DNA from: Lachnospiraceae bacterium | GTDB taxonomy: Bacteria > Bacillota > Clostridia > Lachnospirales > Lachnospiraceae | DNA: 64,000 nucleotides | NCBI GenBank assembly: GCA_017553505.1 | Contig: JAFZLD010000014.1 | Span: 1 to 64,000 of the forward strand | Reading direction: 5' to 3' | Shown here: positions 1-64,000 of the stretch, piece by piece | How positions within the stretch are numbered: the first letter of the stretch is position 1 | Layout: each line of letters begins with the position of its first letter | Notes under the pieces: model-generated | The model's database searches: none | What the model was told of the DNA's origin: nothing | The model's input: only the letters and a program-made list of their open reading frames with translations | Position numbers and translations under genes: made by a program

Positions 1-2
1 TA

Positions 3-662
3 ATAGTTGATGAGGTAGGAAAGATCCAGTTATCGGGAAATATCATTCCGGAAGACTGGTATCATACCATTGTTAATGAAACCGGCAAGCCTAATCTTCT
101 GGCAATCAATATACTGGCTGATATCGTATATTGGTACCGTCCTTCTGAAATCAGGGATGAAAAATCGGGGAATGTCACCTATAAAAAGAAGTTCCAGGAT
201 AAGGATTTTCTCCAGAAATCATATGCCGACATGTGTAATAAGTTCAATTGTAGCGAAAAACAGGCCCGTGAATCATTAAAGCTTCTTGAAACTCTTGGAG
301 TTATACAAAGGCATTTTAAAGCTGTTATGACCGGTTATGGCAAGTTGCCTAACATAATGTTTCTTGAATTATTCCCTGAAACACTAAAAAAGCTTACTTT
401 CCCCAATGGAAATACATGTTTCCCTTTTGGGAAGGATGGGGTTCCCGATTTGGAAACACCTATTACCCCAGAGGGCAATACAATTACAAAGAATACTACA
501 GAGATTACAACAGATAAGTATACCCCGTCTTCTAATCAGTCTGGTATAGGAGAAAAACACTCCTATCATCCTCCGAAAAAATATGTAAATCAGTTCAATA
601 ATTTCCGTCAAAGGGATGATTATGATTTTGAAGAACTTGAAAGAAAACTAATTAAGAACTAA
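3..662 (+). CDS. Replication-initiator-like protein of a mobile element (3' part)
   Basis: The reading frame is open from the window edge (base 3) to the stop at 660-662, so the 5' end is missing. The internal ATG at 231 is not the true start, because good in-frame coding continues upstream of it. The first ~120 visible residues look like a winged-helix replication domain (motifs WYHTIV, LLAINILADIVYW and a helix-turn-helix with CSEKQARESLKLLETLGV). A low-complexity Ser/Pro/Thr-rich linker and a charged tail (DYDFEELERKLIKN) follow. This layout is common in replication or DnaD-like proteins of integrative elements and phages in Clostridia. That family call is from memory. The gene suggests the left window edge lies inside or at the end of an integrated element. 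The AT-rich composition agrees with this. Confidence 0.6.
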   Translation: MVDEVGKIQLSGNIIPEDWYHTIVNETGKPNLLAINILADIVYWYRPSEIRDEKSGNVTYKKKFQDKDFLQKSYADMCNKFNCSEKQARESLKLLETLGVIQRHFKAVMTGYGKLPNIMFLELFPETLKKLTFPNGNTCFPFGKDGVPDLETPITPEGNTITKNTTEITTDKYTPSSNQSGIGEKHSYHPPKKYVNQFNNFRQRDDYDFEELERKLIKN

Positions 663-668
663 TAAAAC

Positions 669-702
669 AGCTTCAGGTTCTAAATCAATAAAACCTGAAG
701 CT
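669..702 (+). terminator. Inverted repeat after the replication-like gene
   Basis: Two 11-bp arms (AGCTTCAGGTT / AACCTGAAGCT) flank a 12-nt loop, starting 7 bases after the stop codon. The following bases are TTATAAAA, so the U-tract is weak. It is probably a terminator for the plus-strand gene. Confidence 0.45.
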
Positions 703-743
703 TTATAAAACGTTAACTTGCGATATTATGTTCCAAGCCCCTA

Positions 744-872
744 TTATATAGTCAGCTCAATCTGGTTTCCTTCGAATGCCACGACACAGGATTCATAATA
801 GCCATCTCCGGTCGTTCTTGGACCGCTTATAACTTCATACCCTGCATTTCGAATCTGTTCCGTCAGTTCATG
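744..872 (-). pseudogene. C-terminal fragment of a VOC (glyoxalase-fold) protein
   Basis: Minus-strand codons from 872 down to the TAA at 744-746 read ELTEQIRNAGYEVISGPRTT, then GDGYYESCVVAFEGNQIELTI. This is the classic last ~42 residues of VOC-superfamily proteins (…SGPRTTGDGYYES…D.EGN.IE). An in-frame stop lies immediately upstream (873-875) and there is no start codon, so the N-terminal two thirds are gone. The neighbouring kinase-like gene ends 12 bases away, which places a deletion junction here. The fragment is a remnant and not expected to be functional. Confidence 0.65.
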
Positions 873-883
873 TCATCGAACAA

Positions 884-1420
884 TCAAGTGTGCGTCCGAA
901 GATACTCCTCAAACTCCGGTGTTCTGCTCCAATACTTAATGCCCCAGTTTTCAAAATTCCATTCATCCATGTATTGGTTGCATTCATAGTCTACATAGTA
1001 AATAAGGTTATCTTTAACAACAAAGTTGGTCGGAAAATAATCTATATTTAGGCCTGCTTTCTTTGCGGCATCCGCCATTTCACGTACCTGCGTAATATAG
1101 GGCTCGACCGATATTTCGTCGCGTACCATATCAAAAATGGTTGGGCCCTCGATGTATTCTTTAACAATCCTCTCGGATTTTTCATCAATGGAAAGCATAA
1201 GCGGAATTCTTATTCCTGCATCTTTCAACCTTCTATAATCGTTTTTTTCCGCTTCGATCTTGTTGCCAAATGCATAGTACTCACACGGTTCATGGTGGAT
1301 TTGCTTTAATACGACCTCTTTGCCATTTGATAACGCAAGATAGGAGTATCCACCCTTTCCGTGCCCCAATAGCCTTATAATTTCATATTCATCGTTGTTT
1401 ACTCTGACAATCTTGTCCAT
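884..1420 (-). CDS. Small protein-kinase-fold protein
   Basis: The 178-residue product has a compact kinase layout. A glycine-rich loop (GHGKGGYSY) is at about 19-27, the VVLK lysine at 39, and an alpha-C type Glu near 57. A catalytic-loop-like NIDYFPTNFVV is at 125-135 and a metal-binding-like VDYE at 143-146. It resembles the small RIO/Bud32-like or antibiotic-kinase-like proteins of Firmicutes and is much shorter than Hanks-type kinases. The ATG at 1420 is chosen over an upstream ATG at 1468 because AGAGG lies 6-8 bases before it. A stop of an upstream fragment ends one base before this start, suggesting former translational coupling. The substrate cannot be inferred. Confidence 0.6.
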   Translation of the reverse strand: MDKIVRVNNDEYEIIRLLGHGKGGYSYLALSNGKEVVLKQIHHEPCEYYAFGNKIEAEKNDYRRLKDAGIRIPLMLSIDEKSERIVKEYIEGPTIFDMVRDEISVEPYITQVREMADAAKKAGLNIDYFPTNFVVKDNLIYYVDYECNQYMDEWNFENWGIKYWSRTPEFEEYLRTHT

Positions 1421-1421
1421 T

Positions 1422-1619
1422 TCATCCTCTTCTATATTTCTGAATCCAGTCAACAGCAAAATCCACAAGTCTTTTTTGATCCATTAAGCGTAGTTCGGCA
1501 TTTCCAATCATGGCTTTATTAACAGCATTGCTCTGTTCTAAGGCTTCTCCTATCCGTTCAAAATCCTCACCATCAACAAAAAGCGCTACGAACAGGAACA
1601 AATCAGTAAAAATACCTCG
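1422..1619 (-). pseudogene. Open fragment without a start codon, upstream of the kinase-like gene
   Basis: The minus-strand frame is open from just below a TAG at 1620-1622 to a TGA at 1422-1424. It includes LFVDGEDFERIGEALEQ and later AVDWIQKYRRG. It has protein-like composition and its stop abuts the next gene, as in an operon, but no good start codon or ribosome site is visible. I do not recognise the family. It looks like the 3' end of a gene whose 5' part was lost. Together with the VOC remnant, it indicates deletions in this region. Confidence 0.35.
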
Positions 1620-1684
1620 CTAATTCTACTTTCTAAGGTTTTGTCAGCAAAAAACAAAATATCCTTAGTTAATTATCTTCCGGG

Positions 1685-2392
1685 TTATAGTGCTATTGTC
1701 GCCACTATGACATTAATCGTTCCATGCAAAAACCAGCTTGGAATAATGCTCCCACCAAATTTTTTTTCGTTCATCCATCCCTGGAACCACCCAAAAGCAC
1801 CGGGAAGTATAGTCATTACTATAGTCACAGGTATATTGTGTGTTGCTAAACCAAAAGGAATTCCGTGCATCATGCCAAACACGATTGCCTGTATGATATT
1901 GCCGGTGATGAACCCAACCTTTTCTCCAAAACGTTTTAATAAAAAACCCCTGAAGACTATTTCTTCGGATAATCCGGTACGGATAAAGCCATATGCCAGC
2001 ACAGCAGGAAATGCAGCAAATCCTTTGCCGGCAAAGTTACTGCCTGCGGTGGTCACCCCTTCAGGAAGAAAACGGATTGCAAATGACGTTAAGCCTATAT
2101 ACAGTCCCGTAGCAATAAGGATTGCACATGCTGTTCCCCACCATTTCCCTTCATGCTTGATCTTTTTAATTCCTATCCACTTAAAAAAGTTCTGTTTTCT
2201 CCCGGCAAATATCAGCCAAAAGATCAGGGGAATCAAAGAAAATAGCAATACCTGTACTAATGCGCCAACGAATTCATTAATAAATATTCCAAACATACCT
2301 CGCGCCTTTCCACTTCCATCGTCAATAAAACTGAAAGTTAATGGTGACATCCACCATGACCACAGCCATGTTCTCCATAGCAATGTCTCCAT
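1685..2392 (-). CDS. CPBP family intramembrane protease
   Basis: This 235-residue polytopic membrane protein carries the CPBP (Abi/CAAX-protease) motifs: EE at 143-144 in LSEEIVFRGF with Arg148, FGMMHG with His176, and a final HGTIN at 223-227. Hydrophobic segments lie near 40-62, 86-105, 125-140, 162-180, 186-203 and 219-234. Family members cleave membrane substrates or confer bacteriocin self-immunity. Nothing here identifies a substrate. The gene starts 3 bases after the stop of the upstream acetyltransferase, so it is the last gene of a three-gene unit. Its ribosome site is weak, consistent with translational coupling. A later ATG (residue 15) is possible. Confidence 0.8.
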   Translation of the reverse strand: METLLWRTWLWSWWMSPLTFSFIDDGSGKARGMFGIFINEFVGALVQVLLFSLIPLIFWLIFAGRKQNFFKWIGIKKIKHEGKWWGTACAILIATGLYIGLTSFAIRFLPEGVTTAGSNFAGKGFAAFPAVLAYGFIRTGLSEEIVFRGFLLKRFGEKVGFITGNIIQAIVFGMMHGIPFGLATHNIPVTIVMTILPGAFGWFQGWMNEKKFGGSIIPSWFLHGTINVIVATIAL

Positions 2393-2395
2393 GAC

Positions 2396-2842
2396 CTATT
2401 TAAGCTTCATTCGCATAGAAGCCGTCGTTCCGTCAAAGTCAGTTTCCTCAAAGCCCATGCGTTTATACAAGCCATAACCGACTTTCATTACTTCCGGCAT
2501 AGTGGTGAATTTAACTTCTGCAAAGCCGAGTTTTCCGGCCTTATCGAGCATAGCATTCATCATGGTGCGGGCGTAACCCTTGCCCCTGTACTCAGGCTTA
2601 ATGTACAGCCTTTTAGCTTCTGCAGTTGCATCATCTATCTTTCTGATGGCTATCGTTGCAATCGGCTTGTCGCCTTCGTAACCAATCAGAAGTGCCCCAC
2701 CCTTATAGTAGTTCTCAAGGTCGGCCAGTTCTTTGTCGAGAGAAACAAAGCATTTCTCCGCTCCCTTTATCGTAGAATACTCACGAATAAGGGCAATTGC
2801 AGCATCTTTATTGTCACATTCTTTTACCGTTAAAGCGTTCAT
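2396..2842 (-). CDS. GNAT family N-acetyltransferase
   Basis: This is a 148-residue GNAT protein. The acetyl-CoA loop is KRLYIKPEYRGKGYARTMM, with the Q/RxxGxG/A-type RGKGYA. Downstream comes the typical GYGLYKRMGFEET C-terminal motif. It would transfer an acetyl group to an unidentified amine or small molecule. The start at 2842 follows a strong AGGAGGG embedded in the end of the upstream gene. The upstream stop is only 4 bases away. A longer in-frame reading from 2887 lacks a ribosome site. It is the middle gene of the GNAT-GNAT-CPBP unit. Confidence 0.8.
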   Translation of the reverse strand: MNALTVKECDNKDAAIALIREYSTIKGAEKCFVSLDKELADLENYYKGGALLIGYEGDKPIATIAIRKIDDATAEAKRLYIKPEYRGKGYARTMMNAMLDKAGKLGFAEVKFTTMPEVMKVGYGLYKRMGFEETDFDGTTASMRMKLK

Positions 2843-2846
2843 ATCA

Positions 2847-3374
2847 TTATCCCTCCTGTAACACCTTCTGCATCCACACAAGGTCATACCATCTGCCGAA
2901 TTTTTTGCCGATGCCTTTCATGTGGGCGACTTTGGTATAACCCATTCTTGAGTGGTAGTTGAAGCTGTCATGCGTAAGGAATTCGTCTTCCTCGTCGCAG
3001 AATGCCGTGCCTGCAAGAAGATTCACTATGCCTTGCTTGCGAAGTCGCTCCTCAAGCTCCTTGTAAAGTGCCGAGCCGATGCCCTGTCTACGGCAGTCCT
3101 TGTCCACATAAATTGAAGTGGTCGCGGTCCATGAATACGCGTCTCTCACGCTGTATGCGCTTGCATAAGTATAGCCTACAACCACGCCATCTTTCTCACA
3201 TACCAGGTACGGATACTTCTCCTTGGTGTGAAGGATTCTCTGTCTGAATTCCTCAGCCGTAGGGGCCTCGTATTCAAAAGAAACCGCCGTGTTAAGAACG
3301 TAATGCGAATAAATCTCAGCAAGTCTTTCCGCGTCCTCAAGTGTGACCTCTCGGATATTTAATGCACCATCCAT
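2847..3374 (-). CDS. GNAT acetyltransferase, phosphinothricin-acetyltransferase-like
   Basis: The protein of about 175 residues resembles the PAT/Bar branch of GNAT enzymes. It starts with LNIREVTLEDAERLAEIYSH, has VVVGYTYAS then TTSIYVDKDCRRQGIGSALY (acetyl-CoA binding RRQGIG), and near the end HSRMGYTKVAHM. Known relatives acetylate amino-acid analogues such as phosphinothricin or methionine sulfoximine. That activity here is inferred. Two adjacent ATGs (3377 and 3374) lie behind GAGGG, and 3374 has the better spacing. A longer start at 3398 overlaps the ribosome site and is rejected. It is the first gene of the unit. Confidence 0.75.
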   Translation of the reverse strand: MDGALNIREVTLEDAERLAEIYSHYVLNTAVSFEYEAPTAEEFRQRILHTKEKYPYLVCEKDGVVVGYTYASAYSVRDAYSWTATTSIYVDKDCRRQGIGSALYKELEERLRKQGIVNLLAGTAFCDEEDEFLTHDSFNYHSRMGYTKVAHMKGIGKKFGRWYDLVWMQKVLQEG

Positions 3375-3401
3375 CATACAACCCTCATTCCTCTCCATTT
3401 T

Positions 3402-3413
3402 ACGGCATGCCGT
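3402..3413. promoter_or_regulatory. Palindrome in the leader of the acetyltransferase operon
   Basis: ACGGCATGCCGT is a perfect 12-bp palindrome about 26 bases downstream of the predicted -10 and 28 bases before the start codon. It may be an operator for a regulator encoded elsewhere. Confidence 0.35.
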
Positions 3414-3438
3414 AATCTGCGTTTTTTATATGTGCTTT

Positions 3439-3468
3439 ATTATGCGCATGCTATTACGAAAGAGTCAA
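3439..3468 (-). promoter_or_regulatory. Predicted promoter of the GNAT-GNAT-CPBP unit
   Basis: On the minus strand TTGACT (3463-3468) and CATAAT (3439-3444) are separated by 18 bases, a good vegetative-type promoter. Confidence 0.5.
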
Positions 3469-3508
3469 TCGGTTTTTTATTACTTTTTTCTAAAGATTTG
3501 GAGAGTAC

Positions 3509-3539
3509 AAAAAAGGAGTCCGGCGCGAAGCCAAACTCC
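3509..3539 (-). terminator. Intrinsic terminator
   Basis: Minus strand reads GGAGT..GGC, a short loop, GCC..ACTCC, then TTTTTT. It ends the transcript of the hypothetical gene at 3672-4196. About 130 bases separate it from that stop codon and hold no evident gene. Confidence 0.75.
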
Positions 3540-3671
3540 CATGTAATCCTTTATTCTTTTATATTCCGCGATAACTTACGCTACTTTGTCATCTGCTGCA
3601 TCATCTCGGGCAGAATTCATATAAAAAGATTGTAAATTTTACTGTAATATAACTACTCTACAAACTTAAGT

Positions 3672-4196
3672 TTATCCCTGCACCCTGTCCCACAATTGCA
3701 CTTCCACATAAGCGTACTTCCCAAGCGCTTCCTTGCAAAAAGCCTCTACAGAACCGCCACATGCCGCAATTCGCTCAAGAAGCATTTTCTTGGTCAGAAC
3801 CACCGGCTCATTTCCATGTATCATCAGGGCACAACTGTCGCCCAATGTAAAGCTGACCTGATTATCGGGAACATCTTCAAGCGCAATAGTAATCTTGTCA
3901 CTGCTGTTAAACCATTCTTTGAGATATTCACACTCCATCAGGGCAAAAGAAAAAGGATGCTCAAGCTTCGGATTTCCGCCCAACTCTATAAATCTTTCAC
4001 GCACAAATTCATCCGCTTTCTTTCGCGCGGGGTAGTAGTTCTCAAAGTCGGCAAATCGCCCGAAACTGGTAGTGTTCGGATGCAAATTGGCAAGTTCTTC
4101 CGCCTTGCGAAATGCCTCCTCCTCGGAAAGAAGCATTATATTCTTCCAAGGATCTGTTCCCGGATAGTAATAGTGTGTAATATAAAGCTTATCCAT
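3672..4196 (-). CDS. Conserved-type hypothetical protein, 174 residues
   Basis: The product is soluble and acidic, with no signal peptide or membrane span. It begins MDKLYITHYYYPGTDPWKN and contains an Ala/Glu-rich helix (LLSEEEAFRKAEELA), a central beta-rich part and ends VEVQLWDRVQG. I do not recognise a domain. The ATG at 4196 is preceded by GGAGG with a 5-base spacer. A GTG four codons upstream overlaps this site and is rejected. It is a monocistronic gene with its own terminator. The relation to the toxin-antitoxin pair 76 bases upstream is unclear. Confidence 0.65.
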   Translation of the reverse strand: MDKLYITHYYYPGTDPWKNIMLLSEEEAFRKAEELANLHPNTTSFGRFADFENYYPARKKADEFVRERFIELGGNPKLEHPFSFALMECEYLKEWFNSSDKITIALEDVPDNQVSFTLGDSCALMIHGNEPVVLTKKMLLERIAACGGSVEAFCKEALGKYAYVEVQLWDRVQG

Positions 4197-4272
4197 CAAA
4201 ACCTCCACAATGCGCCATTTGCAAATTTCTTGCCCAATTACTGATAATTATAATTCATCCACCGGTTCAAAA

Positions 4273-4578
4273 TCACCTTTTTCCTTTTACAATAATTCCC
4301 TGATCTTTAGGCGTAAATGTAACATTCAAAACCATATCCATACCTTCCGCAAGACGCTGTAGAAGCTTAATGGAAGGATTACGTGTCCCATTTTCCAACC
4401 TGCTAATTTCAGTCTGTGCAATTCCTGTTTTTTCAGAAAGATCTTTTTGGCTCATATTCTTAGAAATTCTGGCGTCAATCATAGCCCTGATAACATTCAT
4501 CTCCGGTTGTATTTCGTCATAAGCCGCTGCAAATTCAGGATCTTTCATCCTTTTTTCCTTGTACTCTTTCAATGTCAT
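4273..4578 (-). CDS. HigA-like Xre-family antitoxin
   Basis: The 101-residue protein has a helix-turn-helix at about 40-80 (MSQKDLSEKTGIAQTEISRL, then NGTRNPSIKLLQRLAEG). The N-terminal helix TLKEYKEKRMKDPEFAAAYD is typical of HigA-type antitoxins. It should bind and neutralise the upstream toxin and repress the shared promoter. Toxin-first order, as in classical higBA, is seen here, with 26 bases between the genes. The likely operator is the perfect palindrome inside the promoter at 4987-5000. Confidence 0.85.
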   Translation of the reverse strand: MTLKEYKEKRMKDPEFAAAYDEIQPEMNVIRAMIDARISKNMSQKDLSEKTGIAQTEISRLENGTRNPSIKLLQRLAEGMDMVLNVTFTPKDQGIIVKGKR

Positions 4579-4604
4579 TTAAATCACCTCTTGCCACGCC
4601 ATAT

Positions 4605-4955
4605 CTAATGTGCCCCGTAACGTCTTATCCAGTCAGCTCGTCTATCCTTTGCCAGCTTAATCTCACCCGATGGTGTTTTCTGTGTTTTCTTAATAAACCC
4701 ATTTGTAACTACGATTTTCCCACCGTAATAAAAGAAATAAAGAGCTCTGGTAATATTACTGCCTTGCTTGCATCGCAATTCAAATATTCCATCACCTAAC
4801 GGTTCAGAATATGGCATCCTTAGTTCCGTTCCCTTTTCCTCTAGTATTTCCATCAAACTAAACATTTTAGCCGCCATCTTCACATCAAGTGAATCCATAA
4901 AATCTGTTACCGGCTGCTTACCATCCTCTGTCTCGTAAAACTCGAGATTAAACAC
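4605..4955 (-). CDS. HigB-like toxin (phage Gp49-like / RelE superfamily)
   Basis: The ~116-residue product matches the Gp49-like branch of RelE toxins: YETEDGKQPVTDFMDSL near the start, ELRMPYSEPLGDGIFELR in the centre, and ALYFFYYGGKIVVTNGFIKK with basic residues at the end. Family members are ribosome-dependent mRNA endonucleases. GTG at 4955 is taken as start because GGAGG lies 7 bases upstream. The longer frame from 4976 would start at a TTG overlapping the ribosome site. All core motifs are present, so the module looks intact. Confidence 0.85.
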   Translation of the reverse strand: MFNLEFYETEDGKQPVTDFMDSLDVKMAAKMFSLMEILEEKGTELRMPYSEPLGDGIFELRCKQGSNITRALYFFYYGGKIVVTNGFIKKTQKTPSGEIKLAKDRRADWIRRYGAH

Positions 4956-4980
4956 AGTAATTCCTCCACTGTTCAATATT

Positions 4981-5010
4981 ATTATATGAGATATATCTCA
5001 ACTTTGTCAA
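4981..5010 (-). promoter_or_regulatory. higBA promoter with operator in the spacer
   Basis: Minus strand TTGACA (5005-5010) and TATAAT (4981-4986) are both consensus and separated by 18 bases. The spacer holds the perfect 14-bp palindrome TGAGATATATCTCA (4987-5000). This is a textbook autorepression site between the two core elements. Confidence 0.8.
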
Positions 5011-5017
5011 TCCGGTA

Positions 5018-5758
5018 TTATTCTTCACGCAAACCATTTCCAAAAGGTATCCCCACCTTCTCATACTCCCCTGTCACAGAATCAATCACTATCATCGCAG
5101 ACTCGCCGATCTGTCTTCCGTCATGGTGAGTAGAAAAGACATCTGTAGAAATAAACCCGTTCTTCTCATAAATCTCCTCGACCGGAGTATGCCCAACCAC
5201 CTGCTTGTAGACGTCACTTCTAAAGCCTTCTACCGCCTCATACTGGGGCCTGAGCCAAAGTGGAGACGCATTATCCCAAAGATATTTGCCGGGCGCGTCG
5301 TTAACCGCTGCCACTATATCATCTATGTCATCCTCCGCCGGGGACATGCCAAGCCTTTCCACAAACGCTTCCGTTAAGCCACCGTGAGAGAACAGCACAT
5401 TATCAATCCTGTGTAAAAAATAAATCTGCGATTCATCCTCAAGCGAATGCTCCAGTTCTTCGAGCTTAGATATTACTGTATTCTCCGCATATGGAGAGTA
5501 ACCCGACTCCAGCATTCCCCATGGATAACTGACATCATGATTGCCATAACACCACAAAGTATTAGGGAATTTCTTGGCAAAAGAAATTGCTCGGTCATAC
5601 GTCTCCCTATATTTTTCAACTTGGAACTCCGTGCCCCAATCATCCGGGATATCCATAAGGCAGACTGCCATATCAGCCTTTCCGCCCTCAAGAATGGCCT
5701 CAGCATTATCGAAAAGCCACGACTTTAAATGTACGTCAGGTATGACCAAAACTCGCAT
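5018..5758 (-). CDS. Calcineurin-like metallophosphoesterase
   Basis: The 246-residue protein has the metallophosphoesterase metal ligands in order: DVH near residue 8 (VLVIPDVHLKSW), a variant second motif, GNHD at about 92-95, SHGG at about 144-147, and GHTP at about 210-213. The family hydrolyses phosphomonoesters or diesters with two metal ions. The Ser/Thr-phosphatase-like arrangement suggests protein or nucleotide substrates, unproven here. The start at 5758 is favoured over 5776 because GAAAGGG precedes it. The classical GD..DRG second motif appears replaced by CLMDIPDDWG, which is unusual. The higBA promoter begins only 8 bases after its stop. Confidence 0.75.
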   Translation of the reverse strand: MRVLVIPDVHLKSWLFDNAEAILEGGKADMAVCLMDIPDDWGTEFQVEKYRETYDRAISFAKKFPNTLWCYGNHDVSYPWGMLESGYSPYAENTVISKLEELEHSLEDESQIYFLHRIDNVLFSHGGLTEAFVERLGMSPAEDDIDDIVAAVNDAPGKYLWDNASPLWLRPQYEAVEGFRSDVYKQVVGHTPVEEIYEKNGFISTDVFSTHHDGRQIGESAMIVIDSVTGEYEKVGIPFGNGLREE

Positions 5759-5917
5759 AGGTTGTTTCCCTTTCATTAACTATTTCTGTAATCCTCGGTA
5801 TTTTTTTCATTTTTACCGAGTTCAAAAGATTCTGCATAGTTATTATAGCTTTATGTCCAAAATGCAAATCTGCTGTGAAATAAATCATCTCCCCCTATTA
5901 TCTCTCCCCTGTTCTAA

Positions 5918-5946
5918 TTGTCTTCCCACCCCACCTGTGCTACCAT
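5918..5946 (+). promoter_or_regulatory. Predicted promoter of the orphan Xre gene
   Basis: TTGTCT (5918-5923), 17 bases, TACCAT (5941-5946), ending 28 bases before the ATG at 5975. Confidence 0.45.
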
Positions 5947-5974
5947 AAAGAAAAACCTCACGGAGCAACCCAGC

Positions 5975-6316
5975 ATGAAACCTGCATTAATTCCCGAGCG
6001 CCTTGTGAAAGCGCGTGAAAATCTGAATCTCAACAAAGCTCAGGCCGCAGACCTTATGGGGCTGTCGCCTATCGGTTATCTCAGATATGAGCAGGGACTG
6101 CGCGTTCCATCGGCTCAGATGCTTCGCATTATTGCCCTGACGCTTGATACTTCCGTCGATTACCTTACCGGTCAGACCGATGATCCTACTGCGGACCAGA
6201 TTATCATTACCAAGTCCGAGAATCCCGAGCTCTTCAAACTCGCAGCGGAACTCTCGCACAAAGAAACCGAGCAGACCAAGCGAATGCTTGCTTACTACAA
6301 CAAACTCAACCCCTAA
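5975..6316 (+). CDS. Xre-family helix-turn-helix regulator
   Basis: This 113-residue protein has an N-terminal Xre domain (LVKARENLNLNKAQAADLMG, then LSPIGYLRYEQGLRVPS) and a DYLTGQTD motif typical of phage-repressor-like Cro/C1 proteins. A short helical C-terminus (KETEQTKRMLAYYNKL) follows. ATG at 5975 has CGGAG about 10 bases upstream. The upstream in-frame ATG at 5918 overlaps the -35 region and is rejected. It is the only plus-strand gene for many kilobases here and stands alone, so its targets are unknown. Confidence 0.75.
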   Translation: MKPALIPERLVKARENLNLNKAQAADLMGLSPIGYLRYEQGLRVPSAQMLRIIALTLDTSVDYLTGQTDDPTADQIIITKSENPELFKLAAELSHKETEQTKRMLAYYNKLNP

Positions 6317-6403
6317 TATATAACCATTGGTTATATTCTATGTCACTTCTTTTGCCATGTCAACAGGCAATTCTTCTGCCCAAGAAAGGCTAGTCAAAAT
6401 ATA

Positions 6404-6434
6404 AAAAGCCCCACATCATCTCTGATATGAGGCT
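6404..6434 (-). terminator. Intrinsic terminator
   Basis: Minus-strand hairpin AGCCTCATATC/GATGTGGGGCT followed by TTTTTAT. It ends the small membrane gene at 6463-6699. Confidence 0.7.
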
Positions 6435-6462
6435 ATCTCTCTACTGTCGACAGACTTCTTGC

Positions 6463-6699
6463 CTACAAATTCTCCTCGTCGCCCTGCGCCTCTTCGGCCT
6501 TTAGCTTCCGATACAAAATCAGCTGATTGGCAAATATAATAAACCAAAGCAAATTCCATATCACCTGCATCAGAAAGTCCGGACCCTCAGCTTGATATTC
6601 TTTAGCGATAATATCCAGCACTGTTCTCACGGTCCATATTGCGGCGCACAGGCCGGTAAGAATCACCAGCGCTAACCTGTTCTTTGACGAAAGTTTCAT
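6463..6699 (-). CDS. Small two-span membrane protein
   Basis: The 78-residue product has two hydrophobic segments (about 9-30 and 44-64), a basic loop after the second span, and an acidic tail (KAEEAQGDEENL). The ATG has GGAGG 9 bases upstream. No family is recognised. It is monocistronic with a clear terminator. Confidence 0.65.
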   Translation of the reverse strand: MKLSSKNRLALVILTGLCAAIWTVRTVLDIIAKEYQAEGPDFLMQVIWNLLWFIIFANQLILYRKLKAEEAQGDEENL

Positions 6700-6793
6700 T
6701 GTCTAATACCTCCATTATCCCAATAGTTTTAAACACCCCACTTCATATACCCGCGCGCCCCCGGGACGCGCCCTGTGCAATGTATTAGGGCAA

Positions 6794-6892
6794 TTATAAC
6801 GTGGCGAGCCCTACGGCGCCGTTTCTGATTCCGACCACGCACACCAAAAGAAGCCAAAAGGCCATTACGAGTCCTTCTAAGATTAGTAGCAT
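6794..6892 (-). CDS. Very short membrane peptide, probably a truncated family member
   Basis: A 32-residue peptide begins MLLILEGLVMAFWLLL and ends RNGAVGLATL. Its start has AGAGG 6-8 bases upstream. Longer Firmicute proteins with nearly the same N-terminus (…LLLICVVGIANGPVGLV…, from memory) continue for about 25 more residues, so this copy may be prematurely stopped. A longer frame starting at 7087 has no ribosome site and runs through a terminator. It is a real peptide or the start of a decayed gene. Confidence 0.45.
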   Translation of the reverse strand: MLLILEGLVMAFWLLLVCVVGIRNGAVGLATL

Positions 6893-7033
6893 TTGTTTTC
6901 CTCTTTTGAAATATGATTTTGTATTTCTACAAAAATTGTGGCATATGCAGAGTCCCAGGTCAATGGGCTCTGTCGGCAAGTTAGAGCGCTGTATTTTGCT
7001 CGCCACCTTCTTTTGCCTCCCGACAATCATAAT

Positions 7034-7075
7034 AAAAAAGGCAAAAGAGCCCCGCCACCTAACTGTGGCAGAGCT
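7034..7075 (-). terminator. Intrinsic terminator of relBE
   Basis: Minus-strand stem GAGCTCTGCCAC / GTGGCGGGGCTC followed by TTTTGCCTTTTTT. Confidence 0.75.
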
Positions 7076-7098
7076 CCAACTATGCAATATTAGTCTGC

Positions 7099-7413
7099 TT
7101 AAAGCATCAAATTTTCATAATCCTGCAGCTCATGGAAGATATTATCCACTATAGCCATATCTCCATCTATGCGGTACATCATAAAATACCTGTGTGACAA
7201 AAAATTGATACGCCTGTAGCCGAGTTTTCTCAGTTGGGGATTCTCACATAGTTTAAGGCTTCCCGCTACCCTTGAAAGGTTATCCTTGGTCGCTTGGAAA
7301 TCCTCAAGAACATTAGATGCCGCTTGCTCGCTTCCTTTTTCTAAAAGAAGATAACTAATAAATCCATCCAAATCAGCCTCAGCATCTTCTGTAAGAACAA
7401 CTTTATAAGCCAT
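7099..7413 (-). CDS. RelE/ParE family toxin
   Basis: The 104-residue protein has the RelE/ParE fold signature: YKVVLTEDAEADLDGFISYL at the N-terminus, a helix-rich middle with ASNVLEDFQATKDNLS, then LGYRRINFLSHRYFMMYRID. A terminal aromatic-rich strand (IVDNIFHELQDYENLML) follows. Members cleave ribosome-bound mRNA or inhibit gyrase. The shared HRYFMMYR-type strand suggests a mRNA interferase. It overlaps the antitoxin gene by 11 bases, so translation is coupled. Confidence 0.85.
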   Translation of the reverse strand: MAYKVVLTEDAEADLDGFISYLLLEKGSEQAASNVLEDFQATKDNLSRVAGSLKLCENPQLRKLGYRRINFLSHRYFMMYRIDGDMAIVDNIFHELQDYENLML

Positions 7414-7696
7414 ACTTAGACCTCATATCAGAAGCAACATCGTCTGCATCTCTGTACTTGCCTTGAGAAGCGTGCTTTCTGGATGTTTCAAGGCGAGCCA
7501 ACATTTCGTCTGCTTTCATGGGAGTATAAGGGCCGGCAGCCGGCCTTTTAATTTCAAAAGGGAATCCGTTATTGGCAACCGCTTGTGTCAAAAACATGCG
7601 GATTGCTGAAGTTGTATCTGTGCCAAGATCTTTAAATAAGCTGTCGGATTTAGCTTTAAGTTCGTCATCAACACGCAACTGAATAGTACTAGCCAT
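7403..7696 (-). CDS. RelB/DinJ family antitoxin
   Basis: The 97-residue antitoxin has an N-terminal ribbon-helix-helix (MASTIQLRVDDELKAKSDSL, then FKDLGTDTTSAIRMFLTQAV) and a flexible C-terminal toxin-binding part. GFPFEIKRP is the family's typical link between the two. The start at 7696 is behind AGGAGG with an 8-base spacer. Three upstream in-frame codons are excluded. It should repress the promoter at 7727-7755 alone and with the toxin. Confidence 0.85.
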   Translation of the reverse strand: MASTIQLRVDDELKAKSDSLFKDLGTDTTSAIRMFLTQAVANNGFPFEIKRPAAGPYTPMKADEMLARLETSRKHASQGKYRDADDVASDMRSKYGL

Positions 7697-7726
7697 ATCA
7701 TGCACCTCCTATGCTATTGTAATGTT

Positions 7727-7768
7727 ATTATACTGCCATTTCATTTCTTTTGCAATGCATGAGCATTG
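7727..7768 (-). promoter_or_regulatory. relBE promoter and operator-like inverted repeat
   Basis: Minus strand TTGCAA (7750-7755) and TATAAT (7727-7732) are 17 bases apart. CAATGC-ATGA-GCATTG (7753-7768) overlaps the -35 element and could be the RelB operator. Confidence 0.65.
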
Positions 7769-7896
7769 TGTCAGCACAGAATTGATATGTAACCGTATTA
7801 ATCTCCCTCTACTCCCTATCCTCCCACTTATTCACGAACACATCCGCCTCCGGTCAAGCCTAAAAAAAATGTACACTTAAATCACAGTTCTCTTTA

Positions 7897-8151
7897 TTAG
7901 AAATCATCCTCATCCATCATATCCATTTCCTCCAGCTCATCGACGGAGTATCCGCTACCGGATGAATGACGGCCGCCGCCTCTCCGGCCGCCGCGCATCT
8001 TGGCGATGTCCTTGATGATGACAAAAGCAAGAATCACGATACCGAGTGCCCATATCAACACCTTCACACCCACCTCGCCGAACAACGCCTCGACTGAAGG
8101 ACCACAATAACCTATGATGAACAGTGCCGCTATAATCAAAAGAATAAGCAT
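7897..8151 (-). CDS. Small membrane protein with acidic tail
   Basis: The 84-residue product starts MLILLIIAALFIIGYCG and has two membrane spans (about 2-18 and 28-48). A Gly/Arg-rich stretch (RGGRRGGGRHSSGSG) and a very acidic end (DELEEMDMMDEDDF) follow. Its ATG at 8151 has GAGGG 5-6 bases upstream. A longer TTG start at 8187 is unsupported. No family is recognised. The Arg/Gly-rich segment followed by acidic residues is unusual. Confidence 0.6.
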   Translation of the reverse strand: MLILLIIAALFIIGYCGPSVEALFGEVGVKVLIWALGIVILAFVIIKDIAKMRGGRRGGGRHSSGSGYSVDELEEMDMMDEDDF

Positions 8152-8281
8152 CTTCTCCCTCAACTTTCTCGCGGGGTCCAAGGCCAACGGCCCGGTGGCC
8201 CCTTGCTATGGCTATATAGTAACATATGTGGGTGTACGATAATCCGTACTTTGCCCGCCCGAGTCCTCCCTTCGCGGGCAC

Positions 8282-8313
8282 AAAAAATCCCCGCCACCTC
8301 ACAGTGACAGGGA
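8282..8313 (-). terminator. Intrinsic terminator of the glutaredoxin gene
   Basis: Minus-strand hairpin TCCCTGTCAC / GTGGCGGGGA followed by TTTTTT. Confidence 0.75.
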
Positions 8314-8332
8314 CTAAATGCCTATATTAAGG

Positions 8333-8644
8333 CTAGCAGCCTTTCTTGCCGCTCTTGTGGTCTGCGATTGAGCAGGCACCGGGGGTGCCGTACTCGATGA
8401 GGCCGGCGTCGGCAGGGTCGACGGAGACGCGGCCGTCGGGGAAGACGAAGGCCGGGATGCCTATGTCACCGACTTCCTTGCAGTGATCGAAGACCGGCGA
8501 CGTGTCGCGCAGCCTCGTGAACGCAGACATGTTGCGCACATTCTCGCCGATGTTGATATATTCAAATTCATCCTCGCGCCCCTTAATCTGCTCGTGTACA
8601 TAATCGCAGTAGGGACACGTGGGCATTCCATAAATTTTAATCAT
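8333..8644 (-). CDS. Glutaredoxin-like protein
   Basis: This 103-residue thioredoxin-fold protein begins MIKIYGMPTCPYCDYVHEQI, with the CPYC redox pair at about 10-13. A conserved cis-Pro region (IGIPAFVFPDG) lies near residues 61-71. Glutaredoxins of this size reduce disulfides using glutathione or a related thiol. The C-terminus has two extra cysteines (GACSI and KKGC), uncommon for the family and possibly redox-active. GGAGG precedes the ATG. The gene is monocistronic. Confidence 0.85.
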   Translation of the reverse strand: MIKIYGMPTCPYCDYVHEQIKGREDEFEYINIGENVRNMSAFTRLRDTSPVFDHCKEVGDIGIPAFVFPDGRVSVDPADAGLIEYGTPGACSIADHKSGKKGC

Positions 8645-8765
8645 GATGAGTCCTCCTTGTCGTGTTATTTATAATCGTCATTATATTGTGCGCAATCTAT
8701 ATTGTCAAGTCACCGGGCCCAAAGAAACAAAAAGGCAGAATCGGTTTGATTCTGCCCGCTATTAT

Positions 8766-9002
8766 CTAATATTCCTTCTCCACCTTATCCAGTCCATACA
8801 TCCGCATGAACTGCGCCTTGTCCGCTTCGCCTCGGATCAGCATGACTTCGTGGAACTCGCCGGTGTGGCGGTTCTTGAAGCCGGCGACTTGCTCGCCGGT
8901 GCAGATGGAGGCGCGGATTACCGGGCGCTCGATTTCCGGGTCGTACACGTACGACGGCGCGGCGCCCGCCTTTTTCTTTTTCCAAACCTCAAACCACCCC
9001 AT
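8766..9002 (-). CDS. Conserved small protein coupled to proX
   Basis: The 78-residue protein contains PEIERPVIRASICTGEQVAG, then FKNRHTGEFHEVMLIR. This combination is common in small Clostridial proteins that are sometimes annotated as aspartate dehydrogenase. I see no dehydrogenase domain at this size, so that name should not be used. It begins one base after the stop of the upstream ProX-like gene, so the two are translated together. Function is unknown. Confidence 0.65.
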   Translation of the reverse strand: MGWFEVWKKKKAGAAPSYVYDPEIERPVIRASICTGEQVAGFKNRHTGEFHEVMLIRGEADKAQFMRMYGLDKVEKEY

Positions 9003-9003
9003 A

Positions 9004-9555
9004 TCAATCTTCCCCCACCAGCTTAACCTTCACATAATCATGCCCCGTCGCCGGCAGGAACTTATTAAGCACATCCGCCGTCTTCATCCTGAGGCTCGAC
9101 GTATTCACGCACGGATGGCACCCGACATCCTCGGCCGCCAGCACATCCTCATCAATCAGGAGCCGCACCGCCCGGTCCTTATCATTCATAAGCCCCATCA
9201 CGCTCACCGCCCCCGGCTCGATATCCAGGTACTTAACCATATCCTCCGCCTCAGCAAAAGAAAGCCGCGCCGAATTAATCTGTGCCGACAACTCCTTGGT
9301 CTTAAACTTCTTATCCCCCGGCATCATCAGCAGATAAAACTGCGTTTTCTGCCTGTTGCACAAGAACAGATTCTTGCAAATAATAACCCCGAGCACCGCA
9401 TCAATCCGCTCGCACACCTCCATCGTGCCCGCCGCCTCATGATCCGTCCTCATATACTCAATTCCCAGCCCATCCAGGAAATCATACGTCCGCATCTCGC
9501 GGGGCAGCCTTCCCTCGGCCTCGGAGGGGGTGGGGCGGCCTTTAAGTAGTTGCAT
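9004..9555 (-). CDS. Prolyl-tRNA editing protein, ProX/YbaK family
   Basis: The 183-residue protein is of the ProX (PrdX) type, which hydrolyses Ala-tRNA(Pro) made by mischarging. Visible family features are YMRTDHEAAGTMEVCERID near the N-terminus and CKNLFLCNRQKTQFYLLMMP. Near the end are GAVSVMGLMNDKDRAVRLL and a late CHPCVNTSSLRM. The ATG at 9555 has GGAG about 12 bases upstream, rather far. A start a few codons later (MRTYDFL, residue 21) is equally long relative to homologues. Residues before it (KGRPTPSEAEGRLP) look like non-conserved extension. Confidence 0.85.
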   Translation of the reverse strand: MQLLKGRPTPSEAEGRLPREMRTYDFLDGLGIEYMRTDHEAAGTMEVCERIDAVLGVIICKNLFLCNRQKTQFYLLMMPGDKKFKTKELSAQINSARLSFAEAEDMVKYLDIEPGAVSVMGLMNDKDRAVRLLIDEDVLAAEDVGCHPCVNTSSLRMKTADVLNKFLPATGHDYVKVKLVGED

Positions 9556-9599
9556 TGTGTTCTTTATCTCCTCGGTAATTTCATATTAAACTCAGTTCA

Positions 9600-10694
9600 T
9601 CACAGCAAAAGAACATTTCCGTTCCATTCTTCATGATTAACCGGCTTATCCTCTAAAACAAAGCTTTTCTCATCCGAACCTTTTATAACAGTATATTTTA
9701 TCTTCTTATCTTGCAATTCTACCTTTAGTTCGCATCCGCTATTCAGGTCTATGTCTTGCTTCTTGCAATCTGCTGCTATTCCCCGAAGCACTTTATTTTT
9801 CTTGCTTTTTAGGCCACTACAAATTTTAACTTTATCCTTTTCTAAGTAAACATCGTCCTCACTTTGTGCATCAACCAAAGGTTCTTTCAAATTAGTTATC
9901 GGTATCAAGTAGAACTCTTCGCAATCGGAAATATACATATTGTCTCCGGCTACAAAGCTGTTTCCCTCCAACTCAAACAAATATACAACCTTGCGCTCGT
10001 AGAAACTCTTTAAATGAGCAATTTCTCCGGTATATTCATTTACGGAAGCACAGACAGTCCAAGTGCAAAAGAAACCTTGAAGACCCGAAACAATTATTCC
10101 TGTAATCAAATACATTTTTATTGGCATTACAAAGCCAAAAATTATATTTACTTCAACCAACAGTAAAGCCACAAATAACATAAAGCCAATCTCAAAGTAT
10201 CTATACCACTTTCTGACTTTATAATATTTAGTTCTTCCCTTTTCTCTTTTTTGAACCCCGGCGGTATAAATCAAGCTCGCTATTAAAGCCACTAAAATGA
10301 TGACTGCAATAACGCATTTAGCTATAAAATCATAATCAATTGATTCGTTAGCATTCTGCCCATTTTGCACCGTTTGCGCTACCATATCGTTATCGCTTAC
10401 GCTAGCATCTGTTTGTGCTGTAATACCACTTTTCGCACTCTCCTGTTGCTTAAGCATTTGCGCTGAAATGTTAAAAGTATTAGTCATAAATCCCAAAGCA
10501 TAACAAACAATGACAAAACACAAGAAAACCGCAATCGTGCGAAAAACTTTATGTCGCTCCCTTTCTCCATGCGACATAAGTGTTATAGAAATTCGTGTTT
10601 GGCTGAGAAATACCCCTATGCCTATTGTGGCACTAATAGTTGCCGCAATAAATGACAATATCTTAGTCACGTTAACAATACTGTTTAAATCCAT
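9600..10694 (-). CDS. Membrane protein with C-terminal soluble domain, unknown function
   Basis: The 364-residue protein has hydrophobic segments near 10-30, 49-71, 119-145 and 167-215 (two spans). A Ser/Asn/Gln-rich loop lies between spans 2 and 3, and a beta-rich soluble domain occupies roughly 230-364. Start is supported by GGAGGG 4-5 bases upstream. No family is recognised. Its composition is more AT-rich than the genes on both sides, and its only partner is the membrane gene 24 bases upstream. That suggests a horizontally acquired two-gene unit. Confidence 0.6.
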   Translation of the reverse strand: MDLNSIVNVTKILSFIAATISATIGIGVFLSQTRISITLMSHGERERHKVFRTIAVFLCFVIVCYALGFMTNTFNISAQMLKQQESAKSGITAQTDASVSDNDMVAQTVQNGQNANESIDYDFIAKCVIAVIILVALIASLIYTAGVQKREKGRTKYYKVRKWYRYFEIGFMLFVALLLVEVNIIFGFVMPIKMYLITGIIVSGLQGFFCTWTVCASVNEYTGEIAHLKSFYERKVVYLFELEGNSFVAGDNMYISDCEEFYLIPITNLKEPLVDAQSEDDVYLEKDKVKICSGLKSKKNKVLRGIAADCKKQDIDLNSGCELKVELQDKKIKYTVIKGSDEKSFVLEDKPVNHEEWNGNVLLL

Positions 10695-10718
10695 ACATAC
10701 CCTCCCAATGTAAAATCA

Positions 10719-11168
10719 TCAATTATTTTTTTCTAACCTTATTCTAAAATGCCTATACGCCAGCCACGACACCACGCTATCAAAAGCATTTCCGCCACCA
10801 AACATCAACGCAATTCCAATCAATGTTGGCGTCCATGCACCTGTCAGATACAGCACGAAAAATAATCCATAATAAATACTGTTAGTCACTACAGACTCAA
10901 ACAGCATGTCCTCTTTAATAAATCCGCTTCTATCTTCTTTATTTGCACAGGGTAACCATTCACAGATGCTATCGCTTTCCAAATTAAACCTTCGAGCCTT
11001 AATGCATCCATTACAACGCTCTGAATCAACTGTTAACTCTTTTTTCCGACATTCTATTATGTCTATATCCATCCCGCTAGGCCAAGACTTCTTAATAGTT
11101 TTCAGCAATTCTTGTAGTTTACGAAATAGTAATTGCTCCGTTTGCGTTTGGTAGTTTGTAAATATCAT
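10719..11168 (-). CDS. Membrane protein, first gene of the unknown two-gene unit
   Basis: The 149-residue protein has a soluble N-terminal half with four cysteines (IIECRKKE, ERCNGCIKAR, SICEWLPCANK). Two C-terminal spans follow (about 96-112 and 114-135, with a glycine-rich ALMFGGGNAFD). The CNGC pair plus the later cysteines could bind a metal. No family is recognised. The ribosome site is weak (GTGAGTAAG) and the upstream region is AT-rich. It is transcribed with the next membrane gene. Confidence 0.55.
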   Translation of the reverse strand: MIFTNYQTQTEQLLFRKLQELLKTIKKSWPSGMDIDIIECRKKELTVDSERCNGCIKARRFNLESDSICEWLPCANKEDRSGFIKEDMLFESVVTNSIYYGLFFVLYLTGAWTPTLIGIALMFGGGNAFDSVVSWLAYRHFRIRLEKNN

Positions 11169-11423
11169 GCTTACTCACGTAATATCAGTATACGCCTCTC
11201 TCTAAGACAAAGTCTATTAAAATCATTTTTCTAACAAGACCACCTTCAATCATTCTGGCTAGTCTTATTACCGTTTCGATGTAAACGCCTATTTCCAATA
11301 CTCTCTAGAAAAGATTTGCTTCTTATTTTATAAAAAAATGAAGTGTCAAATTTCCTTCTGATACCTCTATGTAGTTAACACCATAATATAGTTCCCCAAT
11401 TGTATATTCAAATTGAAGCATAA

Positions 11424-11459
11424 CAAAATAGCCACACGGCTTTATTCCCGTGTGGCTAT
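11424..11459 (-). terminator. Intrinsic terminator of the Xre gene
   Basis: A 12-bp stem (ATAGCCACACGG / CCGTGTGGCTAT, one bulge) is followed on the minus strand by TTTTGTT. It is the only feature I see in the 309-base gap 11169-11477. Confidence 0.65.
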
Positions 11460-11477
11460 CCATAATAAAACAACATA

Positions 11478-11762
11478 TCAATCACATATAAGCTTAAGCA
11501 AACATAAAAGAATTTTCTCATAACTGTTATACTTCTTAGCTCTCTTGTTAAATGTTTCAACTATTTTTTCATCAACACCTAGTACAGTTAAATACTCGCT
11601 ATATAGTTTATCTGATGGCTGCCTTTCTCCTTTTTCAATTGCATGAATGTAACTTTGTGAAACATTCAATTCATCAGCCAAACTCTTTACCGAATACCCC
11701 CGTGCAATTCTCAACAATTTCAAAACATTGTCATTCGAATCAATACTACATATATTATTCAT
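11478..11762 (-). CDS. Xre-family helix-turn-helix protein
   Basis: The 94-residue product has a clear HTH at about 15-60 (LLRIARGYSVKSLADELNVS, then QSYIHAIEKGERQPSDKL). A C-terminal helix (EKILLCLLKLICD) follows. The start at 11762 has GTAGG 7 bases upstream. A GTG three codons earlier overlaps it. It stands alone 0.3 kb downstream of the cationic-peptide gene and could regulate it. Both are AT-rich and on the same strand, but no binding site evidence links them. Confidence 0.7.
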   Translation of the reverse strand: MNNICSIDSNDNVLKLLRIARGYSVKSLADELNVSQSYIHAIEKGERQPSDKLYSEYLTVLGVDEKIVETFNKRAKKYNSYEKILLCLLKLICD

Positions 11763-12008
11763 ATTTTTCACCTACTTCTGCTACTTTTCAATCGCCGCCA
11801 ATAACCGCCTTTTAACAAGTTGCAGTAGATCAAATAGAAGCCCTTACAAAAACATAAATATGCTAAGCTTCATTTTATGCGACTTTGTGGGATTTCTTTC
11901 AGTTTCCTAATAGACATAACAATCTGTACACCTCCTTCTATACTATATAAAGAATAACGTAACAATCGCGGTATAATCTATGATTTCACTTGCTATGCAA
12001 TGCCATTT

Positions 12009-12042
12009 TGTACAGCACTCTTGAAATCAAGAGTGCTGTACA
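12009..12042. repeat. Perfect 14-bp inverted repeat after the cationic-peptide gene
   Basis: TGTACAGCACTCTT - 6 nt - AAGAGTGCTGTACA, starting 8 bases beyond the stop codon. There is no U-tract on either strand, so it is not a standard intrinsic terminator. It may be an RNA-stabilising hairpin or a protein-binding site. Confidence 0.7.
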
Positions 12043-12050
12043 TCGTTAGC

Positions 12051-12260
12051 TTACTTTTCCAAAAGAAATTCAATCAACTTCGTCAATCCGATTTTGAAGA
12101 GCGTCTCCACGATCAAAACTACAAGCCATGAGAGGAACTTTATAAGAGTTCTTATGCTAGGCTTTCCTTTCAAATCGAGATAGCACTTTGTTACCTTAAC
12201 CCAATTTGAAGCCAATTTTACTTTCGTTTTAGAAAGTGCCGTTGCAAGTTGCTTTTTCAT
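12051..12260 (-). CDS. Small cationic membrane peptide
   Basis: The 69-residue peptide has a strongly basic N-terminal half (MKKQLATALSKTKVKLASNW then VKVTKCYLDLKGKPS). A hydrophobic C-terminal half (LIKFLSWLVVLIVETLFKIG, then LTKLIEFLLEK) looks amphipathic and could span the membrane once. It resembles a bacteriocin-like or toxin-like peptide only in overall character, and no family is recognised. The ATG at 12260 has AAGGCGG 5-8 bases upstream. An upstream in-frame ATG at 12383 would place the start inside the promoter. It is controlled by a strong promoter with three upstream 22-bp repeats and followed by a perfect inverted repeat. Confidence 0.6.
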   Translation of the reverse strand: MKKQLATALSKTKVKLASNWVKVTKCYLDLKGKPSIRTLIKFLSWLVVLIVETLFKIGLTKLIEFLLEK

Positions 12261-12314
12261 AATTACCGCCTTTCTAGCGGCGACTGAAAAATATTCACTT
12301 GTCAAAGAGCATTT

Positions 12315-12358
12315 TGTTGTTACAACACAAAAATACCATAGGTTCGCGCATTTGTCAA
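12315..12358 (-). promoter_or_regulatory. Promoter of the cationic-peptide gene with a start-site dyad
   Basis: Minus strand TTGACA (12353-12358), 17 bases, TATTTT (12330-12335). At the expected start site lies the dyad TGTTGT-T-ACAACA (12315-12327). Its GTTGT/ACAAC half-sites match the arms of the upstream 22-bp repeats. Confidence 0.7.
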
Positions 12359-12366
12359 GCTTTCTT

Positions 12367-12425
12367 GTTGTTTTTTTCAACATACTTTGTTGTTTTTTTC
12401 AACAAGCGCTGTTGTTTTTTTCAAC
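12367..12425 (-). repeat. Three tandem 22-bp repeats upstream of a promoter
   Basis: GTTG-TTTTTTT-CAAC occurs at 12367-12381, 12389-12403 and 12411-12425, start-to-start exactly 22 bp, i.e. two helical turns. Each unit is itself a short dyad. The array begins 9 bases upstream of the -35 box, an ideal place for cooperative activator or repressor binding. It explains most of the 379-base gap 12261-12639. Confidence 0.8.
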
Positions 12426-12639
12426 AAGCGCTCACAAAATTCCTCCTCACATTTAAATTGACACATGATGAATAGAAAATGGGAATAATATATTAGCCTT
12501 TATTTATTCTTATATACAACGAGTTTGATTATCTCCTTATGCCCTCCAGATATCAACAAGTATGCATCCTATGTTTTTTTCCCTCCCCATCCCCCATAAT
12601 ACCCCTATAACCACTCACACCACAGAAAGGACACCAGCC

Positions 12640-13128
12640 ATGGGCGGAAATGGAGCCGGACTTAAAATCATTGAAGAAGAAATGTCTCGCGGGGATTATC
12701 ATTCGCTGCGGCTTATTTGCGCGTGGGGAGCGTACATATGTGGGACACTTACATACCTAGGACTGAAACATATGGAGGGCCCCGGCAACCCGATAACAGC
12801 TACCGTGAACGACCTTAAAGCGGGCGTAGTCCGGGGGCAGGTGGTGACAGCGGGGCTTGCGGTGATTTTTCTTTTGCTGTGGGGGATTCTGATTGGAAAA
12901 TCGAAGAACCTGCTTGAGGAGATAGAGGACAACTGCCATATGTCCATATTCGCAGGTGTAGTCGCGGCTATCGTGTTAGGCGTGTGCACCTATGCCGTAT
13001 ATTCGACGCCTAAGTACGCGGGTAGCAGGCCGGCTATTTTGGTCTTGGACTTCCTCGGGGGAAGTTCGTTGGTGATTGGGGTGGTTGGATTGATTGCAGT
13101 GAAGCTCCGGAGACGGAGGAAGAAATAG
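12640..13128 (+). CDS. Four-span membrane protein, unknown function
   Basis: The 162-residue protein has an N-terminal acidic stretch (MGGNGAGLKIIEEEMSRGD) and hydrophobic segments near 24-40, 69-86, 102-121 and 135-153. It ends in a basic tail (KLRRRRKK). The ATG at 12640 follows AAGGA with suitable spacing. An ATG at 12562 lacks a ribosome site. No family is recognised. It is convergent with the MATE gene and shares a terminator with it. Confidence 0.6.
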   Translation: MGGNGAGLKIIEEEMSRGDYHSLRLICAWGAYICGTLTYLGLKHMEGPGNPITATVNDLKAGVVRGQVVTAGLAVIFLLLWGILIGKSKNLLEEIEDNCHMSIFAGVVAAIVLGVCTYAVYSTPKYAGSRPAILVLDFLGGSSLVIGVVGLIAVKLRRRRKK

Positions 13129-13144
13129 AGTAACAAGCATAACA

Positions 13145-13172
13145 AAAAAGAGTCCTTGCGGGCTCTTTTTTT
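13145..13172. terminator. Bidirectional terminator
   Basis: AAAAAAGAGTCC-TTGC-GGGCTCTTTTTTT between two convergent genes. Confidence 0.85.
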
Positions 13173-13192
13173 GACTATATAATCTGCCGGCG

Positions 13193-14518
13193 CTACTGCA
13201 CTCGGTTGCTCCGCCTATAGAACGCAACCGACAATCCCGCGGCCACGGCCCATCCTATGGGCCAAGCGCACCATATGCCGGTGGAGCCAAGCGATGTTGC
13301 GGAGAGTACTGCTGCCAGGATTACCCTGAGGATAAGGTCGGTGAATGTCGCAATCATGAACTTGCCCATCAGGCTCCTGCCCCGTAGTACGCCATCCGCG
13401 ATAAGCTTCGCTGACACGACAAAATAAAACGGTGCGATTATCCTAAGCAGCATAAGCCCCGATTCCACGGCTTCCGCCGACGGTTCTTTCATGAACAGCA
13501 TGAGAAGGTTCCGTCCGAACACGAAGTACAGCGCCGAAAGCGGCACGCACAGCATCCACACGAGCTTCAGTCCCGCGCGGAATCCCTTCGAGATTCTGTC
13601 GTACTTGCCGGCGCCCAGGTTCTGGGCCGCATAATTGGACACACCGTTGCCAAGCGTGGTGAAAGACGTAATTACGAGGTTATTAAGCTTAATGCCTGCT
13701 GAGTATCCCGCCATAACGCCGGGCCCGAAGCCGTTAATAATTCCCTGTATAACAATGTTTCCCACCGAAATAAAGCTCTGCTGCAAGGTGCTGGGTATAG
13801 CAATCTTGGCAATCTTCGCGAGGATGTTCCACGAGAATACCGGCGCCTTCTCAGCCGTCTCGACCCTGTGTAGCCGTCTCAACACGAACAGCACCGCCAG
13901 CGCGCAGCTCACTCCCTGGCATATAAACGTCGCCCAAGCCACGCCCGCGACCCCCATATGAAATCCGGCCACGAACCATATATCCATCAGAATATTCGAG
14001 CATGACGATGCCGCGAGGAACACAAACGGAGTCCTCGAATCTCCCATCGCCGAGAATATACCTGTGGAAATATTGTAAAAGAATACGAAAGGCAATCCAA
14101 AAATATAAATATCCAGATACAGCTTAGAATCCGCAAACACCGCCTCCGGCGTCTTAATAAGCCGTAGCAGCTCTCCGCACAGTCCCGCCCCCGCAATCAT
14201 CAGCGCCAGGCACAGCACTCCGCTCGAAATCATCGCAGTCGACACCGCTGTCTTCACATCTTTGTACTGCTTCCCTCCGAAGTACGTCGACACCACCACT
14301 GAGCACCCTATATTGCACTCGAAAGCAAAAGCAATAAATATAAGCGTTATCTCATAACTATTCCCCACGGCAGCCAGCGCGTTCTCACCGATAAACCTTC
14401 CCGCCACCAGACTGTCCGCGATATTATACAACTGCTGAAAAATAATACTTCCAAAAAGAGGGAGGCAAAACCTCCACAATACCTTCCGGGGTTCTCCCTC
14501 CGTTAGATCTCTGTTCAT
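13193..14518 (-). CDS. MATE family efflux transporter
   Basis: The 441-residue protein has about 12 hydrophobic segments and the duplicated MATE pattern. The N-terminal PLFGSIIFQQLYNIADSLVA is the hallmark of the DinF/NorM-like branch, and a matching PSTLQQSFISVGNIVIQGII starts the second half. Such proteins export cationic compounds or drugs using Na+ or H+ gradients. Substrate is not inferable. GGAG is 7-8 bases before the ATG. It is monocistronic. A second MATE gene lies at 48.7-50.1 kb. Confidence 0.9.
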   Translation of the reverse strand: MNRDLTEGEPRKVLWRFCLPLFGSIIFQQLYNIADSLVAGRFIGENALAAVGNSYEITLIFIAFAFECNIGCSVVVSTYFGGKQYKDVKTAVSTAMISSGVLCLALMIAGAGLCGELLRLIKTPEAVFADSKLYLDIYIFGLPFVFFYNISTGIFSAMGDSRTPFVFLAASSCSNILMDIWFVAGFHMGVAGVAWATFICQGVSCALAVLFVLRRLHRVETAEKAPVFSWNILAKIAKIAIPSTLQQSFISVGNIVIQGIINGFGPGVMAGYSAGIKLNNLVITSFTTLGNGVSNYAAQNLGAGKYDRISKGFRAGLKLVWMLCVPLSALYFVFGRNLLMLFMKEPSAEAVESGLMLLRIIAPFYFVVSAKLIADGVLRGRSLMGKFMIATFTDLILRVILAAVLSATSLGSTGIWCAWPIGWAVAAGLSVAFYRRSNRVQ

Positions 14519-14609
14519 TTAATCATCTCCTGTCATTTATACATCGATGATTATAATGCTTGTGGGGTGGGCGTGCAAAGAGTATTTCTTTGGTCTTTCT
14601 TTGGCATAT

Positions 14610-14641
14610 AAAAAGGAGCCCGGCATGAAGCCGAGCTCCTT
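14610..14641 (-). terminator. Intrinsic terminator of the fic operon
   Basis: Minus-strand stem AAGGAGCTCGGC / GCCGGGCTCCTT followed by TTTTATATG, 8 bases after the stop. It closely resembles the terminator at 3509-3539. Confidence 0.8.
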
Positions 14642-14648
14642 GATATTT

Positions 14649-15332
14649 CTAATTATTTCCAAACAATCTCTTTTCCAGTTCAAAATCTGCATCGTCTTCA
14701 GATAAAATCAATAATTTCGATGTTAGTTTTTCTTGTAAGCCTACATACTCGCCTTTAGGGATACAGCATTTTTTAAAAATGGCTTCCAGCCAAGAATTGT
14801 CTCCACTATCAAATGACAAAACACTAGCGCTGAGCATTTCGCTGTGAACAGTCCTTGTTAAATCAAGTATATAGCCACATTTGAGGCAAAGCTCTCTTGT
14901 AAATTCTCGCTGGCTTCGGCCGTTGCCTTCACGAAATGGATGAAGCGCATTTAAATCGCCATAATGCTTAGCCAAGGTCTTCACAAAGGCCGTCTTGTCT
15001 TTTCTCGCCTCATAGCAAGAGCTGTAAAAATCAGAAAACACCGTAACAGCATAATCTTCAATGAACTGAGCTCTGCAGAAAAGGTTTCCTTTGCTTATAT
15101 CTATATCACGAACTTTACCGGCCCAAGAATAAATGTCTTGAAAAATAAATCTATGAATATCTTTCAAGTGCTTAAAGTTAAATTTACCCCTTATAGGATG
15201 TAACTGGAGATACGCAAGGTTGCCACCCGTAGAAAGTGCTTCCAGTACTGCGAGTTCTTTGGCATCATGGCAATCAAACTCATTAATCAGAACATCTTCG
15301 CCGGGATATTTGTAGTGGTCAATGCTTTCCAT
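14649..15332 (-). CDS. Fic/Doc family AMP-transferase (toxin)
   Basis: The 227-residue protein carries the full Fic motif HPFREGNGR at 131-139, with catalytic His131 and the anion-hole glycines. It also has the family's SWAGKVRDIDISKGNLFC segment at 69-86. Fic proteins transfer AMP or related groups to target proteins such as gyrase or EF-Tu. I see no internal inhibitory [ST]xxxE[GN] motif in it. That motif sits in the overlapping upstream gene, the class I layout. The 14-base overlap implies coupled translation. The module looks intact. Confidence 0.88.
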   Translation of the reverse strand: MESIDHYKYPGEDVLINEFDCHDAKELAVLEALSTGGNLAYLQLHPIRGKFNFKHLKDIHRFIFQDIYSWAGKVRDIDISKGNLFCRAQFIEDYAVTVFSDFYSSCYEARKDKTAFVKTLAKHYGDLNALHPFREGNGRSQREFTRELCLKCGYILDLTRTVHSEMLSASVLSFDSGDNSWLEAIFKKCCIPKGEYVGLQEKLTSKLLILSEDDADFELEKRLFGNN

Positions 15333-15675
15333 TCGCCTTGTAGTTCTCCTTCAGCATCTTCTGATATTCTGCTCTGGAAATCTCGCCCTTAAGCATCTTG
15401 CCAATAGCGTCTACGCCAGCTTTGCCTATACTAAGATTCTCTATTGCCAGTGTTGCCTGAGTCTGCCGTAACATGTCAATCTGAGCAGTCGTATATTCTT
15501 GCTCAATATACCCGTCACTCTTCATAACTCTTGAAATCAGCGAAGTTACGTAATCGGGCGGATTAGTCTTGCCCTGTTCCCAATGCTGGATATTGGCTAC
15601 CGGAATTCCAAGGTACAAAGCAAACTTATTCTGGGACATTCCCGTTGTACTTCTAAGTGCTTTTATAGCATTCAT
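15319..15675 (-). CDS. Xre HTH fused to a VbhA-like anti-Fic helix (antitoxin)
   Basis: The 118-residue protein has an Xre DNA-binding domain at 1-50 (LRSTTGMSQNKFALYLGIP, then VANIQHWEQGKTNPP). At 66-112 is a helical part with TLAIEN (75-80), which fits the inhibitory [ST]xxxE[GN] motif of VbhA-like Fic antitoxins. LKGEISRAEYQKML follows, like the second VbhA helix. It would bind Fic, block ATP orientation with Glu79, and repress the shared promoter. ATG at 15675 follows GGAGGG. The fusion of repressor and anti-Fic helix is an inference from sequence. Confidence 0.8.
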   Translation of the reverse strand: MNAIKALRSTTGMSQNKFALYLGIPVANIQHWEQGKTNPPDYVTSLISRVMKSDGYIEQEYTTAQIDMLRQTQATLAIENLSIGKAGVDAIGKMLKGEISRAEYQKMLKENYKANGKH

Positions 15676-15696
15676 AAAACAGCCCTCCGTATACTT

Positions 15697-15726
15697 ATAG
15701 TATATACTATTAATATATATTATCAA
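15697..15726 (-). promoter_or_regulatory. fic operon promoter with palindromic operator
   Basis: Minus strand TTGATA (15721-15726), 18 bases, TACTAT (15697-15702). The perfect 14-bp palindrome ATAGTATATACTAT (15697-15710) overlaps the -10 box, as expected for antitoxin autorepression. Confidence 0.65.
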
Positions 15727-15744
15727 GCCATTCCATGAAATCTT

Positions 15745-15921
15745 TTATCTTTCTTTTGCAAGATACTCCACCGGCACTTCCTTCGTAAGCCATACGCCGT
15801 TGACTGAGCGATAGAACTTAAAGCCGTCGCGGTGCATACGACCCGCACGGACGGTATAGATTACGGGCTTGTGGCAAAGGATGAGGGAGATGAATTTGGA
15901 GGTGTCGTTGGTGTTACTCAT
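15745..15921 (-). pseudogene. Internally deleted RNA 2'-phosphotransferase (KptA/Tpt1) remnant
   Basis: A 58-codon frame begins MSNTNDTSKFISLILCHKP, the start of KptA (DTSKFLSFVLRHKP in relatives). It then continues directly with VIYTVRAGRMHRDGFKFYRS and NGVWLTKEVPVEYL, the last part of KptA. Roughly 110-120 central residues are missing, including the substrate-binding Arg/His region. The join falls at a His/Gly-Lys-Pro-Val type sequence present on both sides in homologues, suggesting an in-frame deletion by short homology. Start codon and GGAGG are intact, so a short protein may still be made. Catalytic activity is not expected. The family call is made from remembered homologue sequence. Confidence 0.75.
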
Positions 15922-15976
15922 TGAGGTATCCTCCTTATGGTAATCCTAATAATATAAATCGTACCAGAACTGAGTA

Positions 15977-16300
15977 TAATGCATAAAACCCGCGAAATCC
16001 CCAATTTTATCCATTGTTTTGTAGGCATTTTTCTGGGCACCAATGCATAAAATCGCGAAAAGCTGTTTTTTATCCATTGTTAGCGGGGCTTTGAAACCGA
16101 TACAAGGCTGATTTTGGGCAAAAGCAAGGGATAAAAGCCGGAAATTAAGACTTTTATCCTTTGTCTGCTACATTTTTAAACTGATATTCTGAAAAAACAA
16201 TGCATAAAAAAGGCAGAATTGGACTTTTTATCCATCCCACCTATTTTTTTGCCCTGATTTTTAATGGATAAAATGGCGAAAATCGCGAATTTATGCATTA
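15977..16300. repeat. Array A: five 39-40 nt palindromic units
   Basis: Units lie at 15977-16016, 16041-16079, 16125-16163, 16198-16236 and 16262-16300. Each has inverted ends of the type YAATGSATAAAA … TTTTATSCATTR (one unit has AAGGGATAAAA/TTTTATCCTTT). The 13-15 nt core is variable and often contains GCGAAA. Start-to-start distances are 64, 84, 73 and 64 bp. No ORF or terminator function is evident. The array fills the 421-base gap between the kptA remnant and the SGNH hydrolase. Confidence 0.8.
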
Positions 16301-16343
16301 CTGCCCCGAAAATGGTCTTTAAAAGCCCCACAGCAGTCTGTAA

Positions 16344-16991
16344 CTATACTCCCATCTCCTTCACCTTCCGGTACACGCCCTCGGCGAGGGCTTTGTGGCC
16401 GTCTTCCATGAGGTGGAGGGAGTCGGCAGAGCCGGCGGTGCAGAGGGTGGCGGCGTCGAGAAAGTCGCAGTCGAATTGCCGGGCCACAAGCTTGTACCAG
16501 TAAGCCAGATGCTTGGAGTTCTCGATTACGGTGTCCACGTCAAAGAAAGGCGCGAAGGGGGATGACGCCAGGTCATCGCCGAGGTGCGGAGGCGCCACGA
16601 TCAGAATCTTAGGCTGAATACCGCACTGGTACTGCAGAAAGCTCTTGGTCTTCATGAGCATGTTCTGCAAGCTGCCCGCGATGTCGCCGGCGGGCAAGTG
16701 GAACTTAGCCTTAAGGTCGTTGGAACCGAGCATGATTATTAAAAGGTCGAAAGGCTTCTGGCTTTCCACCATGGGAAGTATATAGTCCATGCCGCACTTG
16801 CAGCCCCACTCCCAGGGATCGGCGTTAGCGATGGTGCGGCCGTTCTGGCCTTCCTCGATAATCGTATAGTCATCGCCCAGAAGGTGCTGAAGCACCATGG
16901 GCCATCTTGTGTTTTCATCGTAGCGGCTCCCGTTAGTAGGGTTATATCCCCAGGTATTAGAGTCGCCAAAGCAAATGATTCGTTTCTTCAT
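16344..16991 (-). CDS. SGNH/GDSL family hydrolase
   Basis: The 215-residue protein has the SGNH blocks. GDSN is near residues 9-12 (IICFGDSNTWGYNP), block II GQNGRT at about 49-54, block III GSND at about 93-96, and the His block DSLHLMEDGHKAL near the C-terminus. It lacks a signal peptide, so it acts in the cytoplasm, probably as an arylesterase or acetyl-esterase on sugars. ATG at 16991 is preceded by GGAG; the start four codons upstream is a GTG within this site. It is co-transcribed with the membrane gene 15 bases upstream. Confidence 0.85.
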   Translation of the reverse strand: MKKRIICFGDSNTWGYNPTNGSRYDENTRWPMVLQHLLGDDYTIIEEGQNGRTIANADPWEWGCKCGMDYILPMVESQKPFDLLIIMLGSNDLKAKFHLPAGDIAGSLQNMLMKTKSFLQYQCGIQPKILIVAPPHLGDDLASSPFAPFFDVDTVIENSKHLAYWYKLVARQFDCDFLDAATLCTAGSADSLHLMEDGHKALAEGVYRKVKEMGV

Positions 16992-17006
16992 CTTCTTCTC
17001 CACTAA

Positions 17007-17513
17007 TTACACTTTATTCTTGCACGTCACATACACATGTGCCACGCCGAACACTACTGCGAATACCACAAGCAGCCAGTGTCCCATCGTCACACCGCAC
17101 AGCAGGAAAATCGCTGTAGGTATCACAGCAAGCGCAATCTGCTTGCCAAAAGAAGGCTTCTTAAAGTACAGCATCCACACTACCCAGTAAGCCACGAGCA
17201 ATACAGCGTTTCCGAACAGGTAAGCCAGGAACAGCGCCACATTGCTGAATCCAAACTCGGCTATTCCCACATTGAATATCATAAGAAGCATGCAAGCGTA
17301 TCTGCCTACCTGCTCGAGGATATTCATGAACATGTTCTTGCACTTGTTTTTCTGCCCCTTAACTGCTATAGCATAAATAATGTTGGGAATCAATATCAGC
17401 ACCACAATAATCAGTCCGAATATATTGAGCCACGAAGTGTTTCCCAGTTCTCCCGCGATAAATACGGATGTGGGGCCGTCGGCTCCCCCAATCATCATAT
17501 ACTTGTCTATCAT
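17007..17513 (-). CDS. Membrane protein with an OadB-like N-terminal motif
   Basis: The 168-residue protein begins MIDKYMMIGGADGPTSVFIA. IGGADGPT is the hallmark of the beta subunit of Na+-pumping decarboxylases (OadB/GcdB), where it takes part in Na+ binding within a much larger protein. Here it is followed by an unrelated membrane part with spans near 29-48, 68-86, 88-113, 123-140 and 144-160. Start is supported by AAGGAG. It is the first gene of a pair with the SGNH hydrolase. Function is unknown; the motif may be a mobile peptide or a cation site. Confidence 0.6.
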   Translation of the reverse strand: MIDKYMMIGGADGPTSVFIAGELGNTSWLNIFGLIIVVLILIPNIIYAIAVKGQKNKCKNMFMNILEQVGRYACMLLMIFNVGIAEFGFSNVALFLAYLFGNAVLLVAYWVVWMLYFKKPSFGKQIALAVIPTAIFLLCGVTMGHWLLVVFAVVFGVAHVYVTCKNKV

Positions 17514-17577
17514 TTACCATTCTCCTTTCAGTTTCTTTTGATTTTATTAGATTGTATCACAACTTCTTAATAAACGC

Positions 17578-17615
17578 CAAAAGAAAAAATCGGGAGCCCC
17601 CACCGGTGCTCCCGA
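17578..17615 (-). terminator. Intrinsic terminator of the GGDEF operon
   Basis: Minus-strand stem TCGGGAGCACC / GGTGGGGGCTCCCGA followed by TTTTTTCTTTTGG. Confidence 0.8.
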
Positions 17616-17625
17616 CTCACAATCT

Positions 17626-18960
17626 TTAATGCGGTATTATTATACCTCCGAAGTACTCCGGCATGCCCTCGCTGTCAGTTAACACGAATCCTCTCGTCGA
17701 GAGAATGGCATAGCTTCCGTCCGCTTTTCTCGCCCTATACACTAGCGGTCGCAACTCCATATCGCCTCGCAGAACCGCTTCTACGGCCTCTTCATAGCTT
17801 TCCATGTCATCCGGGTGTATGTAGTCGTGCCAGATTTTATCGGCATGATACATGTACTCGGACTTAAGCCCGAAATCATTAACCAGCTTTAATGACCACC
17901 GGGAATAGTCGTATCTCAAATCGTTGATGTAGATATAGCTTTCGCCCGCCACGGTATAAAGTGCCCCGAACATTCCGTCGAGGAGGCGCTTTCTTTCGTC
18001 GGTGATAAGGCTGTCCGTTTCTCCCGTGCGCCTGATGCAGTCCGCGACTTTGTTGGCTTTCATGGCCTTTTTGTTTTCATACATTTCGGCGTCGGCGCGT
18101 TCGTATACGTTGTTGAAGTTCCTATCAATGCCGGTTCGGTACTCCGCCATGCCGCTTGCAACTTCCGGGCCCGTGCGGGTCCTTCCGTTCTTAAGAGACA
18201 CTTCCCTGAGCACCTCTAACAGCTTGTCTCTCTTCTCGTAGTCCCCGTCCGTAAGCACCGCAGCGAATTCGTCGCCGCCGGTTCTGAACACGGGGCTGTG
18301 CTTGAAGGTCTCGCAAATCATTCGGGCGGCTCTCTTAATAGCCTCATCGCCGAAGCTGTGGCCTCTGGTGTCATTCATATTCTTCAGACCGTTGACATCG
18401 CACACCACCACCGCGAAGGGCTTCGTGCTTTTGCCCCTGATAATGTCTTCGTTGATTTCTTCGAGACTCTCAAGAAACGCGTTGCGGTTCTTAATTCCCG
18501 TGAGCGCATCGATATTGGCCTTTCGCTCTGCCGACCGAAGGTTCTTTTCCTGCTCCGCCTTCTCGAGGTACTCTCTGTCTATATTTTCAAGACAGCATAA
18601 TATATGCTTCTTGTCTTCGCACAACAGCGTAACCTGGCGCACATGCTCCACCACTCCGTGGGCCAGCACTCGACATTCGACCATAAAAGGCGTATTATTC
18701 TCAAGCCGCTTAAGAATCGCTTTCTTGTCATACACCGCCAACAGCTCATCAAGGTCGTCGGCGTCGACAAAAGAAGGCGCGTTTTCTTTGGCTAGGCTAA
18801 AGAAATCGTCCCCTTCTTCGGGCATACCGCTCACGCCGGTAACGTGCGACCGCACCATCTGCTTGAAGTGCCCGGTCTCGATATCGACATAATACATGCT
18901 GACAAAATGCCCCGCGAGCGCGTTTGCTATCATGTTGGCATCTGATTGATTAAGGTTCAT
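17626..18960 (-). CDS. PAS-GGDEF-PAS diguanylate cyclase
   Basis: The 444-residue protein has an N-terminal PAS-like domain (about 10-130, with ALAGHFVSMYYVDIETGHF), a GGDEF domain (about 150-310) and a second C-terminal PAS fold (about 335-440, WHDYIHPDDMESYEEAV). The GGDEF signature (228-232) is intact in FRTGGDEFAAVL, with DALTGIKNRNAF at 151-162, so cyclic di-GMP synthesis is expected. The inhibitory RxxD site five residues before GGDEF is absent (KHSPVFRT), so product feedback through it is unlikely. No membrane spans. ATG at 18960 follows AAGGTG. A PAS placed after the cyclase domain is uncommon. Confidence 0.88.
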   Translation of the reverse strand: MNLNQSDANMIANALAGHFVSMYYVDIETGHFKQMVRSHVTGVSGMPEEGDDFFSLAKENAPSFVDADDLDELLAVYDKKAILKRLENNTPFMVECRVLAHGVVEHVRQVTLLCEDKKHILCCLENIDREYLEKAEQEKNLRSAERKANIDALTGIKNRNAFLESLEEINEDIIRGKSTKPFAVVVCDVNGLKNMNDTRGHSFGDEAIKRAARMICETFKHSPVFRTGGDEFAAVLTDGDYEKRDKLLEVLREVSLKNGRTRTGPEVASGMAEYRTGIDRNFNNVYERADAEMYENKKAMKANKVADCIRRTGETDSLITDERKRLLDGMFGALYTVAGESYIYINDLRYDYSRWSLKLVNDFGLKSEYMYHADKIWHDYIHPDDMESYEEAVEAVLRGDMELRPLVYRARKADGSYAILSTRGFVLTDSEGMPEYFGGIIIPH

Positions 18961-18984
18961 TCCGTTCACCTTTAAGCGGCCCGT

Positions 18985-19215
18985 CTATATATCCAAAAGA
19001 ATCTGTATCCACTTAGCCGTGGACAAGTCCGCACTTTTACCCTTGTGTTTATCGATTACCTCAAATTCCTCAGCCTTTTTGGCGTCGGAGTAGATTTCCA
19101 CCAGTAACTGCTCGAGAAGCTGCTGTAAATCTTCTTCTTCGGCGTTTTCTAAGTACATAAGCCTCGCTTCGGCGGGCATTGAGCGTAAATCATCAAGTAA
19201 AGCGCTGCTCTCCAT
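18985..19215 (-). CDS. Small acidic helical protein preceding the GGDEF gene
   Basis: The 76-residue product begins MESSALLDDLRSMPAEAR and is rich in Glu and Leu (AEEEDLQQLLEQLLVEIYSD), with a predicted helical core and no membrane span. GGAG precedes the ATG at 19215. A longer start at 19287 lacks a ribosome site. It is the promoter-proximal gene, 24 bases before the diguanylate cyclase, so it may be a partner or regulator of that enzyme. No family is recognised. Confidence 0.6.
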   Translation of the reverse strand: MESSALLDDLRSMPAEARLMYLENAEEEDLQQLLEQLLVEIYSDAKKAEEFEVIDKHKGKSADLSTAKWIQILLDI

Positions 19216-19367
19216 TCGATTTTCTCCTTTACACAAGCATTCCCCATTTCGTATATTGTAACCAAAGGCAAGCAACGATAAATTCAAAATGTTACAGATT
19301 CGTATTTTTTCTATCGGTTAATTAATTATGTGATACAATTTAATCAATTTAAATCAGGAGGTACGGC

Positions 19368-21269
19368 GTGAGCGAGGCACTGTACGATCTTTCCTTCATG
19401 ATTGCTGCGTTTGTATTTAACGTTACCCTTTGTATCCTGGTAACCGTCAGCGGCACTGAAGTTAAGCAAAAGAATCTGACTTTCAGAAACTTCACTTACA
19501 TTCTGCTTTTGGGCAATATAATAACGTGCTGTGACGTCTTGTTCAGGCGCACTCCGATTTTCTTTGTGCCTTATTACGTAAGGCTTATTTTCTATGTGTT
19601 ATCTTTCTTTTCCAATGTTATGTTAACCTATTTCTTCGCGATTTATGCGGAGAGTTTCTTTGTGACGACAAGGCGCAGGAAGTTTTTTTCTGTAGTTAAC
19701 GAGATACTTCTGGTAGGGCTTTTCGCGCTGGCTGTGGTGAGCGCGATTGTCACTATTCCGAATATCGGTGAGGATAAGTACTCGTATCTGCTTCCTACGG
19801 TTCCTAAATATATTCTGGCGTACTTCGCAGAGATTTATTATCTGCTGTATGCGATGGTTGTTTTCTTTGTAAACAGTAAGGAATTGAACCGTCGTGCGCG
19901 TATTACCGCTATTGCTGCTTTCAGCGTGACTATCGGCATTATCGTCTTCGAAGTGTTCAATCCTACCGAGGTTTACTTTAACTATTTCGGCGCGATTCTG
20001 GGCCTTTACATCTTCTACATGGGCGTTGAGACTCCCGACTACAAGAACCTCATCGCCACCATGAAGGAGCTCGAGCAGGCAAGGCTCAAGGCTGATGAAG
20101 CCAATCGCTCCAAGTCCGATTTCCTCGCCAATATGTCTCACGAGATTCGTACCCCCATCAATGCGGTCATCGGTATGAACGAGATGATTATGCGTGAGGC
20201 AAAGGATGAAAAGATTGCGGATTATTCGAAGAACATCGAGAGTGCGGGGCGAAGCCTTCTTTCGATAATAAACGATATTCTGGATCTGTCTAAGATTGAA
20301 GCGGGCAAGATGGAGCTTACCGAGGCGCCTTACAAGTTCAGTTCGCTTATTAATGATGTAGTCGTTATGATATCGGTCAAGGCACGGGAAAAGAACCTTG
20401 CTTTTAACGTGAATGTCGATGAGACGTTGCCCGACGGTCTGTACGGTGACGAGATTCGCATCAGGCAGATTATTACCAACGTTTTGAACAATGCTGTTAA
20501 GTACACGGAAAAGGGTAGCGTGACACTTACGGTTGATTATAATCGCACGGGCGATGACTGTAATCTGCTTGTGAGGGTTACCGATACGGGCATAGGAATT
20601 AAGCCCGAAGATATAGACAAAGTATTTGAGAAGTTCGACCGCGCCGACATGGAGCGTAATAAGACGATTGAGGGTACCGGTCTCGGACTTACGATTGTTA
20701 AGCGGCTTCTTGTTATGATGGACGGTACCATCAGTGTTGAGAGTGAGTATGGCAAGGGTTCGACTTTCTTTTTACGTATTCCGCAGAAGATTCGGGATGA
20801 CGATGCTATCGGCGATTATCGTAAGAAATTCAGCTCAGCTTCCGCTTCGGACGGCGGCTACAAGGAATTATTCCACGCGCCCGATGCCGAGATTCTGGTG
20901 GTGGACGATACGCTTATCAACTTAACAGTTGTGCGTGCGCTTCTTAAGAAGACCAAGATTAAAATAGATACCGCCACGAGCGCGGCTGAGGCGCTTATTA
21001 AGACCACGGAGAAAAAATACGATACGATTCTTCTCGACAACCGCATGCCCGGTATGGACGGCGCCGAGGCTCTTCCTATCATGCGTACTCAGGAGGGCGG
21101 TCTTAACAAGGAAACTCCCGTCGTGTGCCTGACTGCCGATGCTGTTTCCGGCGCGAGGGAACGATACATTGCCGAGGGCTTCACGGATTATCTTACCAAG
21201 CCGATTGAAAGCGCAGCGTTAGAGCGTATGTTACTTAAGTATCTTCCCAAGGACAAGACCAAGGGGTAG
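19368..21269 (+). CDS. Hybrid sensor histidine kinase/response regulator
   Basis: The 633-residue protein has six or seven N-terminal membrane spans (within 7-220), a short coiled linker (KELEQARLKADEANRSK), then the HisKA domain with His258 in NMSHEIRTPINA. A complete HATPase follows (N-box QIITNVLNNAVKYTEKG, G1 DTGIGI, G2 GTGLGL). A C-terminal receiver has Asp557 (LLDNRMPGMDG), Thr589 and Lys611. It would autophosphorylate and relay to its own receiver; no output domain is present, so another protein carries the signal. Start is GTG at 19368 behind AGGAGG. It is divergent from the cyclic di-GMP operon, with 152 bases between the two starts. Confidence 0.92.
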   Translation: MSEALYDLSFMIAAFVFNVTLCILVTVSGTEVKQKNLTFRNFTYILLLGNIITCCDVLFRRTPIFFVPYYVRLIFYVLSFFSNVMLTYFFAIYAESFFVTTRRRKFFSVVNEILLVGLFALAVVSAIVTIPNIGEDKYSYLLPTVPKYILAYFAEIYYLLYAMVVFFVNSKELNRRARITAIAAFSVTIGIIVFEVFNPTEVYFNYFGAILGLYIFYMGVETPDYKNLIATMKELEQARLKADEANRSKSDFLANMSHEIRTPINAVIGMNEMIMREAKDEKIADYSKNIESAGRSLLSIINDILDLSKIEAGKMELTEAPYKFSSLINDVVVMISVKAREKNLAFNVNVDETLPDGLYGDEIRIRQIITNVLNNAVKYTEKGSVTLTVDYNRTGDDCNLLVRVTDTGIGIKPEDIDKVFEKFDRADMERNKTIEGTGLGLTIVKRLLVMMDGTISVESEYGKGSTFFLRIPQKIRDDDAIGDYRKKFSSASASDGGYKELFHAPDAEILVVDDTLINLTVVRALLKKTKIKIDTATSAAEALIKTTEKKYDTILLDNRMPGMDGAEALPIMRTQEGGLNKETPVVCLTADAVSGARERYIAEGFTDYLTKPIESAALERMLLKYLPKDKTKG

Positions 21270-21285
21270 ATTTCTCTGAACATCA

Positions 21286-21313
21286 AAAGAGGGCCACTGC
21301 TGTGACCCTCTTT
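21286..21313. terminator. Bidirectional terminator
   Basis: AAAGAGGG-CAC-TGCT-GTG-CCCTCTTT between the convergent kinase and lipoprotein genes. Confidence 0.75.
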
Positions 21314-21326
21314 AATATTGCTCTGA

Positions 21327-22244
21327 TTACGGTAAACTTTCGATGTAGATTGCGGGACGCACGCCCATGTCTTCTTTGGTAACGTTCTGTCCGTAGAAGT
21401 ATCCTGCGCGTCCGTATATCGTTACGCTGCCGGCCACGAAGTTCTTGTTACCGGGGGTACGTGTCCACCACTGGGCGCCGGTTCTGTTGACATTGTCCTT
21501 AAGATACGCTTCGATTTCGCTTGATTTGAACAAGTTGTCATTTAAGAATCTGTGCATCTCATCGCCTTCTGCGTAATCTTCTGTTATCGTCTCTACCGAA
21601 GCTCCCTGCGCGATTGCGTAAGGTGTTGCCTCGACTATAAGCTTATCTGAAAGGCCAAACAGTCTGTCATCTTCCCAGATGCTGAATTCATAATAATCTA
21701 CCACTTCTTTGGTACTTAAAATGAATACTTTCTCGTTGGTTTCGTTGCCGGCGTCGGTGCCGTAGTATTCGTTGGCGGGGTTCTCGTTGGTTACTTCAAG
21801 AACTGACTTTTGTTCTTTGGGCGTGAATGCGGTGTTTAAGAAGTCGGTGTTAAGCCAGATTCTTAAGTCCGATGAGCCCCATGTAATGGAAGCCATGTTG
21901 GGGTCGTACTGCCTTGCATCGAGCACGTAGCGGCTTACGAGAAGCACGCCCTTGTCTGTGGTTGCAAGTATCTCCCACTCAATCGGCTCCGCGCCGTTGT
22001 CAAGGTCGCCGTCTTGTTCGTAGTTACCGAATACCAGATATCCCTCGTCGTTAATGCTCATAATAGGTTCTTCCTTGGGTTCCGGTGCGGGTTCTTCCAC
22101 GCCGGGCTCTACACTGGGCTCCACGCTAGCCTCAACTGATGCGGGTGATTCCGAGACAACGCTCACAGGTGATTCTGCGCACGCAGTCAGTGAGATAATT
22201 AATAAAGCAGATACAAATATTGCAAGAAATCTCTTTTGTTTCAT
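21327..22244 (-). CDS. DUF6273-type lipoprotein
   Basis: The 305-residue protein has a lipoprotein signal (FVSALLIISLTAC, Cys22). A Pro/Glu/Ser/Val-rich linker (about 23-60) and a soluble domain follow: GAEPIEWEILATTDKGVLLV, SRYVLDARQYD, WGSSDLRIWLN, and near the end WWTRTPG and GVRPAIYIE. These are features of DUF6273, a C-type-lectin-like (FGE-like) surface domain in Firmicutes. It is surface-anchored; ligand unknown. AAGGAGG is upstream of the ATG. A divergent paralog lies at 31583-32458. Confidence 0.8.
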   Translation of the reverse strand: MKQKRFLAIFVSALLIISLTACAESPVSVVSESPASVEASVEPSVEPGVEEPAPEPKEEPIMSINDEGYLVFGNYEQDGDLDNGAEPIEWEILATTDKGVLLVSRYVLDARQYDPNMASITWGSSDLRIWLNTDFLNTAFTPKEQKSVLEVTNENPANEYYGTDAGNETNEKVFILSTKEVVDYYEFSIWEDDRLFGLSDKLIVEATPYAIAQGASVETITEDYAEGDEMHRFLNDNLFKSSEIEAYLKDNVNRTGAQWWTRTPGNKNFVAGSVTIYGRAGYFYGQNVTKEDMGVRPAIYIESLP

Positions 22245-22333
22245 TGTTCCTCCTTATTACACAAGGCGATATCGCCTTCTTTTCCCATTATGATAAAAGA
22301 AAACGGTTAACCTAAGATTAAGTTGTGCCCAAG

Positions 22334-22360
22334 AAAAGGGACCTCCGCCCGGGAAGTCCC
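22334..22360 (-). terminator. Intrinsic terminator of the beta-lactamase-fold gene
   Basis: Minus-strand GGGAC … GTCCC stem with a GC-rich inner part (TTCCCGGGCGGAG), then TTTTCTTGGG. Confidence 0.65.
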
Positions 22361-22393
22361 TGTGTAACACTGTATTCTGTTGCGCACGGCCTG

Positions 22394-23563
22394 TTACAGC
22401 ATTATGCCGTTAACTACCGCGCGAACTCTGTGATGGTGATAGAGCTCTTCGTTGGGAGCCATGTTGTGCATGTAGGCTACCGCGAATTTGTCGGTGGGGT
22501 CAGCTTCTACCCAGATGCCTGTGCCGCCGGTCCAGCCGAAGTTGCCGAGATGGCCGTTGTGGCCGTACTTCTGAGTCATGAGTGTGCGGAAGCCGAGGCC
22601 GTAGCCGTAGCCTGCGAGATAGTCGTTCTCGAAGTCCTTAAGCTGTACGGGACCTAACTGGTTCTCATGAAGCATAGCAACGGTGCCGCTTCCTAAGAAC
22701 TTGCGTCCCTTGTAATTACCGCCGTTGGCAAGCATCTGCATGAATACTGCAAAATCATGTGCGCTGATAAGCAGGTTAGGTCTTGCGCCTGCGGGAACGC
22801 TGTCGGGCTCGGGGGTTAAGAAGTACTTCGTAGGCTCAAACTGTCCGGGGCCTTTCTTAGCATAATTGGTTACGATTCTGTCTCTGTTGTGAGGTCTGGC
22901 AAAAGTATCCGCGTCCTCAAGCTCAAGCGGGTCGATAAGGCGGTCCTTGAATACCTCTCTTAAAGGCTTACCCTCGAATGTCTCTACCAGTACACCTGTG
23001 ATTTCCGAGCCGAAGCCGTAAAGCCAATGTGAGCCGGGCTCAAACATTACAGGCACCTCTGACATGGCCCTTACTTCCTCCTGAATCGTGCTGGGGCCTT
23101 TCTTAAGCAATTCCTCCATCTGCTTGCTCATAGCCGCCAAGGTGGGCGTTGTAGGGTTGATAGCGGGCATCATGCAGTAAGGAAGTCCGCACATCATAGC
23201 AACAGCGTCACGAATGGTGATGGGCTTATCAAGCGGAGCCGTATCAATCTCGCCGTTGGGAAGCTTGATAAACTTCTGAGTATTCTTCCACTCCGGCAGA
23301 TAATAATAAAGCGGATCGCTGAAGAGGAACTTGCCCTCTTCAAAAATCATGCCAAGGATAGCGTAAGTAAAAAGCTTCGTCGTCGAAGCCTGGCTGAACA
23401 TACTGTGTACATCCACTTTCTTGCAGGCCTCAATATCCGCGTAACCCGCTTCCCCATGGTAAATCATTTCATCCCCCTGCATTATCGCAACCGCGCAACC
23501 GGGGTTGGTGCCCTGCTCCACAAAAGCGTTAAGCAGGTTGTCAAGTTTCTTAAAATCCCTCAT
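22394..23563 (-). CDS. Serine beta-lactamase-fold hydrolase (class C / esterase type)
   Basis: The 389-residue protein has the SxxK motif STTK at about 60-63 (FSQASTTKLFTYAILG). A Tyr motif variant follows in HWLYGFGSEITG, then the C-terminal HNGHLGNFGWTGGTGIWVEADP, which replaces the KTG box with a Trp-Thr-Gly-Gly type. There is no signal peptide, which argues against a periplasm-type beta-lactamase and favours an intracellular esterase or D-amino-acid hydrolase. It is monocistronic with its own terminator. Confidence 0.82.
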   Translation of the reverse strand: MRDFKKLDNLLNAFVEQGTNPGCAVAIMQGDEMIYHGEAGYADIEACKKVDVHSMFSQASTTKLFTYAILGMIFEEGKFLFSDPLYYYLPEWKNTQKFIKLPNGEIDTAPLDKPITIRDAVAMMCGLPYCMMPAINPTTPTLAAMSKQMEELLKKGPSTIQEEVRAMSEVPVMFEPGSHWLYGFGSEITGVLVETFEGKPLREVFKDRLIDPLELEDADTFARPHNRDRIVTNYAKKGPGQFEPTKYFLTPEPDSVPAGARPNLLISAHDFAVFMQMLANGGNYKGRKFLGSGTVAMLHENQLGPVQLKDFENDYLAGYGYGLGFRTLMTQKYGHNGHLGNFGWTGGTGIWVEADPTDKFAVAYMHNMAPNEELYHHHRVRAVVNGIML

Positions 23564-23602
23564 AAATACCTCCTCTGTATTGTATTTCCTACATTTTATC
23601 CC

Positions 23603-23645
23603 TTAAAAAAGCAAAAAGAAAGAGAAGATACTTAGCATCTTCTCT
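23603..23645 (-). terminator. Intrinsic terminator of the GH5 gene
   Basis: Minus-strand stem GAGAAGAT-GCTAAGT-ATCTTCTC followed by TTTCTTTTTGCTTTTTT, about 120 bases after the GH5 stop. The rest of the 200-base gap is AT-rich with no gene. Confidence 0.7.
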
Positions 23646-23764
23646 CTCTCTTTGAGAATGGTACATTGGGGTTATGGGGTATGATAGTATTATGCAATAT
23701 AGGTATTAAAAAATAATTAATGTGAAAAACTTTTTTCAAAAAATTTTTCAAAGTCAATTCCAGA

Positions 23765-24793
23765 CTATAAATTCTTCAAAATCTCTTCTCTTATTCCGTC
23801 GTTCAGACTGTCTGAAAGTCCGAAGTCCATGCGCTTATATGACCATGCGCTACGGGGAATATTGTACTTATCGAGTGCTGCGTGAATGTCCTTGTACCAT
23901 GCAAGGGTGCTCTCACGGTCTGCAAGCTCAATTACTCCGTACTCACCGCAGTAGAGCTGAACGTTGTACTTCCCGGCTACTTCGATAGCTTTCTTAAAGT
24001 CGTTAAAGAAGAAGCCTGAATCTATGATGCCGTCCGGTAAGTCCTTGTACTGGTCGTCATAATCGGGACCGAATACACGGTTAGAGTCGTCTCTTAACTC
24101 GCTTACCTTACGCTTATAGGCAGTCCTAAAGTCATGAGGCATAACAGGAATCCAGCCTGCTCCCTGATGTGTGAAAATCATAGGATCGTAGCAGTGGAAT
24201 GTATATACCACATTATCATCTACGGGCTTGGGCAGTAATGTAAGTCCTACGATACTGCTGTTGTAAATACCGCCGATGATAATGGTCTTCTCGGGAACTA
24301 TGTCGTGAATCATCCTAATGGTCTCGGTGGAAATACGATTCCATGCCTCGGCCATTCTGTATTCCGTAACTTCGTTAAGAAGTTCGAAAGCCATAATCTC
24401 TTCCTTACCGTATCTGCGTGTAAACTCAAGCCACAGATCCTTAAACATCTTCTGAAGCTTCTCATCGGTAAAGAAATTGCAATACTCGGGATTGTCAAAG
24501 ATAAAACCGCAAGTCTTGTGAAGGTCTAATACAATCTTAAGACCATACTTCTTACACCATGCTATACAGTCGTCAACGTGCTTAAAGCCGCTCTCTATGA
24601 AGCTTCCGTCCTCACGCTGCACAACATTATAATCAAGGGGGAGTCTTACATGATCGAGTCCCCACTCTTTAATGGTCTTAATATCACTTTCGGTAATAAA
24701 GGAATTGTAGTGCTCTTCCGTATAATTCGGACCGCACTGAGAAAGCCAACCGCCCAGGTTAACTCCTCTGAGATACCCATCCATCTGTTTCAT
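23765..24793 (-). CDS. Glycoside hydrolase family 5 enzyme, intracellular
   Basis: The 342-residue protein has the GH5 pattern: an N-terminal RGVNLGGWLS, WGLDHVRLPLDYN, an acid/base Glu in ELLNEVTEY and a nucleophile Glu in QLYCGEYGV. Relatives cleave beta-1,4 glucans, mannans or similar chains. The absence of a signal peptide suggests it trims imported oligosaccharides. ATG at 24793 follows GGGGTGAGAG. Two adjacent GC-rich hairpins lie just upstream of this ribosome site. Exact substrate is not inferable. Confidence 0.88.
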   Translation of the reverse strand: MKQMDGYLRGVNLGGWLSQCGPNYTEEHYNSFITESDIKTIKEWGLDHVRLPLDYNVVQREDGSFIESGFKHVDDCIAWCKKYGLKIVLDLHKTCGFIFDNPEYCNFFTDEKLQKMFKDLWLEFTRRYGKEEIMAFELLNEVTEYRMAEAWNRISTETIRMIHDIVPEKTIIIGGIYNSSIVGLTLLPKPVDDNVVYTFHCYDPMIFTHQGAGWIPVMPHDFRTAYKRKVSELRDDSNRVFGPDYDDQYKDLPDGIIDSGFFFNDFKKAIEVAGKYNVQLYCGEYGVIELADRESTLAWYKDIHAALDKYNIPRSAWSYKRMDFGLSDSLNDGIREEILKNL

Positions 24794-24807
24794 ACTCTCA
24801 CCCCATC

Positions 24808-24841
24808 GGCGGTCTGAACCGCCCGTTCCGCAGTCGGAACG
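24808..24841 (-). promoter_or_regulatory. Two adjacent hairpins directly before the GH5 ribosome site
   Basis: GGCGG-TCTGAA-CCGCC (24808-24823) and CGTTCCG-CAGT-CGGAACG (24824-24841) are contiguous. The SD starts 4-7 bases after them on the minus strand. No U-tract follows, so they are more likely a leader structure than a terminator. Confidence 0.45.
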
Positions 24842-24931
24842 CGTAAAACGTTTTTATTGAGACGATTGTATCATACGGTTGGGAAAAAAGCCACATCAAA
24901 AACGAATTCTTACAAATATGTTACCTCTTAC

Positions 24932-25684
24932 TTACGCAAATTCCGTAACATGCTTACGTTTCCACTTGGAGAAATGTGTAAGCTGACAGCGATAATTCTC
25001 GCGCTCCTTAATGGCTATCTCCTTAAAGTACACCTTCCAAAGCTCGGTAAAAGAATCATCGTAGTCTTCCGTCGCCTTGAGTCTGTCATACTCCTCGGCG
25101 CTTAGTTTGCGAATATAATACTGCTCATTGCAAGGATGAACCGCCGCCTCTCTATGGATGTCATCGATAATCATCCAGTGTTCCGAAGGCATCCTGTCGG
25201 CGAAGTGCTCCGCCACTGTGAGCAACACTCTGCTCTTAGGCTCGAAATGAGCCACATAAACGCCTTCCACAAGATTAAAGCGCACGAACTCAAGGAAGCT
25301 GCTTGCCTCCCTGCCATAGCGAATTCTGATAGCCTTAAAGCGCGACACTGCCTCATACCCGTATGCGTCCAGTACACCGGCACCGTGCTTAAACCCTAAT
25401 ACCAGTACTCTGTACACCGTATCCAGCACATCTCTCTCATACGCGCCGAGACAATACACTATCTCCCCGTAGAACGCAGGCGAAATCTTCATGTTGACCG
25501 CATCGGCAACCGCCATGGCCTTGCGCTCGTCAGCCTCGACATGGACATACGTATCAAACATATTAAGCTGCTCTATCGGCTCTATCTCGAGTCTCACATT
25601 GTCATGCCCGAGCCTGCTATACCAAGCGTCATATATGCAGGTAAGCATAGCCTCAAGACTGTCACTGCACGTAAATACCGTCAT
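24932..25684 (-). CDS. TIGR03915-type putative DNA-repair protein
   Basis: The 250-residue protein begins TVFTCSDSLEAMLTCIYDAW. It contains YGREASSFLEFVRFNLVEGVY, HFADRMPSEHWMIIDDIHREA and a late ALTHFSKWKRKH-like tail. This is the pattern of the TIGR03915/DUF4130 family, always seen beside the TIGR03916 radical SAM protein. In some species the domain is fused to a uracil-DNA-glycosylase-like part. Its start overlaps the radical SAM stop by 4 bases (ATGA). The proposed role in DNA repair or modification is by association. Confidence 0.85.
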   Translation of the reverse strand: MTVFTCSDSLEAMLTCIYDAWYSRLGHDNVRLEIEPIEQLNMFDTYVHVEADERKAMAVADAVNMKISPAFYGEIVYCLGAYERDVLDTVYRVLVLGFKHGAGVLDAYGYEAVSRFKAIRIRYGREASSFLEFVRFNLVEGVYVAHFEPKSRVLLTVAEHFADRMPSEHWMIIDDIHREAAVHPCNEQYYIRKLSAEEYDRLKATEDYDDSFTELWKVYFKEIAIKERENYRCQLTHFSKWKRKHVTEFA

Positions 25685-27108
25685 CCGCTCACCGCCTTCA
25701 TGCCCATATCAAAGAGGCTCATCTGCCTATACGTAGTCCTGTCGGTGAAGCTGTACACTTCTCTTCGATCCACATCTGTAAGTCTGTTAACTATAAAGCG
25801 CTCCTCGATAGGAATCCTGTCCATCATCTTGCCGCCACAGGTAATAAAGTACTTGGCACGCTTAAGCACCACACCCATCTTCTTGAGCGCGTCAAAAGTA
25901 AGCCCGCCGTAACGTCGAGCCCTGAATATCCTCTCAAGGCTCTTAGGACCGATACCGGGCACTCTTATCAATATATCAGCAGGCGCAGTATTAACCTCAA
26001 CCGGGAACACATCCAGGTGCCTTACCGCCCAGTCACACTTAGGGTCTATCACCTCATTGAAATTGGGTCTCTCGGGGCTCAACAGCTCCGATGCAGCAAA
26101 CCCATAATATCTAAGCAGCCAGTCCGCCTGGTAAAGTCTATGCTCCCTAAGTAGCGGTACCGCAGTGCCCTTGGCCGGAAGTGCCGCGTCGTCATTGAGC
26201 GGAACGTATGCCGAATAGAACACTCGCTTAAGATCCATGCTCTTATACAGCTGCTCCGTCACCGTAATAAGTTCCAAATCCGTATCCGGCGTCGCACCGA
26301 TAATCATCTGTGTGCTCATACCCGCCGGTGCAAAAGGTCTGCTCAAATCCCTATCCAGCGCCCTCTCCGGCACGAGAATCGAATTGTTCTGCGCTGCCTC
26401 AATCCTCATCTTGGAAAAGATATTACTCTCAAGCCTGTTATTAATCTTACTGCGCTCCATATAAGGGGTCTTACCCGCAGCCACCCTGTGAGCCGCAATG
26501 GTACTGCTGATGCTCGCCATAGGCTTAACGATGTTATTAAAATTCTTACCGGGTGCAAGCTTCTTAAGGCTCTCGCTGTTAGGAAGCTCTAAGTTCAGAC
26601 TGATACGGTCGGCAAGTAAGCCCGCCTGAGCCAGAAGCTCCGCCGGGGCACCGGGAATAGCCTTAACGTGAATATACCCGTTAAAGCGATACTTATTACG
26701 TAGCATGCTAAGCGTCCTGCATATAAGCTCCATCGTATGCTCGGGACTGTTAAGCACACCGGAGCTTAAGAAAAGCCCCTCAATATAATTCCTCTTATAG
26801 AACTCTATAACCAGCTTGCATATCTCATCAGGTAGAAACGTCGCCCTCTCCACATCGTTACTACGCCTGTTAAGACAATACTTGCAGTCGTGAATACAAT
26901 GGTTGCTCATAAGAATCTTAAGAAGCGATATGCATCTTCCGTCCGCCGCAAAAGAATGACATATGCCCGCCGCGCAGGAATTTCCAAGGAACCCTTCCTT
27001 GCCCTTACGATCCACTCCGCTCGACGTACAAGCCACATCATACTTGGCCGCGTCGGCAAGAATCCTAAGCTTATCCATTGTGGTATAATCATTAACTATC
27101 TCGTACAT
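25681..27108 (-). CDS. TIGR03916-type putative DNA modification/repair radical SAM protein
   Basis: The 475-residue protein has the radical SAM cluster Cys71-x3-Cys75-x2-Cys78 (SNHCIHDCKYCLNRRSN), preceded by further cysteines at 45, 50 and 59. It ends in a helix-hairpin-helix DNA-binding motif (RVPGIGPKSLERIFRARRYG). This combination defines the predicted DNA-repair/modification radical SAM family. It should use S-adenosylmethionine and a 4Fe-4S cluster on DNA or a bound nucleotide; the reaction is unknown. GAGGG is upstream of the ATG. It is the first gene of the pair. Confidence 0.88.
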   Translation of the reverse strand: MYEIVNDYTTMDKLRILADAAKYDVACTSSGVDRKGKEGFLGNSCAAGICHSFAADGRCISLLKILMSNHCIHDCKYCLNRRSNDVERATFLPDEICKLVIEFYKRNYIEGLFLSSGVLNSPEHTMELICRTLSMLRNKYRFNGYIHVKAIPGAPAELLAQAGLLADRISLNLELPNSESLKKLAPGKNFNNIVKPMASISSTIAAHRVAAGKTPYMERSKINNRLESNIFSKMRIEAAQNNSILVPERALDRDLSRPFAPAGMSTQMIIGATPDTDLELITVTEQLYKSMDLKRVFYSAYVPLNDDAALPAKGTAVPLLREHRLYQADWLLRYYGFAASELLSPERPNFNEVIDPKCDWAVRHLDVFPVEVNTAPADILIRVPGIGPKSLERIFRARRYGGLTFDALKKMGVVLKRAKYFITCGGKMMDRIPIEERFIVNRLTDVDRREVYSFTDRTTYRQMSLFDMGMKAVSG

Positions 27109-27218
27109 CTGTTCGCCCTCTTTAATATTAGTATACGAACAATTGTTCTCGCTGTCAATCGTTTTCTTTTACCGCCACGCACGCGTCGAAAAGCCCGCAA
27201 CCGCCCGCAAATACACAC

Positions 27219-27249
27219 AAAGAAAGCGCCGGGCCCAAACCCGACGCCT
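27219..27249 (-). terminator. Intrinsic terminator
   Basis: Minus-strand GGCGTCGGG-TTTGGG-CCCGGCGC followed by TTTCTTTG, after the small membrane gene 27278-27514. Confidence 0.65.
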
Positions 27250-27277
27250 CTTTGAAAAGGATTATTTTGACTGCCGC

Positions 27278-27514
27278 CTACGCGGTCTGTTTTTCAGCAA
27301 ATACCTTGTAGATTAAGTAGCATCCGCCCGCGAGACACAGGATCGGAACTGCCGCAAATACAAGCTTAAATACGAGTCCGATAACGGCTCCGATAAGTGC
27401 CAGTCCGCACACACCGATAAAAATCAGTGAAAGCTTTCCGAAAATACCTATCAAACCAAGAAATATTCTTATACCTAAAACCGCAAGGGCTATGCCTAAT
27501 AACAATGTAATCAT
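27278..27514 (-). CDS. Small glycine/alanine-rich membrane protein
   Basis: The 78-residue protein is almost entirely hydrophobic, with three spans (about 2-20, 24-46 and 50-70) and a short polar tail (FAEKQTA). AGGAGG precedes the ATG. No family is recognised. It is monocistronic with a terminator. Confidence 0.65.
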   Translation of the reverse strand: MITLLLGIALAVLGIRIFLGLIGIFGKLSLIFIGVCGLALIGAVIGLVFKLVFAAVPILCLAGGCYLIYKVFAEKQTA

Positions 27515-27595
27515 TCTTTGTACCTCCTGTAAGATTACTTAAATCTTATGTATAAAGAATACCGCATGCACCCCCTCAAATATACCGTCAAGGCA

Positions 27596-27642
27596 GAAAA
27601 ATAGCCCCTTGTATTTCTTCAAAAAGAAAGACTTGGGGCTAT
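27596..27642 (-). terminator. Intrinsic terminator of the CheC-type gene
   Basis: Long minus-strand stem ATAGCCCC … GGGGCTAT, then TTTTTCTG. Confidence 0.7.
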
Positions 27643-27646
27643 GATT

Positions 27647-28249
27647 TTACTTAGAAGCTTCTTTATTGAATATATCACACATTTCCTTGGCGAAATGCAT
27701 GGGGTAGAGCTGAATCATGGTGGAGTCGATGAGGCCTTCCACGTCCATCTTGAAGGTGATCTTGACAAAAGAATCCTTGCCTTCGTCAAACATCTTTTCA
27801 AAGATTTTAACCGACTCTACGTCGATGGAATTAATCTCCGGAGTGCCGATATCAACCATCATGTCAAGCATCGTGGCCATTGATGTTGCCGAGGCGCCCA
27901 TCATCTGGTTCATGGCTTCGGACATGGCGCTTAACTGAAGCTCGCCCATCTCGCCCTGAACATCGATACCGCTTCCGCCCATCATGAGGTCGGTAAGTAC
28001 CAGCGCATCGTTTTCTTTGAGCACGAATACGTTATTGCCGCTTAAGCCCTTGATGTAGTGAATCTGAATAAAGATACAGGTCTTCTCGTAGTCGTCGAGG
28101 GCCTGACTTCTCTTGATAAACTGAACCTTCGGGGTCGTAATTTCAACCTTGTGATTAACCATTAGGCTAAGGTTCGTAGCCGCGTTACCCATACTGATGT
28201 TGGCGATTTCGCCGAGGACATCAACTTCTTCTTTTGATAATTTTTCCAA
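27647..28249 (-). CDS. CheC/FliY-type phosphatase domain protein
   Basis: The product of about 200 residues carries the two CheC active-site signatures: GEIANISMGNAATNLS (E..N..GNA) near residues 13-28, and SEAMNQMMGASATSMA (E..NQ.MG) near 110-125. CheC, CheX and FliY dephosphorylate CheY-P in chemotaxis. The closeness to FliY without its C-terminal FliN domain is notable. No flagellar or che genes are adjacent. TTG at 28249 is chosen because GGGGAG lies 9 bases upstream. An ATG 13 codons earlier has no ribosome site and spans this SD. Confidence 0.82.
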   Translation of the reverse strand: MEKLSKEEVDVLGEIANISMGNAATNLSLMVNHKVEITTPKVQFIKRSQALDDYEKTCIFIQIHYIKGLSGNNVFVLKENDALVLTDLMMGGSGIDVQGEMGELQLSAMSEAMNQMMGASATSMATMLDMMVDIGTPEINSIDVESVKIFEKMFDEGKDSFVKITFKMDVEGLIDSTMIQLYPMHFAKEMCDIFNKEASK

Positions 28250-28333
28250 GATATTATTCTCCCCTTTAAAGTTTAATACTTGGAACATTATATCCGCAGG
28301 CTATTAACCAAAACTTTTAAATTGCGTCCCAAT

Positions 28334-28873
28334 TTATGGACTGCAAACGGGGCAACGCTCGGTGTATCCCGCCTTGTTAGCATCCGTGATGGTCTCGTAA
28401 TAAATCGTATCCGAGCTGTTCACGGGCTTAAGCAAACAGTCGATTCTGTGAATAATCTTGGTGGCTTTGTTGACGAAATACTTGTAGTCTTTATTAGTGG
28501 TGGTCGTGGTGGAAGTGGTGGTGCTGGTCACGATACCATATTTCTTGTTGTACTCGGCAATAGTCTCTCTGAAGACTCTGTCGAGCTCGGCATCCTGGAG
28601 CTTAACAATCTCTTCGTAGTCTATCTCACCGGTCAAATTGCCGCTGATGGACTTCTTAGTAGACGTACTGCTCGGATGGTCCTTGATTAAATCCGCAAGA
28701 TTGGGAACCGATGAATCCTCCGCGGAACCGCTCGTACTTACGGTTACGGAAGCCTCCGTATTGCCAGTCTCTCCGCCCTCCCCGGTCTTACGGGACGCGT
28801 AAAAAGCAATCACTATACACAACAGGGCGCAAATAACAATTACCGCATATGCCACAGATCTTACTGCCTTCAT
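28334..28873 (-). CDS. Membrane-anchored protein with C-terminal Cys-pair domain
   Basis: The 179-residue protein has an N-terminal anchor (about 8-26). A Ser/Thr/Gly-rich region, a charged helix (about 85-112) and a Thr-rich linker (TSTTTSTTTTT) follow. The final ~45 residues (YFVNKATKIIHRIDC … ERCPVCSP) have His-Arg-x-x-Cys and CPVC, resembling small Ada-like metal-binding or nuclease-associated domains, a family call of low certainty. It is probably extracellular. GAGGAG precedes the ATG. It follows the small gene at 28894-29109 by 20 bases. Confidence 0.6.
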   Translation of the reverse strand: MKAVRSVAYAVIVICALLCIVIAFYASRKTGEGGETGNTEASVTVSTSGSAEDSSVPNLADLIKDHPSSTSTKKSISGNLTGEIDYEEIVKLQDAELDRVFRETIAEYNKKYGIVTSTTTSTTTTTNKDYKYFVNKATKIIHRIDCLLKPVNSSDTIYYETITDANKAGYTERCPVCSP

Positions 28874-28893
28874 ATACTCTCCTCTACCATCAA

Positions 28894-29109
28894 CTAATCG
28901 TTGCCGTTATCGTCTTCCACATCAAAAGGCGTGCCGCAGGCAAAAGGACTGCCGATGTCGCACCTTCCGAGATGATACTCGCGTTTGGTCTTACCAAGCT
29001 CGAGCTCCTCGCTTACCTTAACCTTAAGTCTTGACACATCAGAGTCCGCAAACTCATCAAGCATCTTAACTATCTCATCTATGTCATTAACCTTAACTTT
29101 CTTGTCCAT
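28894..29109 (-). CDS. Small conserved-type hypothetical protein
   Basis: The 71-residue protein begins MDKKVKVNDIDEIVKMLDEF. It ends with LGRCDIGSPFACGTPFDVED, which looks like a conserved C-terminal signature of small Lachnospiraceae proteins. ATG at 29109 is chosen over the one at 29133, because GAGAGG lies between them. It precedes the membrane-anchored Cys-pair protein in the same unit. Function is unknown. Confidence 0.55.
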   Translation of the reverse strand: MDKKVKVNDIDEIVKMLDEFADSDVSRLKVKVSEELELGKTKREYHLGRCDIGSPFACGTPFDVEDDNGND

Positions 29110-29151
29110 AGGCCTTAACCTCTCTACATTCAATTTTAAACGTTTTTAATG

Positions 29152-29188
29152 CAAAAAGAAAGCACTATCATTAAATTATGACAGTGCT
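29152..29188 (-). terminator. Intrinsic terminator of the 33-residue membrane peptide gene
   Basis: Minus-strand AGCACTGTCAT / ATGATAGTGCT followed by TTTCTTTTTGC. Confidence 0.7.
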
Positions 29189-29220
29189 CACTAAAGAAGG
29201 GTTTACTATGAAAAATTTAG

Positions 29221-29322
29221 TTATAAGTGAAGTCCGGCCGAGATAATAAAACCTACGAACAGCGCCAAAAATGCCATACCGGTTACTATCTCTTTAAAGC
29301 TGTTGTTGTTCTCTCTGAACAT
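29221..29322 (-). CDS. 33-residue single-span membrane peptide
   Basis: A frame of 33 codons (MFRENNNSFKEIVTGMAFLA and then LFVGFIISAGLHL) is preceded by GGGGGAGG and followed by its own terminator. It has a polar N-terminus and one hydrophobic span (about 15-31). It was found by reading the 369-base gap 29110-29478. No family is recognised; the strong ribosome site and terminator argue that it is expressed. Confidence 0.55.
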   Translation of the reverse strand: MFRENNNSFKEIVTGMAFLALFVGFIISAGLHL

Positions 29323-29407
29323 ATCCCGATCGACCTCCCCCGTCATTAAATTCGGTTTCCTTTTACGGGTTTTAGTATATGATTAATCCATTAACATTTA
29401 AATAGCG

Positions 29408-29444
29408 AAAACGGCAAAATATACAAGAATATTTTGCCGTTTTT
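29408..29444 (-). terminator. Intrinsic terminator of the Mbeg1-like gene
   Basis: Near-perfect stem AAAACGGCAAAATAT / ATATTTTGCCGTTTT, 35 bases after the stop at 29479. Confidence 0.7.
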
Positions 29445-29478
29445 AGTGATTTTCACGAATATGTATTGTTAAATATAA

Positions 29479-30522
29479 CTAACGAAGTTCTTTGATTATG
29501 ATACCCAGCAAAGTCCTGTTTTCGGACGACAAAAGGGTCGCACATTTGATGATTCCGACTATCTTTTTGAGGTCCATATGCATGAGGTCGGTGATGTGTG
29601 TGATACCGTTTTTGGAAAAAACATCAAAGAGCTCACCCACCACTCTTTCCCTGTCTTCAAGGGGTATACCCTCTATCCAGTTATTGACCTTGGCTGACAA
29701 TTCGGTGCTGAATAAATTTGTTGATTCTGCCATAGAAATTCCTGTGGCGGTCAGTTCCCAGTTGAACATGTCATGCTGGTACACACCCTTGCCGATGCCC
29801 TTCACCACAATCTTCTCAAACGGCGGTTTCATAAGGTTTCCGATGACACAACTCTCCGGAACGTAGGCTTCCAGACGGTCCTTAATTGCCAGATATCCAA
29901 GCTTCTCGCTGATGTCCTCGGGGAATCCGGGAGCATCAAAAGCATACACCTTTTTAAGCTTTTTACGAAGCTTATCCTCAAGGCTCATGGCGGCATAAAC
30001 CGCAAGGTTACCTCCCTTGGAATGACCCGCTACGCTTACCTTCACGAAAGGCTTACTGAGGTCTTCCTGCAGATATTTAAGCGCCGAATACTGACCGGGA
30101 GTCGGCATGGTATGAATCGTATTAAAGTTTTCTTTCCACGAAAGAATGGAGCCGTCGGTGCCTCTGAACACTACCATCTTCTCGAATCTTCCCATGGTAA
30201 ATGTCATGGCATAGAAGGTCTTCTCTTCTGCCGCATCGATATCACGCACGTAACGCTCTATCGGTATATCCTTATAACGCGCGCTTACCGCAGCAAGCTT
30301 CAGAATTGCTTCCTTATCATCGAGACATTCGTCCTGCTCGTCTTTCTTATTAAGGTCTGTGTAAGCCTTAAAAAGCTCGGCAATCGTCATGCCGGTGCAA
30401 TCGAGGTCCTCGTAATCGATGCTGGTCACAATAACAAGCACCATCGCGTCATTTTCATTAAATTTCTGTTGCTTGAAGCTTAGGTCGCCCCTAAACTTCA
30501 CATAGGTAATCAGGTTGTCCAT
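29479..30522 (-). CDS. Mbeg1-like (DUF2974) alpha/beta hydrolase
   Basis: The 347-residue protein has the lipase-like nucleophile elbow GHSKGGNLAVY near residue 166-176. FDAPGFPEDISEKL and KEYVP-type motifs of the DUF2974/Mbeg1-like family are present, with MVVFRGTDGSILSWKENF upstream. These are predicted cytoplasmic esterases or lipases; substrates are unknown. The C-terminal HDMFNWEL segment probably supplies the catalytic His. The gene is transcribed alone or with the lipoprotein gene 26 bases upstream. Confidence 0.82.
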   Translation of the reverse strand: MDNLITYVKFRGDLSFKQQKFNENDAMVLVIVTSIDYEDLDCTGMTIAELFKAYTDLNKKDEQDECLDDKEAILKLAAVSARYKDIPIERYVRDIDAAEEKTFYAMTFTMGRFEKMVVFRGTDGSILSWKENFNTIHTMPTPGQYSALKYLQEDLSKPFVKVSVAGHSKGGNLAVYAAMSLEDKLRKKLKKVYAFDAPGFPEDISEKLGYLAIKDRLEAYVPESCVIGNLMKPPFEKIVVKGIGKGVYQHDMFNWELTATGISMAESTNLFSTELSAKVNNWIEGIPLEDRERVVGELFDVFSKNGITHITDLMHMDLKKIVGIIKCATLLSSENRTLLGIIIKELR

Positions 30523-30548
30523 TATATTCCCGCTCTTACACGTTTTAA

Positions 30549-31343
30549 TCAGGGTTCGACGGGTTCTTCTTCCGTAAGTCCGTCGTTGCTGTAGGTTTCT
30601 TTGTTCGTAATGTTGCCGGCATTATCGTAGGTGTAAACGTACTTGTTCTCGCCCATTTTCTTACCCATAGAGTAGAAAGTCTCGTGAATCACGTTGCCGT
30701 GGTCATCGTACTCGGACTCAAGCTTCTGAACCTCGGTCTCACCGTCCTCGGTACCGGAAATGAATGTATACTCAAGCTCACGTCCTGCAGCGTCTCTCTT
30801 ATAAAGGTCTTTCTCATAGTCGCCGTTGCCGTAGTCTGAGTAAATCTCGATAAGATAGCCGTTGTTGTCATACTTATATGTCAGTACGCAGCCTTCGGAG
30901 CCGTCGCTGTTTACATCCTGTGACTTTATTACATTACCATTTGAATCATATTCATTTGTTATCGTAGTAATGAGCTCGCCGGCCTCATCATAGCACTTCT
31001 GCTCGGAAAGATTGCCCGCTTCATCGTAAGCGAATGTATCGTAGCCCTGTCCCTCAACCTCACTCTTAACGATTCTTCCGTCGCTGTCGTATTCGTTCTT
31101 GGCATCGGGAGCGGTAAGAGGCTCCTGAGGAGTCTTCTTAACGATAGTATTGCTGTTCCCATTGCCCTCAGTCTGCTCTGCTCCGGCAATGACTTTCTTG
31201 GATTCGCTTGTCTCGGAACCTTCGGAAGCGCTTGCCTCGGTGTTAGAAGCAGGTGCCTCAATCGGAACCGGTGCCTTGGATCCGCATGCCGCAGCCAAAG
31301 AAACTGCCAATATAATACCCATAACCAATGTTTTTCTCTTCAT
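30549..31343 (-). CDS. Lipoprotein with YD-type repeats
   Basis: The 264-residue protein has a lipobox (VSLAAAC, Cys20) and a Ser/Glu/Thr-rich linker (about 30-75). Six or seven short repeats follow, such as YDSDGRIVK, YDEAGNLSE, YDSNGNVIK, YDNNGYLIE, YDDHGNVIH and YDNAGNITN. YD repeats form beta-hairpin shells in Rhs/teneurin proteins and carbohydrate-binding surfaces elsewhere. Here there is no toxin domain, so a surface or wall-binding role is likely. It precedes the Mbeg1-like gene by 26 bases. Confidence 0.75.
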   Translation of the reverse strand: MKRKTLVMGIILAVSLAAACGSKAPVPIEAPASNTEASASEGSETSESKKVIAGAEQTEGNGNSNTIVKKTPQEPLTAPDAKNEYDSDGRIVKSEVEGQGYDTFAYDEAGNLSEQKCYDEAGELITTITNEYDSNGNVIKSQDVNSDGSEGCVLTYKYDNNGYLIEIYSDYGNGDYEKDLYKRDAAGRELEYTFISGTEDGETEVQKLESEYDDHGNVIHETFYSMGKKMGENKYVYTYDNAGNITNKETYSNDGLTEEEPVEP

Positions 31344-31361
31344 ATATCATTCTCCTGTAAA

Positions 31362-31391
31362 TAAAAATCGGCCCCGCCTATGAGCGGGGCC
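31362..31391 (-). terminator. Intrinsic terminator of the 43-residue peptide gene
   Basis: Minus-strand GGCCCCGC-TCATAG-GCGGGGCC followed by GATTTTTATTT. Confidence 0.75.
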
Positions 31392-31408
31392 ATGTCTGCG
31401 AATTAATG

Positions 31409-31540
31409 TTATTCTTTCTCACCTTCGCCGTCTCTTGTCTCGACAGATGAAACAGACGCAACTACAGCGACTGCAACTACAACCGCTATAAGCGCGATCA
31501 CTACAAAAACAGAAATTCCCACAATTACTCCTGCTCCCAT
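31409..31540 (-). CDS. 43-residue single-span membrane peptide
   Basis: The frame MGAGVIVGISVFVVIALIAV continues VVAVAVVASVSSVETRDGEG and ends EKE. It has one long Val/Ala/Ile-rich span (about 4-31) and an acidic C-terminus. GGGAGG is 8 bases before the ATG. It ends 18 bases before a strong terminator. No family is recognised. Confidence 0.6.
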   Translation of the reverse strand: MGAGVIVGISVFVVIALIAVVVAVAVVASVSSVETRDGEGEKE

Positions 31541-31582
31541 ATTAAGTAACCTCCCGTGTACCCACCATTATATCACACAATT

Positions 31583-32458
31583 TTAATTATTTCCACCCGA
31601 TATCTGAATATATATCGCGGGTCTGACTCCGTCCTGATGGGACGCAGCCTCGTGGCCGGTAGTTCTGATAATGCCGGATGCGCCTACATCCATAACTCTT
31701 GTCGCATCTTTGCCGTTGGTACGAAGCCACCAGTTGCCGCAACCAATCATCTCGTCGCTGAAGCCCTTAGCCTTGAATCCAAACAAGTCATAATAATCTT
31801 CGGTGATGTACCATACACCCGCATTAATGGCGCGTGTCGTAACCTTGGAACAAAGCTTATTGCCGGGAGTACCTTCCTCGGCTCCGATATAAGCCTCTGC
31901 TTCGCCTTCGCTTAAGAGGAATACCTTATCGCTTACATCGCTCGTGCCGGCACTTACATCGCCCGCAACCGTGGGGTAATCAAGTATGATGGACTTCTCT
32001 TCATCGTTGAAAGCTGCGTTATAGAAATCTCCGTTAAGCCATGTTCTTAAAGTACAAGTCTCCCAGGAAGTCTCGGTATATTGATCATTGAATTCTTTCT
32101 GTTCCAGAACCTTCTCTGACAAAAGAAGGAGATGATCGCCGTCATCTGCTATAACAATCCAGTCGATGGGCTCGGCACCGTTATCGGTATTTCCGTCCTG
32201 ATCGTAGGCACCGCCTCTTGCGGTAAGTCTGTCGCCGGAAATCGTGAATCCGCCTACGTGTGTAGCCTCTAAGATAACCGGCTCTTGTTCTTGGTCCGCT
32301 ACCTGCTCGGTTGCAGCGCCGCCGGTCTCAGTTTGTGTCTCTATGCTTATTTCCGGCATAATCTCGTCTTCAATCGATTCCGCGGGTGCCTCCTTGCCGC
32401 ATGTGACAAGTCCCAGCGAAAGTGCTATAAGTCCTATATAATAAATGTGTTTCTTCAT
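31583..32458 (-). CDS. DUF6273-type lipoprotein, second copy
   Basis: The 291-residue lipoprotein (lipobox LGLVTC, Cys20) has a Glu/Thr-rich linker and the same domain markers as 21327-22244: GAEPIDWIVIADDGDHLLLL, CTLRTWLNGDFYNAAF, then GNWWLRTNG and DGVRPAIYIQ. Identity between the two is modest, so they are diverged paralogs rather than a recent duplication. It is predicted to be exposed at the cell surface; ligand unknown. Confidence 0.8.
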   Translation of the reverse strand: MKKHIYYIGLIALSLGLVTCGKEAPAESIEDEIMPEISIETQTETGGAATEQVADQEQEPVILEATHVGGFTISGDRLTARGGAYDQDGNTDNGAEPIDWIVIADDGDHLLLLSEKVLEQKEFNDQYTETSWETCTLRTWLNGDFYNAAFNDEEKSIILDYPTVAGDVSAGTSDVSDKVFLLSEGEAEAYIGAEEGTPGNKLCSKVTTRAINAGVWYITEDYYDLFGFKAKGFSDEMIGCGNWWLRTNGKDATRVMDVGASGIIRTTGHEAASHQDGVRPAIYIQISGGNN

Positions 32459-32583
32459 CTAACAACCTCTTCTCAAAATTTCCAATTCATTATACAAAAT
32501 ACATCTTAATTTGTTAAGCATATTTTATTAGACATTTATGTATATCTAAGATAGAATTATCGGGAAGAAAGAGAGGTTTCAAA

Positions 32584-33807
32584 ATGCAAAGAGCATATGA
32601 AAGATTTTTAAATTACGTTAAGATACACACCACTTCCGACGAGGAAAGTGGCCTCCATCCGAGCTTCAAAGGTGAGTTCGATCTGGCGAATATCCTTGTC
32701 GATGAGTTAAAAGCACTCGGTATGTCGGGCGTACGCGTAGACGAGCACTGCTACGTATATGCATACCTTCCCGCAACTCCCGGCTATGAGAACGCTACCA
32801 AGCTCGGCTTCATCGCCCACATGGACACATCCCCCGAAGCATCGGGTAAGGATGTTAAGCCTGTAATTCGTGAGCATTACGACGGTTCCGACATCGTCCT
32901 TGAAGGTACCGGCGACATTTTAAGCGTCAGCCGCTTCCCCGAGCTTAAGGACTTTATCGGCGACACCATCATCACCACCGACGGCACCACACTTCTCGGA
33001 GCCGACGACAAGGCCGGTGTTGCAGAGATCATGACCGCCATGGACACCATCATTACCGAGAATATCCCTCACGGCGAGATTTGGGTAGGCTTCACCCCCG
33101 ATGAGGAAATCGGCGAGGGAACAGATTTCTTTGACCTTAAGAACTTCGGCGCTACCTACGCTTACACTGTTGACGGCGGCGATGTTAACGCCCTCGAGTA
33201 CGAGAACTTCAACGCAGCCGGCGCCGAGATAGCCATCAAAGGCGTCTCCGTTCACCCCGGCTCTGCCAAGGACATCATGGTCAACGCCGCACTGGTAGGC
33301 ATGGAGCTTCACTCCCTTCTCCCCGAGGCCATGCGCCCCGAGCACACCGAAGGCTACGAAGGCTTCTTCCACCTTACATCCTTCACCGGTCAGGTATCAT
33401 CCGCCAAGATGTCATACATCATCCGCGACCACGACCACGATTTATTTGAGTCAAAGAAAGTGATGTTGCAGGATGCAGTTGCTGCTATCAACAAAAAATA
33501 CGGCGACGGCACCGTAACCCTTACCATCAAGGATTCCTACTACAACATGCTTGAAAAAATCAAGCCCCACATGCACTTAATCGAGAACGCCCGCCTCGCC
33601 CTTAAAAAGGCCGGCCTTAACCCGATTGACGTACCTGTCCGCGGCGGCACCGACGGCGCCCGCCTTTCTTACGACGGTCTCCCCTGCCCCAACCTCGGTA
33701 CCGGCGGTTGCAACTTCCACGGCACCTACGAATGCTGCAGCATCGACAAGATGGACAAGGCTGTGGAGATCATCCTTAACCTTATCGAAATCTATTCCAA
33801 CCGCTAA
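32584..33807 (+). CDS. pepT: Peptidase T (tripeptidase)
   Basis: The 407-residue protein is co-linear with PepT (M20B, usually ~408). It has HMDTSPEASG (metal His and Asp), TTDGTTLLGADDKAGVAEIM (bridging Asp), EEIGEG (catalytic and metal Glu) and the late GGTDGARLSYDG and CPNLGTGGCNFHG. It releases the N-terminal residue from tripeptides in the cytoplasm using two zinc ions. GAGAGG precedes the ATG. The gene is one of few on the plus strand and is monocistronic. Its codon use is more GC-biased than its neighbours, suggesting strong expression. Confidence 0.95.
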   Translation: MQRAYERFLNYVKIHTTSDEESGLHPSFKGEFDLANILVDELKALGMSGVRVDEHCYVYAYLPATPGYENATKLGFIAHMDTSPEASGKDVKPVIREHYDGSDIVLEGTGDILSVSRFPELKDFIGDTIITTDGTTLLGADDKAGVAEIMTAMDTIITENIPHGEIWVGFTPDEEIGEGTDFFDLKNFGATYAYTVDGGDVNALEYENFNAAGAEIAIKGVSVHPGSAKDIMVNAALVGMELHSLLPEAMRPEHTEGYEGFFHLTSFTGQVSSAKMSYIIRDHDHDLFESKKVMLQDAVAAINKKYGDGTVTLTIKDSYYNMLEKIKPHMHLIENARLALKKAGLNPIDVPVRGGTDGARLSYDGLPCPNLGTGGCNFHGTYECCSIDKMDKAVEIILNLIEIYSNR

Positions 33808-33813
33808 ACCCCA

Positions 33814-33837
33814 AGCCCGCGTCCCGCGGGCTTTTTT
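33814..33837 (+). terminator. Intrinsic terminator of pepT
   Basis: AGCCCGC-GTCCC-GCGGGCTTTTTT. Confidence 0.85.
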
Positions 33838-33899
33838 CATATCGGCCACCCGTACACGAACCGCCCCGAGCAGGCTGCCATTACGTATGAATATAGGAC

Positions 33900-33926
33900 A
33901 AAAAAGCCCCGCGGTTTCCGCGGGGC
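33900..33926 (-). terminator. Intrinsic terminator of the MscS gene
   Basis: Minus-strand GCCCCGCGG-AAA-CCGCGGGGC followed by TTTTTTG. Confidence 0.85.
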
Positions 33927-33931
33927 AAAAG

Positions 33932-34738
33932 TCAATCTTTGATGAGTTTGACGTCGACCTTCGTATAAGGGATTTCGATACCCTTTTCGTCGAAGGTTTT
34001 TTTGATAAGTTCCATGCTGTCGAAGTAGACGTTCCAGTAGTCGGAGTTCTTGCACCAGACACGGTAGGTGTAGTCGATGGAGCTGGCGCCCATCTCCTTT
34101 AAGCGCGCCATGGGCGCGGGCTCTTTGAGAACCCCTTCGGTGGCGTCGGCCACTTCGAGAAGTGTTTTTTTGACGAACTCGGTGTCGGCGTCGTAGGAAG
34201 CGGATACCATTATGTCGACGCGGCGGTTACCGCCGGTGGTGTAGTTGATGATGTTGGCATTAGTAAGCTTGCCGTTGGGAACCGTGATGACCTTGTTGTC
34301 GGGGGTCGTGAGAATCGTGTAGATTACCGTGATGCTTGTGATGGTGCCCGAAGCGCCGTCGCTCTCGATGTAATCGCCGACTTTAAAGGGGTGGAAAAAT
34401 AAAATCATCAAACCGCCCGCGAAGTTCGACAAAGCACCCTGCAATGCAAGGCCGATAGCCACGCCGGCTGATGTAAAGACTGTCAGGAACGCTGTCGAAG
34501 GCACGCCGATGCACATAGCTGCCGTTGCGATTACCAGCGCATAAAGGGCGATGCGGATGAAGCTTGTGATGAAGCTCTGCGCTCCCTTCTCGAGTTTCTT
34601 GAAGGCTCTGCCCTTCTGTATGATGCGAATAAGCCACTTGGAAAGCTTAACGCCTACAATAAGAATTACAAGGCCGAGCAGAATCTTAAGGCCCGCATCT
34701 GTTCCTATTTGCTGTATTTGTTTCCAGAAATCTTCCAT
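33932..34738 (-). CDS. MscS-family mechanosensitive ion channel
   Basis: The 268-residue protein has three N-terminal spans. The third is the pore helix with VGIALQGALSNFAGGLMILF, followed by HPFKVGDYIESDGASGTITS and the beta-domain TTPDNKVITVPNGKLTNANI and NYTTGGNRRVDI. These are the hallmarks of MscS, which opens under membrane tension to release solutes. ATG at 34738 sits 6 bases after GGAGG. The frame's first ATG (34744) directly abuts that site. It is close to the typical 286 residues of E. coli MscS. Confidence 0.93.
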   Translation of the reverse strand: MEDFWKQIQQIGTDAGLKILLGLVILIVGVKLSKWLIRIIQKGRAFKKLEKGAQSFITSFIRIALYALVIATAAMCIGVPSTAFLTVFTSAGVAIGLALQGALSNFAGGLMILFFHPFKVGDYIESDGASGTITSITVIYTILTTPDNKVITVPNGKLTNANIINYTTGGNRRVDIMVSASYDADTEFVKKTLLEVADATEGVLKEPAPMARLKEMGASSIDYTYRVWCKNSDYWNVYFDSMELIKKTFDEKGIEIPYTKVDVKLIKD

Positions 34739-34765
34739 AACCATCCTCCGTAACGCGCCTGCCGA

Positions 34766-35647
34766 TTATATTCCTGCCGCGCGCTCTACTTTCTCAATGA
34801 ATTCATTAATAGCTTTGGTATATCCCGCTCTGTCTTCGGTAATGGACAAAGCATGGTCCGCGCCCTTGAAGATATGTATCTCGCTCAAGGGGTTCTTGCA
34901 CAGCTCGTACATTGCCTTGCTGTGATTTACATTAATCAAAGAATCATCCTCTCCGTGCATGAAACAGATGGGCACATCCGAGTTTCTGACGGAATCTATG
35001 GGCTTTACTTTGAAATAATCATATTTGTATCTTAAATATCCTATCAGGCGCGCCACGTAACGTGCAGGCTCCCCTAAGATACTCGCTCTCTTATAGGCAA
35101 GTTCCTTAATAAGCAGCTCAAGGTCCATAAACGGACAGTCCGCCACCACAAAATCCGGGCTGAAACTTGAAAGCATTCTTAATACACTCGCGCCACCCAT
35201 AGACTCACCGTGGAGCCCTATCAGGCAATCGCTTCCGAAACGTTCCCTGGCGCTCTCGCAGATTCGCTTGATATCGTCGGCTTCCTTCATGCCGAGCGTA
35301 CAGTACTTGGCCTTGGACTCGCCGAAATACCGCTCGTCGAATATTATTATATTATACCCAAGGTCATAGAAAATCTTGGCGTATTTGATGTCGGCTTCTT
35401 TGGCCGCCGTGATGCCGTGAGCGATGACGGCTACTTTGTTGCGCTTATGAACGTGAGCCGGAGTGAGTATTATCTCGCCCTTAATCTCTGCGTCGTCGCT
35501 TGCAATCGTAAAGGGTTCTTTGTCCCAGCGTTTCTCGTAGTCTTCGATAGCGTCGCCGAACCCCCGCTCCGTATCAATCTTTATAAGCTCTTCCCGCGGA
35601 GTCTTCGGAGACAGCATAATAAAGTTGGCAATATAATGACCGATCAT
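34766..35647 (-). CDS. Alpha/beta hydrolase
   Basis: The 293-residue protein has the nucleophile elbow GLHGESMGGASV (Ser near 149), an oxyanion-side VAVIAHGITAAKEAD, an acid in FMHGEDDSLINVNHS and a His in FKGADHALSI. It is typical of cytoplasmic or membrane-associated esterase/acyl-transfer hydrolases; the N-terminal YIANFIMLSP could touch the membrane. It overlaps the upstream MFS gene by 4 bases, so the two are translated together. Substrate unknown. Confidence 0.85.
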   Translation of the reverse strand: MIGHYIANFIMLSPKTPREELIKIDTERGFGDAIEDYEKRWDKEPFTIASDDAEIKGEIILTPAHVHKRNKVAVIAHGITAAKEADIKYAKIFYDLGYNIIIFDERYFGESKAKYCTLGMKEADDIKRICESARERFGSDCLIGLHGESMGGASVLRMLSSFSPDFVVADCPFMDLELLIKELAYKRASILGEPARYVARLIGYLRYKYDYFKVKPIDSVRNSDVPICFMHGEDDSLINVNHSKAMYELCKNPLSEIHIFKGADHALSITEDRAGYTKAINEFIEKVERAAGI

Positions 35648-36984
35648 TTTGCACTTCCCTTTTTACTGTACCTTGCCGCCATGATAAGCGGAATAAACGT
35701 AATAAGTGACACACCTGCGCCGACCAGGAAGAGCACTTCCGTAGGAAGATATTCTTTGAGGCCGTATTCATTAATAATTTCGCCGTTCTTTTTAATAATG
35801 GGGTTCGCAATCAAAGGCGCCACCACCATGGGAATCAGTACAAAGAAAAGGATTCGGATTCCCTCAAACTGTCCCTTCGCTTCCTTGGGATACAGTCCCT
35901 TAGCCCACACCGAAACGGTCTGCAGGAACACTACATAACCCACACCGATTAAGAACACGCCGATAAGCATCACAGGATTGAAAATGCTTCCCGTATTAAC
36001 GTTCTCCGGGCGGACAAAGAAACCGAGCACCAGCAGTCCCACGATATTAAAGAATATCGAGGCAAAAGCAATCGGCACATGCTTGCCCGCATTGATAAGC
36101 TTAGTAGCCGGGAACACGAGGAGCATCGCAAGGATAAGCCCGATTCCCTCCATAAAGCCCATCATGTCGGCGGTGAATCCGAGATAATAAATCATGTAGT
36201 TACCAAGGTGCGTAAAGTACATGTTAAATGCTATAAAATACGCGGAAAGTGTGAGGTTGACCCACACGAGTTCTTTGAGCGAAAAGTACTTCTTAAAGTT
36301 GAAAACCGAGGCAAACTGCTGCCAAAACGTTCCCTCAATATGAGGCTCCAGGTCCGGCGCATCCTTCATAAATACCAGCGAAAAGATACCGCAGCATATT
36401 ACAAACGCGCCCATCACCACGAAAAGTCTCATGTAATTGTTCTCGCTGCCGATGAGCATTCCGCCCGCAACGGTACCGACGATGGTTCCGATAATCGGCT
36501 GAGTTGCAAGAGCTGCACCGATTTGGCCTTTATTACGCTCATTCATGTGGTCGTTCATCCACGCGTTAAAGCCCGAATCGTTACCCATCGAGCCAAAGAA
36601 ACTCATTATCGCATCCGCCGCCACAACGGCCACGCCCGCAGTCATAAGAACCGAAGCGGTGCCCGAGCCTGCGCCCTTCATAATGAATTCCGTCGTTCCG
36701 AAAAGTATCGTGAATATTCCCCACAATATATAACCTATCGAAACCGCGAGACGCCTTCTTCCGCGCCTGTCTGTAGCGGTTCCCGTCACAAACGTAGAAA
36801 TAGTCGTAGCGGTCGCTGAAATTGCCACCATCCAAGAAATAATCGTCGGATCCTTGGCAATCTTCTCATACACAAATGTATTGAACCACTGATTCTCCAT
36901 ATTCCAGCACAGCTGGCCCGCAAGTCCGAGCGCCCACACAAAGCCCCAGAAGCCGCGTACCTTTTTAGTACTATCACTGTTCAT
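35644..36984 (-). CDS. MFS transporter
   Basis: The 446-residue protein has 12 hydrophobic segments and the loop 2-3 signature GTATDRRGRRRLAVSIGYIL. NSDSTKKVRGFWGFVWALGLAG at the start is typical of a Lachnospiraceae MFS subgroup. It probably transports sugars or other small solutes. ATG at 36984 follows GGAGGG. It leads the pair with the alpha/beta hydrolase, perhaps for uptake and hydrolysis of the same compound, an inference. Confidence 0.88.
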   Translation of the reverse strand: MNSDSTKKVRGFWGFVWALGLAGQLCWNMENQWFNTFVYEKIAKDPTIISWMVAISATATTISTFVTGTATDRRGRRRLAVSIGYILWGIFTILFGTTEFIMKGAGSGTASVLMTAGVAVVAADAIMSFFGSMGNDSGFNAWMNDHMNERNKGQIGAALATQPIIGTIVGTVAGGMLIGSENNYMRLFVVMGAFVICCGIFSLVFMKDAPDLEPHIEGTFWQQFASVFNFKKYFSLKELVWVNLTLSAYFIAFNMYFTHLGNYMIYYLGFTADMMGFMEGIGLILAMLLVFPATKLINAGKHVPIAFASIFFNIVGLLVLGFFVRPENVNTGSIFNPVMLIGVFLIGVGYVVFLQTVSVWAKGLYPKEAKGQFEGIRILFFVLIPMVVAPLIANPIIKKNGEIINEYGLKEYLPTEVLFLVGAGVSLITFIPLIMAARYSKKGSAK

Positions 36985-37045
36985 ACTGTAACCCTCCAAC
37001 AATTACAGTATACAACAATTTACGATTAGTAACAGTACATGTTAA

Positions 37046-37076
37046 AATAAAAAATCGGCGCTTTTAGCGCCGATTT
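37046..37076 (-). terminator. Intrinsic terminator of the 43-residue peptide gene at 37082
   Basis: Minus-strand AAATCGGCGC-TAAAA-GCGCCGATTTT then TTATTTT. Confidence 0.8.
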
Positions 37077-37081
37077 CACCA

Positions 37082-37213
37082 TTACTTTTTAAAGTTCTTT
37101 TTTATATATACTATTGCAGCTATAGTCATGGTAATATGAAACGCAACAGAAGCGACATTTCCAATAATCCCCCATCCTATAACGAATAAATGTGAAATTG
37201 GTAAAACAGACAT
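37082..37213 (-). CDS. 43-residue membrane peptide
   Basis: The frame MSVLPISHLFVIGWGIIGNV, then ASVAFHITMTIAAIVYIKKN and FKK, has one or two hydrophobic segments and a basic tail. AGAGGGAG is 5-6 bases before the ATG. It is followed 6 bases later by a strong terminator. No family is recognised. It lies in the 500-base gap 36985-37486, which otherwise holds the next small ORF, a hairpin, and AT-rich sequence. Confidence 0.6.
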   Translation of the reverse strand: MSVLPISHLFVIGWGIIGNVASVAFHITMTIAAIVYIKKNFKK

Positions 37214-37226
37214 TTTTACTCCCTCT

Positions 37227-37343
37227 TTATAGATTTGCACTCGTGGTAATAGTATGATCTTGTATTAATCCCACTACTATAGCTGATGTAAATGCTATTT
37301 CTGTATGCATCGTTCCCTTTACTGTAATATTTACAGTTCTCAT
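37227..37343 (-). CDS. Possible small peptide upstream of the 43-residue gene
   Basis: A 38-codon frame MRTVNITVKGTMHTEIAFTS and then AIVVGLIQDHTITTSANL ends 13 bases before the next start, as in an operon. The ribosome site before 37343 is poor. An internal ATG at 37310 follows AAAGGGAACG and would give 27 residues. Coding status is uncertain. Confidence 0.35.
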   Translation of the reverse strand: MRTVNITVKGTMHTEIAFTSAIVVGLIQDHTITTSANL

Positions 37344-37430
37344 ATCACTGGATAGTGTCTTTACTATACATAAATTATCGCAATATGTCAACAGATTGTG
37401 CTACATACTAAACGGTTAGTCATTATATAT

Positions 37431-37468
37431 TGTAGCGCTATCCGTCAAAATCAGCGAATAGCGCTACA
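37431..37468 (-). repeat. Hairpin after the DUF4097 gene
   Basis: TGTAGCGCTAT … ATAGCGCTACA, 11-bp arms with an additional inner CG pair, 19 bases past the stop at 37487. No U-tract on the minus strand, so termination is uncertain. Confidence 0.5.
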
Positions 37469-37486
37469 GCAGTTGCATTAGTCGTA

Positions 37487-38761
37487 TTATCTTGTCTCGA
37501 TTCTGAGCGAACCGGAAACTGTGGAAGCCTTAATCTGTACTCTTCCGCTTCCTAAGTTGTACTTGCCGCTCTTGGCGCCGTTAACGTTGGACTCACCGCA
37601 TAAGAGGTTGATTCTTCCGCTTACGGATGAAGCGTTGGCATTGAAGCCGTCGCAACCGTCGAGGGTCATCTCGATAGAGCCCGATACAGAGTTGCTCTGA
37701 ATCTTGTTAACGTTTCTGGTGATGATGTTGGTGCGTCCGCTGGTAGTAACGGTCTTAAGCTCAGCTACGGATGCAGCTGTTCTTACGCTTCCGCTTACAG
37801 CCTCTGCGGTAATCACATCACTGTTAACACCGTCAATTGTAATGTCGCCGCTGATGTTATTAACCTTCAAAGTCTCAAAGCCGCAAGTCTTAATCTCGAT
37901 ATCTCCGCTAACATCGCCTACTACAGCGTTTCTTGCGGAGATGCCCTCTACCTGAATCACGCCGGATGCTGTCTTAAAGGTTACTGACTTATAGTCTCTG
38001 GGAACCTCAACATTTAAGTCGATTCTGGGACTTGTGAGGCTCTTAAAGAAGTTGGTTAAGCCGAAGCTCTTTCTTTTGGCAATACCGTAAAGAGTGCTGC
38101 CCTTCTGATAGCACTCGAAAGCATATGCGAGCTGCTGATTGGGGGTGCCGTGGTTGGTATAGTGAACTCTCGCTACGTTGTCGGGTGAAGCGGTTACATA
38201 GATGTTCGCGCAGTCGCCTTCAACGACGATTTCGTTACAATCTGCGGAACTTCCGCTTCCTTCCTCGGTGGTCACATCAGAAGCGCCGTCGGCGGTCTTT
38301 CTGGTAGCCTTGTAGCTGTCGCTTAAATCCTTGGCAAATTCGCTGCCCTTGTTGTAAACTTCCTTGGCCGCATTGGTAACGCCCTTGGTGAAAGAATCTG
38401 CGAAGTCGCTTGCGCCGTCTGCAAAGCCCTCACCCATCTTCTCCGCACCCTTGGTAACGGTGCCTGCAAAAGAACCTACAAAGTTAGCGATTCCCTTAAC
38501 CAGGCTGTCAGCTGCCTTGGAAATATCCATTGAGTCAAAGCCCACGCCTTTCTTGTCGCCGCCCTTGCCCTTTAATTCCTTAAGGTCTGCGATAAGTTCA
38601 TCTATGGAGCCAAGCTCCTCAACAATCTGCTCCTCGGTCTTGCCGTTTGCAAGTCCGTCAGCAAAGTGCTCTTCATAATCACTGATGATTTCGTTCCTTA
38701 CATCCTCATCGAAAGGTCTCAATGCCTCGAAGAGATTGTACATATACTCCTGTTTATTCAT
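37487..38761 (-). CDS. DUF1700/HAAS-DUF4097 envelope protein
   Basis: The 424-residue protein starts with a HAAS/DUF1700 domain (MNKQEYMYNLFEALRPFDED, residues 1-70). An amphipathic, Ala/Gly/Phe-rich region (about 75-150, SDFADSFTKGVTNAAKEVYN) follows. The second half (about 180-424) is a DUF4097 beta-helix with recurring VSGDI/VSGSV/VSGRIN turns. Such proteins are partnered with PadR regulators and are thought to sense or shape the envelope. It overlaps the PadR gene by 8 bases. No ordinary TM segment is seen, unlike many DUF1700 proteins. Confidence 0.85.
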   Translation of the reverse strand: MNKQEYMYNLFEALRPFDEDVRNEIISDYEEHFADGLANGKTEEQIVEELGSIDELIADLKELKGKGGDKKGVGFDSMDISKAADSLVKGIANFVGSFAGTVTKGAEKMGEGFADGASDFADSFTKGVTNAAKEVYNKGSEFAKDLSDSYKATRKTADGASDVTTEEGSGSSADCNEIVVEGDCANIYVTASPDNVARVHYTNHGTPNQQLAYAFECYQKGSTLYGIAKRKSFGLTNFFKSLTSPRIDLNVEVPRDYKSVTFKTASGVIQVEGISARNAVVGDVSGDIEIKTCGFETLKVNNISGDITIDGVNSDVITAEAVSGSVRTAASVAELKTVTTSGRTNIITRNVNKIQSNSVSGSIEMTLDGCDGFNANASSVSGRINLLCGESNVNGAKSGKYNLGSGRVQIKASTVSGSLRIETR

Positions 38762-39071
38762 ACCGTCCTCCTAAAATCTCGTCAATTGCCTTAACAAACT
38801 GTATCCATTCTTCTTTCAACTCTGTCTGGTATTTTCTGCCCTCGTCAGACAAATGGTAATACTTTCTGGCGGGTCCCGTCTCGGACTCCTGCAAATATGT
38901 GGTCACCAGGTTGTCGTCCTTAAGCCTCTTTAACACCAGGTACAATGTACCGGTCGCAATATCCATTCTTGCGGAAATCTCATCGGTAAGCTCGTATCCG
39001 TAACGATCCTTGTCCGCAAGCATTGTAAGTACGCATAACTCCAGTGCCCCTTTTTTAAATTGTGCGTTCAC
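38754..39071 (-). CDS. PadR family transcriptional regulator
   Basis: The 105-residue protein has the PadR winged helix (FKKGALELCVLTMLADKDRY, GYELTDEISARMDIATGTLY, LVLKRLKDDNLVTTY) and ends with YYHLSDEGRKYQTELKEEW. GTG at 39071 follows AAAGGAG. It is translationally coupled to the downstream DUF4097 gene, which it probably represses along with itself. An imperfect dyad with TATAG-type arms lies near 39125-39150. Confidence 0.9.
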   Translation of the reverse strand: MNAQFKKGALELCVLTMLADKDRYGYELTDEISARMDIATGTLYLVLKRLKDDNLVTTYLQESETGPARKYYHLSDEGRKYQTELKEEWIQFVKAIDEILGGRYE

Positions 39072-39250
39072 ATTGCTCTCCTTTCTTTGTAACTGTTTCT
39101 CTCGATTAACTGCATTGTATCACAAGCTATTCTATAATGCAAGATAGTAGTTATAAAAAAATAATAAATTGCCCTGTTCCGCCGTTTTCTACGCCGATTC
39201 TTGTAGCGAAAGAAGGCCTTTTCCCTACCATCCGTCGCATTTGTCCCCCG

Positions 39251-39650
39251 TGGATGGGGGCCGGCGCGATGCTATTTAGGGCTTTAACCATTCCTTATTG
39301 GCTATTTTCTGTATATGGTATGGTCTTTATTCTGCCGCCGTGAGGCTCGTATTCATACCTTTTGAGCGTTTTGGGTCATAAGGTATGGTTTTTCTTTTGT
39401 CGGCGCGCGCGAGTTTTCATACCTTTTGGGCATTTGGGGCAATAAGGTATGGTTTTTCTTTTGTCGGCGCGTGCGAGTTTTCATACCTTTTGGGCATTTT
39501 GGGCAATAAGGTATGGTTTTTCTTTTACCGGCGCGTGCGAGTTTTCATACCTTTTGGGCATTTTGGGCAATAAGGTATGGTTTTTCTTCCACCAGGGCTG
39601 TCCGGCCCTCATACCTCCGAGGTATTTTGGAACATAAGGTATGAATTTTC
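39251..39650. repeat. Array B: 64-bp tandem repeat of palindromic units
   Basis: Unit starts (AGGTATGG or variants) at 39251, 39316, 39381, 39445, 39509, 39573 and 39637, so the five central steps are 65, 64, 64, 64 and 64 bp. Each core unit is AAGGTATGGTTTTT … a GC-rich centre (CGGCGCGYGCGAG) … TTTTCATACCTT, then a spacer TTTTGGGCATTTTGGGCAAT. Central copies are nearly identical; outer ones decay. The array occupies most of the 699-base gap 39072-39770, which has no gene. Confidence 0.9.
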
Positions 39651-39725
39651 ACAATTTCCCCTTGCCCGAACGGCGCACCTCAGGGAATTAAATCGACTTA
39701 AGGTGTGAAAAAGGTGTTTCAGACC

Positions 39726-39754
39726 AAAAAAAAGCCCCGGGCTAAAGCCCGAGG
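39726..39754 (-). terminator. Intrinsic terminator of the zinc-ribbon membrane gene
   Basis: Minus-strand GCCTCGGGC-TTTA-GCCCGGGGC then TTTTTTTTGG. Confidence 0.8.
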
Positions 39755-39770
39755 CCGGTGATACAATAAT

Positions 39771-40418
39771 TTAGTTAACAAATATGTGCTTGCGCTTCTT
39801 AAAGTAGACAATGTTTACGCAAAAGAACGCGATTGAAATAAGTGTTCCTACGGCATTACTTGCGTTCATTTGGTTGTGGCCGATAATATGTGAAAGCATC
39901 ACGATATATGCGATGCCCACAAGAAAACTTAAACCGTTAAGCGCGCATACAAGCGTTCCTGCCATTGCCTTGTACCTAAGAATCGAGATTGCGGTCAAAA
40001 CTGCAAGCCCGGCAAGAACAAGAAGGCCGATTCCGTAGAACTTATCGACATATCTGAGGCTTCCGTAAACCCTGTATACCATCTCGGCATTTGCTCCGCC
40101 AACATCATACAGCGAGCCGGTAAGCATCTGAACCGCTGAACTCAAATCTACAAGTGCACCGATCCACAGTGCAAAATATCCAAGGAAGTGCGCCCACTTA
40201 AGTCCTATGCTCGGGCCCTCTTCGCTTCCTACAGAGCTGTCCGTCATAAAAGCAGGGCTGATAGCAGCATCTGCATTAATTCCCGTGTTTTCTACAGCTG
40301 AAGCATCGGAAGCGGTATAAACCGTAATCTCCTTGCCATCGCCCTCTGTCGCGCATCCGCAATAAGGACATGTCTTAGTGCCTTCATCAAGCTGAGCACC
40401 ACATACGTTACATCTCAT
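39771..40418 (-). CDS. Zinc-ribbon membrane protein, copy 1
   Basis: The 215-residue protein begins with a zinc ribbon (MRCNVCGAQLDEGTKTCPYC, four Cys). A Ser/Ala/Thr-rich linker (about 30-70) and four or five membrane spans follow (about 78-95, 130-150, 155-180, 190-208). It ends KKRKHIFVN. Such proteins are widespread in Firmicutes with no known role. The gene at 40545 has the same plan, so the two form a paralogous pair. It is monocistronic with a terminator. Confidence 0.75.
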   Translation of the reverse strand: MRCNVCGAQLDEGTKTCPYCGCATEGDGKEITVYTASDASAVENTGINADAAISPAFMTDSSVGSEEGPSIGLKWAHFLGYFALWIGALVDLSSAVQMLTGSLYDVGGANAEMVYRVYGSLRYVDKFYGIGLLVLAGLAVLTAISILRYKAMAGTLVCALNGLSFLVGIAYIVMLSHIIGHNQMNASNAVGTLISIAFFCVNIVYFKKRKHIFVN

Positions 40419-40544
40419 AAATCGTTCCCCCGATAATTGTAGTTACCGTTTGAAGCAACAACTCCCCAAACAGCTTATCAAATTCAATGATACACTATCT
40501 TACGCCAAAAGAAAACATCGCGCGAGATTCATCCACGGCAAATA

Positions 40545-41153
40545 TCAGCCGTTCTCGCTTCCTTTCTTAATTACGTATGCATATAATCCTGTCACGTAAC
40601 ATCTTATCAGCGTCATGATTAAAAATCTTACATTAAACATCGTGTTAATGCCGGTAATCTTCCAGGTCAGGCATCCGTATATCACATCTGCAAGAACCAT
40701 AACCGCGCAAATCGCTATTACCAGCTTGTAAGCATAAGGTTTGGATTTCTTAACGCATATTGCTGCGTATGCACACAATCCTGCCATTACGAGTATCAAT
40801 ACCGCATACAAATAATCCGTATATTTGAGTGCATTGCCGTAATACTCATATACTTCTGCCGCCGGCACATCCCCATACAAGAATCCTGTGAACACTTTGA
40901 CCGCGCTAAACACATTCATAGCTGCGCTAAGCCACAGTAAATACGTGAAAACCTGCGAAAACTTTTGGGCCGAAACCTGAACGGCTGACTTCTTGCTCAT
41001 ACTGCTCTGCAGCCTCATGCTTGCGAACTGAGCCCTATCCTCATCCGTAATTTCAATCTTCTGCCCGGGAACCGCGCGATAGATCTCCTTCTCACAATAC
41101 GGACACTTAACGCTGTCATCAGCGATTTCTGCCCCACAATAATTACACTTCAT
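40545..41153 (-). CDS. Zinc-ribbon membrane protein, copy 2
   Basis: The 202-residue protein begins MKCNYCGAEIADDSVKCPYC (zinc ribbon, four Cys). A charged region and four spans follow, with FTGFLYG and EYYGNALKYTDYLYAVLILV aligning to MLTGSLYD and VYGSLRYVDKFYGIGLLVL of copy 1. The pair therefore arose by an old duplication. ATG at 41153 follows GGAGGG; the frame's first codon at 41168 overlaps that site. Function unknown. Confidence 0.75.
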   Translation of the reverse strand: MKCNYCGAEIADDSVKCPYCEKEIYRAVPGQKIEITDEDRAQFASMRLQSSMSKKSAVQVSAQKFSQVFTYLLWLSAAMNVFSAVKVFTGFLYGDVPAAEVYEYYGNALKYTDYLYAVLILVMAGLCAYAAICVKKSKPYAYKLVIAICAVMVLADVIYGCLTWKITGINTMFNVRFLIMTLIRCYVTGLYAYVIKKGSENG

Positions 41154-41201
41154 CCAAGTACCCTCCATTCTCTGTAACTTCTACCATTGTATTATATGGC
41201 A

Positions 41202-41237
41202 AAAGAAAAGCCAAGCCCCACCTTAGTAAGACTTGGC
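41202..41237 (-). terminator. Intrinsic terminator of the ABC exporter operon
   Basis: Minus-strand GCCAAG … CTTGGC followed by TTTTCTTTTG, about 35 bases past the stop at 41275. Confidence 0.7.
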
Positions 41238-41274
41238 TCTTCACCCCCAATACTGCTGAAAAATTCAACTTAAA

Positions 41275-43059
41275 TTATGCTATATCATCCATCTGCGCAG
41301 TATATAACTTGTAATAATAGCCTTTGCGCGCCATCAACTCTTCGTGGTTGCCGCACTCTACGATGCCTCCGTCGTCGATGTACATAATCTTATCGCAGTT
41401 GCGGATGGTCGAAAGTCTGTGCGCGATGATGAAGGAAGTGCGTCCCTTAAGCATCGCGTTGAGTCCCTGCTGAAGCGCTTTCTCGGTCTGCACGTCGATA
41501 CTGGAAGTCGCCTCATCAAGCACCAGTATCGCAGGATCCGACAGCAACGTTCTTGCAAAAGAAATCAGCTGCTTCTGGCCCTGACTGAGAAGTGAGCCAC
41601 GCTCCTTAACCTCAGTATTGTAGCCGTCCGCCATCCTATCGATAAACGGCGCCGCGCACACAGTCTGACTTGCCTTATCAATTTCCGAGAAGGTCGCATT
41701 AAGCTTACCGTAACGGATATTGTCCTCAATGGTACCAGAGAAAATAAAGCTGTCCTGAAGCATGATGCCCATCTGGCTGCGCAGGCTCTTAAGCGTCACC
41801 TTCGAAATATCGATTCCGTCTATCAGCACCCGTCCGCTATCCACATTGTAGAATCGCGATACAAGGTTCACAATCGTACTCTTGCCTGCACCGGTAGGTC
41901 CCACAAGCGCCACGCTCTCTCCCGCCTTGACGGTAAAAGAAACATCGTGAAGAATTTCCTTACCTTCTTCGTAGCTGAAGCGTACGTTCTCAAATGTTAC
42001 CTCACCCTTAATCGGAGGCATCTCTGTAGCGCCTTCCGCATCATCAACCGTTACAGGCTCGTCCATGGTCTCGAAGATTCTCTCAAGATAAGCCATGTTG
42101 TTGATGAAGTTATTAAAGATGTTACCAAGGTTCATAATAGGCTGCCAGAAACGGCTTGCGTATCCTGAAATAGCCACGATGGTACCTACGGTCTTGTCAC
42201 CGTTAATAAAGATTGCGATACCAAAAAGGAAAATCGCACCACGTACCAGTACCGAAATCGTATCGATACCGGGCCACACAAGGTTAGTCCATCTTACCGC
42301 ACCCATCCAGGTACGTCTGCAGTCGTTGGAAAGACCTGCAAAAATCTCGGCATTCTCGTCTTCTCTTGCAAAAATCTGTGTGATTCTCGCGCCGACGATG
42401 TTCTCCTGAAGATAAGCATTTAAGTTCGAATTCTTGTTGGAAACCGCTCTCCATGCCTTACGCTGCTTACCCTTAATCCAGAACATGAATATCGCAAGAA
42501 TAGGCACACCGCACAGCACCACAAGCGATAACTGCACATCCACCGCGAACATGTAAGCCACGATGATTACAAGGTTGATGCACTCAAGTATTACATTGAT
42601 AAGACCGTTCGAAAGCATATCCGACACGGAGTTTACGTAGTTAACCACACGAATCAGAATCTTACCGTGAGGCCTGTCATCATAATACTGGAATGACAGC
42701 TTCTGCAAATGAGCGAACAGGTCGCGACGAATATCATAAATAATATTCTGACTGACATTAACCATTACCCTTGATCTTAATGTTGTAAAAAGAATACTTA
42801 CCACAAACACTCCGGCAAGAAGACTTACCAAGAACACAAGGTTCTTAACGTCACCGCTCGGCACCGCTTCGTCCAGTGCTTTCTTGGTAATCATGGGAGC
42901 AAGCAAAGCTGTGGCTCCACCGATTGCACTTAAGATAATCGCAGCAATCATGCGCTTTAAATATTTCTTGATGTACTTGGAAGCAAGGAGGATATGCTTT
43001 ATATTAAACTCCTCTTCGTAGGCTTCATCGACTCTGTAAGTATTACGCTTAGTTGCCAT
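41275..43059 (-). CDS. ABC exporter subunit (fused permease-ATPase), second
   Basis: The 594-residue half-transporter has six spans in the N-terminal ABC_membrane domain and a C-terminal ATPase. It has Walker A GPTGAGKST, a degenerate signature (LLSQGQKQL instead of LSGGQ), Walker B ILVLDEATSS and H-loop IAHRLS. It overlaps the partner gene by one base, and the two very likely form a heterodimer. The first subunit has the degenerate Walker B catalytic Glu (DDTTSA), while this one keeps DEATS, as in asymmetric multidrug exporters. Substrate unknown. Confidence 0.92.
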   Translation of the reverse strand: MATKRNTYRVDEAYEEEFNIKHILLASKYIKKYLKRMIAAIILSAIGGATALLAPMITKKALDEAVPSGDVKNLVFLVSLLAGVFVVSILFTTLRSRVMVNVSQNIIYDIRRDLFAHLQKLSFQYYDDRPHGKILIRVVNYVNSVSDMLSNGLINVILECINLVIIVAYMFAVDVQLSLVVLCGVPILAIFMFWIKGKQRKAWRAVSNKNSNLNAYLQENIVGARITQIFAREDENAEIFAGLSNDCRRTWMGAVRWTNLVWPGIDTISVLVRGAIFLFGIAIFINGDKTVGTIVAISGYASRFWQPIMNLGNIFNNFINNMAYLERIFETMDEPVTVDDAEGATEMPPIKGEVTFENVRFSYEEGKEILHDVSFTVKAGESVALVGPTGAGKSTIVNLVSRFYNVDSGRVLIDGIDISKVTLKSLRSQMGIMLQDSFIFSGTIEDNIRYGKLNATFSEIDKASQTVCAAPFIDRMADGYNTEVKERGSLLSQGQKQLISFARTLLSDPAILVLDEATSSIDVQTEKALQQGLNAMLKGRTSFIIAHRLSTIRNCDKIMYIDDGGIVECGNHEELMARKGYYYKLYTAQMDDIA

Positions 43060-44858
43060 TATGCCTCACCTCCCGTCTGGAGCTTAACAAGCTCTGCATA
43101 GTAGCCGCCCTTGGCTATAAGTTCCTCGTGGGAACCTTCCTCCGTAATGCGGCCGTCCTGCAGCACCAGAATCTTGTCTGCTGCCTTGGTGGTGGAAATA
43201 CGCTGCGCGATAATAATCTTCGTGCAGGGGAAATCGAGCTCGCGGAGGCTGTGCTGGATTTCTTTTTCCGTTTCCATGTCAACCGCTGAGGTAGTATCGT
43301 CAAGTATCAGTATCGAAGGCTCGATGGCAAGAGCTCGTGCAAGAGAAATTCTCTGCTTCTGTCCGCCGGAGAGACCCACGCCGCGCTCACCTACTATGGT
43401 GTCGTAGCCCTCGGGCATCTTGGCGATGAACTCGCTTGCCGCGGAGTAACGCGCGAACTTCACCACCTGCTCGGCGGTAAGTCCCGTCACACCGTAAGCA
43501 ATATTGCCTTCAATCGTATCGGAATACAGTAAAACGTCCTGCGTCGCAAGACCGATATGCTTTCTTAAATCCGTGAGTCTGTACTTATCAACGCTCACAT
43601 CGTCTACAAGCACCTCGCCCTCGATAGGCTCGTAAAACCTCGGAATCATGTTGATGAGTGAAGTCTTGCCGCAGCCCGTCTCACCCATAATAGCCACCGT
43701 CTGACCGGGCTCTGCGACAAAAGAAATATCCTTTAAAACCGGAAGCTTACCGTCGTCGTATTTAAAGGAAACGTGCTTAAACTCAACCTTGCCCTTGAAG
43801 GGAGCGGGATGAGAAATCGCGTTTTCTTTGTCCACTATGATTGGCTCGGAGAAGTAAATCTCCATAACCTTATTGGAAGCGGCATCGAAACGCTGAAACT
43901 CGTTCATGATGTTACCAAGGTTACGCATGGGATTCGCAATCGCCCACATAAGGCCCGAGAACGCAACATACTCACCCATTGTAAGCTCATGGTTGATAAG
44001 GAAAATACCGCCCACCAGTATGAGCACAAGGCTTAACATATTCGCAAGACCTTCGATGAACGGATAGAATCTTATCCAGATCATCTGAGTCCTCTTATTA
44101 GTATCTCTGTAATCAACGTTAGAAGTATCAAACTTGTCGATTTCGTAATCTTCACGCGCGAAAGCCTTAACCACACGGTTACCGGAGATATTCTCCTGAG
44201 CATAGGTGTTCATGCCCGCAAGCTTCTCACGCAACTCTCTGTGCATGGGGCCGACCTTCTTACGAAACTTCACAATGATAATAAAGATAAACGGCGAAAT
44301 CGCAAGCACCGAAAGCGCAAGCTTCCAGTTAAGCATACAAAGGTAAACCGCCGTCGAAAGATACAGCACAAACGACTCGATGATGTTACGGATTACCCAC
44401 GCAATCATATGTCTGCAAGCGTCAAGGTCACCGGTAACTCTTGTCATTAAATCGCCCGTTCTGTAAGTGGAGTAGAACTTCATGTCCTGTCTCTGTATCT
44501 TATCATAAAGTGAATTTCTGATGCGATACAGCGCTTTCTGAGACGAATGCTCATAAGCCATACAGTCAAGATATACCACAATAACTCTGAAAATCGTAAA
44601 CCCTACCATACAAGCAAGAAGCACATAGAATCCGTGCATATTGGTCGCACGATTGTAAGCTGCGTTCTCGCCCTGCAAATACTCGTCCACAATTCTGGAC
44701 GAAAAAAACGGCACGGTTAACTGCATAACGTTATAAACAACCGTACCGAAAAGAGCCAGTACAAACATGGCCCTCGTCCCCTTCATGTTCATCCAAAGCC
44801 ATCGGAGCTTGGACACGGGGAACTTGTTCTTCTGTTCCTTAGATTCGTTTCTTGCCAC
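43059..44858 (-). CDS. ABC exporter subunit (fused permease-ATPase), first
   Basis: The 599-residue half-transporter has six spans, Walker A GETGCGKTS, a canonical signature VGLSGGQKQR, Walker B SILILDDTTSAVD and a Gln in place of the H-loop His (IIAQRIS). The catalytic Glu and H-loop His are both replaced, so its own site is degenerate. That is the usual pattern in heterodimeric exporters, whose partner (41275-43059) supplies the active site. Its signature in turn completes the partner's site. Confidence 0.92.
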   Translation of the reverse strand: MARNESKEQKNKFPVSKLRWLWMNMKGTRAMFVLALFGTVVYNVMQLTVPFFSSRIVDEYLQGENAAYNRATNMHGFYVLLACMVGFTIFRVIVVYLDCMAYEHSSQKALYRIRNSLYDKIQRQDMKFYSTYRTGDLMTRVTGDLDACRHMIAWVIRNIIESFVLYLSTAVYLCMLNWKLALSVLAISPFIFIIIVKFRKKVGPMHRELREKLAGMNTYAQENISGNRVVKAFAREDYEIDKFDTSNVDYRDTNKRTQMIWIRFYPFIEGLANMLSLVLILVGGIFLINHELTMGEYVAFSGLMWAIANPMRNLGNIMNEFQRFDAASNKVMEIYFSEPIIVDKENAISHPAPFKGKVEFKHVSFKYDDGKLPVLKDISFVAEPGQTVAIMGETGCGKTSLINMIPRFYEPIEGEVLVDDVSVDKYRLTDLRKHIGLATQDVLLYSDTIEGNIAYGVTGLTAEQVVKFARYSAASEFIAKMPEGYDTIVGERGVGLSGGQKQRISLARALAIEPSILILDDTTSAVDMETEKEIQHSLRELDFPCTKIIIAQRISTTKAADKILVLQDGRITEEGSHEELIAKGGYYAELVKLQTGGEA

Positions 44859-45054
44859 TTCTCATTCTCCTCATCAAATCCATTCTCACCCGTATAATGT
44901 GATTGTAGCAAAACCCTCCTTTCTTACAATACAAAAATCTTTCTTTATTGTAACAATATCGCACACCGAGCGGAATTAACCGTGGGTTTAGTTTTTTCTT
45001 TCACCGGGGGAGATACCCGGAATGATAATGAGTAGTCCGGCACCCCCTCCGAAT

Positions 45055-45086
45055 AAAAAACAGCTGTGCCCGTCACCGAACACAGC
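45055..45086 (-). terminator. Intrinsic terminator of the solute-binding lipoprotein gene
   Basis: Minus-strand GCTGTG-TTCGGTGACGGG-CACAGC followed by TGTTTTTTATTC. Confidence 0.7.
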
Positions 45087-45093
45087 CGATCTA

Positions 45094-47271
45094 TCATCTT
45101 TTTTCCTTCAAAAGAAGGCCTATACGTTTATTTAACCTGTCTTCAAGAGCATCTATTCCGATACCGTCTTTATAATAGCTTTCAAGTTCTTCACAGACTA
45201 TATCCCGATAATCTTCATTAATGTCTGTTTCAAAAGAAATGGTGTCAAACAGGTCCTGCAGATAAGTTCTGAGTTTCTGCGCATCGACATCACCTAAATC
45301 ATAACGTTCCGAGCCATAAAACAAAGTATGCTCCCCGTTATCAAAAGCAGCTTCAATTTGTTCCTCTAAAACATCTCTTCTTGATGCAAAAGAAGCCATT
45401 ACACCTTTCTTAACAGCTTCGTGCTGCCATTCATACGAAAGCAAGTAATTTAGAAACCTCGAGGCGACTGCTTTTTCTTCTTCCGAAGCGTTGGCCCTTA
45501 CCACCAGCATCGAGCCTGAAAAAGCATAGCTCTTTGAGCCGTTCTTCCCGGGATATCCTACGGCCTCAGCCCCCTTATCTATGAATAGCGACACTTCCCT
45601 TATTTCGGCAGGACTGGCAAAATATGCCGGCATAGCAGCGCTACGTCTGTTAAATACACATTCCAAGCAATCGGAACCATCGCTTTTTTCATCGTAATAT
45701 TTTTCCACATCATCAAGAACTCTCTCTAATTTCTGCCTGTCTACCGGTTTTTCCGGGTTTTCGGAGTCAATAAAGAACGAATCATACAAATCATAGCAGA
45801 AAAGCTGGTAAATGAGTGCCGTTTTACTTTCCTGACTGACAGGACTCAACATCCATACTTCCGAAGTGCTCTCTTCAACCAGATTGAGATATTGATCATA
45901 CGTCCAGTTTTTTCTATCAAAACACGATACCAGTGACCTGATTTGAAATCCTTCAGCCGCTCCGTATAATGTTCCGTTTATAGTCCCTAAGTTAACAGCA
46001 ACTTCACTAAGGTCTTCCAATATATCATGATTCACCAGATTACTCAAAGGTTCCCATGCCTTCTTCTGCTCTCTGAAAGGAATCATGTTTGAATCAAGTA
46101 ACACCGGTCCATCACCGGATATTATTTTGGTGTAAAGAATATTTTTATCATATTCGTCGTTGATAACTATTCTGCAATCGGGGTTCTTCTTGTTAAATTC
46201 ATTAACTGCCCTTTCATAGTCCAAAGAAACATTATTCGCGGCAAGTTCAATCTTCACCACATTTTCAGGCATTTCTTTAAGGACAAAAAGGGTTTCGATG
46301 CCCCTTGATTCTGTTACTATATTAATCTCACCTTTATCGGAAGCACATATTCTTGCCTTGGCAAGCGGACTTTGCTGAATCTCTATACCATTTTGTTTCC
46401 ACGTGAATATTTTTGTTGAATTCTCCATTGAGTAATCCGACAGATACACCCCGTCTTTATCGGCATATACCACGTGTTCATCATCATATACATTGGCACA
46501 TATAATTCCGCCTTCGTCAAAAGAACGCGAGTCTCTATACGAAAAAAGCGGCTTTACTTCTCCGCTTTTGACATCAAAGCAGTCATAGCATGTTTCTCCA
46601 TCATCGGAAGACAGCTTCTGCTTTTCAAGCGCGACACCTCCGTTTGGCATAGTACACAAGCTTGTACAAATATACGCCCCTAATGGAATCTCTTTATATA
46701 GATTTCCGTCCGGTGCAAAAACCAAGCAACAATTATCACCGTTCTTATCTGCATTTGAAATATAAATATATCCTGCGGAATCAGACATAACCGCTACGGT
46801 ATTATGCTCAAACTTATACTCTTCTATTCCGTTAAGAACAATCGTTTTATATACGCTACCATCACGATTTCTGAATTCGGCTGCTATTTCATCCTGCGTA
46901 TCTGCTTCTCTTCGCACGATTAAAACGGTCTGTGCCTTGCCATAGGCACTTCCCGCGAAAATCACATGCGTACCTTCTTCTTCCTTAACAGCAAATGATA
47001 CATCTGTCTCGTCATTTAATAAAGTATATATGTGAAGTTCATCTCTCCCTGTTTCTTCAACATACTCATAGGCATATTTGGCAGCATAGCCTACACCCAA
47101 ACCATTTATAGTTCTTCCGCTTCTTGCGTTTTCAAAAGAAGTGCTTGCGATGCACCCGAATGTATCCTCATTGGTTTTCGGTCCCTCGACTTTGTCACTT
47201 CCCACAATGCATCCGCTCAGACATAAAACTAGTATAAGTCCTACGCTCAGCAGTTTATTCTTTAATCCCAT
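45094..47271 (-). CDS. Large lipoprotein with C-terminal solute-binding domain
   Basis: The 725-residue protein has a lipobox (ILVLCLSGC, Cys21). The N-terminal part (about 30-340) is rich in beta strands with recurring Asp/Gly turns (IYISNADKNGDNC, VYADKDGVYLSDYS), like a beta-propeller. The C-terminal part (about 345-725) has solute-binding protein family 1 features (LDYERAVNEFNKKNPDCRIV, GTINGTLYGAAEGFQIRSLV, FLNYLLSYEWQ). Typical binding proteins are ~450 residues, so the extra domain is unusual. No permease is adjacent; it may feed a distant transporter or act as a sensor. Confidence 0.8.
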   Translation of the reverse strand: MGLKNKLLSVGLILVLCLSGCIVGSDKVEGPKTNEDTFGCIASTSFENARSGRTINGLGVGYAAKYAYEYVEETGRDELHIYTLLNDETDVSFAVKEEEGTHVIFAGSAYGKAQTVLIVRREADTQDEIAAEFRNRDGSVYKTIVLNGIEEYKFEHNTVAVMSDSAGYIYISNADKNGDNCCLVFAPDGNLYKEIPLGAYICTSLCTMPNGGVALEKQKLSSDDGETCYDCFDVKSGEVKPLFSYRDSRSFDEGGIICANVYDDEHVVYADKDGVYLSDYSMENSTKIFTWKQNGIEIQQSPLAKARICASDKGEINIVTESRGIETLFVLKEMPENVVKIELAANNVSLDYERAVNEFNKKNPDCRIVINDEYDKNILYTKIISGDGPVLLDSNMIPFREQKKAWEPLSNLVNHDILEDLSEVAVNLGTINGTLYGAAEGFQIRSLVSCFDRKNWTYDQYLNLVEESTSEVWMLSPVSQESKTALIYQLFCYDLYDSFFIDSENPEKPVDRQKLERVLDDVEKYYDEKSDGSDCLECVFNRRSAAMPAYFASPAEIREVSLFIDKGAEAVGYPGKNGSKSYAFSGSMLVVRANASEEEKAVASRFLNYLLSYEWQHEAVKKGVMASFASRRDVLEEQIEAAFDNGEHTLFYGSERYDLGDVDAQKLRTYLQDLFDTISFETDINEDYRDIVCEELESYYKDGIGIDALEDRLNKRIGLLLKEKR

Positions 47272-47555
47272 TACCCTGTATACTCCCTTTATTCTCGCTC
47301 TTTTATATATAAACCGAAATGAACTCTCCTTTTTATAATTTGAGTCACGACTAATTAATTATTCAAATCGGTTTGTTTGAGTGTATGCGATACAGCGTGC
47401 TATGTCAATCGTTTATGCTATGATTAGTGCCTTTTTTCGCACAATATAACGTCTTTATGTTTTTGTTGAGTTATTATCGCATCATATCGCATGTTATTCT
47501 ATCACGTAAGTGACGTTATCATCATTGTTCTTGTCCCGGCTATTGATGAATTACA

Positions 47556-47584
47556 TTGAAATATCCGTATCATTCAGTTACAAT
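47556..47584 (+). promoter_or_regulatory. Predicted promoter of the cytidylate-kinase-like gene
   Basis: TTGAAA (47556-47561), 17 bases, TACAAT (47579-47584), 27 bases before the ATG. The rest of the 340-base divergent gap 47272-47611 is AT-rich and without a gene. Confidence 0.6.
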
Positions 47585-47611
47585 TAAAGAAAAAGAACAC
47601 GGAGAATGCCT

Positions 47612-48193
47612 ATGAAGATAATCACTTTAAGTCGAGAGTACGGCGCCGGCGGTCATTCGATCGGTACCGAAGTGGCCAAGCGCTTAGGAATTGAGTTCTA
47701 TGACAAAGACATTATTGCGGGTGTGGCTCGTGAAAGCGGTATTGATGAGAGTCTCATCGCTTCGAAGGGTGAAGAGATTTCCACCGCGGAGTCAATTATT
47801 CGCGCGATTACGCCTATTTCTTACGATCAGAAGGATTTAATCTTCGAGACCGAGCGCAACGTGATAATCGATATTGCCAAGAAAGGCCCTTGCGTAATCC
47901 TAGGCCGCTGTGCGGATATCCTGCTCAAAGAAGCCGGCCTTGATACCCTTAACGTCTTCCTCTATGCCGATACCGCTTCCCGTATGAAGAGAGTCGGCGA
48001 GCTTATCGGAAGCGACAATGAAGCGCTTATTCAGAAGACCATCAAGAAGCGCGACCACGACAGGCATTCATATTACACATATTTCACTTACCAGAAATGG
48101 GGAGATTACAAGAACTATAATCTGATGCTTGATACCGGAGCCCTCGGGTATGAAAAGTGTATCGACATCATCTGTGAAGCCGCTCAGAACTAG
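47612..48193 (+). CDS. Cytidylate kinase-like family protein
   Basis: The 193-residue protein starts MKIITLSREYGAGGHSIGTE, whose P-loop-like GAGGHSIG matches the cytidylate_kin2 family. It continues with VAKRLGIEFYDKDIIAGVAR and VILGRCADILLKEA, and ends with the family's RHSYYTYFTYQKWGDYKNYN. These proteins are nucleotide-kinase fold enzymes of unknown substrate, often single genes in Clostridia. ATG at 47612 has GGAG seven bases upstream; an ATG two codons earlier (47606) overlaps the SD. Confidence 0.88.
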   Translation: MKIITLSREYGAGGHSIGTEVAKRLGIEFYDKDIIAGVARESGIDESLIASKGEEISTAESIIRAITPISYDQKDLIFETERNVIIDIAKKGPCVILGRCADILLKEAGLDTLNVFLYADTASRMKRVGELIGSDNEALIQKTIKKRDHDRHSYYTYFTYQKWGDYKNYNLMLDTGALGYEKCIDIICEAAQN

Positions 48194-48213
48194 CGCTCAT
48201 CATATCAAACACA

Positions 48214-48242
48214 AAAACCGCCGGCCTACCGCCGACGGTTTT
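48214..48242. terminator. Bidirectional terminator
   Basis: AAAACCG-CCGGCCTACCGCCGA-CGGTTTT between convergent genes. Confidence 0.8.
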
Positions 48243-48243
48243 A

Positions 48244-48714
48244 TTATACATAACCTCTTATACGACACATAATAACCGCAATCAACACTCCGAGAAGTGC
48301 ACCCACCGCTACCTGAAGCGGAGTGTGTCCGATGAGTTCCTTAAGCTTCTCGTCATCGGTCATCTCTTCGTCCGAAAGCCTCTTGAAGGACTCCATCATA
48401 TCGTTGAGAACCTTAGCCTGATTGCCGGTCTCTCGCCTTACTCCCATGGCATCGTACATGGTAATAAAAGCAACTATCACGCAAATTGCGAATTCAAAGC
48501 TTCCCACACCGTAAATCATAAGTGCCGCCGACGTAAGTGCACACACCGTTGCGGAATGTGAACTCGGCATGCCTCCCGCTCCGAAGAGTCTCTCTCCTCT
48601 AAATGACTTAGAGGTTACGGCATAGAGTATGGTCTTGACAATCTGAGCCGAAAGCCAGCCCAGTATCGCGCTTATTAAAACTGTATTGTGCAAAAACGCA
48701 GAAATACTATTCAA
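48244..48714 (-). CDS. DUF212 (YuiD-type) divergent PAP2-like membrane protein
   Basis: The 156-residue protein has the DUF212 signature GGMPSSHSATVCAL (residues 47-60) and a conserved YDAMGVRRETGNQAKVLN at 87-104. Four or five spans are present, and the last section has GHTPLQVAVGALLG. These resemble acid-phosphatase PAP2 motifs but the activity is unproven. It overlaps the upstream MATE gene by 8 bases. Confidence 0.88.
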   Translation of the reverse strand: MNSISAFLHNTVLISAILGWLSAQIVKTILYAVTSKSFRGERLFGAGGMPSSHSATVCALTSAALMIYGVGSFEFAICVIVAFITMYDAMGVRRETGNQAKVLNDMMESFKRLSDEEMTDDEKLKELIGHTPLQVAVGALLGVLIAVIMCRIRGYV

Positions 48715-50086
48715 CGCTTATCTCCCTGTAACGCGGGTTCTTAAATTCAAACACCGCCATAAGTATCGTAGTAGCAACCGCCACCGCATCCGCGATGGGA
48801 CCCGAATAGATTATACCATCAATTCCGAAGAAGCGGGGCAAAATAATGAGAAGCGGAAGCAAAAATATTATTTGTCTTGTAAGTGACAAGAACATACCCC
48901 TCTGCGGGCGCCCCGTAGCCGTGAAGAAATTGGACACTATGGGCTGCACAAAGTTTAAGAATATAAAGAAAAAGTATATTCTGAAATACTTAACCGCAAA
49001 AGCAAAATACTCGGGGCTTCCCTCTCCGAAGAGCTTAATAATCTGAAGCGGGAAAATCTGGAACACCGCAAAAGCTCCGATTGAAAGTAAGAATCCTATC
49101 TTAAGAGCAAGAAGCAGGGCTTCTTTAACTCTCTTAAACTGCTTGGCTCCGTAGTTAAAACTGATAATCGGCTGAAGTCCCTGCGAAATACCGATGATGA
49201 AGGAAAAGAACATCATTCCCACCTTCGAAATAATACCCACGCAGGCAATGGGAACGGACTCGCCGTAGACACTTCTGGCGCCATAATATTTAAGCGAATT
49301 GTTAAGAACGATCTGCACCACCATCATTGCTATCTGGTTAAAGAAAGAAGCCGTGCCGAGTGATGCGCTTCTTCCGAAGTAGCGAAGTCTCGGAACAAAG
49401 TGCTTAAGTTCAAGCTTAACGGTCTTGTAGTGGCACAAATACCAGATTACCATAGCCGCGCAGATATACTGACCGATAATGGTGGCAAGCGCCGCACCCT
49501 GAATGCCCCATCCGAATACGAATACAAAAAGTGCATCAAGAATAGTATTGATAACAGCGCCCACAAGGTTACACATCATGGAGTATCTGGGCGAACCGTC
49601 CGCTCTTACAAGATGAGCGCCTCCGCCCTGAAGTATCAGCGCCGGGAAGCCTATGGCTGTTATGCGTGTATACTCGGAAGCATACGGAAATACGTCCGCG
49701 GGAGAACCGAAGAAATTAAGAAGCGGGTGCAAGAACACCTCAGCCACCACCGCAAGGATGGTACCTAAGATTACTATCATAGCCGCTGAGTTACCGATGT
49801 AGAAAGGAGCTTTTTCTTTGTCCCCTTCTCCCAGGGTTAAGTTAAACGCCGACGCGCCGCCTATACCGAAAAGCAGTGCCAGCGATACGCATGAAATCGA
49901 AAAAGGAAACGCTATGTTGGTAGCTGCGTTACCGAGCGGTCCCACGCTTCGACCGATGAAAAACTGGTCTACAATATTGTAAAGTGCGCCCACAAGCATC
50001 GCTATGATACTGGGAATCGCAAACTGTCTCAATAACTTGCCCACAGGGTTAACGCCCAAAGGGTTCTTAACTATGTCTCTGTCCAT
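48707..50086 (-). CDS. MATE family efflux transporter, second copy
   Basis: The 459-residue protein starts MDRDIVKNPLGVNPVGKLLR and has 12 spans with the MATE halves (IPSIIAMLVGALYNIVDQFF and, in the second half, GTASFFNQIAMMVVQIVLN). It is typical of the multidrug/oligosaccharide branch near MepA. ATG at 50086 follows GAGG; the frame's first ATG (50152) has no ribosome site. It ends 8 bases inside the DUF212 gene. Confidence 0.88.
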   Translation of the reverse strand: MDRDIVKNPLGVNPVGKLLRQFAIPSIIAMLVGALYNIVDQFFIGRSVGPLGNAATNIAFPFSISCVSLALLFGIGGASAFNLTLGEGDKEKAPFYIGNSAAMIVILGTILAVVAEVFLHPLLNFFGSPADVFPYASEYTRITAIGFPALILQGGGAHLVRADGSPRYSMMCNLVGAVINTILDALFVFVFGWGIQGAALATIIGQYICAAMVIWYLCHYKTVKLELKHFVPRLRYFGRSASLGTASFFNQIAMMVVQIVLNNSLKYYGARSVYGESVPIACVGIISKVGMMFFSFIIGISQGLQPIISFNYGAKQFKRVKEALLLALKIGFLLSIGAFAVFQIFPLQIIKLFGEGSPEYFAFAVKYFRIYFFFIFLNFVQPIVSNFFTATGRPQRGMFLSLTRQIIFLLPLLIILPRFFGIDGIIYSGPIADAVAVATTILMAVFEFKNPRYREISVE

Positions 50087-50174
50087 TTTTAACGCCTCAT
50101 AATCCTTATCTAAAACACAAAAAATCGTACCACATTTTGCCCCTGCTGACAAACAAAAAAGTCGTTTCCGGCTT

Positions 50175-50203
50175 CAAAAAAAGAACACGGCGCCGTGCCG
50201 TGT
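50175..50203 (-). terminator. Intrinsic terminator of the AraC gene
   Basis: Minus-strand ACACGGC-ACGGC-GCCGTGT followed by TCTTTTTTTG. Confidence 0.75.
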
Positions 50204-50211
50204 CCCTGTAA

Positions 50212-51129
50212 TTAAACTGCGTGTTCGTAATGCTGCGCGTAAGCTCCGATTCCGGGGTTAGTATTACGGTACTCCGTGGGGGTACAGCCTACCATCTCCC
50301 TGAAGGTCTTCGTGTAGTGGCTGCCGCTTGTGAAGCCTGTCTGGAAAGCGATGTCCGTAACACTTAAGTCGGAACCCGTAAGAAGCTCCATGCTCTTGGT
50401 AATGCGGTACGAAATCAGGTAATCGCCCGGGGTCTTGGCCACGTAGCGCTTGAAAATCTTAGCACAAAGAGTCTTACCCACATTACCGGAAAAAGCAATA
50501 TCCTCAAGGGAAATCTTATCCATGTAATGGTCCTGTATAAAGGACATCATGCTCTTGAAAGTAGACGCATGAATCGGCACCGCCTGCTTGGCCGTCGAGA
50601 AGTCGATGTGCTCGTGCATAAGTCTTAAGCACTTAAAAGAAGCTTCGATAATCTCAAGCTCCAAGGTCTTAGGGTCCTTGTTCTCATCAAACAGATTCAA
50701 AAGTTCATCGATAATTTTCTTGGTCCAATTATCCTGCTTCAAAAGAATGTAGTCATTACATCCGGCCGCAAGAATCGGTGCCACGTAGCGCTGCTCAATG
50801 TAGTTGGACGCGCACATGTATGAAGGATGAATGACAAGGCACAGGAACTCACAATAGCTTCCCTTATTGGACCAGTTGGAGTGAATACGCTTAGAGTTAA
50901 CGCAGATACCCTCACCCTTATCAAGGTGAATCTGCTTACCGTTAACCATGAACTCAATGCATCCGTCCAGCACATAGAAATACTCTATATCCTCATGCCA
51001 GTGCTCCGGAATATAAGTGGTGATGCCCGGTCTTATAAAGTGACGGTCTCTGAAGCAGTAAAACAAAGGATTGTTGTAATCAAAGATCTGTGACTTGTCT
51101 GAGCGGGTTGTAATAATATCTTTGTTCAT
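50212..51129 (-). CDS. AraC family regulator with N-terminal cupin
   Basis: The 305-residue protein has a cupin sugar-binding type domain (about 30-110, YIPEHWHEDIEYFYVLDGCI and GKQIHLDKGEGICVN). Its C-terminal AraC DNA-binding domain has two HTHs (MDKISLEDIAFSGNVGKTL and DIAFQTGFTSGSHYTKTFRE, then GCTPTEYR). It likely senses a sugar or related metabolite and activates nearby or distant catabolic genes. It is monocistronic. No obvious operator pair was found. Confidence 0.9.
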   Translation of the reverse strand: MNKDIITTRSDKSQIFDYNNPLFYCFRDRHFIRPGITTYIPEHWHEDIEYFYVLDGCIEFMVNGKQIHLDKGEGICVNSKRIHSNWSNKGSYCEFLCLVIHPSYMCASNYIEQRYVAPILAAGCNDYILLKQDNWTKKIIDELLNLFDENKDPKTLELEIIEASFKCLRLMHEHIDFSTAKQAVPIHASTFKSMMSFIQDHYMDKISLEDIAFSGNVGKTLCAKIFKRYVAKTPGDYLISYRITKSMELLTGSDLSVTDIAFQTGFTSGSHYTKTFREMVGCTPTEYRNTNPGIGAYAQHYEHAV

Positions 51130-51278
51130 TGTAATAATCTAACGCCTCCGCGTGATAAAATGACAAAATCGCGGTATATTTGATATATAATTGTCTCTCA
51201 CCGTGTGATATTATCATATCAAAAGAAAGAAAATAAAGCAATACAATTGTTCACAAGTCATATCAACATATCCTTCTA

Positions 51279-51325
51279 GGTCCTAAGGACCGCAGAGAGA
51301 AGCAGCCAGCCACTGCTTCTTTTTG
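51279..51325 (+). other. Orphan plus-strand hairpin pair with terminator, possible small RNA
   Basis: GGTCC-TAA-GGACC (51279-51291) is followed by GAAGCA-GCCAGCCAC-TGCTTC and TTTTTGTTTT. This forms a plus-strand intrinsic terminator with no plus-strand ORF upstream. It sits in the 257-base gap between the AraC start and the small coiled protein. A short transcript starting near 51190 (TATAAT at 51186-51191, no good -35) is possible. Confidence 0.4.
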
Positions 51326-51352
51326 TTTTATGAAAAAGCATATAGCTATAAT

Positions 51353-51384
51353 AAAACCCGGGGCTTCATAAAGCCTCGGGTTTT
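51353..51384. terminator. Bidirectional terminator of the sigH operon
   Basis: AAAACCCG-GGC-TTCATAAA-GCC-CGGGTTTT. Confidence 0.8.
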
Positions 51385-51386
51385 AA

Positions 51387-51680
51387 TTAACTGTTCTTAA
51401 TATCTTCAAGGGTTCCCTTAAGGTCCTCGATAGCCTTCGATGCATTGGCAATTTCTCTGAACTGCTTCTCGAATTCGGGATCGAACTCTCCGTCCTTGTG
51501 CATCTCGTAATACTTGCGACCAATTGCCATGTATGAGCGGTTTACAAGATTCTCGCAGGTCTTGATTTCGCTTCGCACTTCAAGAGCATCGAGTGTATCG
51601 TTCTTTTTCTTGGTGAAACGCTCCACGAGCTCTCCGATAAAGTTTATAAACTTTTCAACCATTTCCCAGAAATCATTCAT
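51387..51680 (-). CDS. Small coiled-coil protein, last gene of the sigH operon
   Basis: The 97-residue protein begins MNDFWEMVEKFINFIGELVE and is strongly helical with EVRSEIKTCENLVNRSYMAI and GRKYYEMHKD. It is probably membrane-associated through its amphipathic N-terminus. It overlaps the sigma factor stop by 8 bases and has GGAG upstream. It belongs to a recurrent type of Lachnospiraceae protein of unknown function, similar to zinc-ribbon coils but without the ribbon. Confidence 0.65.
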   Translation of the reverse strand: MNDFWEMVEKFINFIGELVERFTKKKNDTLDALEVRSEIKTCENLVNRSYMAIGRKYYEMHKDGEFDPEFEKQFREIANASKAIEDLKGTLEDIKNS

Positions 51681-52323
51681 TAGTTTTTCTCTCCTCAAGT
51701 TTCTTTTTAATTTTACCCTTAGCGCGTGTAAGCGCGTTGTCGGTGGATTTCTCGTCGCGGCCTAAGACCTTGGCTATCTGAATGTAGCTCATGCCCGTAA
51801 GGTGAAGCTCGACGGCCTCGCGTTCGAAGTCGGAAAGGTCCGAATCGATAAAATGCTCGATGTCTTCCACGTTCTCCCTGTCAATCATGATTGCCTCGGG
51901 ATCGCCGTCACCGCCTGCCAGAGTGTCCTCCAAGCTCTTCTCACTGCTCTCGCCTTCCGACTCAAAGGTCTGGCTAAAAGAAATGTACGTATTAAGCGGC
52001 ATGTGTTTCTTACGCCCCGAAGCTGTCACTGCGGTGTACATCTGCCTCGACACACAAAGGTCGGCAAAAGTAAGAAAGCTTGCGTCCCTTCCCGCGTCGT
52101 AATCCCTGATGGCCTTGAAAAGCCCTATCATGCCTTCCTGAATTAAATCCTCTGCGTCGGCACCTAAGATGTACATGGACTTGGCCTTGGCTCTCACGAG
52201 GTTCTTGTACTTATCAAGGATGTACTCGGTAATGCCGGGCTCGCCTTCACGCAAGCGAAGAATAAGCTCTTCGTCGGTGGCGTCGCCGTATTTATTTCTG
52301 TAATCTTTGTCTTGCAATCTCAA
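51673..52323 (-). CDS. sigH: RNA polymerase sigma-H-type factor
   Basis: The 216-residue protein matches SigH. It has DEELILRLREGEPGITEYIL at the start, region 2 with YILGADAEDLIQEGMIGLFK and AIRDYD, FLTFADLCVSRQMYTAV, and region 4 DFEREAVELHLTGMSYIQIA followed by KSTDNALTRAKGKIKKKL. SigH directs transition-phase and sporulation-type genes. Start is TTG at 52323 behind GGGAG inside the rlmB end, giving a 32-base overlap. It sits in the conserved mrnC-rlmB-sigH order. Confidence 0.93.
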   Translation of the reverse strand: MRLQDKDYRNKYGDATDEELILRLREGEPGITEYILDKYKNLVRAKAKSMYILGADAEDLIQEGMIGLFKAIRDYDAGRDASFLTFADLCVSRQMYTAVTASGRKKHMPLNTYISFSQTFESEGESSEKSLEDTLAGGDGDPEAIMIDRENVEDIEHFIDSDLSDFEREAVELHLTGMSYIQIAKVLGRDEKSTDNALTRAKGKIKKKLEERKTNE

Positions 52324-53032
52324 AGCTTAATACTCCCATTGCAACGGATGCGTTAAGTGAATCTATGTCGCCCTTCATGGGAATGCGGGCTACGAAGTCA
52401 CACTTCTCACGCACAAGTCTTGATACGCCTTCGCCTTCATTGCCGATGACAAGTCCGATGGGGCCTGTAAGATTAAGGTCGTACATAACCTCGCCTTCCA
52501 TGTCAGCGCAGACGAACCACAAACCTTTTTCTTTTAACTCTTCGATGGTCTTGGAAAGATTGGTAACCTTAACCACGGGAGTGTAATTGAGCGCGCCTGC
52601 AGAAGTGCGGGCAACAGTTGCAGTTAAGCCCACCGCGCGGTTCTTGGGGATAATAACTCCGTGAGCTCCTACAAGATTGGCGGTTCTTATAATGGCGCCA
52701 AGGTTGTGAGGGTCTTCGATTCCGTCTAAGATAATTACGAAAGGAGCTTCTCCCTTCTTCTTAGCAAGTGCGAAGATATCCTCCATCTCGGAATAATCGT
52801 ATGCCGCACTTACTGCGATAACGCCCTGATGATGACCGGTCTGAGACATCTGATCGAGGCGGTCTTTGTCTACGTACTTAATTATCGTATCCTGTTTCTT
52901 GGCCTCTCTTTTAATCGTAAGTACGGGGCCGTCCTGGCAACCGTCGAGCACGTAAAGTCTGTCTACGGTCTTGCCGGATCTGAAGGCTTCAAGCACAGCG
53001 TTGCGGCCTTCTATCATTGATTCATTACTCAT
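52292..53032 (-). CDS. rlmB: 23S rRNA (guanosine-2'-O-)-methyltransferase RlmB
   Basis: The 246-residue SpoU-family protein has the N-terminal substrate-binding domain (MIEGRNAVLEAFRSGKTVDR). Its knotted SAM-binding domain has the motifs ILDGIEDPHNLGAIIRTANL, VARTSAGALNYTPVV and PIGLVIGNEGEGVSRLV, then IPMKGDIDSLNASVAMGV. It methylates G2251 (E. coli numbering) in the large-subunit rRNA. It is in the usual cluster with mrnC and sigH. It starts 7 bases after the mrnC stop. Confidence 0.93.
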   Translation of the reverse strand: MSNESMIEGRNAVLEAFRSGKTVDRLYVLDGCQDGPVLTIKREAKKQDTIIKYVDKDRLDQMSQTGHHQGVIAVSAAYDYSEMEDIFALAKKKGEAPFVIILDGIEDPHNLGAIIRTANLVGAHGVIIPKNRAVGLTATVARTSAGALNYTPVVKVTNLSKTIEELKEKGLWFVCADMEGEVMYDLNLTGPIGLVIGNEGEGVSRLVREKCDFVARIPMKGDIDSLNASVAMGVLSFEIARQRLQK

Positions 53033-53039
53033 AATACCT

Positions 53040-53471
53040 CTATTCTGCGGGCTTCTCTATAACGCCCTTTTCTATTAATTCAAGCATTCTCGCGGTCTCA
53101 CCTTTAAGATACAGGTAACCCATTAACGCTTCAAAACCTGTGGCCTTGCGATAGTCGCCTATAGAAGCGTTCTTGGCCTTGGTGGCGGACTTGGCGTTGC
53201 GGCCGCGCTTGTAAATGTCGGCTTCTTCCTCCGTAAGTAGCGGCAAAAGAACATCTGCCGCATCGGCCTGGGCCTTGGCATTCACGTAGTGTATCGCGTC
53301 CTTGTGAACCTTCTCTATGGGGCGATTGCCCTTGGAAAGCGTCACGGTGCGCACCACCACTTCGTATATCGCGTCGCCTATGTGGGCAAGTATAAGCGGT
53401 GCCACCTCTGCGGGGTTAATGTCCGCGAGAGCGAATTTGTCTTTAATTTCTTTATAAAGGAATTCATCCAT
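53040..53471 (-). CDS. mrnC: Mini-ribonuclease III
   Basis: The 143-residue protein has the single RNase III catalytic domain of Mini-III without a dsRNA-binding domain. It has LAHIGDAIYEVVVRTVTLSK (catalytic Asp), VHKDAIHYVNAKAQADAADV, EADIYKRGRNAKSATKAKNA and DYRKATGFEALMGYLYLKGE (catalytic Glu). It matures 23S rRNA ends. It overlaps cysE by 8 bases. Confidence 0.93.
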   Translation of the reverse strand: MDEFLYKEIKDKFALADINPAEVAPLILAHIGDAIYEVVVRTVTLSKGNRPIEKVHKDAIHYVNAKAQADAADVLLPLLTEEEADIYKRGRNAKSATKAKNASIGDYRKATGFEALMGYLYLKGETARMLELIEKGVIEKPAE

Positions 53472-54138
53472 TGAACTTCTTGCTTAACTCCTTAAGTCTC
53501 TCTTCCAGATCAAGCACACGGTTGATAAGCTCGCTGTTGGCCTGCTGAAGGTTCGAAATGTCCTCGCGTACGGGGTCGGGAAGGTCTACCTGATTGAGCT
53601 CTTCCTGAGGAAGCAATGCATCCGCGCGCTTCACCACACGACCGGGAACGCCCACAACAGTAGAGTTCGGAGGCACTTCCTCAAGCACCACGGAACCCGC
53701 ACCGATTTTGGAATTATCCCCAATCTTAAAGGACCCGAGCACCTTCGCGCCGGCGCTTACCATTACGTTATTGCCAAGGGTAGGATGACGCTTGCCCTGC
53801 TCCTTACCTGTACCGCCGAGGGTAACTCCCTGATAAAGCGTACAGTTGTCGCCGATTATGGTAGTCTCACCGATAATAACTCCGTTGCCGTGGTCGATAA
53901 AAAGTCCCTTACCGATCTCCGCACCGGGGTGAATCTCGATACCCGTCTTGCGCGCAGCCTTCTGGGAAATGTATCTTGCCCAGAAATAATGACCCTTCTT
54001 GTAGAGTCTGTGCGCCCTTCTGTAGCTAAGCATAACCTTGAAACTGGGGTATAAGAATACCTCCCAGTTACAGTGGATAGCCGGGTCACGTTCTTTGATC
54101 AATTGTATTTCTTCTTTAATCTCTTTGATAATACCCAT
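53464..54138 (-). CDS. cysE: Serine O-acetyltransferase
   Basis: The 224-residue protein has the left-handed beta-helix of CysE: HPGAEIGKGLFIDHGNGVII, GETTIIGDNCTLYQGVTLGG and GNNVMVSAGAKVLGSFKIGD, with catalytic His/Asp in DHGNG. An extended C-terminal helix is present (ISNLQQANSELINRVLDLEE), forming a coiled tail rather than the usual CysK-binding C-terminal Ile. The N-terminus is the short EpsC-like form. It starts the cysE-mrnC-rlmB-sigH unit, where the usual cysS between cysE and mrnC is absent. Confidence 0.93.
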   Translation of the reverse strand: MGIIKEIKEEIQLIKERDPAIHCNWEVFLYPSFKVMLSYRRAHRLYKKGHYFWARYISQKAARKTGIEIHPGAEIGKGLFIDHGNGVIIGETTIIGDNCTLYQGVTLGGTGKEQGKRHPTLGNNVMVSAGAKVLGSFKIGDNSKIGAGSVVLEEVPPNSTVVGVPGRVVKRADALLPQEELNQVDLPDPVREDISNLQQANSELINRVLDLEERLKELSKKFNG

Positions 54139-54224
54139 AATCGTACCTTTAAGCGTGATAACTCATTGTAATCCATTTTAAAAAACTTTTCAATGAAGGG
54201 AGGGCACATCCCAAATATTTTCGC

Positions 54225-54255
54225 CAAAGAAAAGCCACCGGCAGACCCGATGGCT
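54225..54255 (-). terminator. Intrinsic terminator of the lipid-kinase operon
   Basis: Minus-strand AGCCATCGG-GTCTG-CCGGTGGCT followed by TTTCTTTGG. Confidence 0.7.
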
Positions 54256-54260
54256 GATTT

Positions 54261-55115
54261 TTATCTGTGTACTTTGTACGATTTAACATCAAGAACTGTC
54301 TCGCCGTCAATCTGAAGCGCGCAGGGGCGGTCGAACTTAACCTCCACCTCGCGGCTCTTAATCTGAATGACTTCCTTGCGATGCTTAATGTGCTCGCCCT
54401 TGCCGATACCCGAGAATATGAGAAGCGTTTTAAGCCTGCTCCTACCTCTGAATATCATGGTAGTAACGGTGTCGTCTTCGTTAAGGCGCTTCTGCCCGGG
54501 TGTGGCCTTCATGCCTCCGCCGTAGTAGCGTCCGTTCATGGTAGGCGCTATCCACACATGGTCGAACACTTTCTTGTGCCCGTCGGAGATGACTGCTGCC
54601 GTTACGGGCTTAAACTTAAAAAGAAGTCCCTTGATGGCAATAGCCGCATAATTGACGGGCTTATCGCTCTTCTGTCTGAACTTGTCGCCCTCCTCACAGC
54701 AGTAGCCGTCGATGCCGTAACCGATACCGTTTATGAAGCGGTATGTCTCGCCTTTAACCGTAACCTTCGGAAGGTTCTTAATATACGTGTTGAGAAGCAC
54801 CAGCCCCGGATTGCCGTCGGGTCTGACATCTCTCATAAAATCGTTACCCGATCCCGAAGGGAAATAATATACCTCTCTCGGAAGCTCTTCATCGCCTATA
54901 GTATTTACGAAGCGATTAATCGTACCGTCTCCGCCCGAAAGAACAAGCGTCTTGTCCCCGGGAAGCTCTCTCATAAATTTCTTGATATCTTCTATCGAAA
55001 GAATGCTCTCGTACTCAAACTCGCCGTCCGTGACCGCAGTCTCAATCTCAGTCGCACTCATAAAGCCCCTGCCGCTGTTCGACAGAGGATTAAAAATCAC
55101 ATAATATTTACCCAT
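54261..55115 (-). CDS. Diacylglycerol kinase-like (YegS/DgkB family) protein
   Basis: The 284-residue protein begins MGKYYVIFNPLSNSGRGFMS with the conserved NP.S..G, then LVLSGGDGTINRFVN (GGDGT) and YFPSGSGNDFMRD. Near the end are GRYYGGGMKATPGQKRLNED and a late VKFDRPCALQIDGE. It phosphorylates diacylglycerol or a related lipid. ATG at 55115 follows AAAGGAG (11 bases away), and the longer start at 55238 lies inside the upstream gene. It is transcribed with the esterase 52 bases upstream. Confidence 0.88.
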   Translation of the reverse strand: MGKYYVIFNPLSNSGRGFMSATEIETAVTDGEFEYESILSIEDIKKFMRELPGDKTLVLSGGDGTINRFVNTIGDEELPREVYYFPSGSGNDFMRDVRPDGNPGLVLLNTYIKNLPKVTVKGETYRFINGIGYGIDGYCCEEGDKFRQKSDKPVNYAAIAIKGLLFKFKPVTAAVISDGHKKVFDHVWIAPTMNGRYYGGGMKATPGQKRLNEDDTVTTMIFRGRSRLKTLLIFSGIGKGEHIKHRKEVIQIKSREVEVKFDRPCALQIDGETVLDVKSYKVHR

Positions 55116-55167
55116 TACATCTAACACTCCTTTGTAACCATCCGGAGTATTATAGACCCCCATACCT

Positions 55168-56226
55168 TTATTTTTCCATATACAGATTCTGACTTCTGCA
55201 CAAAAAATCATGACGGCTCGAGAAAATATCGCTGTCAAAGTATTTCACGATTAATTCTGCATCCTCATCCGTCACCGCATGTCCGACCTTGTGCACGTGA
55301 ATTGCGAAATGCCTGTTGAGCCCCGCCTCCTCGTAGTAAGGAAGCGCTCTGTTGTAGCACTCCCACATTGCGGGGGCGTTAACCCAGTCCTCGCCTGTAG
55401 CTGCGCAGACTATGAAGTAGTACACTTCAGGGTCCATCGCCAGCGCCGCAAGCATCTCCTGATTGATCGGAATCTCCTCCTCGGTCTTGTACTGCAAGAA
55501 CTTATCCACGAACCATCCGCGCTCCGCATCCGACTGCAGGCACGAAAGTGGCTCGTTCTCGCCGTAAGTGTAGTCTGCCGGCGCATCCACCTCAGTCAAA
55601 TCATAGGTCTTACCCTGCGACTTAACTCCGTAAAGCGCCAGTCCGCCCGCTCCCGAGCACGTAGGCACCACCATCTTGAATCTGTGGTCAAAAGCACCGC
55701 ACACCGCAGTCGCCTTGCCCCATCTCGAAACGCCCGTCACTACCGCAAGGTTCGGGTCGAATCCAAGCTCGGCTCCCAGACCCGCCTTAACCGCATCCAG
55801 CACCTTCGCGGCACCCCAGGCCCATGCCATCAGCACACCCGTCTGTTCTTTTTCCTCCCCGTAAGGGTACAATTTGTAAAAGCATCCGTCATGCTTGCAA
55901 TCGTCCGACGCAATCTCCCTAGTATCCATGAATATCAGTCCGAAGCCCGCCTTCGTGAATGTATCCACCGGCTGAATCGGGTGCATGCATATCACAAAAG
56001 GATGTGCTCCTTTATGCGGCGCGTCTTCCTCCGGCTTAATCACTCTAACGGTAAAAGAAACCCCGTCTACATTTATCTTAACCGGCTCCCCCGGAATCTC
56101 CTGTCCGAAGAACGTCACCGGTTCAGTCTTCGCCGGGTCAAGTATCTCGTAGCTTACACTCTCTCCGCTACGCCACTTACCGTATTCATTCTCTTCAAAA
56201 AACTTAATCAGTTTCTGTCTGTCCAT
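55168..56226 (-). CDS. CE15-like glucuronoyl esterase family protein
   Basis: The 352-residue protein has the glucuronoyl-esterase elbow VVTGVSRWGKATAVCGAFDH (G-x-S-R-x-G). A long C-terminal domain has DWVNAPAMWECYN and a His in IHVHKVGHAVTDEDAE. The N-terminal part contains YEILDPAKTEPVTFFGQ and VICMHPIQPV. Such enzymes cleave ester links between glucuronic acid of xylan and lignin or related esters. Unlike extracellular members it lacks a signal peptide, so it would act on imported oligomers. The family call is moderate. Confidence 0.72.
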   Translation of the reverse strand: MDRQKLIKFFEENEYGKWRSGESVSYEILDPAKTEPVTFFGQEIPGEPVKINVDGVSFTVRVIKPEEDAPHKGAHPFVICMHPIQPVDTFTKAGFGLIFMDTREIASDDCKHDGCFYKLYPYGEEKEQTGVLMAWAWGAAKVLDAVKAGLGAELGFDPNLAVVTGVSRWGKATAVCGAFDHRFKMVVPTCSGAGGLALYGVKSQGKTYDLTEVDAPADYTYGENEPLSCLQSDAERGWFVDKFLQYKTEEEIPINQEMLAALAMDPEVYYFIVCAATGEDWVNAPAMWECYNRALPYYEEAGLNRHFAIHVHKVGHAVTDEDAELIVKYFDSDIFSSRHDFLCRSQNLYMEK

Positions 56227-56361
56227 ACCCGTAACCTCCTATGCAGAAACGCCTCTTTGTCGGTTTCCGCAACGACTATATTATACCAAACAGCGCCTTC
56301 TTTTTCATTCTTCAAGTTTTGCCAAAAACTTCTCTGATATTGCCCCGTTTGGTGAAACGTA

Positions 56362-57502
<1,141 letters not shown>

Positions 57503-57513
57503 ACGCAAAAATA

Positions 57514-57549
57514 CAGCGATGGGTCTTTTAGCCCATCGCTGCTTTTTTT
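57514..57549 (+). terminator. Intrinsic terminator of the esterase gene
   Basis: CAGCGATGGG-TCTTTTAG-CCCATCGCTG followed by CTTTTTTT. Confidence 0.85.
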
Positions 57550-57550
57550 G

Positions 57551-57697
57551 CTAATCTTTTCTTAATGTACCTACTACAGTCATCAGCAAACCCACTGTGC
57601 CTAGGACAAGGCATCCTATTTCCAAGCCGTTCGAACATAGACTGAGCAAAATAGCAAATAAGATAATAGCTTTTCCGATTTCAGTAAGTCTCTTCAT
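57551..57697 (-). CDS. 48-residue membrane peptide
   Basis: The frame MKRLTEIGKAIILFAILLSL, then CSNGLEIGCLVLGTVGLLMT and VVGTLRKD, gives two hydrophobic segments (about 10-21 and 25-43). GGAGGG is 9 bases before the ATG. It lies between the convergent terminator and the malic enzyme terminator. No family is recognised. The ribosome site is strong. Confidence 0.55.
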   Translation of the reverse strand: MKRLTEIGKAIILFAILLSLCSNGLEIGCLVLGTVGLLMTVVGTLRKD

Positions 57698-57841
57698 TTC
57701 TTAATACCCTCCTCAATTAATATCACCCAATCGATATTATATCCCATGATATTGCGTGATTAGATTGTATCATTCGCTTATTGTTTAGTCAATGTATCAC
57801 ATCAGTATAATTAGTTGCGCTTTATTATATTTCTTATGTTA

Positions 57842-57877
57842 AAAAGGCCTCTTATCATATAAATGAAGAGACCTTTT
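57842..57877 (-). terminator. Intrinsic terminator of the malic enzyme gene
   Basis: AAAAGG-CTCTT … AAGAG-CCTTTT stem with U-tract on the minus strand. Confidence 0.65.
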
Positions 57878-57919
57878 AATTACATCCATATTCAGTTAAG
57901 CATCGAAGATGCGTATATC

Positions 57920-59092
57920 TTAGATTCTGTTCACACCAGTCTTAACAGCTGCTGCCTTAACAGCCTCTGCTACGGTCTTGCCGACTCTCTCATCGAAAGC
58001 GTTGGGAATGATGTACTCGGGGTTGAGTTCAGCATCGGATACGAGGCTTGCGATAGCGTAAGCGGCTGCGACTTTCATTTCATCGTTGATGTCGCGGGCA
58101 CGTACGTCGAGAGCGCCGCGGAAGATACCGGGGAAGGCAAGTACGTTGTTAATCTGGTTGGGGAAGTCGGAGCGTCCGGTTCCTACAACGGCTGCGCCTG
58201 CGGCCTTGGCTTCGTCGGGGTTGATTTCGGGAACAGGGTTAGCCATCGGGAAAAGAATGGGATTGGGAGCCATTGTCTTAACCATCTCTGCGGTAACGGT
58301 ACCGGGAGCGGATACACCGATGAATACGTCGGCACCCTTGATTACATCAGCGAGAGAACCTTTCTCGTGGTTCTTGTTGGTAATCTTGGCCATTTCAACC
58401 TTCTCGGAGTTAAGGCCTTCTCGTCCTTCGTAGATGGCGCCGGTTCTGTCGCACATGATAACATTTTTAAGTCCCATGCTGACAAGAAGCTTGATGATAG
58501 CGATACCTGCGGCACCTGCGCCGGAGGTAACTACCTTAATGTCTTTAATGTCTTTCTTAACAATCTTAAGGGCGTTAATCATAGCGGCAAGCACTACAAC
58601 TGCGGTGCCGTGCTGATCGTCGTGGAAAATCGGGATGTCGCAGACTTCCTTAAGTCTTCTTTCTATTTCAAAACATCTGGGAGCGGAAATATCTTCAAGG
58701 TTAACTCCGCCGAAAGAACCAGCAAGAAGCTTAACGGTATTTACGATTTCATCAACGTCCTTGGAACGGATGCAAAGAGGGAAAGCATCTACGCCGCCGA
58801 AAGCCTTGAACAATGCGCATTTACCTTCCATAACTGGCATGCCGGCTTCGGGTCCGATATCACCAAGGCCGAGTACTGCGGTACCGTCGGTGATAACCGC
58901 TACGAGGTTGTGACGTCTGGTGTACTTGTAAGATAAGTCCACATCCTTCTGAATCTCGAGGCAGGGTTCCGCAACACCGGGAGTGTAAGCTACCGAGAGC
59001 TCTTCTTTATTGGAAACGGAGGCGCGGCTGATTACTTCAATCTTGCCGGCCCATTCTTCGTGCTGCTTAAGTGCGAATTCTTTTTTGTCCAT
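57920..59092 (-). CDS. NAD(P)-dependent malic enzyme
   Basis: The 390-residue protein has the short bacterial malic-enzyme layout: VAYTPGVAEPCLEIQKD (catalytic Tyr), AVITDGTAVLGLGDIGPEAG, GKCALFKAFGGVDAFPLC (Lys), IFHDDQHGTAVV, and the Rossmann VVTSGAGAAGIAIIKLLVSM. It ends with NPVPEINPDEAKAAGAAVVG, TGRSDFPNQINNVL. It decarboxylates malate to pyruvate in the cytoplasm. Length and motifs are complete, so it should be functional. It is monocistronic. Confidence 0.93.
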   Translation of the reverse strand: MDKKEFALKQHEEWAGKIEVISRASVSNKEELSVAYTPGVAEPCLEIQKDVDLSYKYTRRHNLVAVITDGTAVLGLGDIGPEAGMPVMEGKCALFKAFGGVDAFPLCIRSKDVDEIVNTVKLLAGSFGGVNLEDISAPRCFEIERRLKEVCDIPIFHDDQHGTAVVVLAAMINALKIVKKDIKDIKVVTSGAGAAGIAIIKLLVSMGLKNVIMCDRTGAIYEGREGLNSEKVEMAKITNKNHEKGSLADVIKGADVFIGVSAPGTVTAEMVKTMAPNPILFPMANPVPEINPDEAKAAGAAVVGTGRSDFPNQINNVLAFPGIFRGALDVRARDINDEMKVAAAYAIASLVSDAELNPEYIIPNAFDERVGKTVAEAVKAAAVKTGVNRI

Positions 59093-59205
59093 GATAATAG
59101 TCTCCTATGAAAGTTTATCGTTGATAGTATATCACTTTAGTCAAATAAAGCAAATACAATTTAATCAAACTTTTATTGTTACTAGGGGAAGTTTTTTGTA
59201 TAATT

Positions 59206-59400
59206 GAGCCGGAATAAGTCCGAAGGACTTATTCGAAGGCGACCGATAATAAAGCGCTTTAGCGGTTTATTATAGAGCCGGACCAAACCCAAAGGGTCTA
59301 TTCGAAGGCGACCGATAATAAATCGCTTTAGCGGTTTATTATATGGCTGGGCCAAGTCTGAAGGACTCATTCCGAAAGCGATCGATAATAAAGAGAGGAT
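59206..59400. repeat. Array C: 69-bp tandem repeat, two full and one partial copy
   Basis: Copies start at 59206, 59275 and 59344 (period exactly 69). Each carries a first palindrome (perfect in copy 1: AATAAGTCC-GAA-GGACTTATT), then GAAGGCGACC, then ATAATAAA-GCGCTTTAGCGG-TTTATTAT. The third copy stops at AATAAAGAG and runs into the ribosome site of the next gene. It lies in the leader of 59407-60063, so it is probably transcribed. Confidence 0.9.
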
Positions 59401-59406
59401 ATCAGC

Positions 59407-60063
59407 ATGAAGAATATAAAGCGTTTTGCGGCAGCGTTCATTATTGCCGCCATAGCATTCCTGTCAGCAGGTTCAAGCGCCCGCGCGGAAGGCGAGCTCA
59501 ACACCTATGAAAAGACCTTTACCTATACCAGGGGCGACGGCAAGACCTTCGGCGCCACCGTAACCATCAAGAGTTCCGCCGAGACCGACTGGAACCTTAG
59601 ATTTGAAAAAGAAAACGACGAGACTACCGATAACTACGTCTACTACCGCATAATCGCGGACGGCAACCCCGGTGACGTTATCGATGTAAGTCTCACCACC
59701 GAATACCCCGACACTTTGCTCGGCGTTACCATGATGCCCAGGATTAACGGCAGCTGGAAGAGCGGCACCCAGAAGACCCTCTTTGCTACCGCCGAGGACA
59801 ATTCCATCAATTTAAGCTATACCATCGATCAGAACGCTTCAGACCTTCAGGTAGCCGCAAGTGCTTACTCTAAGTCTTTCAGTTCCAAGAAGCCCGGCAG
59901 CATGGATGTTATCCTTACCATTGAGACCCCGCTTCACACCGATACCGTCAAGAGCGAAGGCGGCGGCAGGTTCTTTATAACTGTTGTAATATCCGTTCTT
60001 TTTCTGGTAGCGCTTTCAATGTTTATGGGCAAAAGAAGCGCCATGAAGAATAAAAAGAAATAA
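59407..60063 (+). CDS. Secreted, C-terminally anchored protein of unknown function
   Basis: The 218-residue protein has a signal peptide (about 1-27, AAAFIIAAIAFLSAG then ARA cleavage region) and a beta-rich domain (about 30-185, YEKTFTYTRGDGKTFGATV). A C-terminal span (about 189-207) and a basic tail (KRSAMKNKKK) follow. It would face outside, anchored by its end. GAGAGG is 9 bases before the ATG and arises inside the last copy of array C. No family is recognised. Confidence 0.6.
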   Translation: MKNIKRFAAAFIIAAIAFLSAGSSARAEGELNTYEKTFTYTRGDGKTFGATVTIKSSAETDWNLRFEKENDETTDNYVYYRIIADGNPGDVIDVSLTTEYPDTLLGVTMMPRINGSWKSGTQKTLFATAEDNSINLSYTIDQNASDLQVAASAYSKSFSSKKPGSMDVILTIETPLHTDTVKSEGGGRFFITVVISVLFLVALSMFMGKRSAMKNKKK

Positions 60064-60069
60064 CGCAGG

Positions 60070-61146
60070 TCACTTGCGTTCTTCACGCCTCTTACGCCTT
60101 ACGCGGTTGATGTGGCGTACGAAGTCACCGTTTTCGATTAATTCCGCGAGCACGTACTGCTCCATCACCGGAACGGTGCATGAATAGAAACCGATTTTAT
60201 CACTAAACACCTTTTCAAGAGTTTTCGGTATTACCATGTAGGCAGCCCTGACGTAGGGGCCTACGGTTCTTGTGAAGGTGTTTACGTATATTACGCGGTC
60301 GTTTTTATCAAGAGAATAAAGCGTCTCCTCCGCCTTTCGGCTGGGGGTAAACTCCGACTCGAAGTCATCTTCTATGATTATTCCGTCTTTCTCAACGCTC
60401 CACTTTAAGTACTCCGCTTTCTTGGCGGCAGATGCAGTAACGCCGGTCGGGAAGCTTCGATATGGCGTAATGTGCAATACCTTCGCCTCTGTCTGCCATA
60501 AGAATTCGCTCTCGATACCGTCGTCGCCGAGGTGTAATAGTTCAGGCTTCACGCCTTCGGTCTTGTATATCTTGTATATCTTAGGATATGACGGGTACTC
60601 GCCCGCGAACTTCGTATCACGCCCCAGCGCATTGATGATAAGTCCATAGAGATATTCCGCTCCGGCGCCGATTATTATCCTGTCGCTCTCCGCCTTGATG
60701 CCTCTGTAGCGGTACAGATAATCGCTAATGGCACTTCTTAAGCACTCACATCCGTACCCCGGTGAGCGCTCGGTTAGTTCCTCACCGTATTCACTCAGAA
60801 CTCGCCTTACTGTCCTTGCATATATGTTAAAAGAAATCTCTTCGTCGTGCGTTACACCTGTATTAGTTTTCGCATGTCTGTATACACTTCTGTCTGTCAC
60901 GCCATCTATTTTCTCAGATACGGCAAAAGAATCGCTTTCTCTGTAGGTCACAAAATATCCGCTTTTTTCGACCGTGGAAATGTATCCTTCTTCCTGCAAA
61001 AGTTCAAAAGCATGCTCCACCGTGATGACGCTTACACCGTTATCCTGAGCCGTAACTCTCTTCGAGGGAAGCTTGTCGCCGTAATGGTAAATTCCGTCGA
61101 TAATTTTTCTTTTGACGTCTTCGTAGAGGCTTAAATATCTGGTCAT
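60070..61146 (-). CDS. MocR-type (GntR-aminotransferase) regulator, degenerate and C-terminally short
   Basis: The 358-residue protein has a GntR HTH (about 1-70, LYEDVKRKIIDGIYHYGDKL and TVEHAFELLQEEGYISTVEK). An aminotransferase-fold domain follows. Typical MocR proteins are ~450-480 residues; this one ends at HINRVRRKRREERK, where homologues continue for ~90 residues. The PLP-lysine motif TFSK is TFTR here (AGA codon), and the DDYD motif is EDDFESEF, so PLP aldimine formation is doubtful. It is divergent from the ECF S component and convergent with the secreted protein. Confidence 0.85.
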   Translation of the reverse strand: MTRYLSLYEDVKRKIIDGIYHYGDKLPSKRVTAQDNGVSVITVEHAFELLQEEGYISTVEKSGYFVTYRESDSFAVSEKIDGVTDRSVYRHAKTNTGVTHDEEISFNIYARTVRRVLSEYGEELTERSPGYGCECLRSAISDYLYRYRGIKAESDRIIIGAGAEYLYGLIINALGRDTKFAGEYPSYPKIYKIYKTEGVKPELLHLGDDGIESEFLWQTEAKVLHITPYRSFPTGVTASAAKKAEYLKWSVEKDGIIIEDDFESEFTPSRKAEETLYSLDKNDRVIYVNTFTRTVGPYVRAAYMVIPKTLEKVFSDKIGFYSCTVPVMEQYVLAELIENGDFVRHINRVRRKRREERK

Positions 61147-61175
61147 ATAATATTCTCCGATTTTGGTGATTTCAG

Positions 61176-61217
61176 TATTACCACCTCAATGGTATATTAT
61201 GGAGCAACAAGAGTCAA
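61176..61217 (-). promoter_or_regulatory. mocR promoter with overlapping dyad, shared with the divergent ECF gene
   Basis: Minus strand TTGACT (61212-61217), 17 bases, TACCAT (61189-61194). The imperfect dyad TATTACCA-CCTCAA-TGGTATA (61176-61197) covers the -10 box. On the plus strand it also overlaps a -10-like TATATT without a good -35. This fits activation of the ECF gene and self-repression. Confidence 0.5.
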
Positions 61218-61258
61218 GAACGACTTAAGAATACTGAGTTTAAAGGAAGAAGAATACT

Positions 61259-61897
61259 ATGAGCAGTCAGAAATCACAGGACAAACTTATTAAGAAACTT
61301 GCTTTTGCGGGTCTCATGGCAGCGCTTTGCTACGCAGGCTACGCTTTTATCCCTCCGCTTCCGATTCCGGGTCTTTTCGATCTTACAAGCGGCACCAAGG
61401 TTCACTTCGGTAATGCCTTTGTAGTGCTCGGCGCTTTGTTCCTCGGTGGCCCTTACGGCGGACTTGCAGGTGCTGTGGGACTTTCACTTGCAGATATACT
61501 TACAGGTTACGGTGCTTCCGCTCCCAGAACCTTCATATGCAAGCTTTTAATCGGTCTTATCGTAGGTCTTGTAGCTCACAGACTTGCCGAGATTTCCAAG
61601 TCTCACGACAAAGGCTACCTTACCAAATGGGCTATCATCTCATCCGTAAGCGGACTTGCATTTAACGTAATCTTCGAGCCTACACTTAAATATATATGGT
61701 TCTCGCTTATCACACCCAATGCCGACAAGGCTCAGTCAGCCATCAAGACACTGGTAAGCATCACCATCGCAACATCCTTCGTGAATGCGATAATCAATTC
61801 AATCGTAGCTGTAGTCGCTTACCTTGCGCTTCGCCCGGTGCTTTACAAGACCGGACTTCTCGGAGAACTTCCCTCCAAGCGTCAAAAGCAAGCTTAA
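61259..61897 (+). CDS. ECF-type transporter S component (DUF1393-like)
   Basis: The 212-residue protein has six spans with FAGLMAALCYAGYAFIPP at the N-terminus (the A-motif that contacts EcfT). KVHFGNAFVVLGALFLGG and GLAGAVGLSLADILTGYG follow. The family binds vitamins (riboflavin, pyridoxine, thiamine or precursors). Divergence from a MocR regulator suggests vitamin B6 or a PLP-related ligand, an inference. The energising modules EcfA/A'/T are not in this window. Confidence 0.85.
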   Translation: MSSQKSQDKLIKKLAFAGLMAALCYAGYAFIPPLPIPGLFDLTSGTKVHFGNAFVVLGALFLGGPYGGLAGAVGLSLADILTGYGASAPRTFICKLLIGLIVGLVAHRLAEISKSHDKGYLTKWAIISSVSGLAFNVIFEPTLKYIWFSLITPNADKAQSAIKTLVSITIATSFVNAIINSIVAVVAYLALRPVLYKTGLLGELPSKRQKQA

Positions 61898-61907
61898 TTT
61901 AAAGCAA

Positions 61908-61937
61908 TAAAAAAGGCCCCCGTAGAGGGCCTTTTTT
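61908..61937. terminator. Bidirectional terminator
   Basis: AAAAAAGGCCCC-GTAG-AGGGCCTTTTTT. Confidence 0.85.
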
Positions 61938-61964
61938 ATATTGGCGAAGTAATATAAGTATCAA

Positions 61965-62126
61965 TTACTTGAATAAACTAATCAATCTGTCTAAGAAGTA
62001 CTCTCTGAAGAAAGATCTGATGTTTCCGTCGCAATTATCAAGGTGTTCATTCTCAGCCCACTTAGGCAGAACCCTGTTCTCAAAATTACGAGTATCTATT
62101 AAACCTGTCATGTAATTAAGTCCCAT
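61965..62126 (-). CDS. 53-residue conserved-type peptide
   Basis: The frame MGLNYMTGLIDTRNFENRVL, then PKWAENEHLDNCDGNIRSFF and REYFLDRLISLFK, is soluble and amphipathic. AGGAGG is 6 bases before the ATG. The following 340-base gap (62127-62465) has only a palindrome and a terminator. No family is recognised. It is too short for most gene callers. Confidence 0.6.
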   Translation of the reverse strand: MGLNYMTGLIDTRNFENRVLPKWAENEHLDNCDGNIRSFFREYFLDRLISLFK

Positions 62127-62324
62127 AATCTACCTCCTATAAGCTTTAACTTCTGTGTGTCACTCGCGGACACCTTTGATGCTTAAAATATAGCACAAAA
62201 GTACTAATTTGAAAAGTAGATTGCCCCATTATTAACAAAAAATTAGATAAAATTGCCAATTTTCTCGATTTCGTATTATCTGCCGCGGATATCTGTCCGT
62301 GTGGCGCATACATTTTTGACCCAT

Positions 62325-62350
62325 TATCACGCTAAAGCGTTCGCGTGATA
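62325..62350. promoter_or_regulatory. Perfect inverted repeat in an intergenic gap
   Basis: TATCACGC-TAAAGCGTTC-GCGTGATA. No promoter is evident nearby. Function unknown. Confidence 0.4.
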
Positions 62351-62407
62351 TTGCGAAAAATCATAGTTATGTAAACCATTTGCCCGGTACTTTCTTTTGC
62401 CGGTCAA

Positions 62408-62436
62408 AGAAAAACCGCGACCAAAATCGGTCGCGG
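62408..62436 (-). terminator. Intrinsic terminator of the aldo/keto reductase gene
   Basis: Minus-strand CCGCGACC-GATTTT-GGTCGCGG followed by TTTTTCTTTG. Confidence 0.8.
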
Positions 62437-62465
62437 CCATCCAAACATTCACCTAATAATATGTC

Positions 62466-63593
62466 TTAGCTAAAAAGTTCCTTCATTTCCTTGCCAACCT
62501 TCTCAAGGTCGTCGCGGATATTAATCTTCTGAGGGCACATGGTCTCGCACTTACCGCACTTAACGCAGGAGTAAGGTCTCTCGGCCTCAGGCATCTGGCT
62601 CCACTCCCACTGAGCGCCGCCACGGTTCATGAACTTGTGATAATTGTTCCAAATTGCGAAGTTTCTGGGGATGTTAACGCCCTTAGGGCAAGGCATGCAG
62701 TACTTACAACCGGTACAGCCGTTCTGAGAGCGGGCTGTAATCTCTTCGTTAACCTTCTCCATAGCTGCCATTTCGGCATCGCTTAAAGGCTTAAATTCCT
62801 TGAAGGTCTCAAGGTTGTCATCAAGCTGCTCCATTGTGGTCATACCGCTTAAGATAACCTTTACGTTGTCAAAGGTTCCTACCCAAGACAAAGCCCATGC
62901 TGCAGGGGTAAGGCCGGGTCTGTATTCATCCATGGGACCGATAACGTCCTTGGGAATACTTGCAAGGCTGCCACCCTTAACGGGCTCCATGATAATAAGC
63001 GGAACGCCGAGCTCCTTGGCAAGCTCGTAGCCCTTCATGGTAGCCTGAGTGTCCTTGTCTACGTAATTAAACTGAATCTGGCAGAAATCCCACTCGCGGT
63101 CCTTGATAATATACTCAAAAGCATCGTAGTCATCGTGGAAAGAAAAGCCGTAGTTCTTTATTTTGCCTTCATCCTTGTAAGTCTGAAGCATATCCACGAT
63201 GCCGAGGTTCTTAAGCTTATCGTAAGAGCCTCTGTTCATGGCGTGAAGCAAATAGAAATCAATGTAATCTGTCTGAAGGTGCTCAAGCTGCTCCTTAAAT
63301 ACCTTCTCAGCCTCCTCAAGGCTGTTTACGAACCATGCAGGCATCTTGGTGGCAAGATAGAAAGATTCGCGGGGAAGCTGCTTCATAATCTTACCCACAA
63401 CTCTCTCACTCTGACCGCCATGATAAGGCCATGCAGTATCAAAATAATTGACACCGTTCTTGTAGGCCTTCATGAGAAGCTTCTCGGTCTCAACTTCATT
63501 AACCGTCTGACCGTCATCCATAAGAGGAAGACGCATGCATCCGTAACCCAAAAGGGATGATTTATATCCGTTTTTAAGCTCTCTGTACTCCAT
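62466..63593 (-). CDS. Aldo/keto reductase with C-terminal 2[4Fe-4S] domain
   Basis: The 375-residue protein has an AKR barrel (NYFDTAWPYHGGQSERVVGK with catalytic Asp and Tyr, LATKMP Lys, FYLLHAMN His). A C-terminal ferredoxin-like part has CTGCKYCMPCPKGVN and CVKCGKCETMCPQKI. AKRs with such iron-sulfur extensions are common in anaerobes and may couple NAD(P)H to electron transfer. Substrate is not known. GGAGG precedes the ATG at 63593. Confidence 0.92.
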   Translation of the reverse strand: MEYRELKNGYKSSLLGYGCMRLPLMDDGQTVNEVETEKLLMKAYKNGVNYFDTAWPYHGGQSERVVGKIMKQLPRESFYLATKMPAWFVNSLEEAEKVFKEQLEHLQTDYIDFYLLHAMNRGSYDKLKNLGIVDMLQTYKDEGKIKNYGFSFHDDYDAFEYIIKDREWDFCQIQFNYVDKDTQATMKGYELAKELGVPLIIMEPVKGGSLASIPKDVIGPMDEYRPGLTPAAWALSWVGTFDNVKVILSGMTTMEQLDDNLETFKEFKPLSDAEMAAMEKVNEEITARSQNGCTGCKYCMPCPKGVNIPRNFAIWNNYHKFMNRGGAQWEWSQMPEAERPYSCVKCGKCETMCPQKINIRDDLEKVGKEMKELFS

Positions 63594-63643
63594 AAATAAT
63601 TACCTCCTTACAAACTGCCGTACTACTCAACCACTTTTATCAT

Positions 63644-63680
63644 AACAAAAAAACCCGGGAGATGATACTCTCTCGGGTTT
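63644..63680 (-). terminator. Intrinsic terminator of the pyrophosphorylase gene
   Basis: AAACCCG-AGAGAGTATCATCTC-CCGGGTTT with U-tract on the minus strand (TTTTTTTGTT). Confidence 0.8.
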
Positions 63681-63717
63681 CGTTTTTGTCAAAATATAAC
63701 TTTTGCTGCGTACAATC

Positions 63718-63999
63718 TTAAAGCTCTACACCGTTCTTTTTAAGAAGTTCACGTGCGCTTTCAACGGAGTCGACACCGGTCTTGTTCTTAATAGGTGCAA
63801 ACTCGCGCTCTCTTACTACCTCGAAAGGTAAGCATGAAGAACTTAAGTAAATCATATCAAGCACAAGCTGCTCAAACTTGCAGCCGTTGGGAGTCTCGGG
63901 CTTAACTTCGTTACCGTTTTCGTCAAGGCAGGGAATCTTCTTTTCCGCAAGGTGGTAAGGAAGGCTCTTGTCCACTATCTCCTCAAGTTCTTTCTCATT
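63718..63999 (-). CDS. UDP-sugar pyrophosphorylase (UDPGP family), C-terminal part
   Basis: The frame enters from the right window edge (…KELEEIVDKSLPYHLAEKK) and ends at 63718. It carries the conserved C-terminus of eukaryotic-type UDP-sugar pyrophosphorylases: NGCKFEQLVLDMIY, LPFEVVREREFAPIKNKTGV and DSVESARELL. The family makes UDP-glucose, UDP-GlcNAc or related nucleotide sugars from UTP. The GTG at 63975 is internal, not the start, because in-frame coding continues upstream. The N-terminal part is outside the window. Confidence 0.85.
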   Translation of the reverse strand, partial: NEKELEEIVDKSLPYHLAEKKIPCLDENGNEVKPETPNGCKFEQLVLDMIYLSSSCLPFEVVREREFAPIKNKTGVDSVESARELLKKNGVEL

Positions 64000-64000
64000 G

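Follow-up and report, generated by a model that had tools for sequence, protein, structure and literature searches.

The window, by which we mean the whole stretch of 64,000 nucleotides analysed here, carries on its minus strand a compact cassette in which three operator-like units are followed in turn by a promoter, a dyad, a Shine-Dalgarno (SD) region, a 69-codon open reading frame (ORF), a palindrome, an xre gene and a terminator-like stem. The ORF (P0001, 12051..12260, minus strand) reads from 12260 to 12051 and encodes the basic, amphipathic peptide of membrane type that the original prediction had described: its translation and composition give 14 K/R and 4 D/E residues and a net charge of +10, with the N-terminal half basic and moderately amphipathic and with the hydrophobic segment C-terminal. 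In that C-terminal segment the 19-residue hydropathy runs at 1.4-1.7, the maximum mean being 1.73 (residues 40-58), and the 18-residue windows starting at residues 31-40 have a high hydrophobic moment. The SD-like sequence AAAGGCGG stands ahead of the ORF, and the SD region of the peptide gene, AAAGGCGGTAATT (12261..12273, minus strand), has a near-copy, AAAGGCGGTTATT (11800..11812, minus strand), which was found by the repeat search and agrees with it at 12 of 13 positions.

Counted from an in-frame ATG at 12383, the open peptide frame extends over 110 aa. When the 709-nt region is shuffled 2000 times, a frame of 69 aa arises in 4.9% of the shuffles and one of 110 aa in 0.15%, and the open frame is thus moderately improbable by chance. 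These numbers bear on the alternative that the ORF is untranslated and that the locus is a structured RNA or a decaying remnant, which we hold to be very unlikely. The frequency with which 69 codons arise in the shuffles, the want of a homologue and the fold of leader, ORF and palindrome together (z -5.4) would all fit that alternative, yet the rarity of the 110-codon open frame and the coherent basic and hydrophobic pattern of the encoded peptide speak for a coding sequence, the palindrome drives much of the fold signal (z -2.4 without it and -1.1 for the ORF alone) and no Rfam match reaches its gathering score in the window.

The peptide has no match in Pfam, NCBIfam or PADLOC and none among the PDB sequences up to E 10, and in PHROGs one family row appears at E 0.28 only. 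Homologues were sought in three overlapping genome samples. Among 60 genomes, its own included, the peptide is found in its own genome only, and among 397 family genomes at 0.005 the search returns the peptide itself and one match containing a stop. Among 391 class genomes at E 0.05, 12 genomes including its own give a match, a count to be read against the about 20 chance matches expected from that per-genome threshold over 391 genomes. The 12 weak places in the 11 other class genomes have E of 5e-4 to 0.04 and are 27-44% identical in parts of their length, stops interrupt 8 of them, and the plus-strand frames around 11 of them (all but L043) hold no convincing homologue. In the genome-contig collection 110 pattern stretches were found and none was confirmed, the scan requiring an exact 8-residue match and thus being insensitive; in the viral contigs none of 20 pattern stretches was confirmed, and in plasmids and phages there is no match (tblastn, E 1). 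Judged by these comparisons, the peptide is without a credible relative in the genomes, genome contigs, viral contigs, plasmids and phages searched.

Upstream of the ORF, the consensus promoter predicted for the peptide gene is present as TTGACA-17-TATTTT with a TG extension (12330..12358, minus strand), scoring 10 of 12 in a promoter scan whose total of 6 is close to the shuffle mean of 4.6. The matching dyad that had been placed at the start site is likewise found by pattern search, as TGTTG-TAA-CAACA at 12315..12327 (minus strand), near the likely start site. The three operator-like units read TGTTGTTTTTTTCAACA on the plus strand and lie at 12410-12426 (unit 1, TGTTGAAAAAAACAACA), 12388-12404 (unit 2) and 12366-12382 (unit 3), with spacings of 22 and 22 bp; all three belong to the minus strand. 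The exact 22-bp spacing of three repeats thus agrees with what had been claimed, with 17 nt identical among them, whereas of the form GTTG-T7-CAAC that had been given for them the units stand and the T7 does not, the coding strand carrying A7: on the minus strand the unit is TGTTG-A7-CAACA, 17 bp long, with a period of 22 bp.

Units 1 and 2 together with their spacers are identical 22-mers, and to judge from this identity they resemble a tandem copy made recently. Unit 3 agrees with unit 2 at 16 of 16 core positions, and its spacer departs from the one preceding unit 2 in 4 of 6 bases; the probability that all four changes fall in the spacer is 0.002 for a core/spacer boundary that was drawn post hoc, from data already inspected. 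Because the core is kept while the spacer bases differ, the comparison suggests selection on the operator core. Note also that the TTGA of the -35 element is in the 22-bp register of the TTGA of the units, which may be chance.

The centres of the units permit a reading that needs no dedicated regulator, namely that phased A-tracts raise the promoter strength through curvature or UP-element-like contacts with RNA polymerase; we give it a low probability. With the start site estimated, the A7 tracts fall at about -51, -73 and -95 and share one helix face, and the A-tract phasing at the array is the window maximum, reached at 10 of 63910 positions, with the top phasing confined to 3 ninety-base bins (12330, 15930 and 16110). 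However, curvature needs A-tracts only, yet TGTTG/CAACA is exact at every copy, and the same two half-sites recur in the start-site dyad, where there is no A-tract. The phased A7 tracts may strengthen the promoter as well.

The reading of the units as binding sites of a cassette-specific protein is favoured by where such sequences occur. TGTTG-N0..9-CAACA has 4 places in the 64-kb window, all in the cassette, and when the promoter and leader (105 nt) are shuffled, 56 of 20000 shuffles contain it; GTTGTTTTTTTCAAC with at most 2 mismatches has 3 matches in the window, all in the cassette, against a shuffle mean of 0.21, with none of 100 shuffles reaching 3. Over the 3.13-Mb genome the exact GTTGW7CAAC is found at 3 places, all in the cassette, the reversed control giving 0. 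Looser forms, which weigh against this reading, do occur elsewhere: with GTTGAAAAAAACAAC at up to 2 mismatches there are 19 places (3 in the cassette and, outside it, 2 with one mismatch and 14 with two), against 11 for the reversed control, and TGTTG-N7-CAACA with any centre has 8 exact places, 3 in the cassette and 5 elsewhere, and 193 places at one mismatch, against 59 for the reversed control. The idea of a self-contained compact cassette is borne out, in that the exact A/T-centred core of the operator array is confined to the locus. With this core absent from the rest of the genome, a cassette-specific regulator is most likely, and nothing points to a LytTR regulon.

Beyond this genome, the operator pair was found among 397 family genomes in its own only, in 5 contigs of the genome-contig collection and in 0 viral contigs, a looser form occurring in 7 viral contigs. 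Four of these contigs (L023, L025, L026 and L027) carry GTTGTW..TACAAC-type dyads. In L024, a Candidatus Aminicenantes contig, two TGTTG-N7-CAACA units with 22-bp spacing lie at about 2073-2109 in a sequence close to the cassette operator, and no comparable peptide gene is recognised among the listed ORFs of that contig. Among the viral contigs, L052, L055, L056, L057 and L058 carry TGTTGC..GCAACA direct repeats with a spacing of about 21-22 bp, which resemble replication iterons and are apparently unrelated to the cassette; L053 and L054 carry other repeat units. The sequences around the units were inspected in all 12 outside contigs and the genes read in L024 and part of L026, and none of these operator-like units was accepted as evidence for the cassette. 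The possibility of an iteron or replication origin at the cassette itself was also considered and rejected, no rep gene being recognised at the locus.

Downstream of the ORF, the inverted repeat that had been noted after the stop codon is indeed perfect, at 12009..12042 (34 bp), but its arms are 16 bp around a 2-nt centre rather than 14 bp. The palindrome is not a canonical intrinsic terminator, because no T-run follows it on either strand. The Xre gene predicted just downstream is present on the same strand as the peptide gene (11478..11762, minus strand), encoding 94 aa, or 97 aa from a GTG at 11771, with a match to PF01381 (HTH_3) at E 2e-12, over the cut-off. After it stands a terminator-like stem with perfect 12-bp arms and a T-run (11426..11461, minus strand), the one terminator found in a scan with a shuffle mean of 0.9; that scan found no terminator ahead of xre. 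A possible weak xre promoter, TTGTTA-17-TATAGA (11937..11965, minus strand), was read by eye at 8 of 12 and is absent from the promoter scan. As a separate observation, between the palindrome and xre a strong SD-like GAAGGAGG precedes a possible 15-codon ORF (MSIRKLKEIPQSRIK; 11870-11935, minus strand), with a long SD-to-ATG spacing.

The region upstream of xre, 11763-12008, has three TTGTT fragments only and no TGTTG or CAACA. As it contains no full TGTTG-N-CAACA site, autoregulation of Xre by the operator is not indicated and for the same reason we infer, rather than read from the locus, the role of Xre as the array regulator. Relatives of xre were found in its own genome only among 298 family genomes at 1e-6, and at 1e-4 in 28 of 391 class genomes including its own, the best at 3e-8 with 46-47% identity over the HTH; the ORFs printed for the two best relatives (L059 and L060) include no comparable peptide. 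There are none in viral contigs, plasmids or phages, and no NCBIfam model is matched over its cut-off. By these comparisons the relatives of Xre are generic HTH only. Its best PADLOC match, to HTH_VI at E 4.8e-13 over residues 12-77, is probably generic HTH similarity as well.

We now consider the neighbouring genes. A MATE transporter gene (13193-14518) lies 0.9 kb beyond the array. On the minus strand at 10719-11168 is a 149-aa ORF that aligns through its residues 88-133 with the final 46 positions of MATE model NF045539 (48.8 bits, cut-off 350) and looks like a fragment or a fusion in the variable site. Beyond the MATE gene, a Fic/DOC-family protein (PF02661) and an overlapping upstream HTH_3 gene (14649-15332 and 15319-15726, minus strand) are possibly a Fic-type toxin-antitoxin pair, and a 58-aa ORF (15745-15921, minus strand) matches only the end of the RNA 2'-phosphotransferase (KptA/Tpt1) model, at positions 138-176 of 177 of PF01885 (25 bits, cut-off 26), and looks like a gene remnant. 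A 162-aa neighbour reaches immunity_LacI at E 0.043 (14.2 bits, cut-off 50).

The original prediction had proposed LytTR-like or other cooperative regulators binding direct repeats and, for the peptide, a bacteriocin-like or signalling role. In its combined form, a bacteriocin-like or signalling peptide under a LytTR-type or other quorum regulator, we find this quite unlikely. The cationic amphipathic peptide and the 22-bp period would suit it, as would the nearby MATE gene and the 11 LytTR domains of the genome, all over the cut-off and none on the contig of the window (C18). Despite these domains, however, the core is absent outside the locus, so that no second gene carries it exactly, and the unit is an inverted repeat, not a simple direct one. 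Moreover, no dedicated exporter, protease or other processing gene, modification gene or immunity gene is recognised among the scanned neighbours, the MATE gene is kept in a sister genome that has no cassette, and the peptide, besides being unmatched in the PDB and having the PHROGs row at E 0.28 only, matches no class II or leaderless bacteriocin family in Pfam, NCBIfam or PADLOC, none of which is bacteriocin-specific. Among the scanned window ORFs, which are a subset, no signalling genes are recognised. LytTR control and the bacteriocin and signalling roles are thus without positive support.

The sister genome, G013 of the same genus, keeps both flanks of the locus, matching window 9599-10712 at 78% and 12610-14530, with the MATE gene, at 92% identity. 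Between the flanks, 1.9 kb is replaced there by a 13.4-kb block (L038, G013:C24:38000-57500, about 2883-16253) with no similarity by blastn at E 1e-4. Among the products of this block are an HNH protein, a protein with a Schlafen-group-3 helicase domain that is matched by AbiO and PDC-S41 in PADLOC, a protein of metallo-beta-lactamase fold that matches LmuA, and a large protein whose nSTAND match stays below the cut-off; of the six G013 proteins searched against PADLOC, 2 match. As far as gene content tells, the insertion site is variable and in G013 holds some defence-like genes. When 18 genomes of the genus were searched with DNA 9500-14600, 5 matched including its own, and the cassette (11400-12590) is uncovered in the 17 others. 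The G+C is 0.32-0.36 over 11000-12499, 0.35-0.40 over 9500-10999 and 0.40-0.42 over 14500-15999, and low G+C alone is no mark of foreign origin because 9500-10999, over a gene kept in G013, is also low. Joint absence of peptide and repeats from relatives, which the original prediction had named as an outcome that would tell against it, is what is seen in the genomes searched. We take it to indicate an orphan accessory cassette rather than an artefact, and it removes all comparative support for function. The cassette is, on its sequence, real, well formed and an orphan, most likely an accessory, variably present small-peptide module, and the mechanism given below is a proposal.

Besides the array, the locus has a second potential layer of control. 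A segment of the peptide leader, X' (12274..12293, minus strand), is complementary over 20 nt to a segment X (11782..11801, minus strand) that precedes xre on its own strand, forming 20 continuous pairs of which 16 are Watson-Crick and 4 are G-U. A run of 20 is reached in none of 3000 shuffles (longest 17) and in none of 436 window stretches (longest 15), and among 4094 same-geometry window pairs a run of at least 18 is found at this locus only; the total duplex energy is only modestly rare, energies as low being reached by 1 of 200 and by 4 of 200 shuffles. The computed energies are -28.8 kcal/mol for the X:X' duplex versus -18.4 kcal/mol for the leader hairpin. In the modelled hairpin most of X' pairs with the SD and AUG, and when X' is held unpaired in the fold model, as a proxy for X' bound, the SD GGCGG is freed, from 0-0.05 to 0.72-0.88, and the AUG is freed too. 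In a model of the 898-nt co-transcript the probability of X:X' is at most 0.48 and the minimum-free-energy structure retains the local hairpin, so that in this calculation X:X' and the leader hairpin would compete about evenly. Occlusion of the SD was dropped as a type I hallmark, being ordinary in comparison with 34 window genes (14 of 48 ORFs having been left aside for want of an SD-bearing start): accessibility equal to or lower than that of the peptide gene is seen in 22 of the 34 over -15..+3, in 9 at the SD and in 15 at the AUG.

The same segments are also visible in the DNA, as an inverted repeat of 17 nt at 88% identity, beside the direct repeat (12/13) of the SD region between the two leaders. 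It can thus be supposed that X/X' and AAAGGCGGTWATT serve in the DNA as sites for a protein or are left over from a local duplication or inversion, rather than forming an RNA-RNA switch, and that the locus is a plain transcriptionally regulated peptide gene with an Xre regulator, which has a real though minority chance of being the case. The inverted and the direct repeats in the two leaders fit binding sites or a copied block, and the G-U pairs of the 20-nt run lend no support of their own to RNA pairing, G-U having been admitted when the run was defined. Less well accommodated, though they weigh little, are two observations: both mismatches of the 17-nt DNA repeat become G-U pairs in RNA, and the X:X' pairing is more continuous than the pairing of the peptide's own initiation region.

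Based on the above, we tentatively propose, as the best explanation, a model in which the cassette is a membrane-peptide module, possibly toxic, with a local DNA-binding regulator and a restraint at the RNA level. In the model, a cassette-specific DNA-binding protein, for which the cassette offers no candidate other than Xre, would bind the TGTTG/CAACA sites and set transcription, with the start-site dyad acting in repression and the phased upstream array activating or adding cooperativity. An RNA containing X, either the xre leader or a read-through transcript, would pair with the peptide leader over positions -33 to -14 relative to the AUG, and the X:X' pairing would change translation of the peptide, either by blocking ribosome entry, in analogy to type I systems, or by opening the SD/AUG hairpin, as the folding model has it. 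The peptide would insert in or lie on the membrane and, on release, slow or stop growth, the module then acting like a toxin-antitoxin or abortive switch. Among functions, a toxin-like or abortive peptide best fits what appears to be a basic membrane-type peptide under layered control in a site occupied by defence-like genes in a sister genome. Against this explanation stands that the ORF, the operators and the pairing, having no relative, are without conservation. Also against it are the looser operator matches elsewhere in the genome, the position of X on the same strand before a protein gene, with the weak promoter read by eye and no terminator found ahead of xre, the missing full site upstream of xre, the ordinary SD/AUG occlusion, the only modestly rare duplex energy, the hairpin retained in the co-transcript model, the length of the peptide and its C-terminal hydrophobic part when set beside the C. 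difficile toxins below, and a low G+C that is not peculiar to the cassette. A more specific form, in which the xre mRNA leader would open or close the peptide mRNA, giving a same-strand RNA-RNA circuit that links Xre synthesis to peptide release atop the cassette-confined array, is unlikely. If the proposal is true, a site that a sister genome fills with defence-like genes holds here a new, self-contained peptide module, in which some 1 kb accommodates control of both DNA and RNA type. Should the transcriptional part alone be real, what is left is a neat and new array of operators beside a candidate regulator, of modest interest.

It is instructive to set the cassette beside known systems. Xre/Cro-type repressor-operator modules are known from phages and from the autoregulation of type II toxin-antitoxin systems. 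The cassette is like them in having a small HTH_3 protein on the same strand and inverted-repeat operators at a promoter, and unlike them in that xre itself lacks a full operator, that three units at exact spacing stand upstream of the -35 and that the partner peptide falls outside known toxin families. Direct-repeat promoters of the agr/com/plantaricin type are controlled by LytTR proteins, and with them the cassette shares a period of about 21-22 bp upstream of the -35; by contrast, each of its units is an inverted repeat centred on A7.

The nearest likeness is to type I toxin-antitoxin loci, for which the literature search gave no title or abstract naming type I toxin-antitoxin or Lachnospiraceae, a result not taken as absence from print. 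Of such loci, zorO-OrzO has 18 nt of complementarity (PMC3919570), and in tisB/IstR-1 the antitoxin RNA pairs at the standby site (PMC4147584). Like these two, the cassette has a small basic or hydrophobic peptide and about 18-20 nt of complementarity in the leader rather than over the ORF. Unlike them, as they are portrayed there, its complement lies downstream on the same strand, before the protein-coding xre, where theirs is an antisense or divergent RNA, and it has an operator array, no sequence homology to them and no short RNA gene identified. The type I toxins described for C. difficile show no homology to the known ones, and several of them lie in accessory regions; they measure 34-53 aa, their membrane segment is N-terminal, and in the three modules treated in detail the antisense RNAs are convergent and overlapping (PMC6563280). 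With CD2517.1-RCd8 and others among these the cassette shares a small protein without homology to known type I toxins, although its peptide has 69 aa and a hydrophobic segment that is C-terminal.

Taking the features of the type I class in turn, a small protein of hydrophobic or amphipathic character that carries a membrane segment is predicted here (69 aa, net +10, hydropathy up to 1.73 over 19 residues), and homology to a described type I toxin family, which the class does not require, is not seen, the peptide matching 0 Pfam and 0 NCBIfam families. For the antitoxin RNA there is the 20-nt complement at 11782-11801, with no separate RNA gene, promoter or terminator established, and for a locked initiation region there is an SD/AUG paired in the model, which is not unusual against the 34 window genes. 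Because of the same-strand arrangement, because no separate antitoxin RNA is established and because the toxicity is predicted only, we do not file the cassette as a type I member; by analogy, it would work like type I loci. If this is true, a same-strand, leader-derived complement replaces here the separate antisense RNA that would be expected, and searches for antisense or divergent RNAs would miss such loci.
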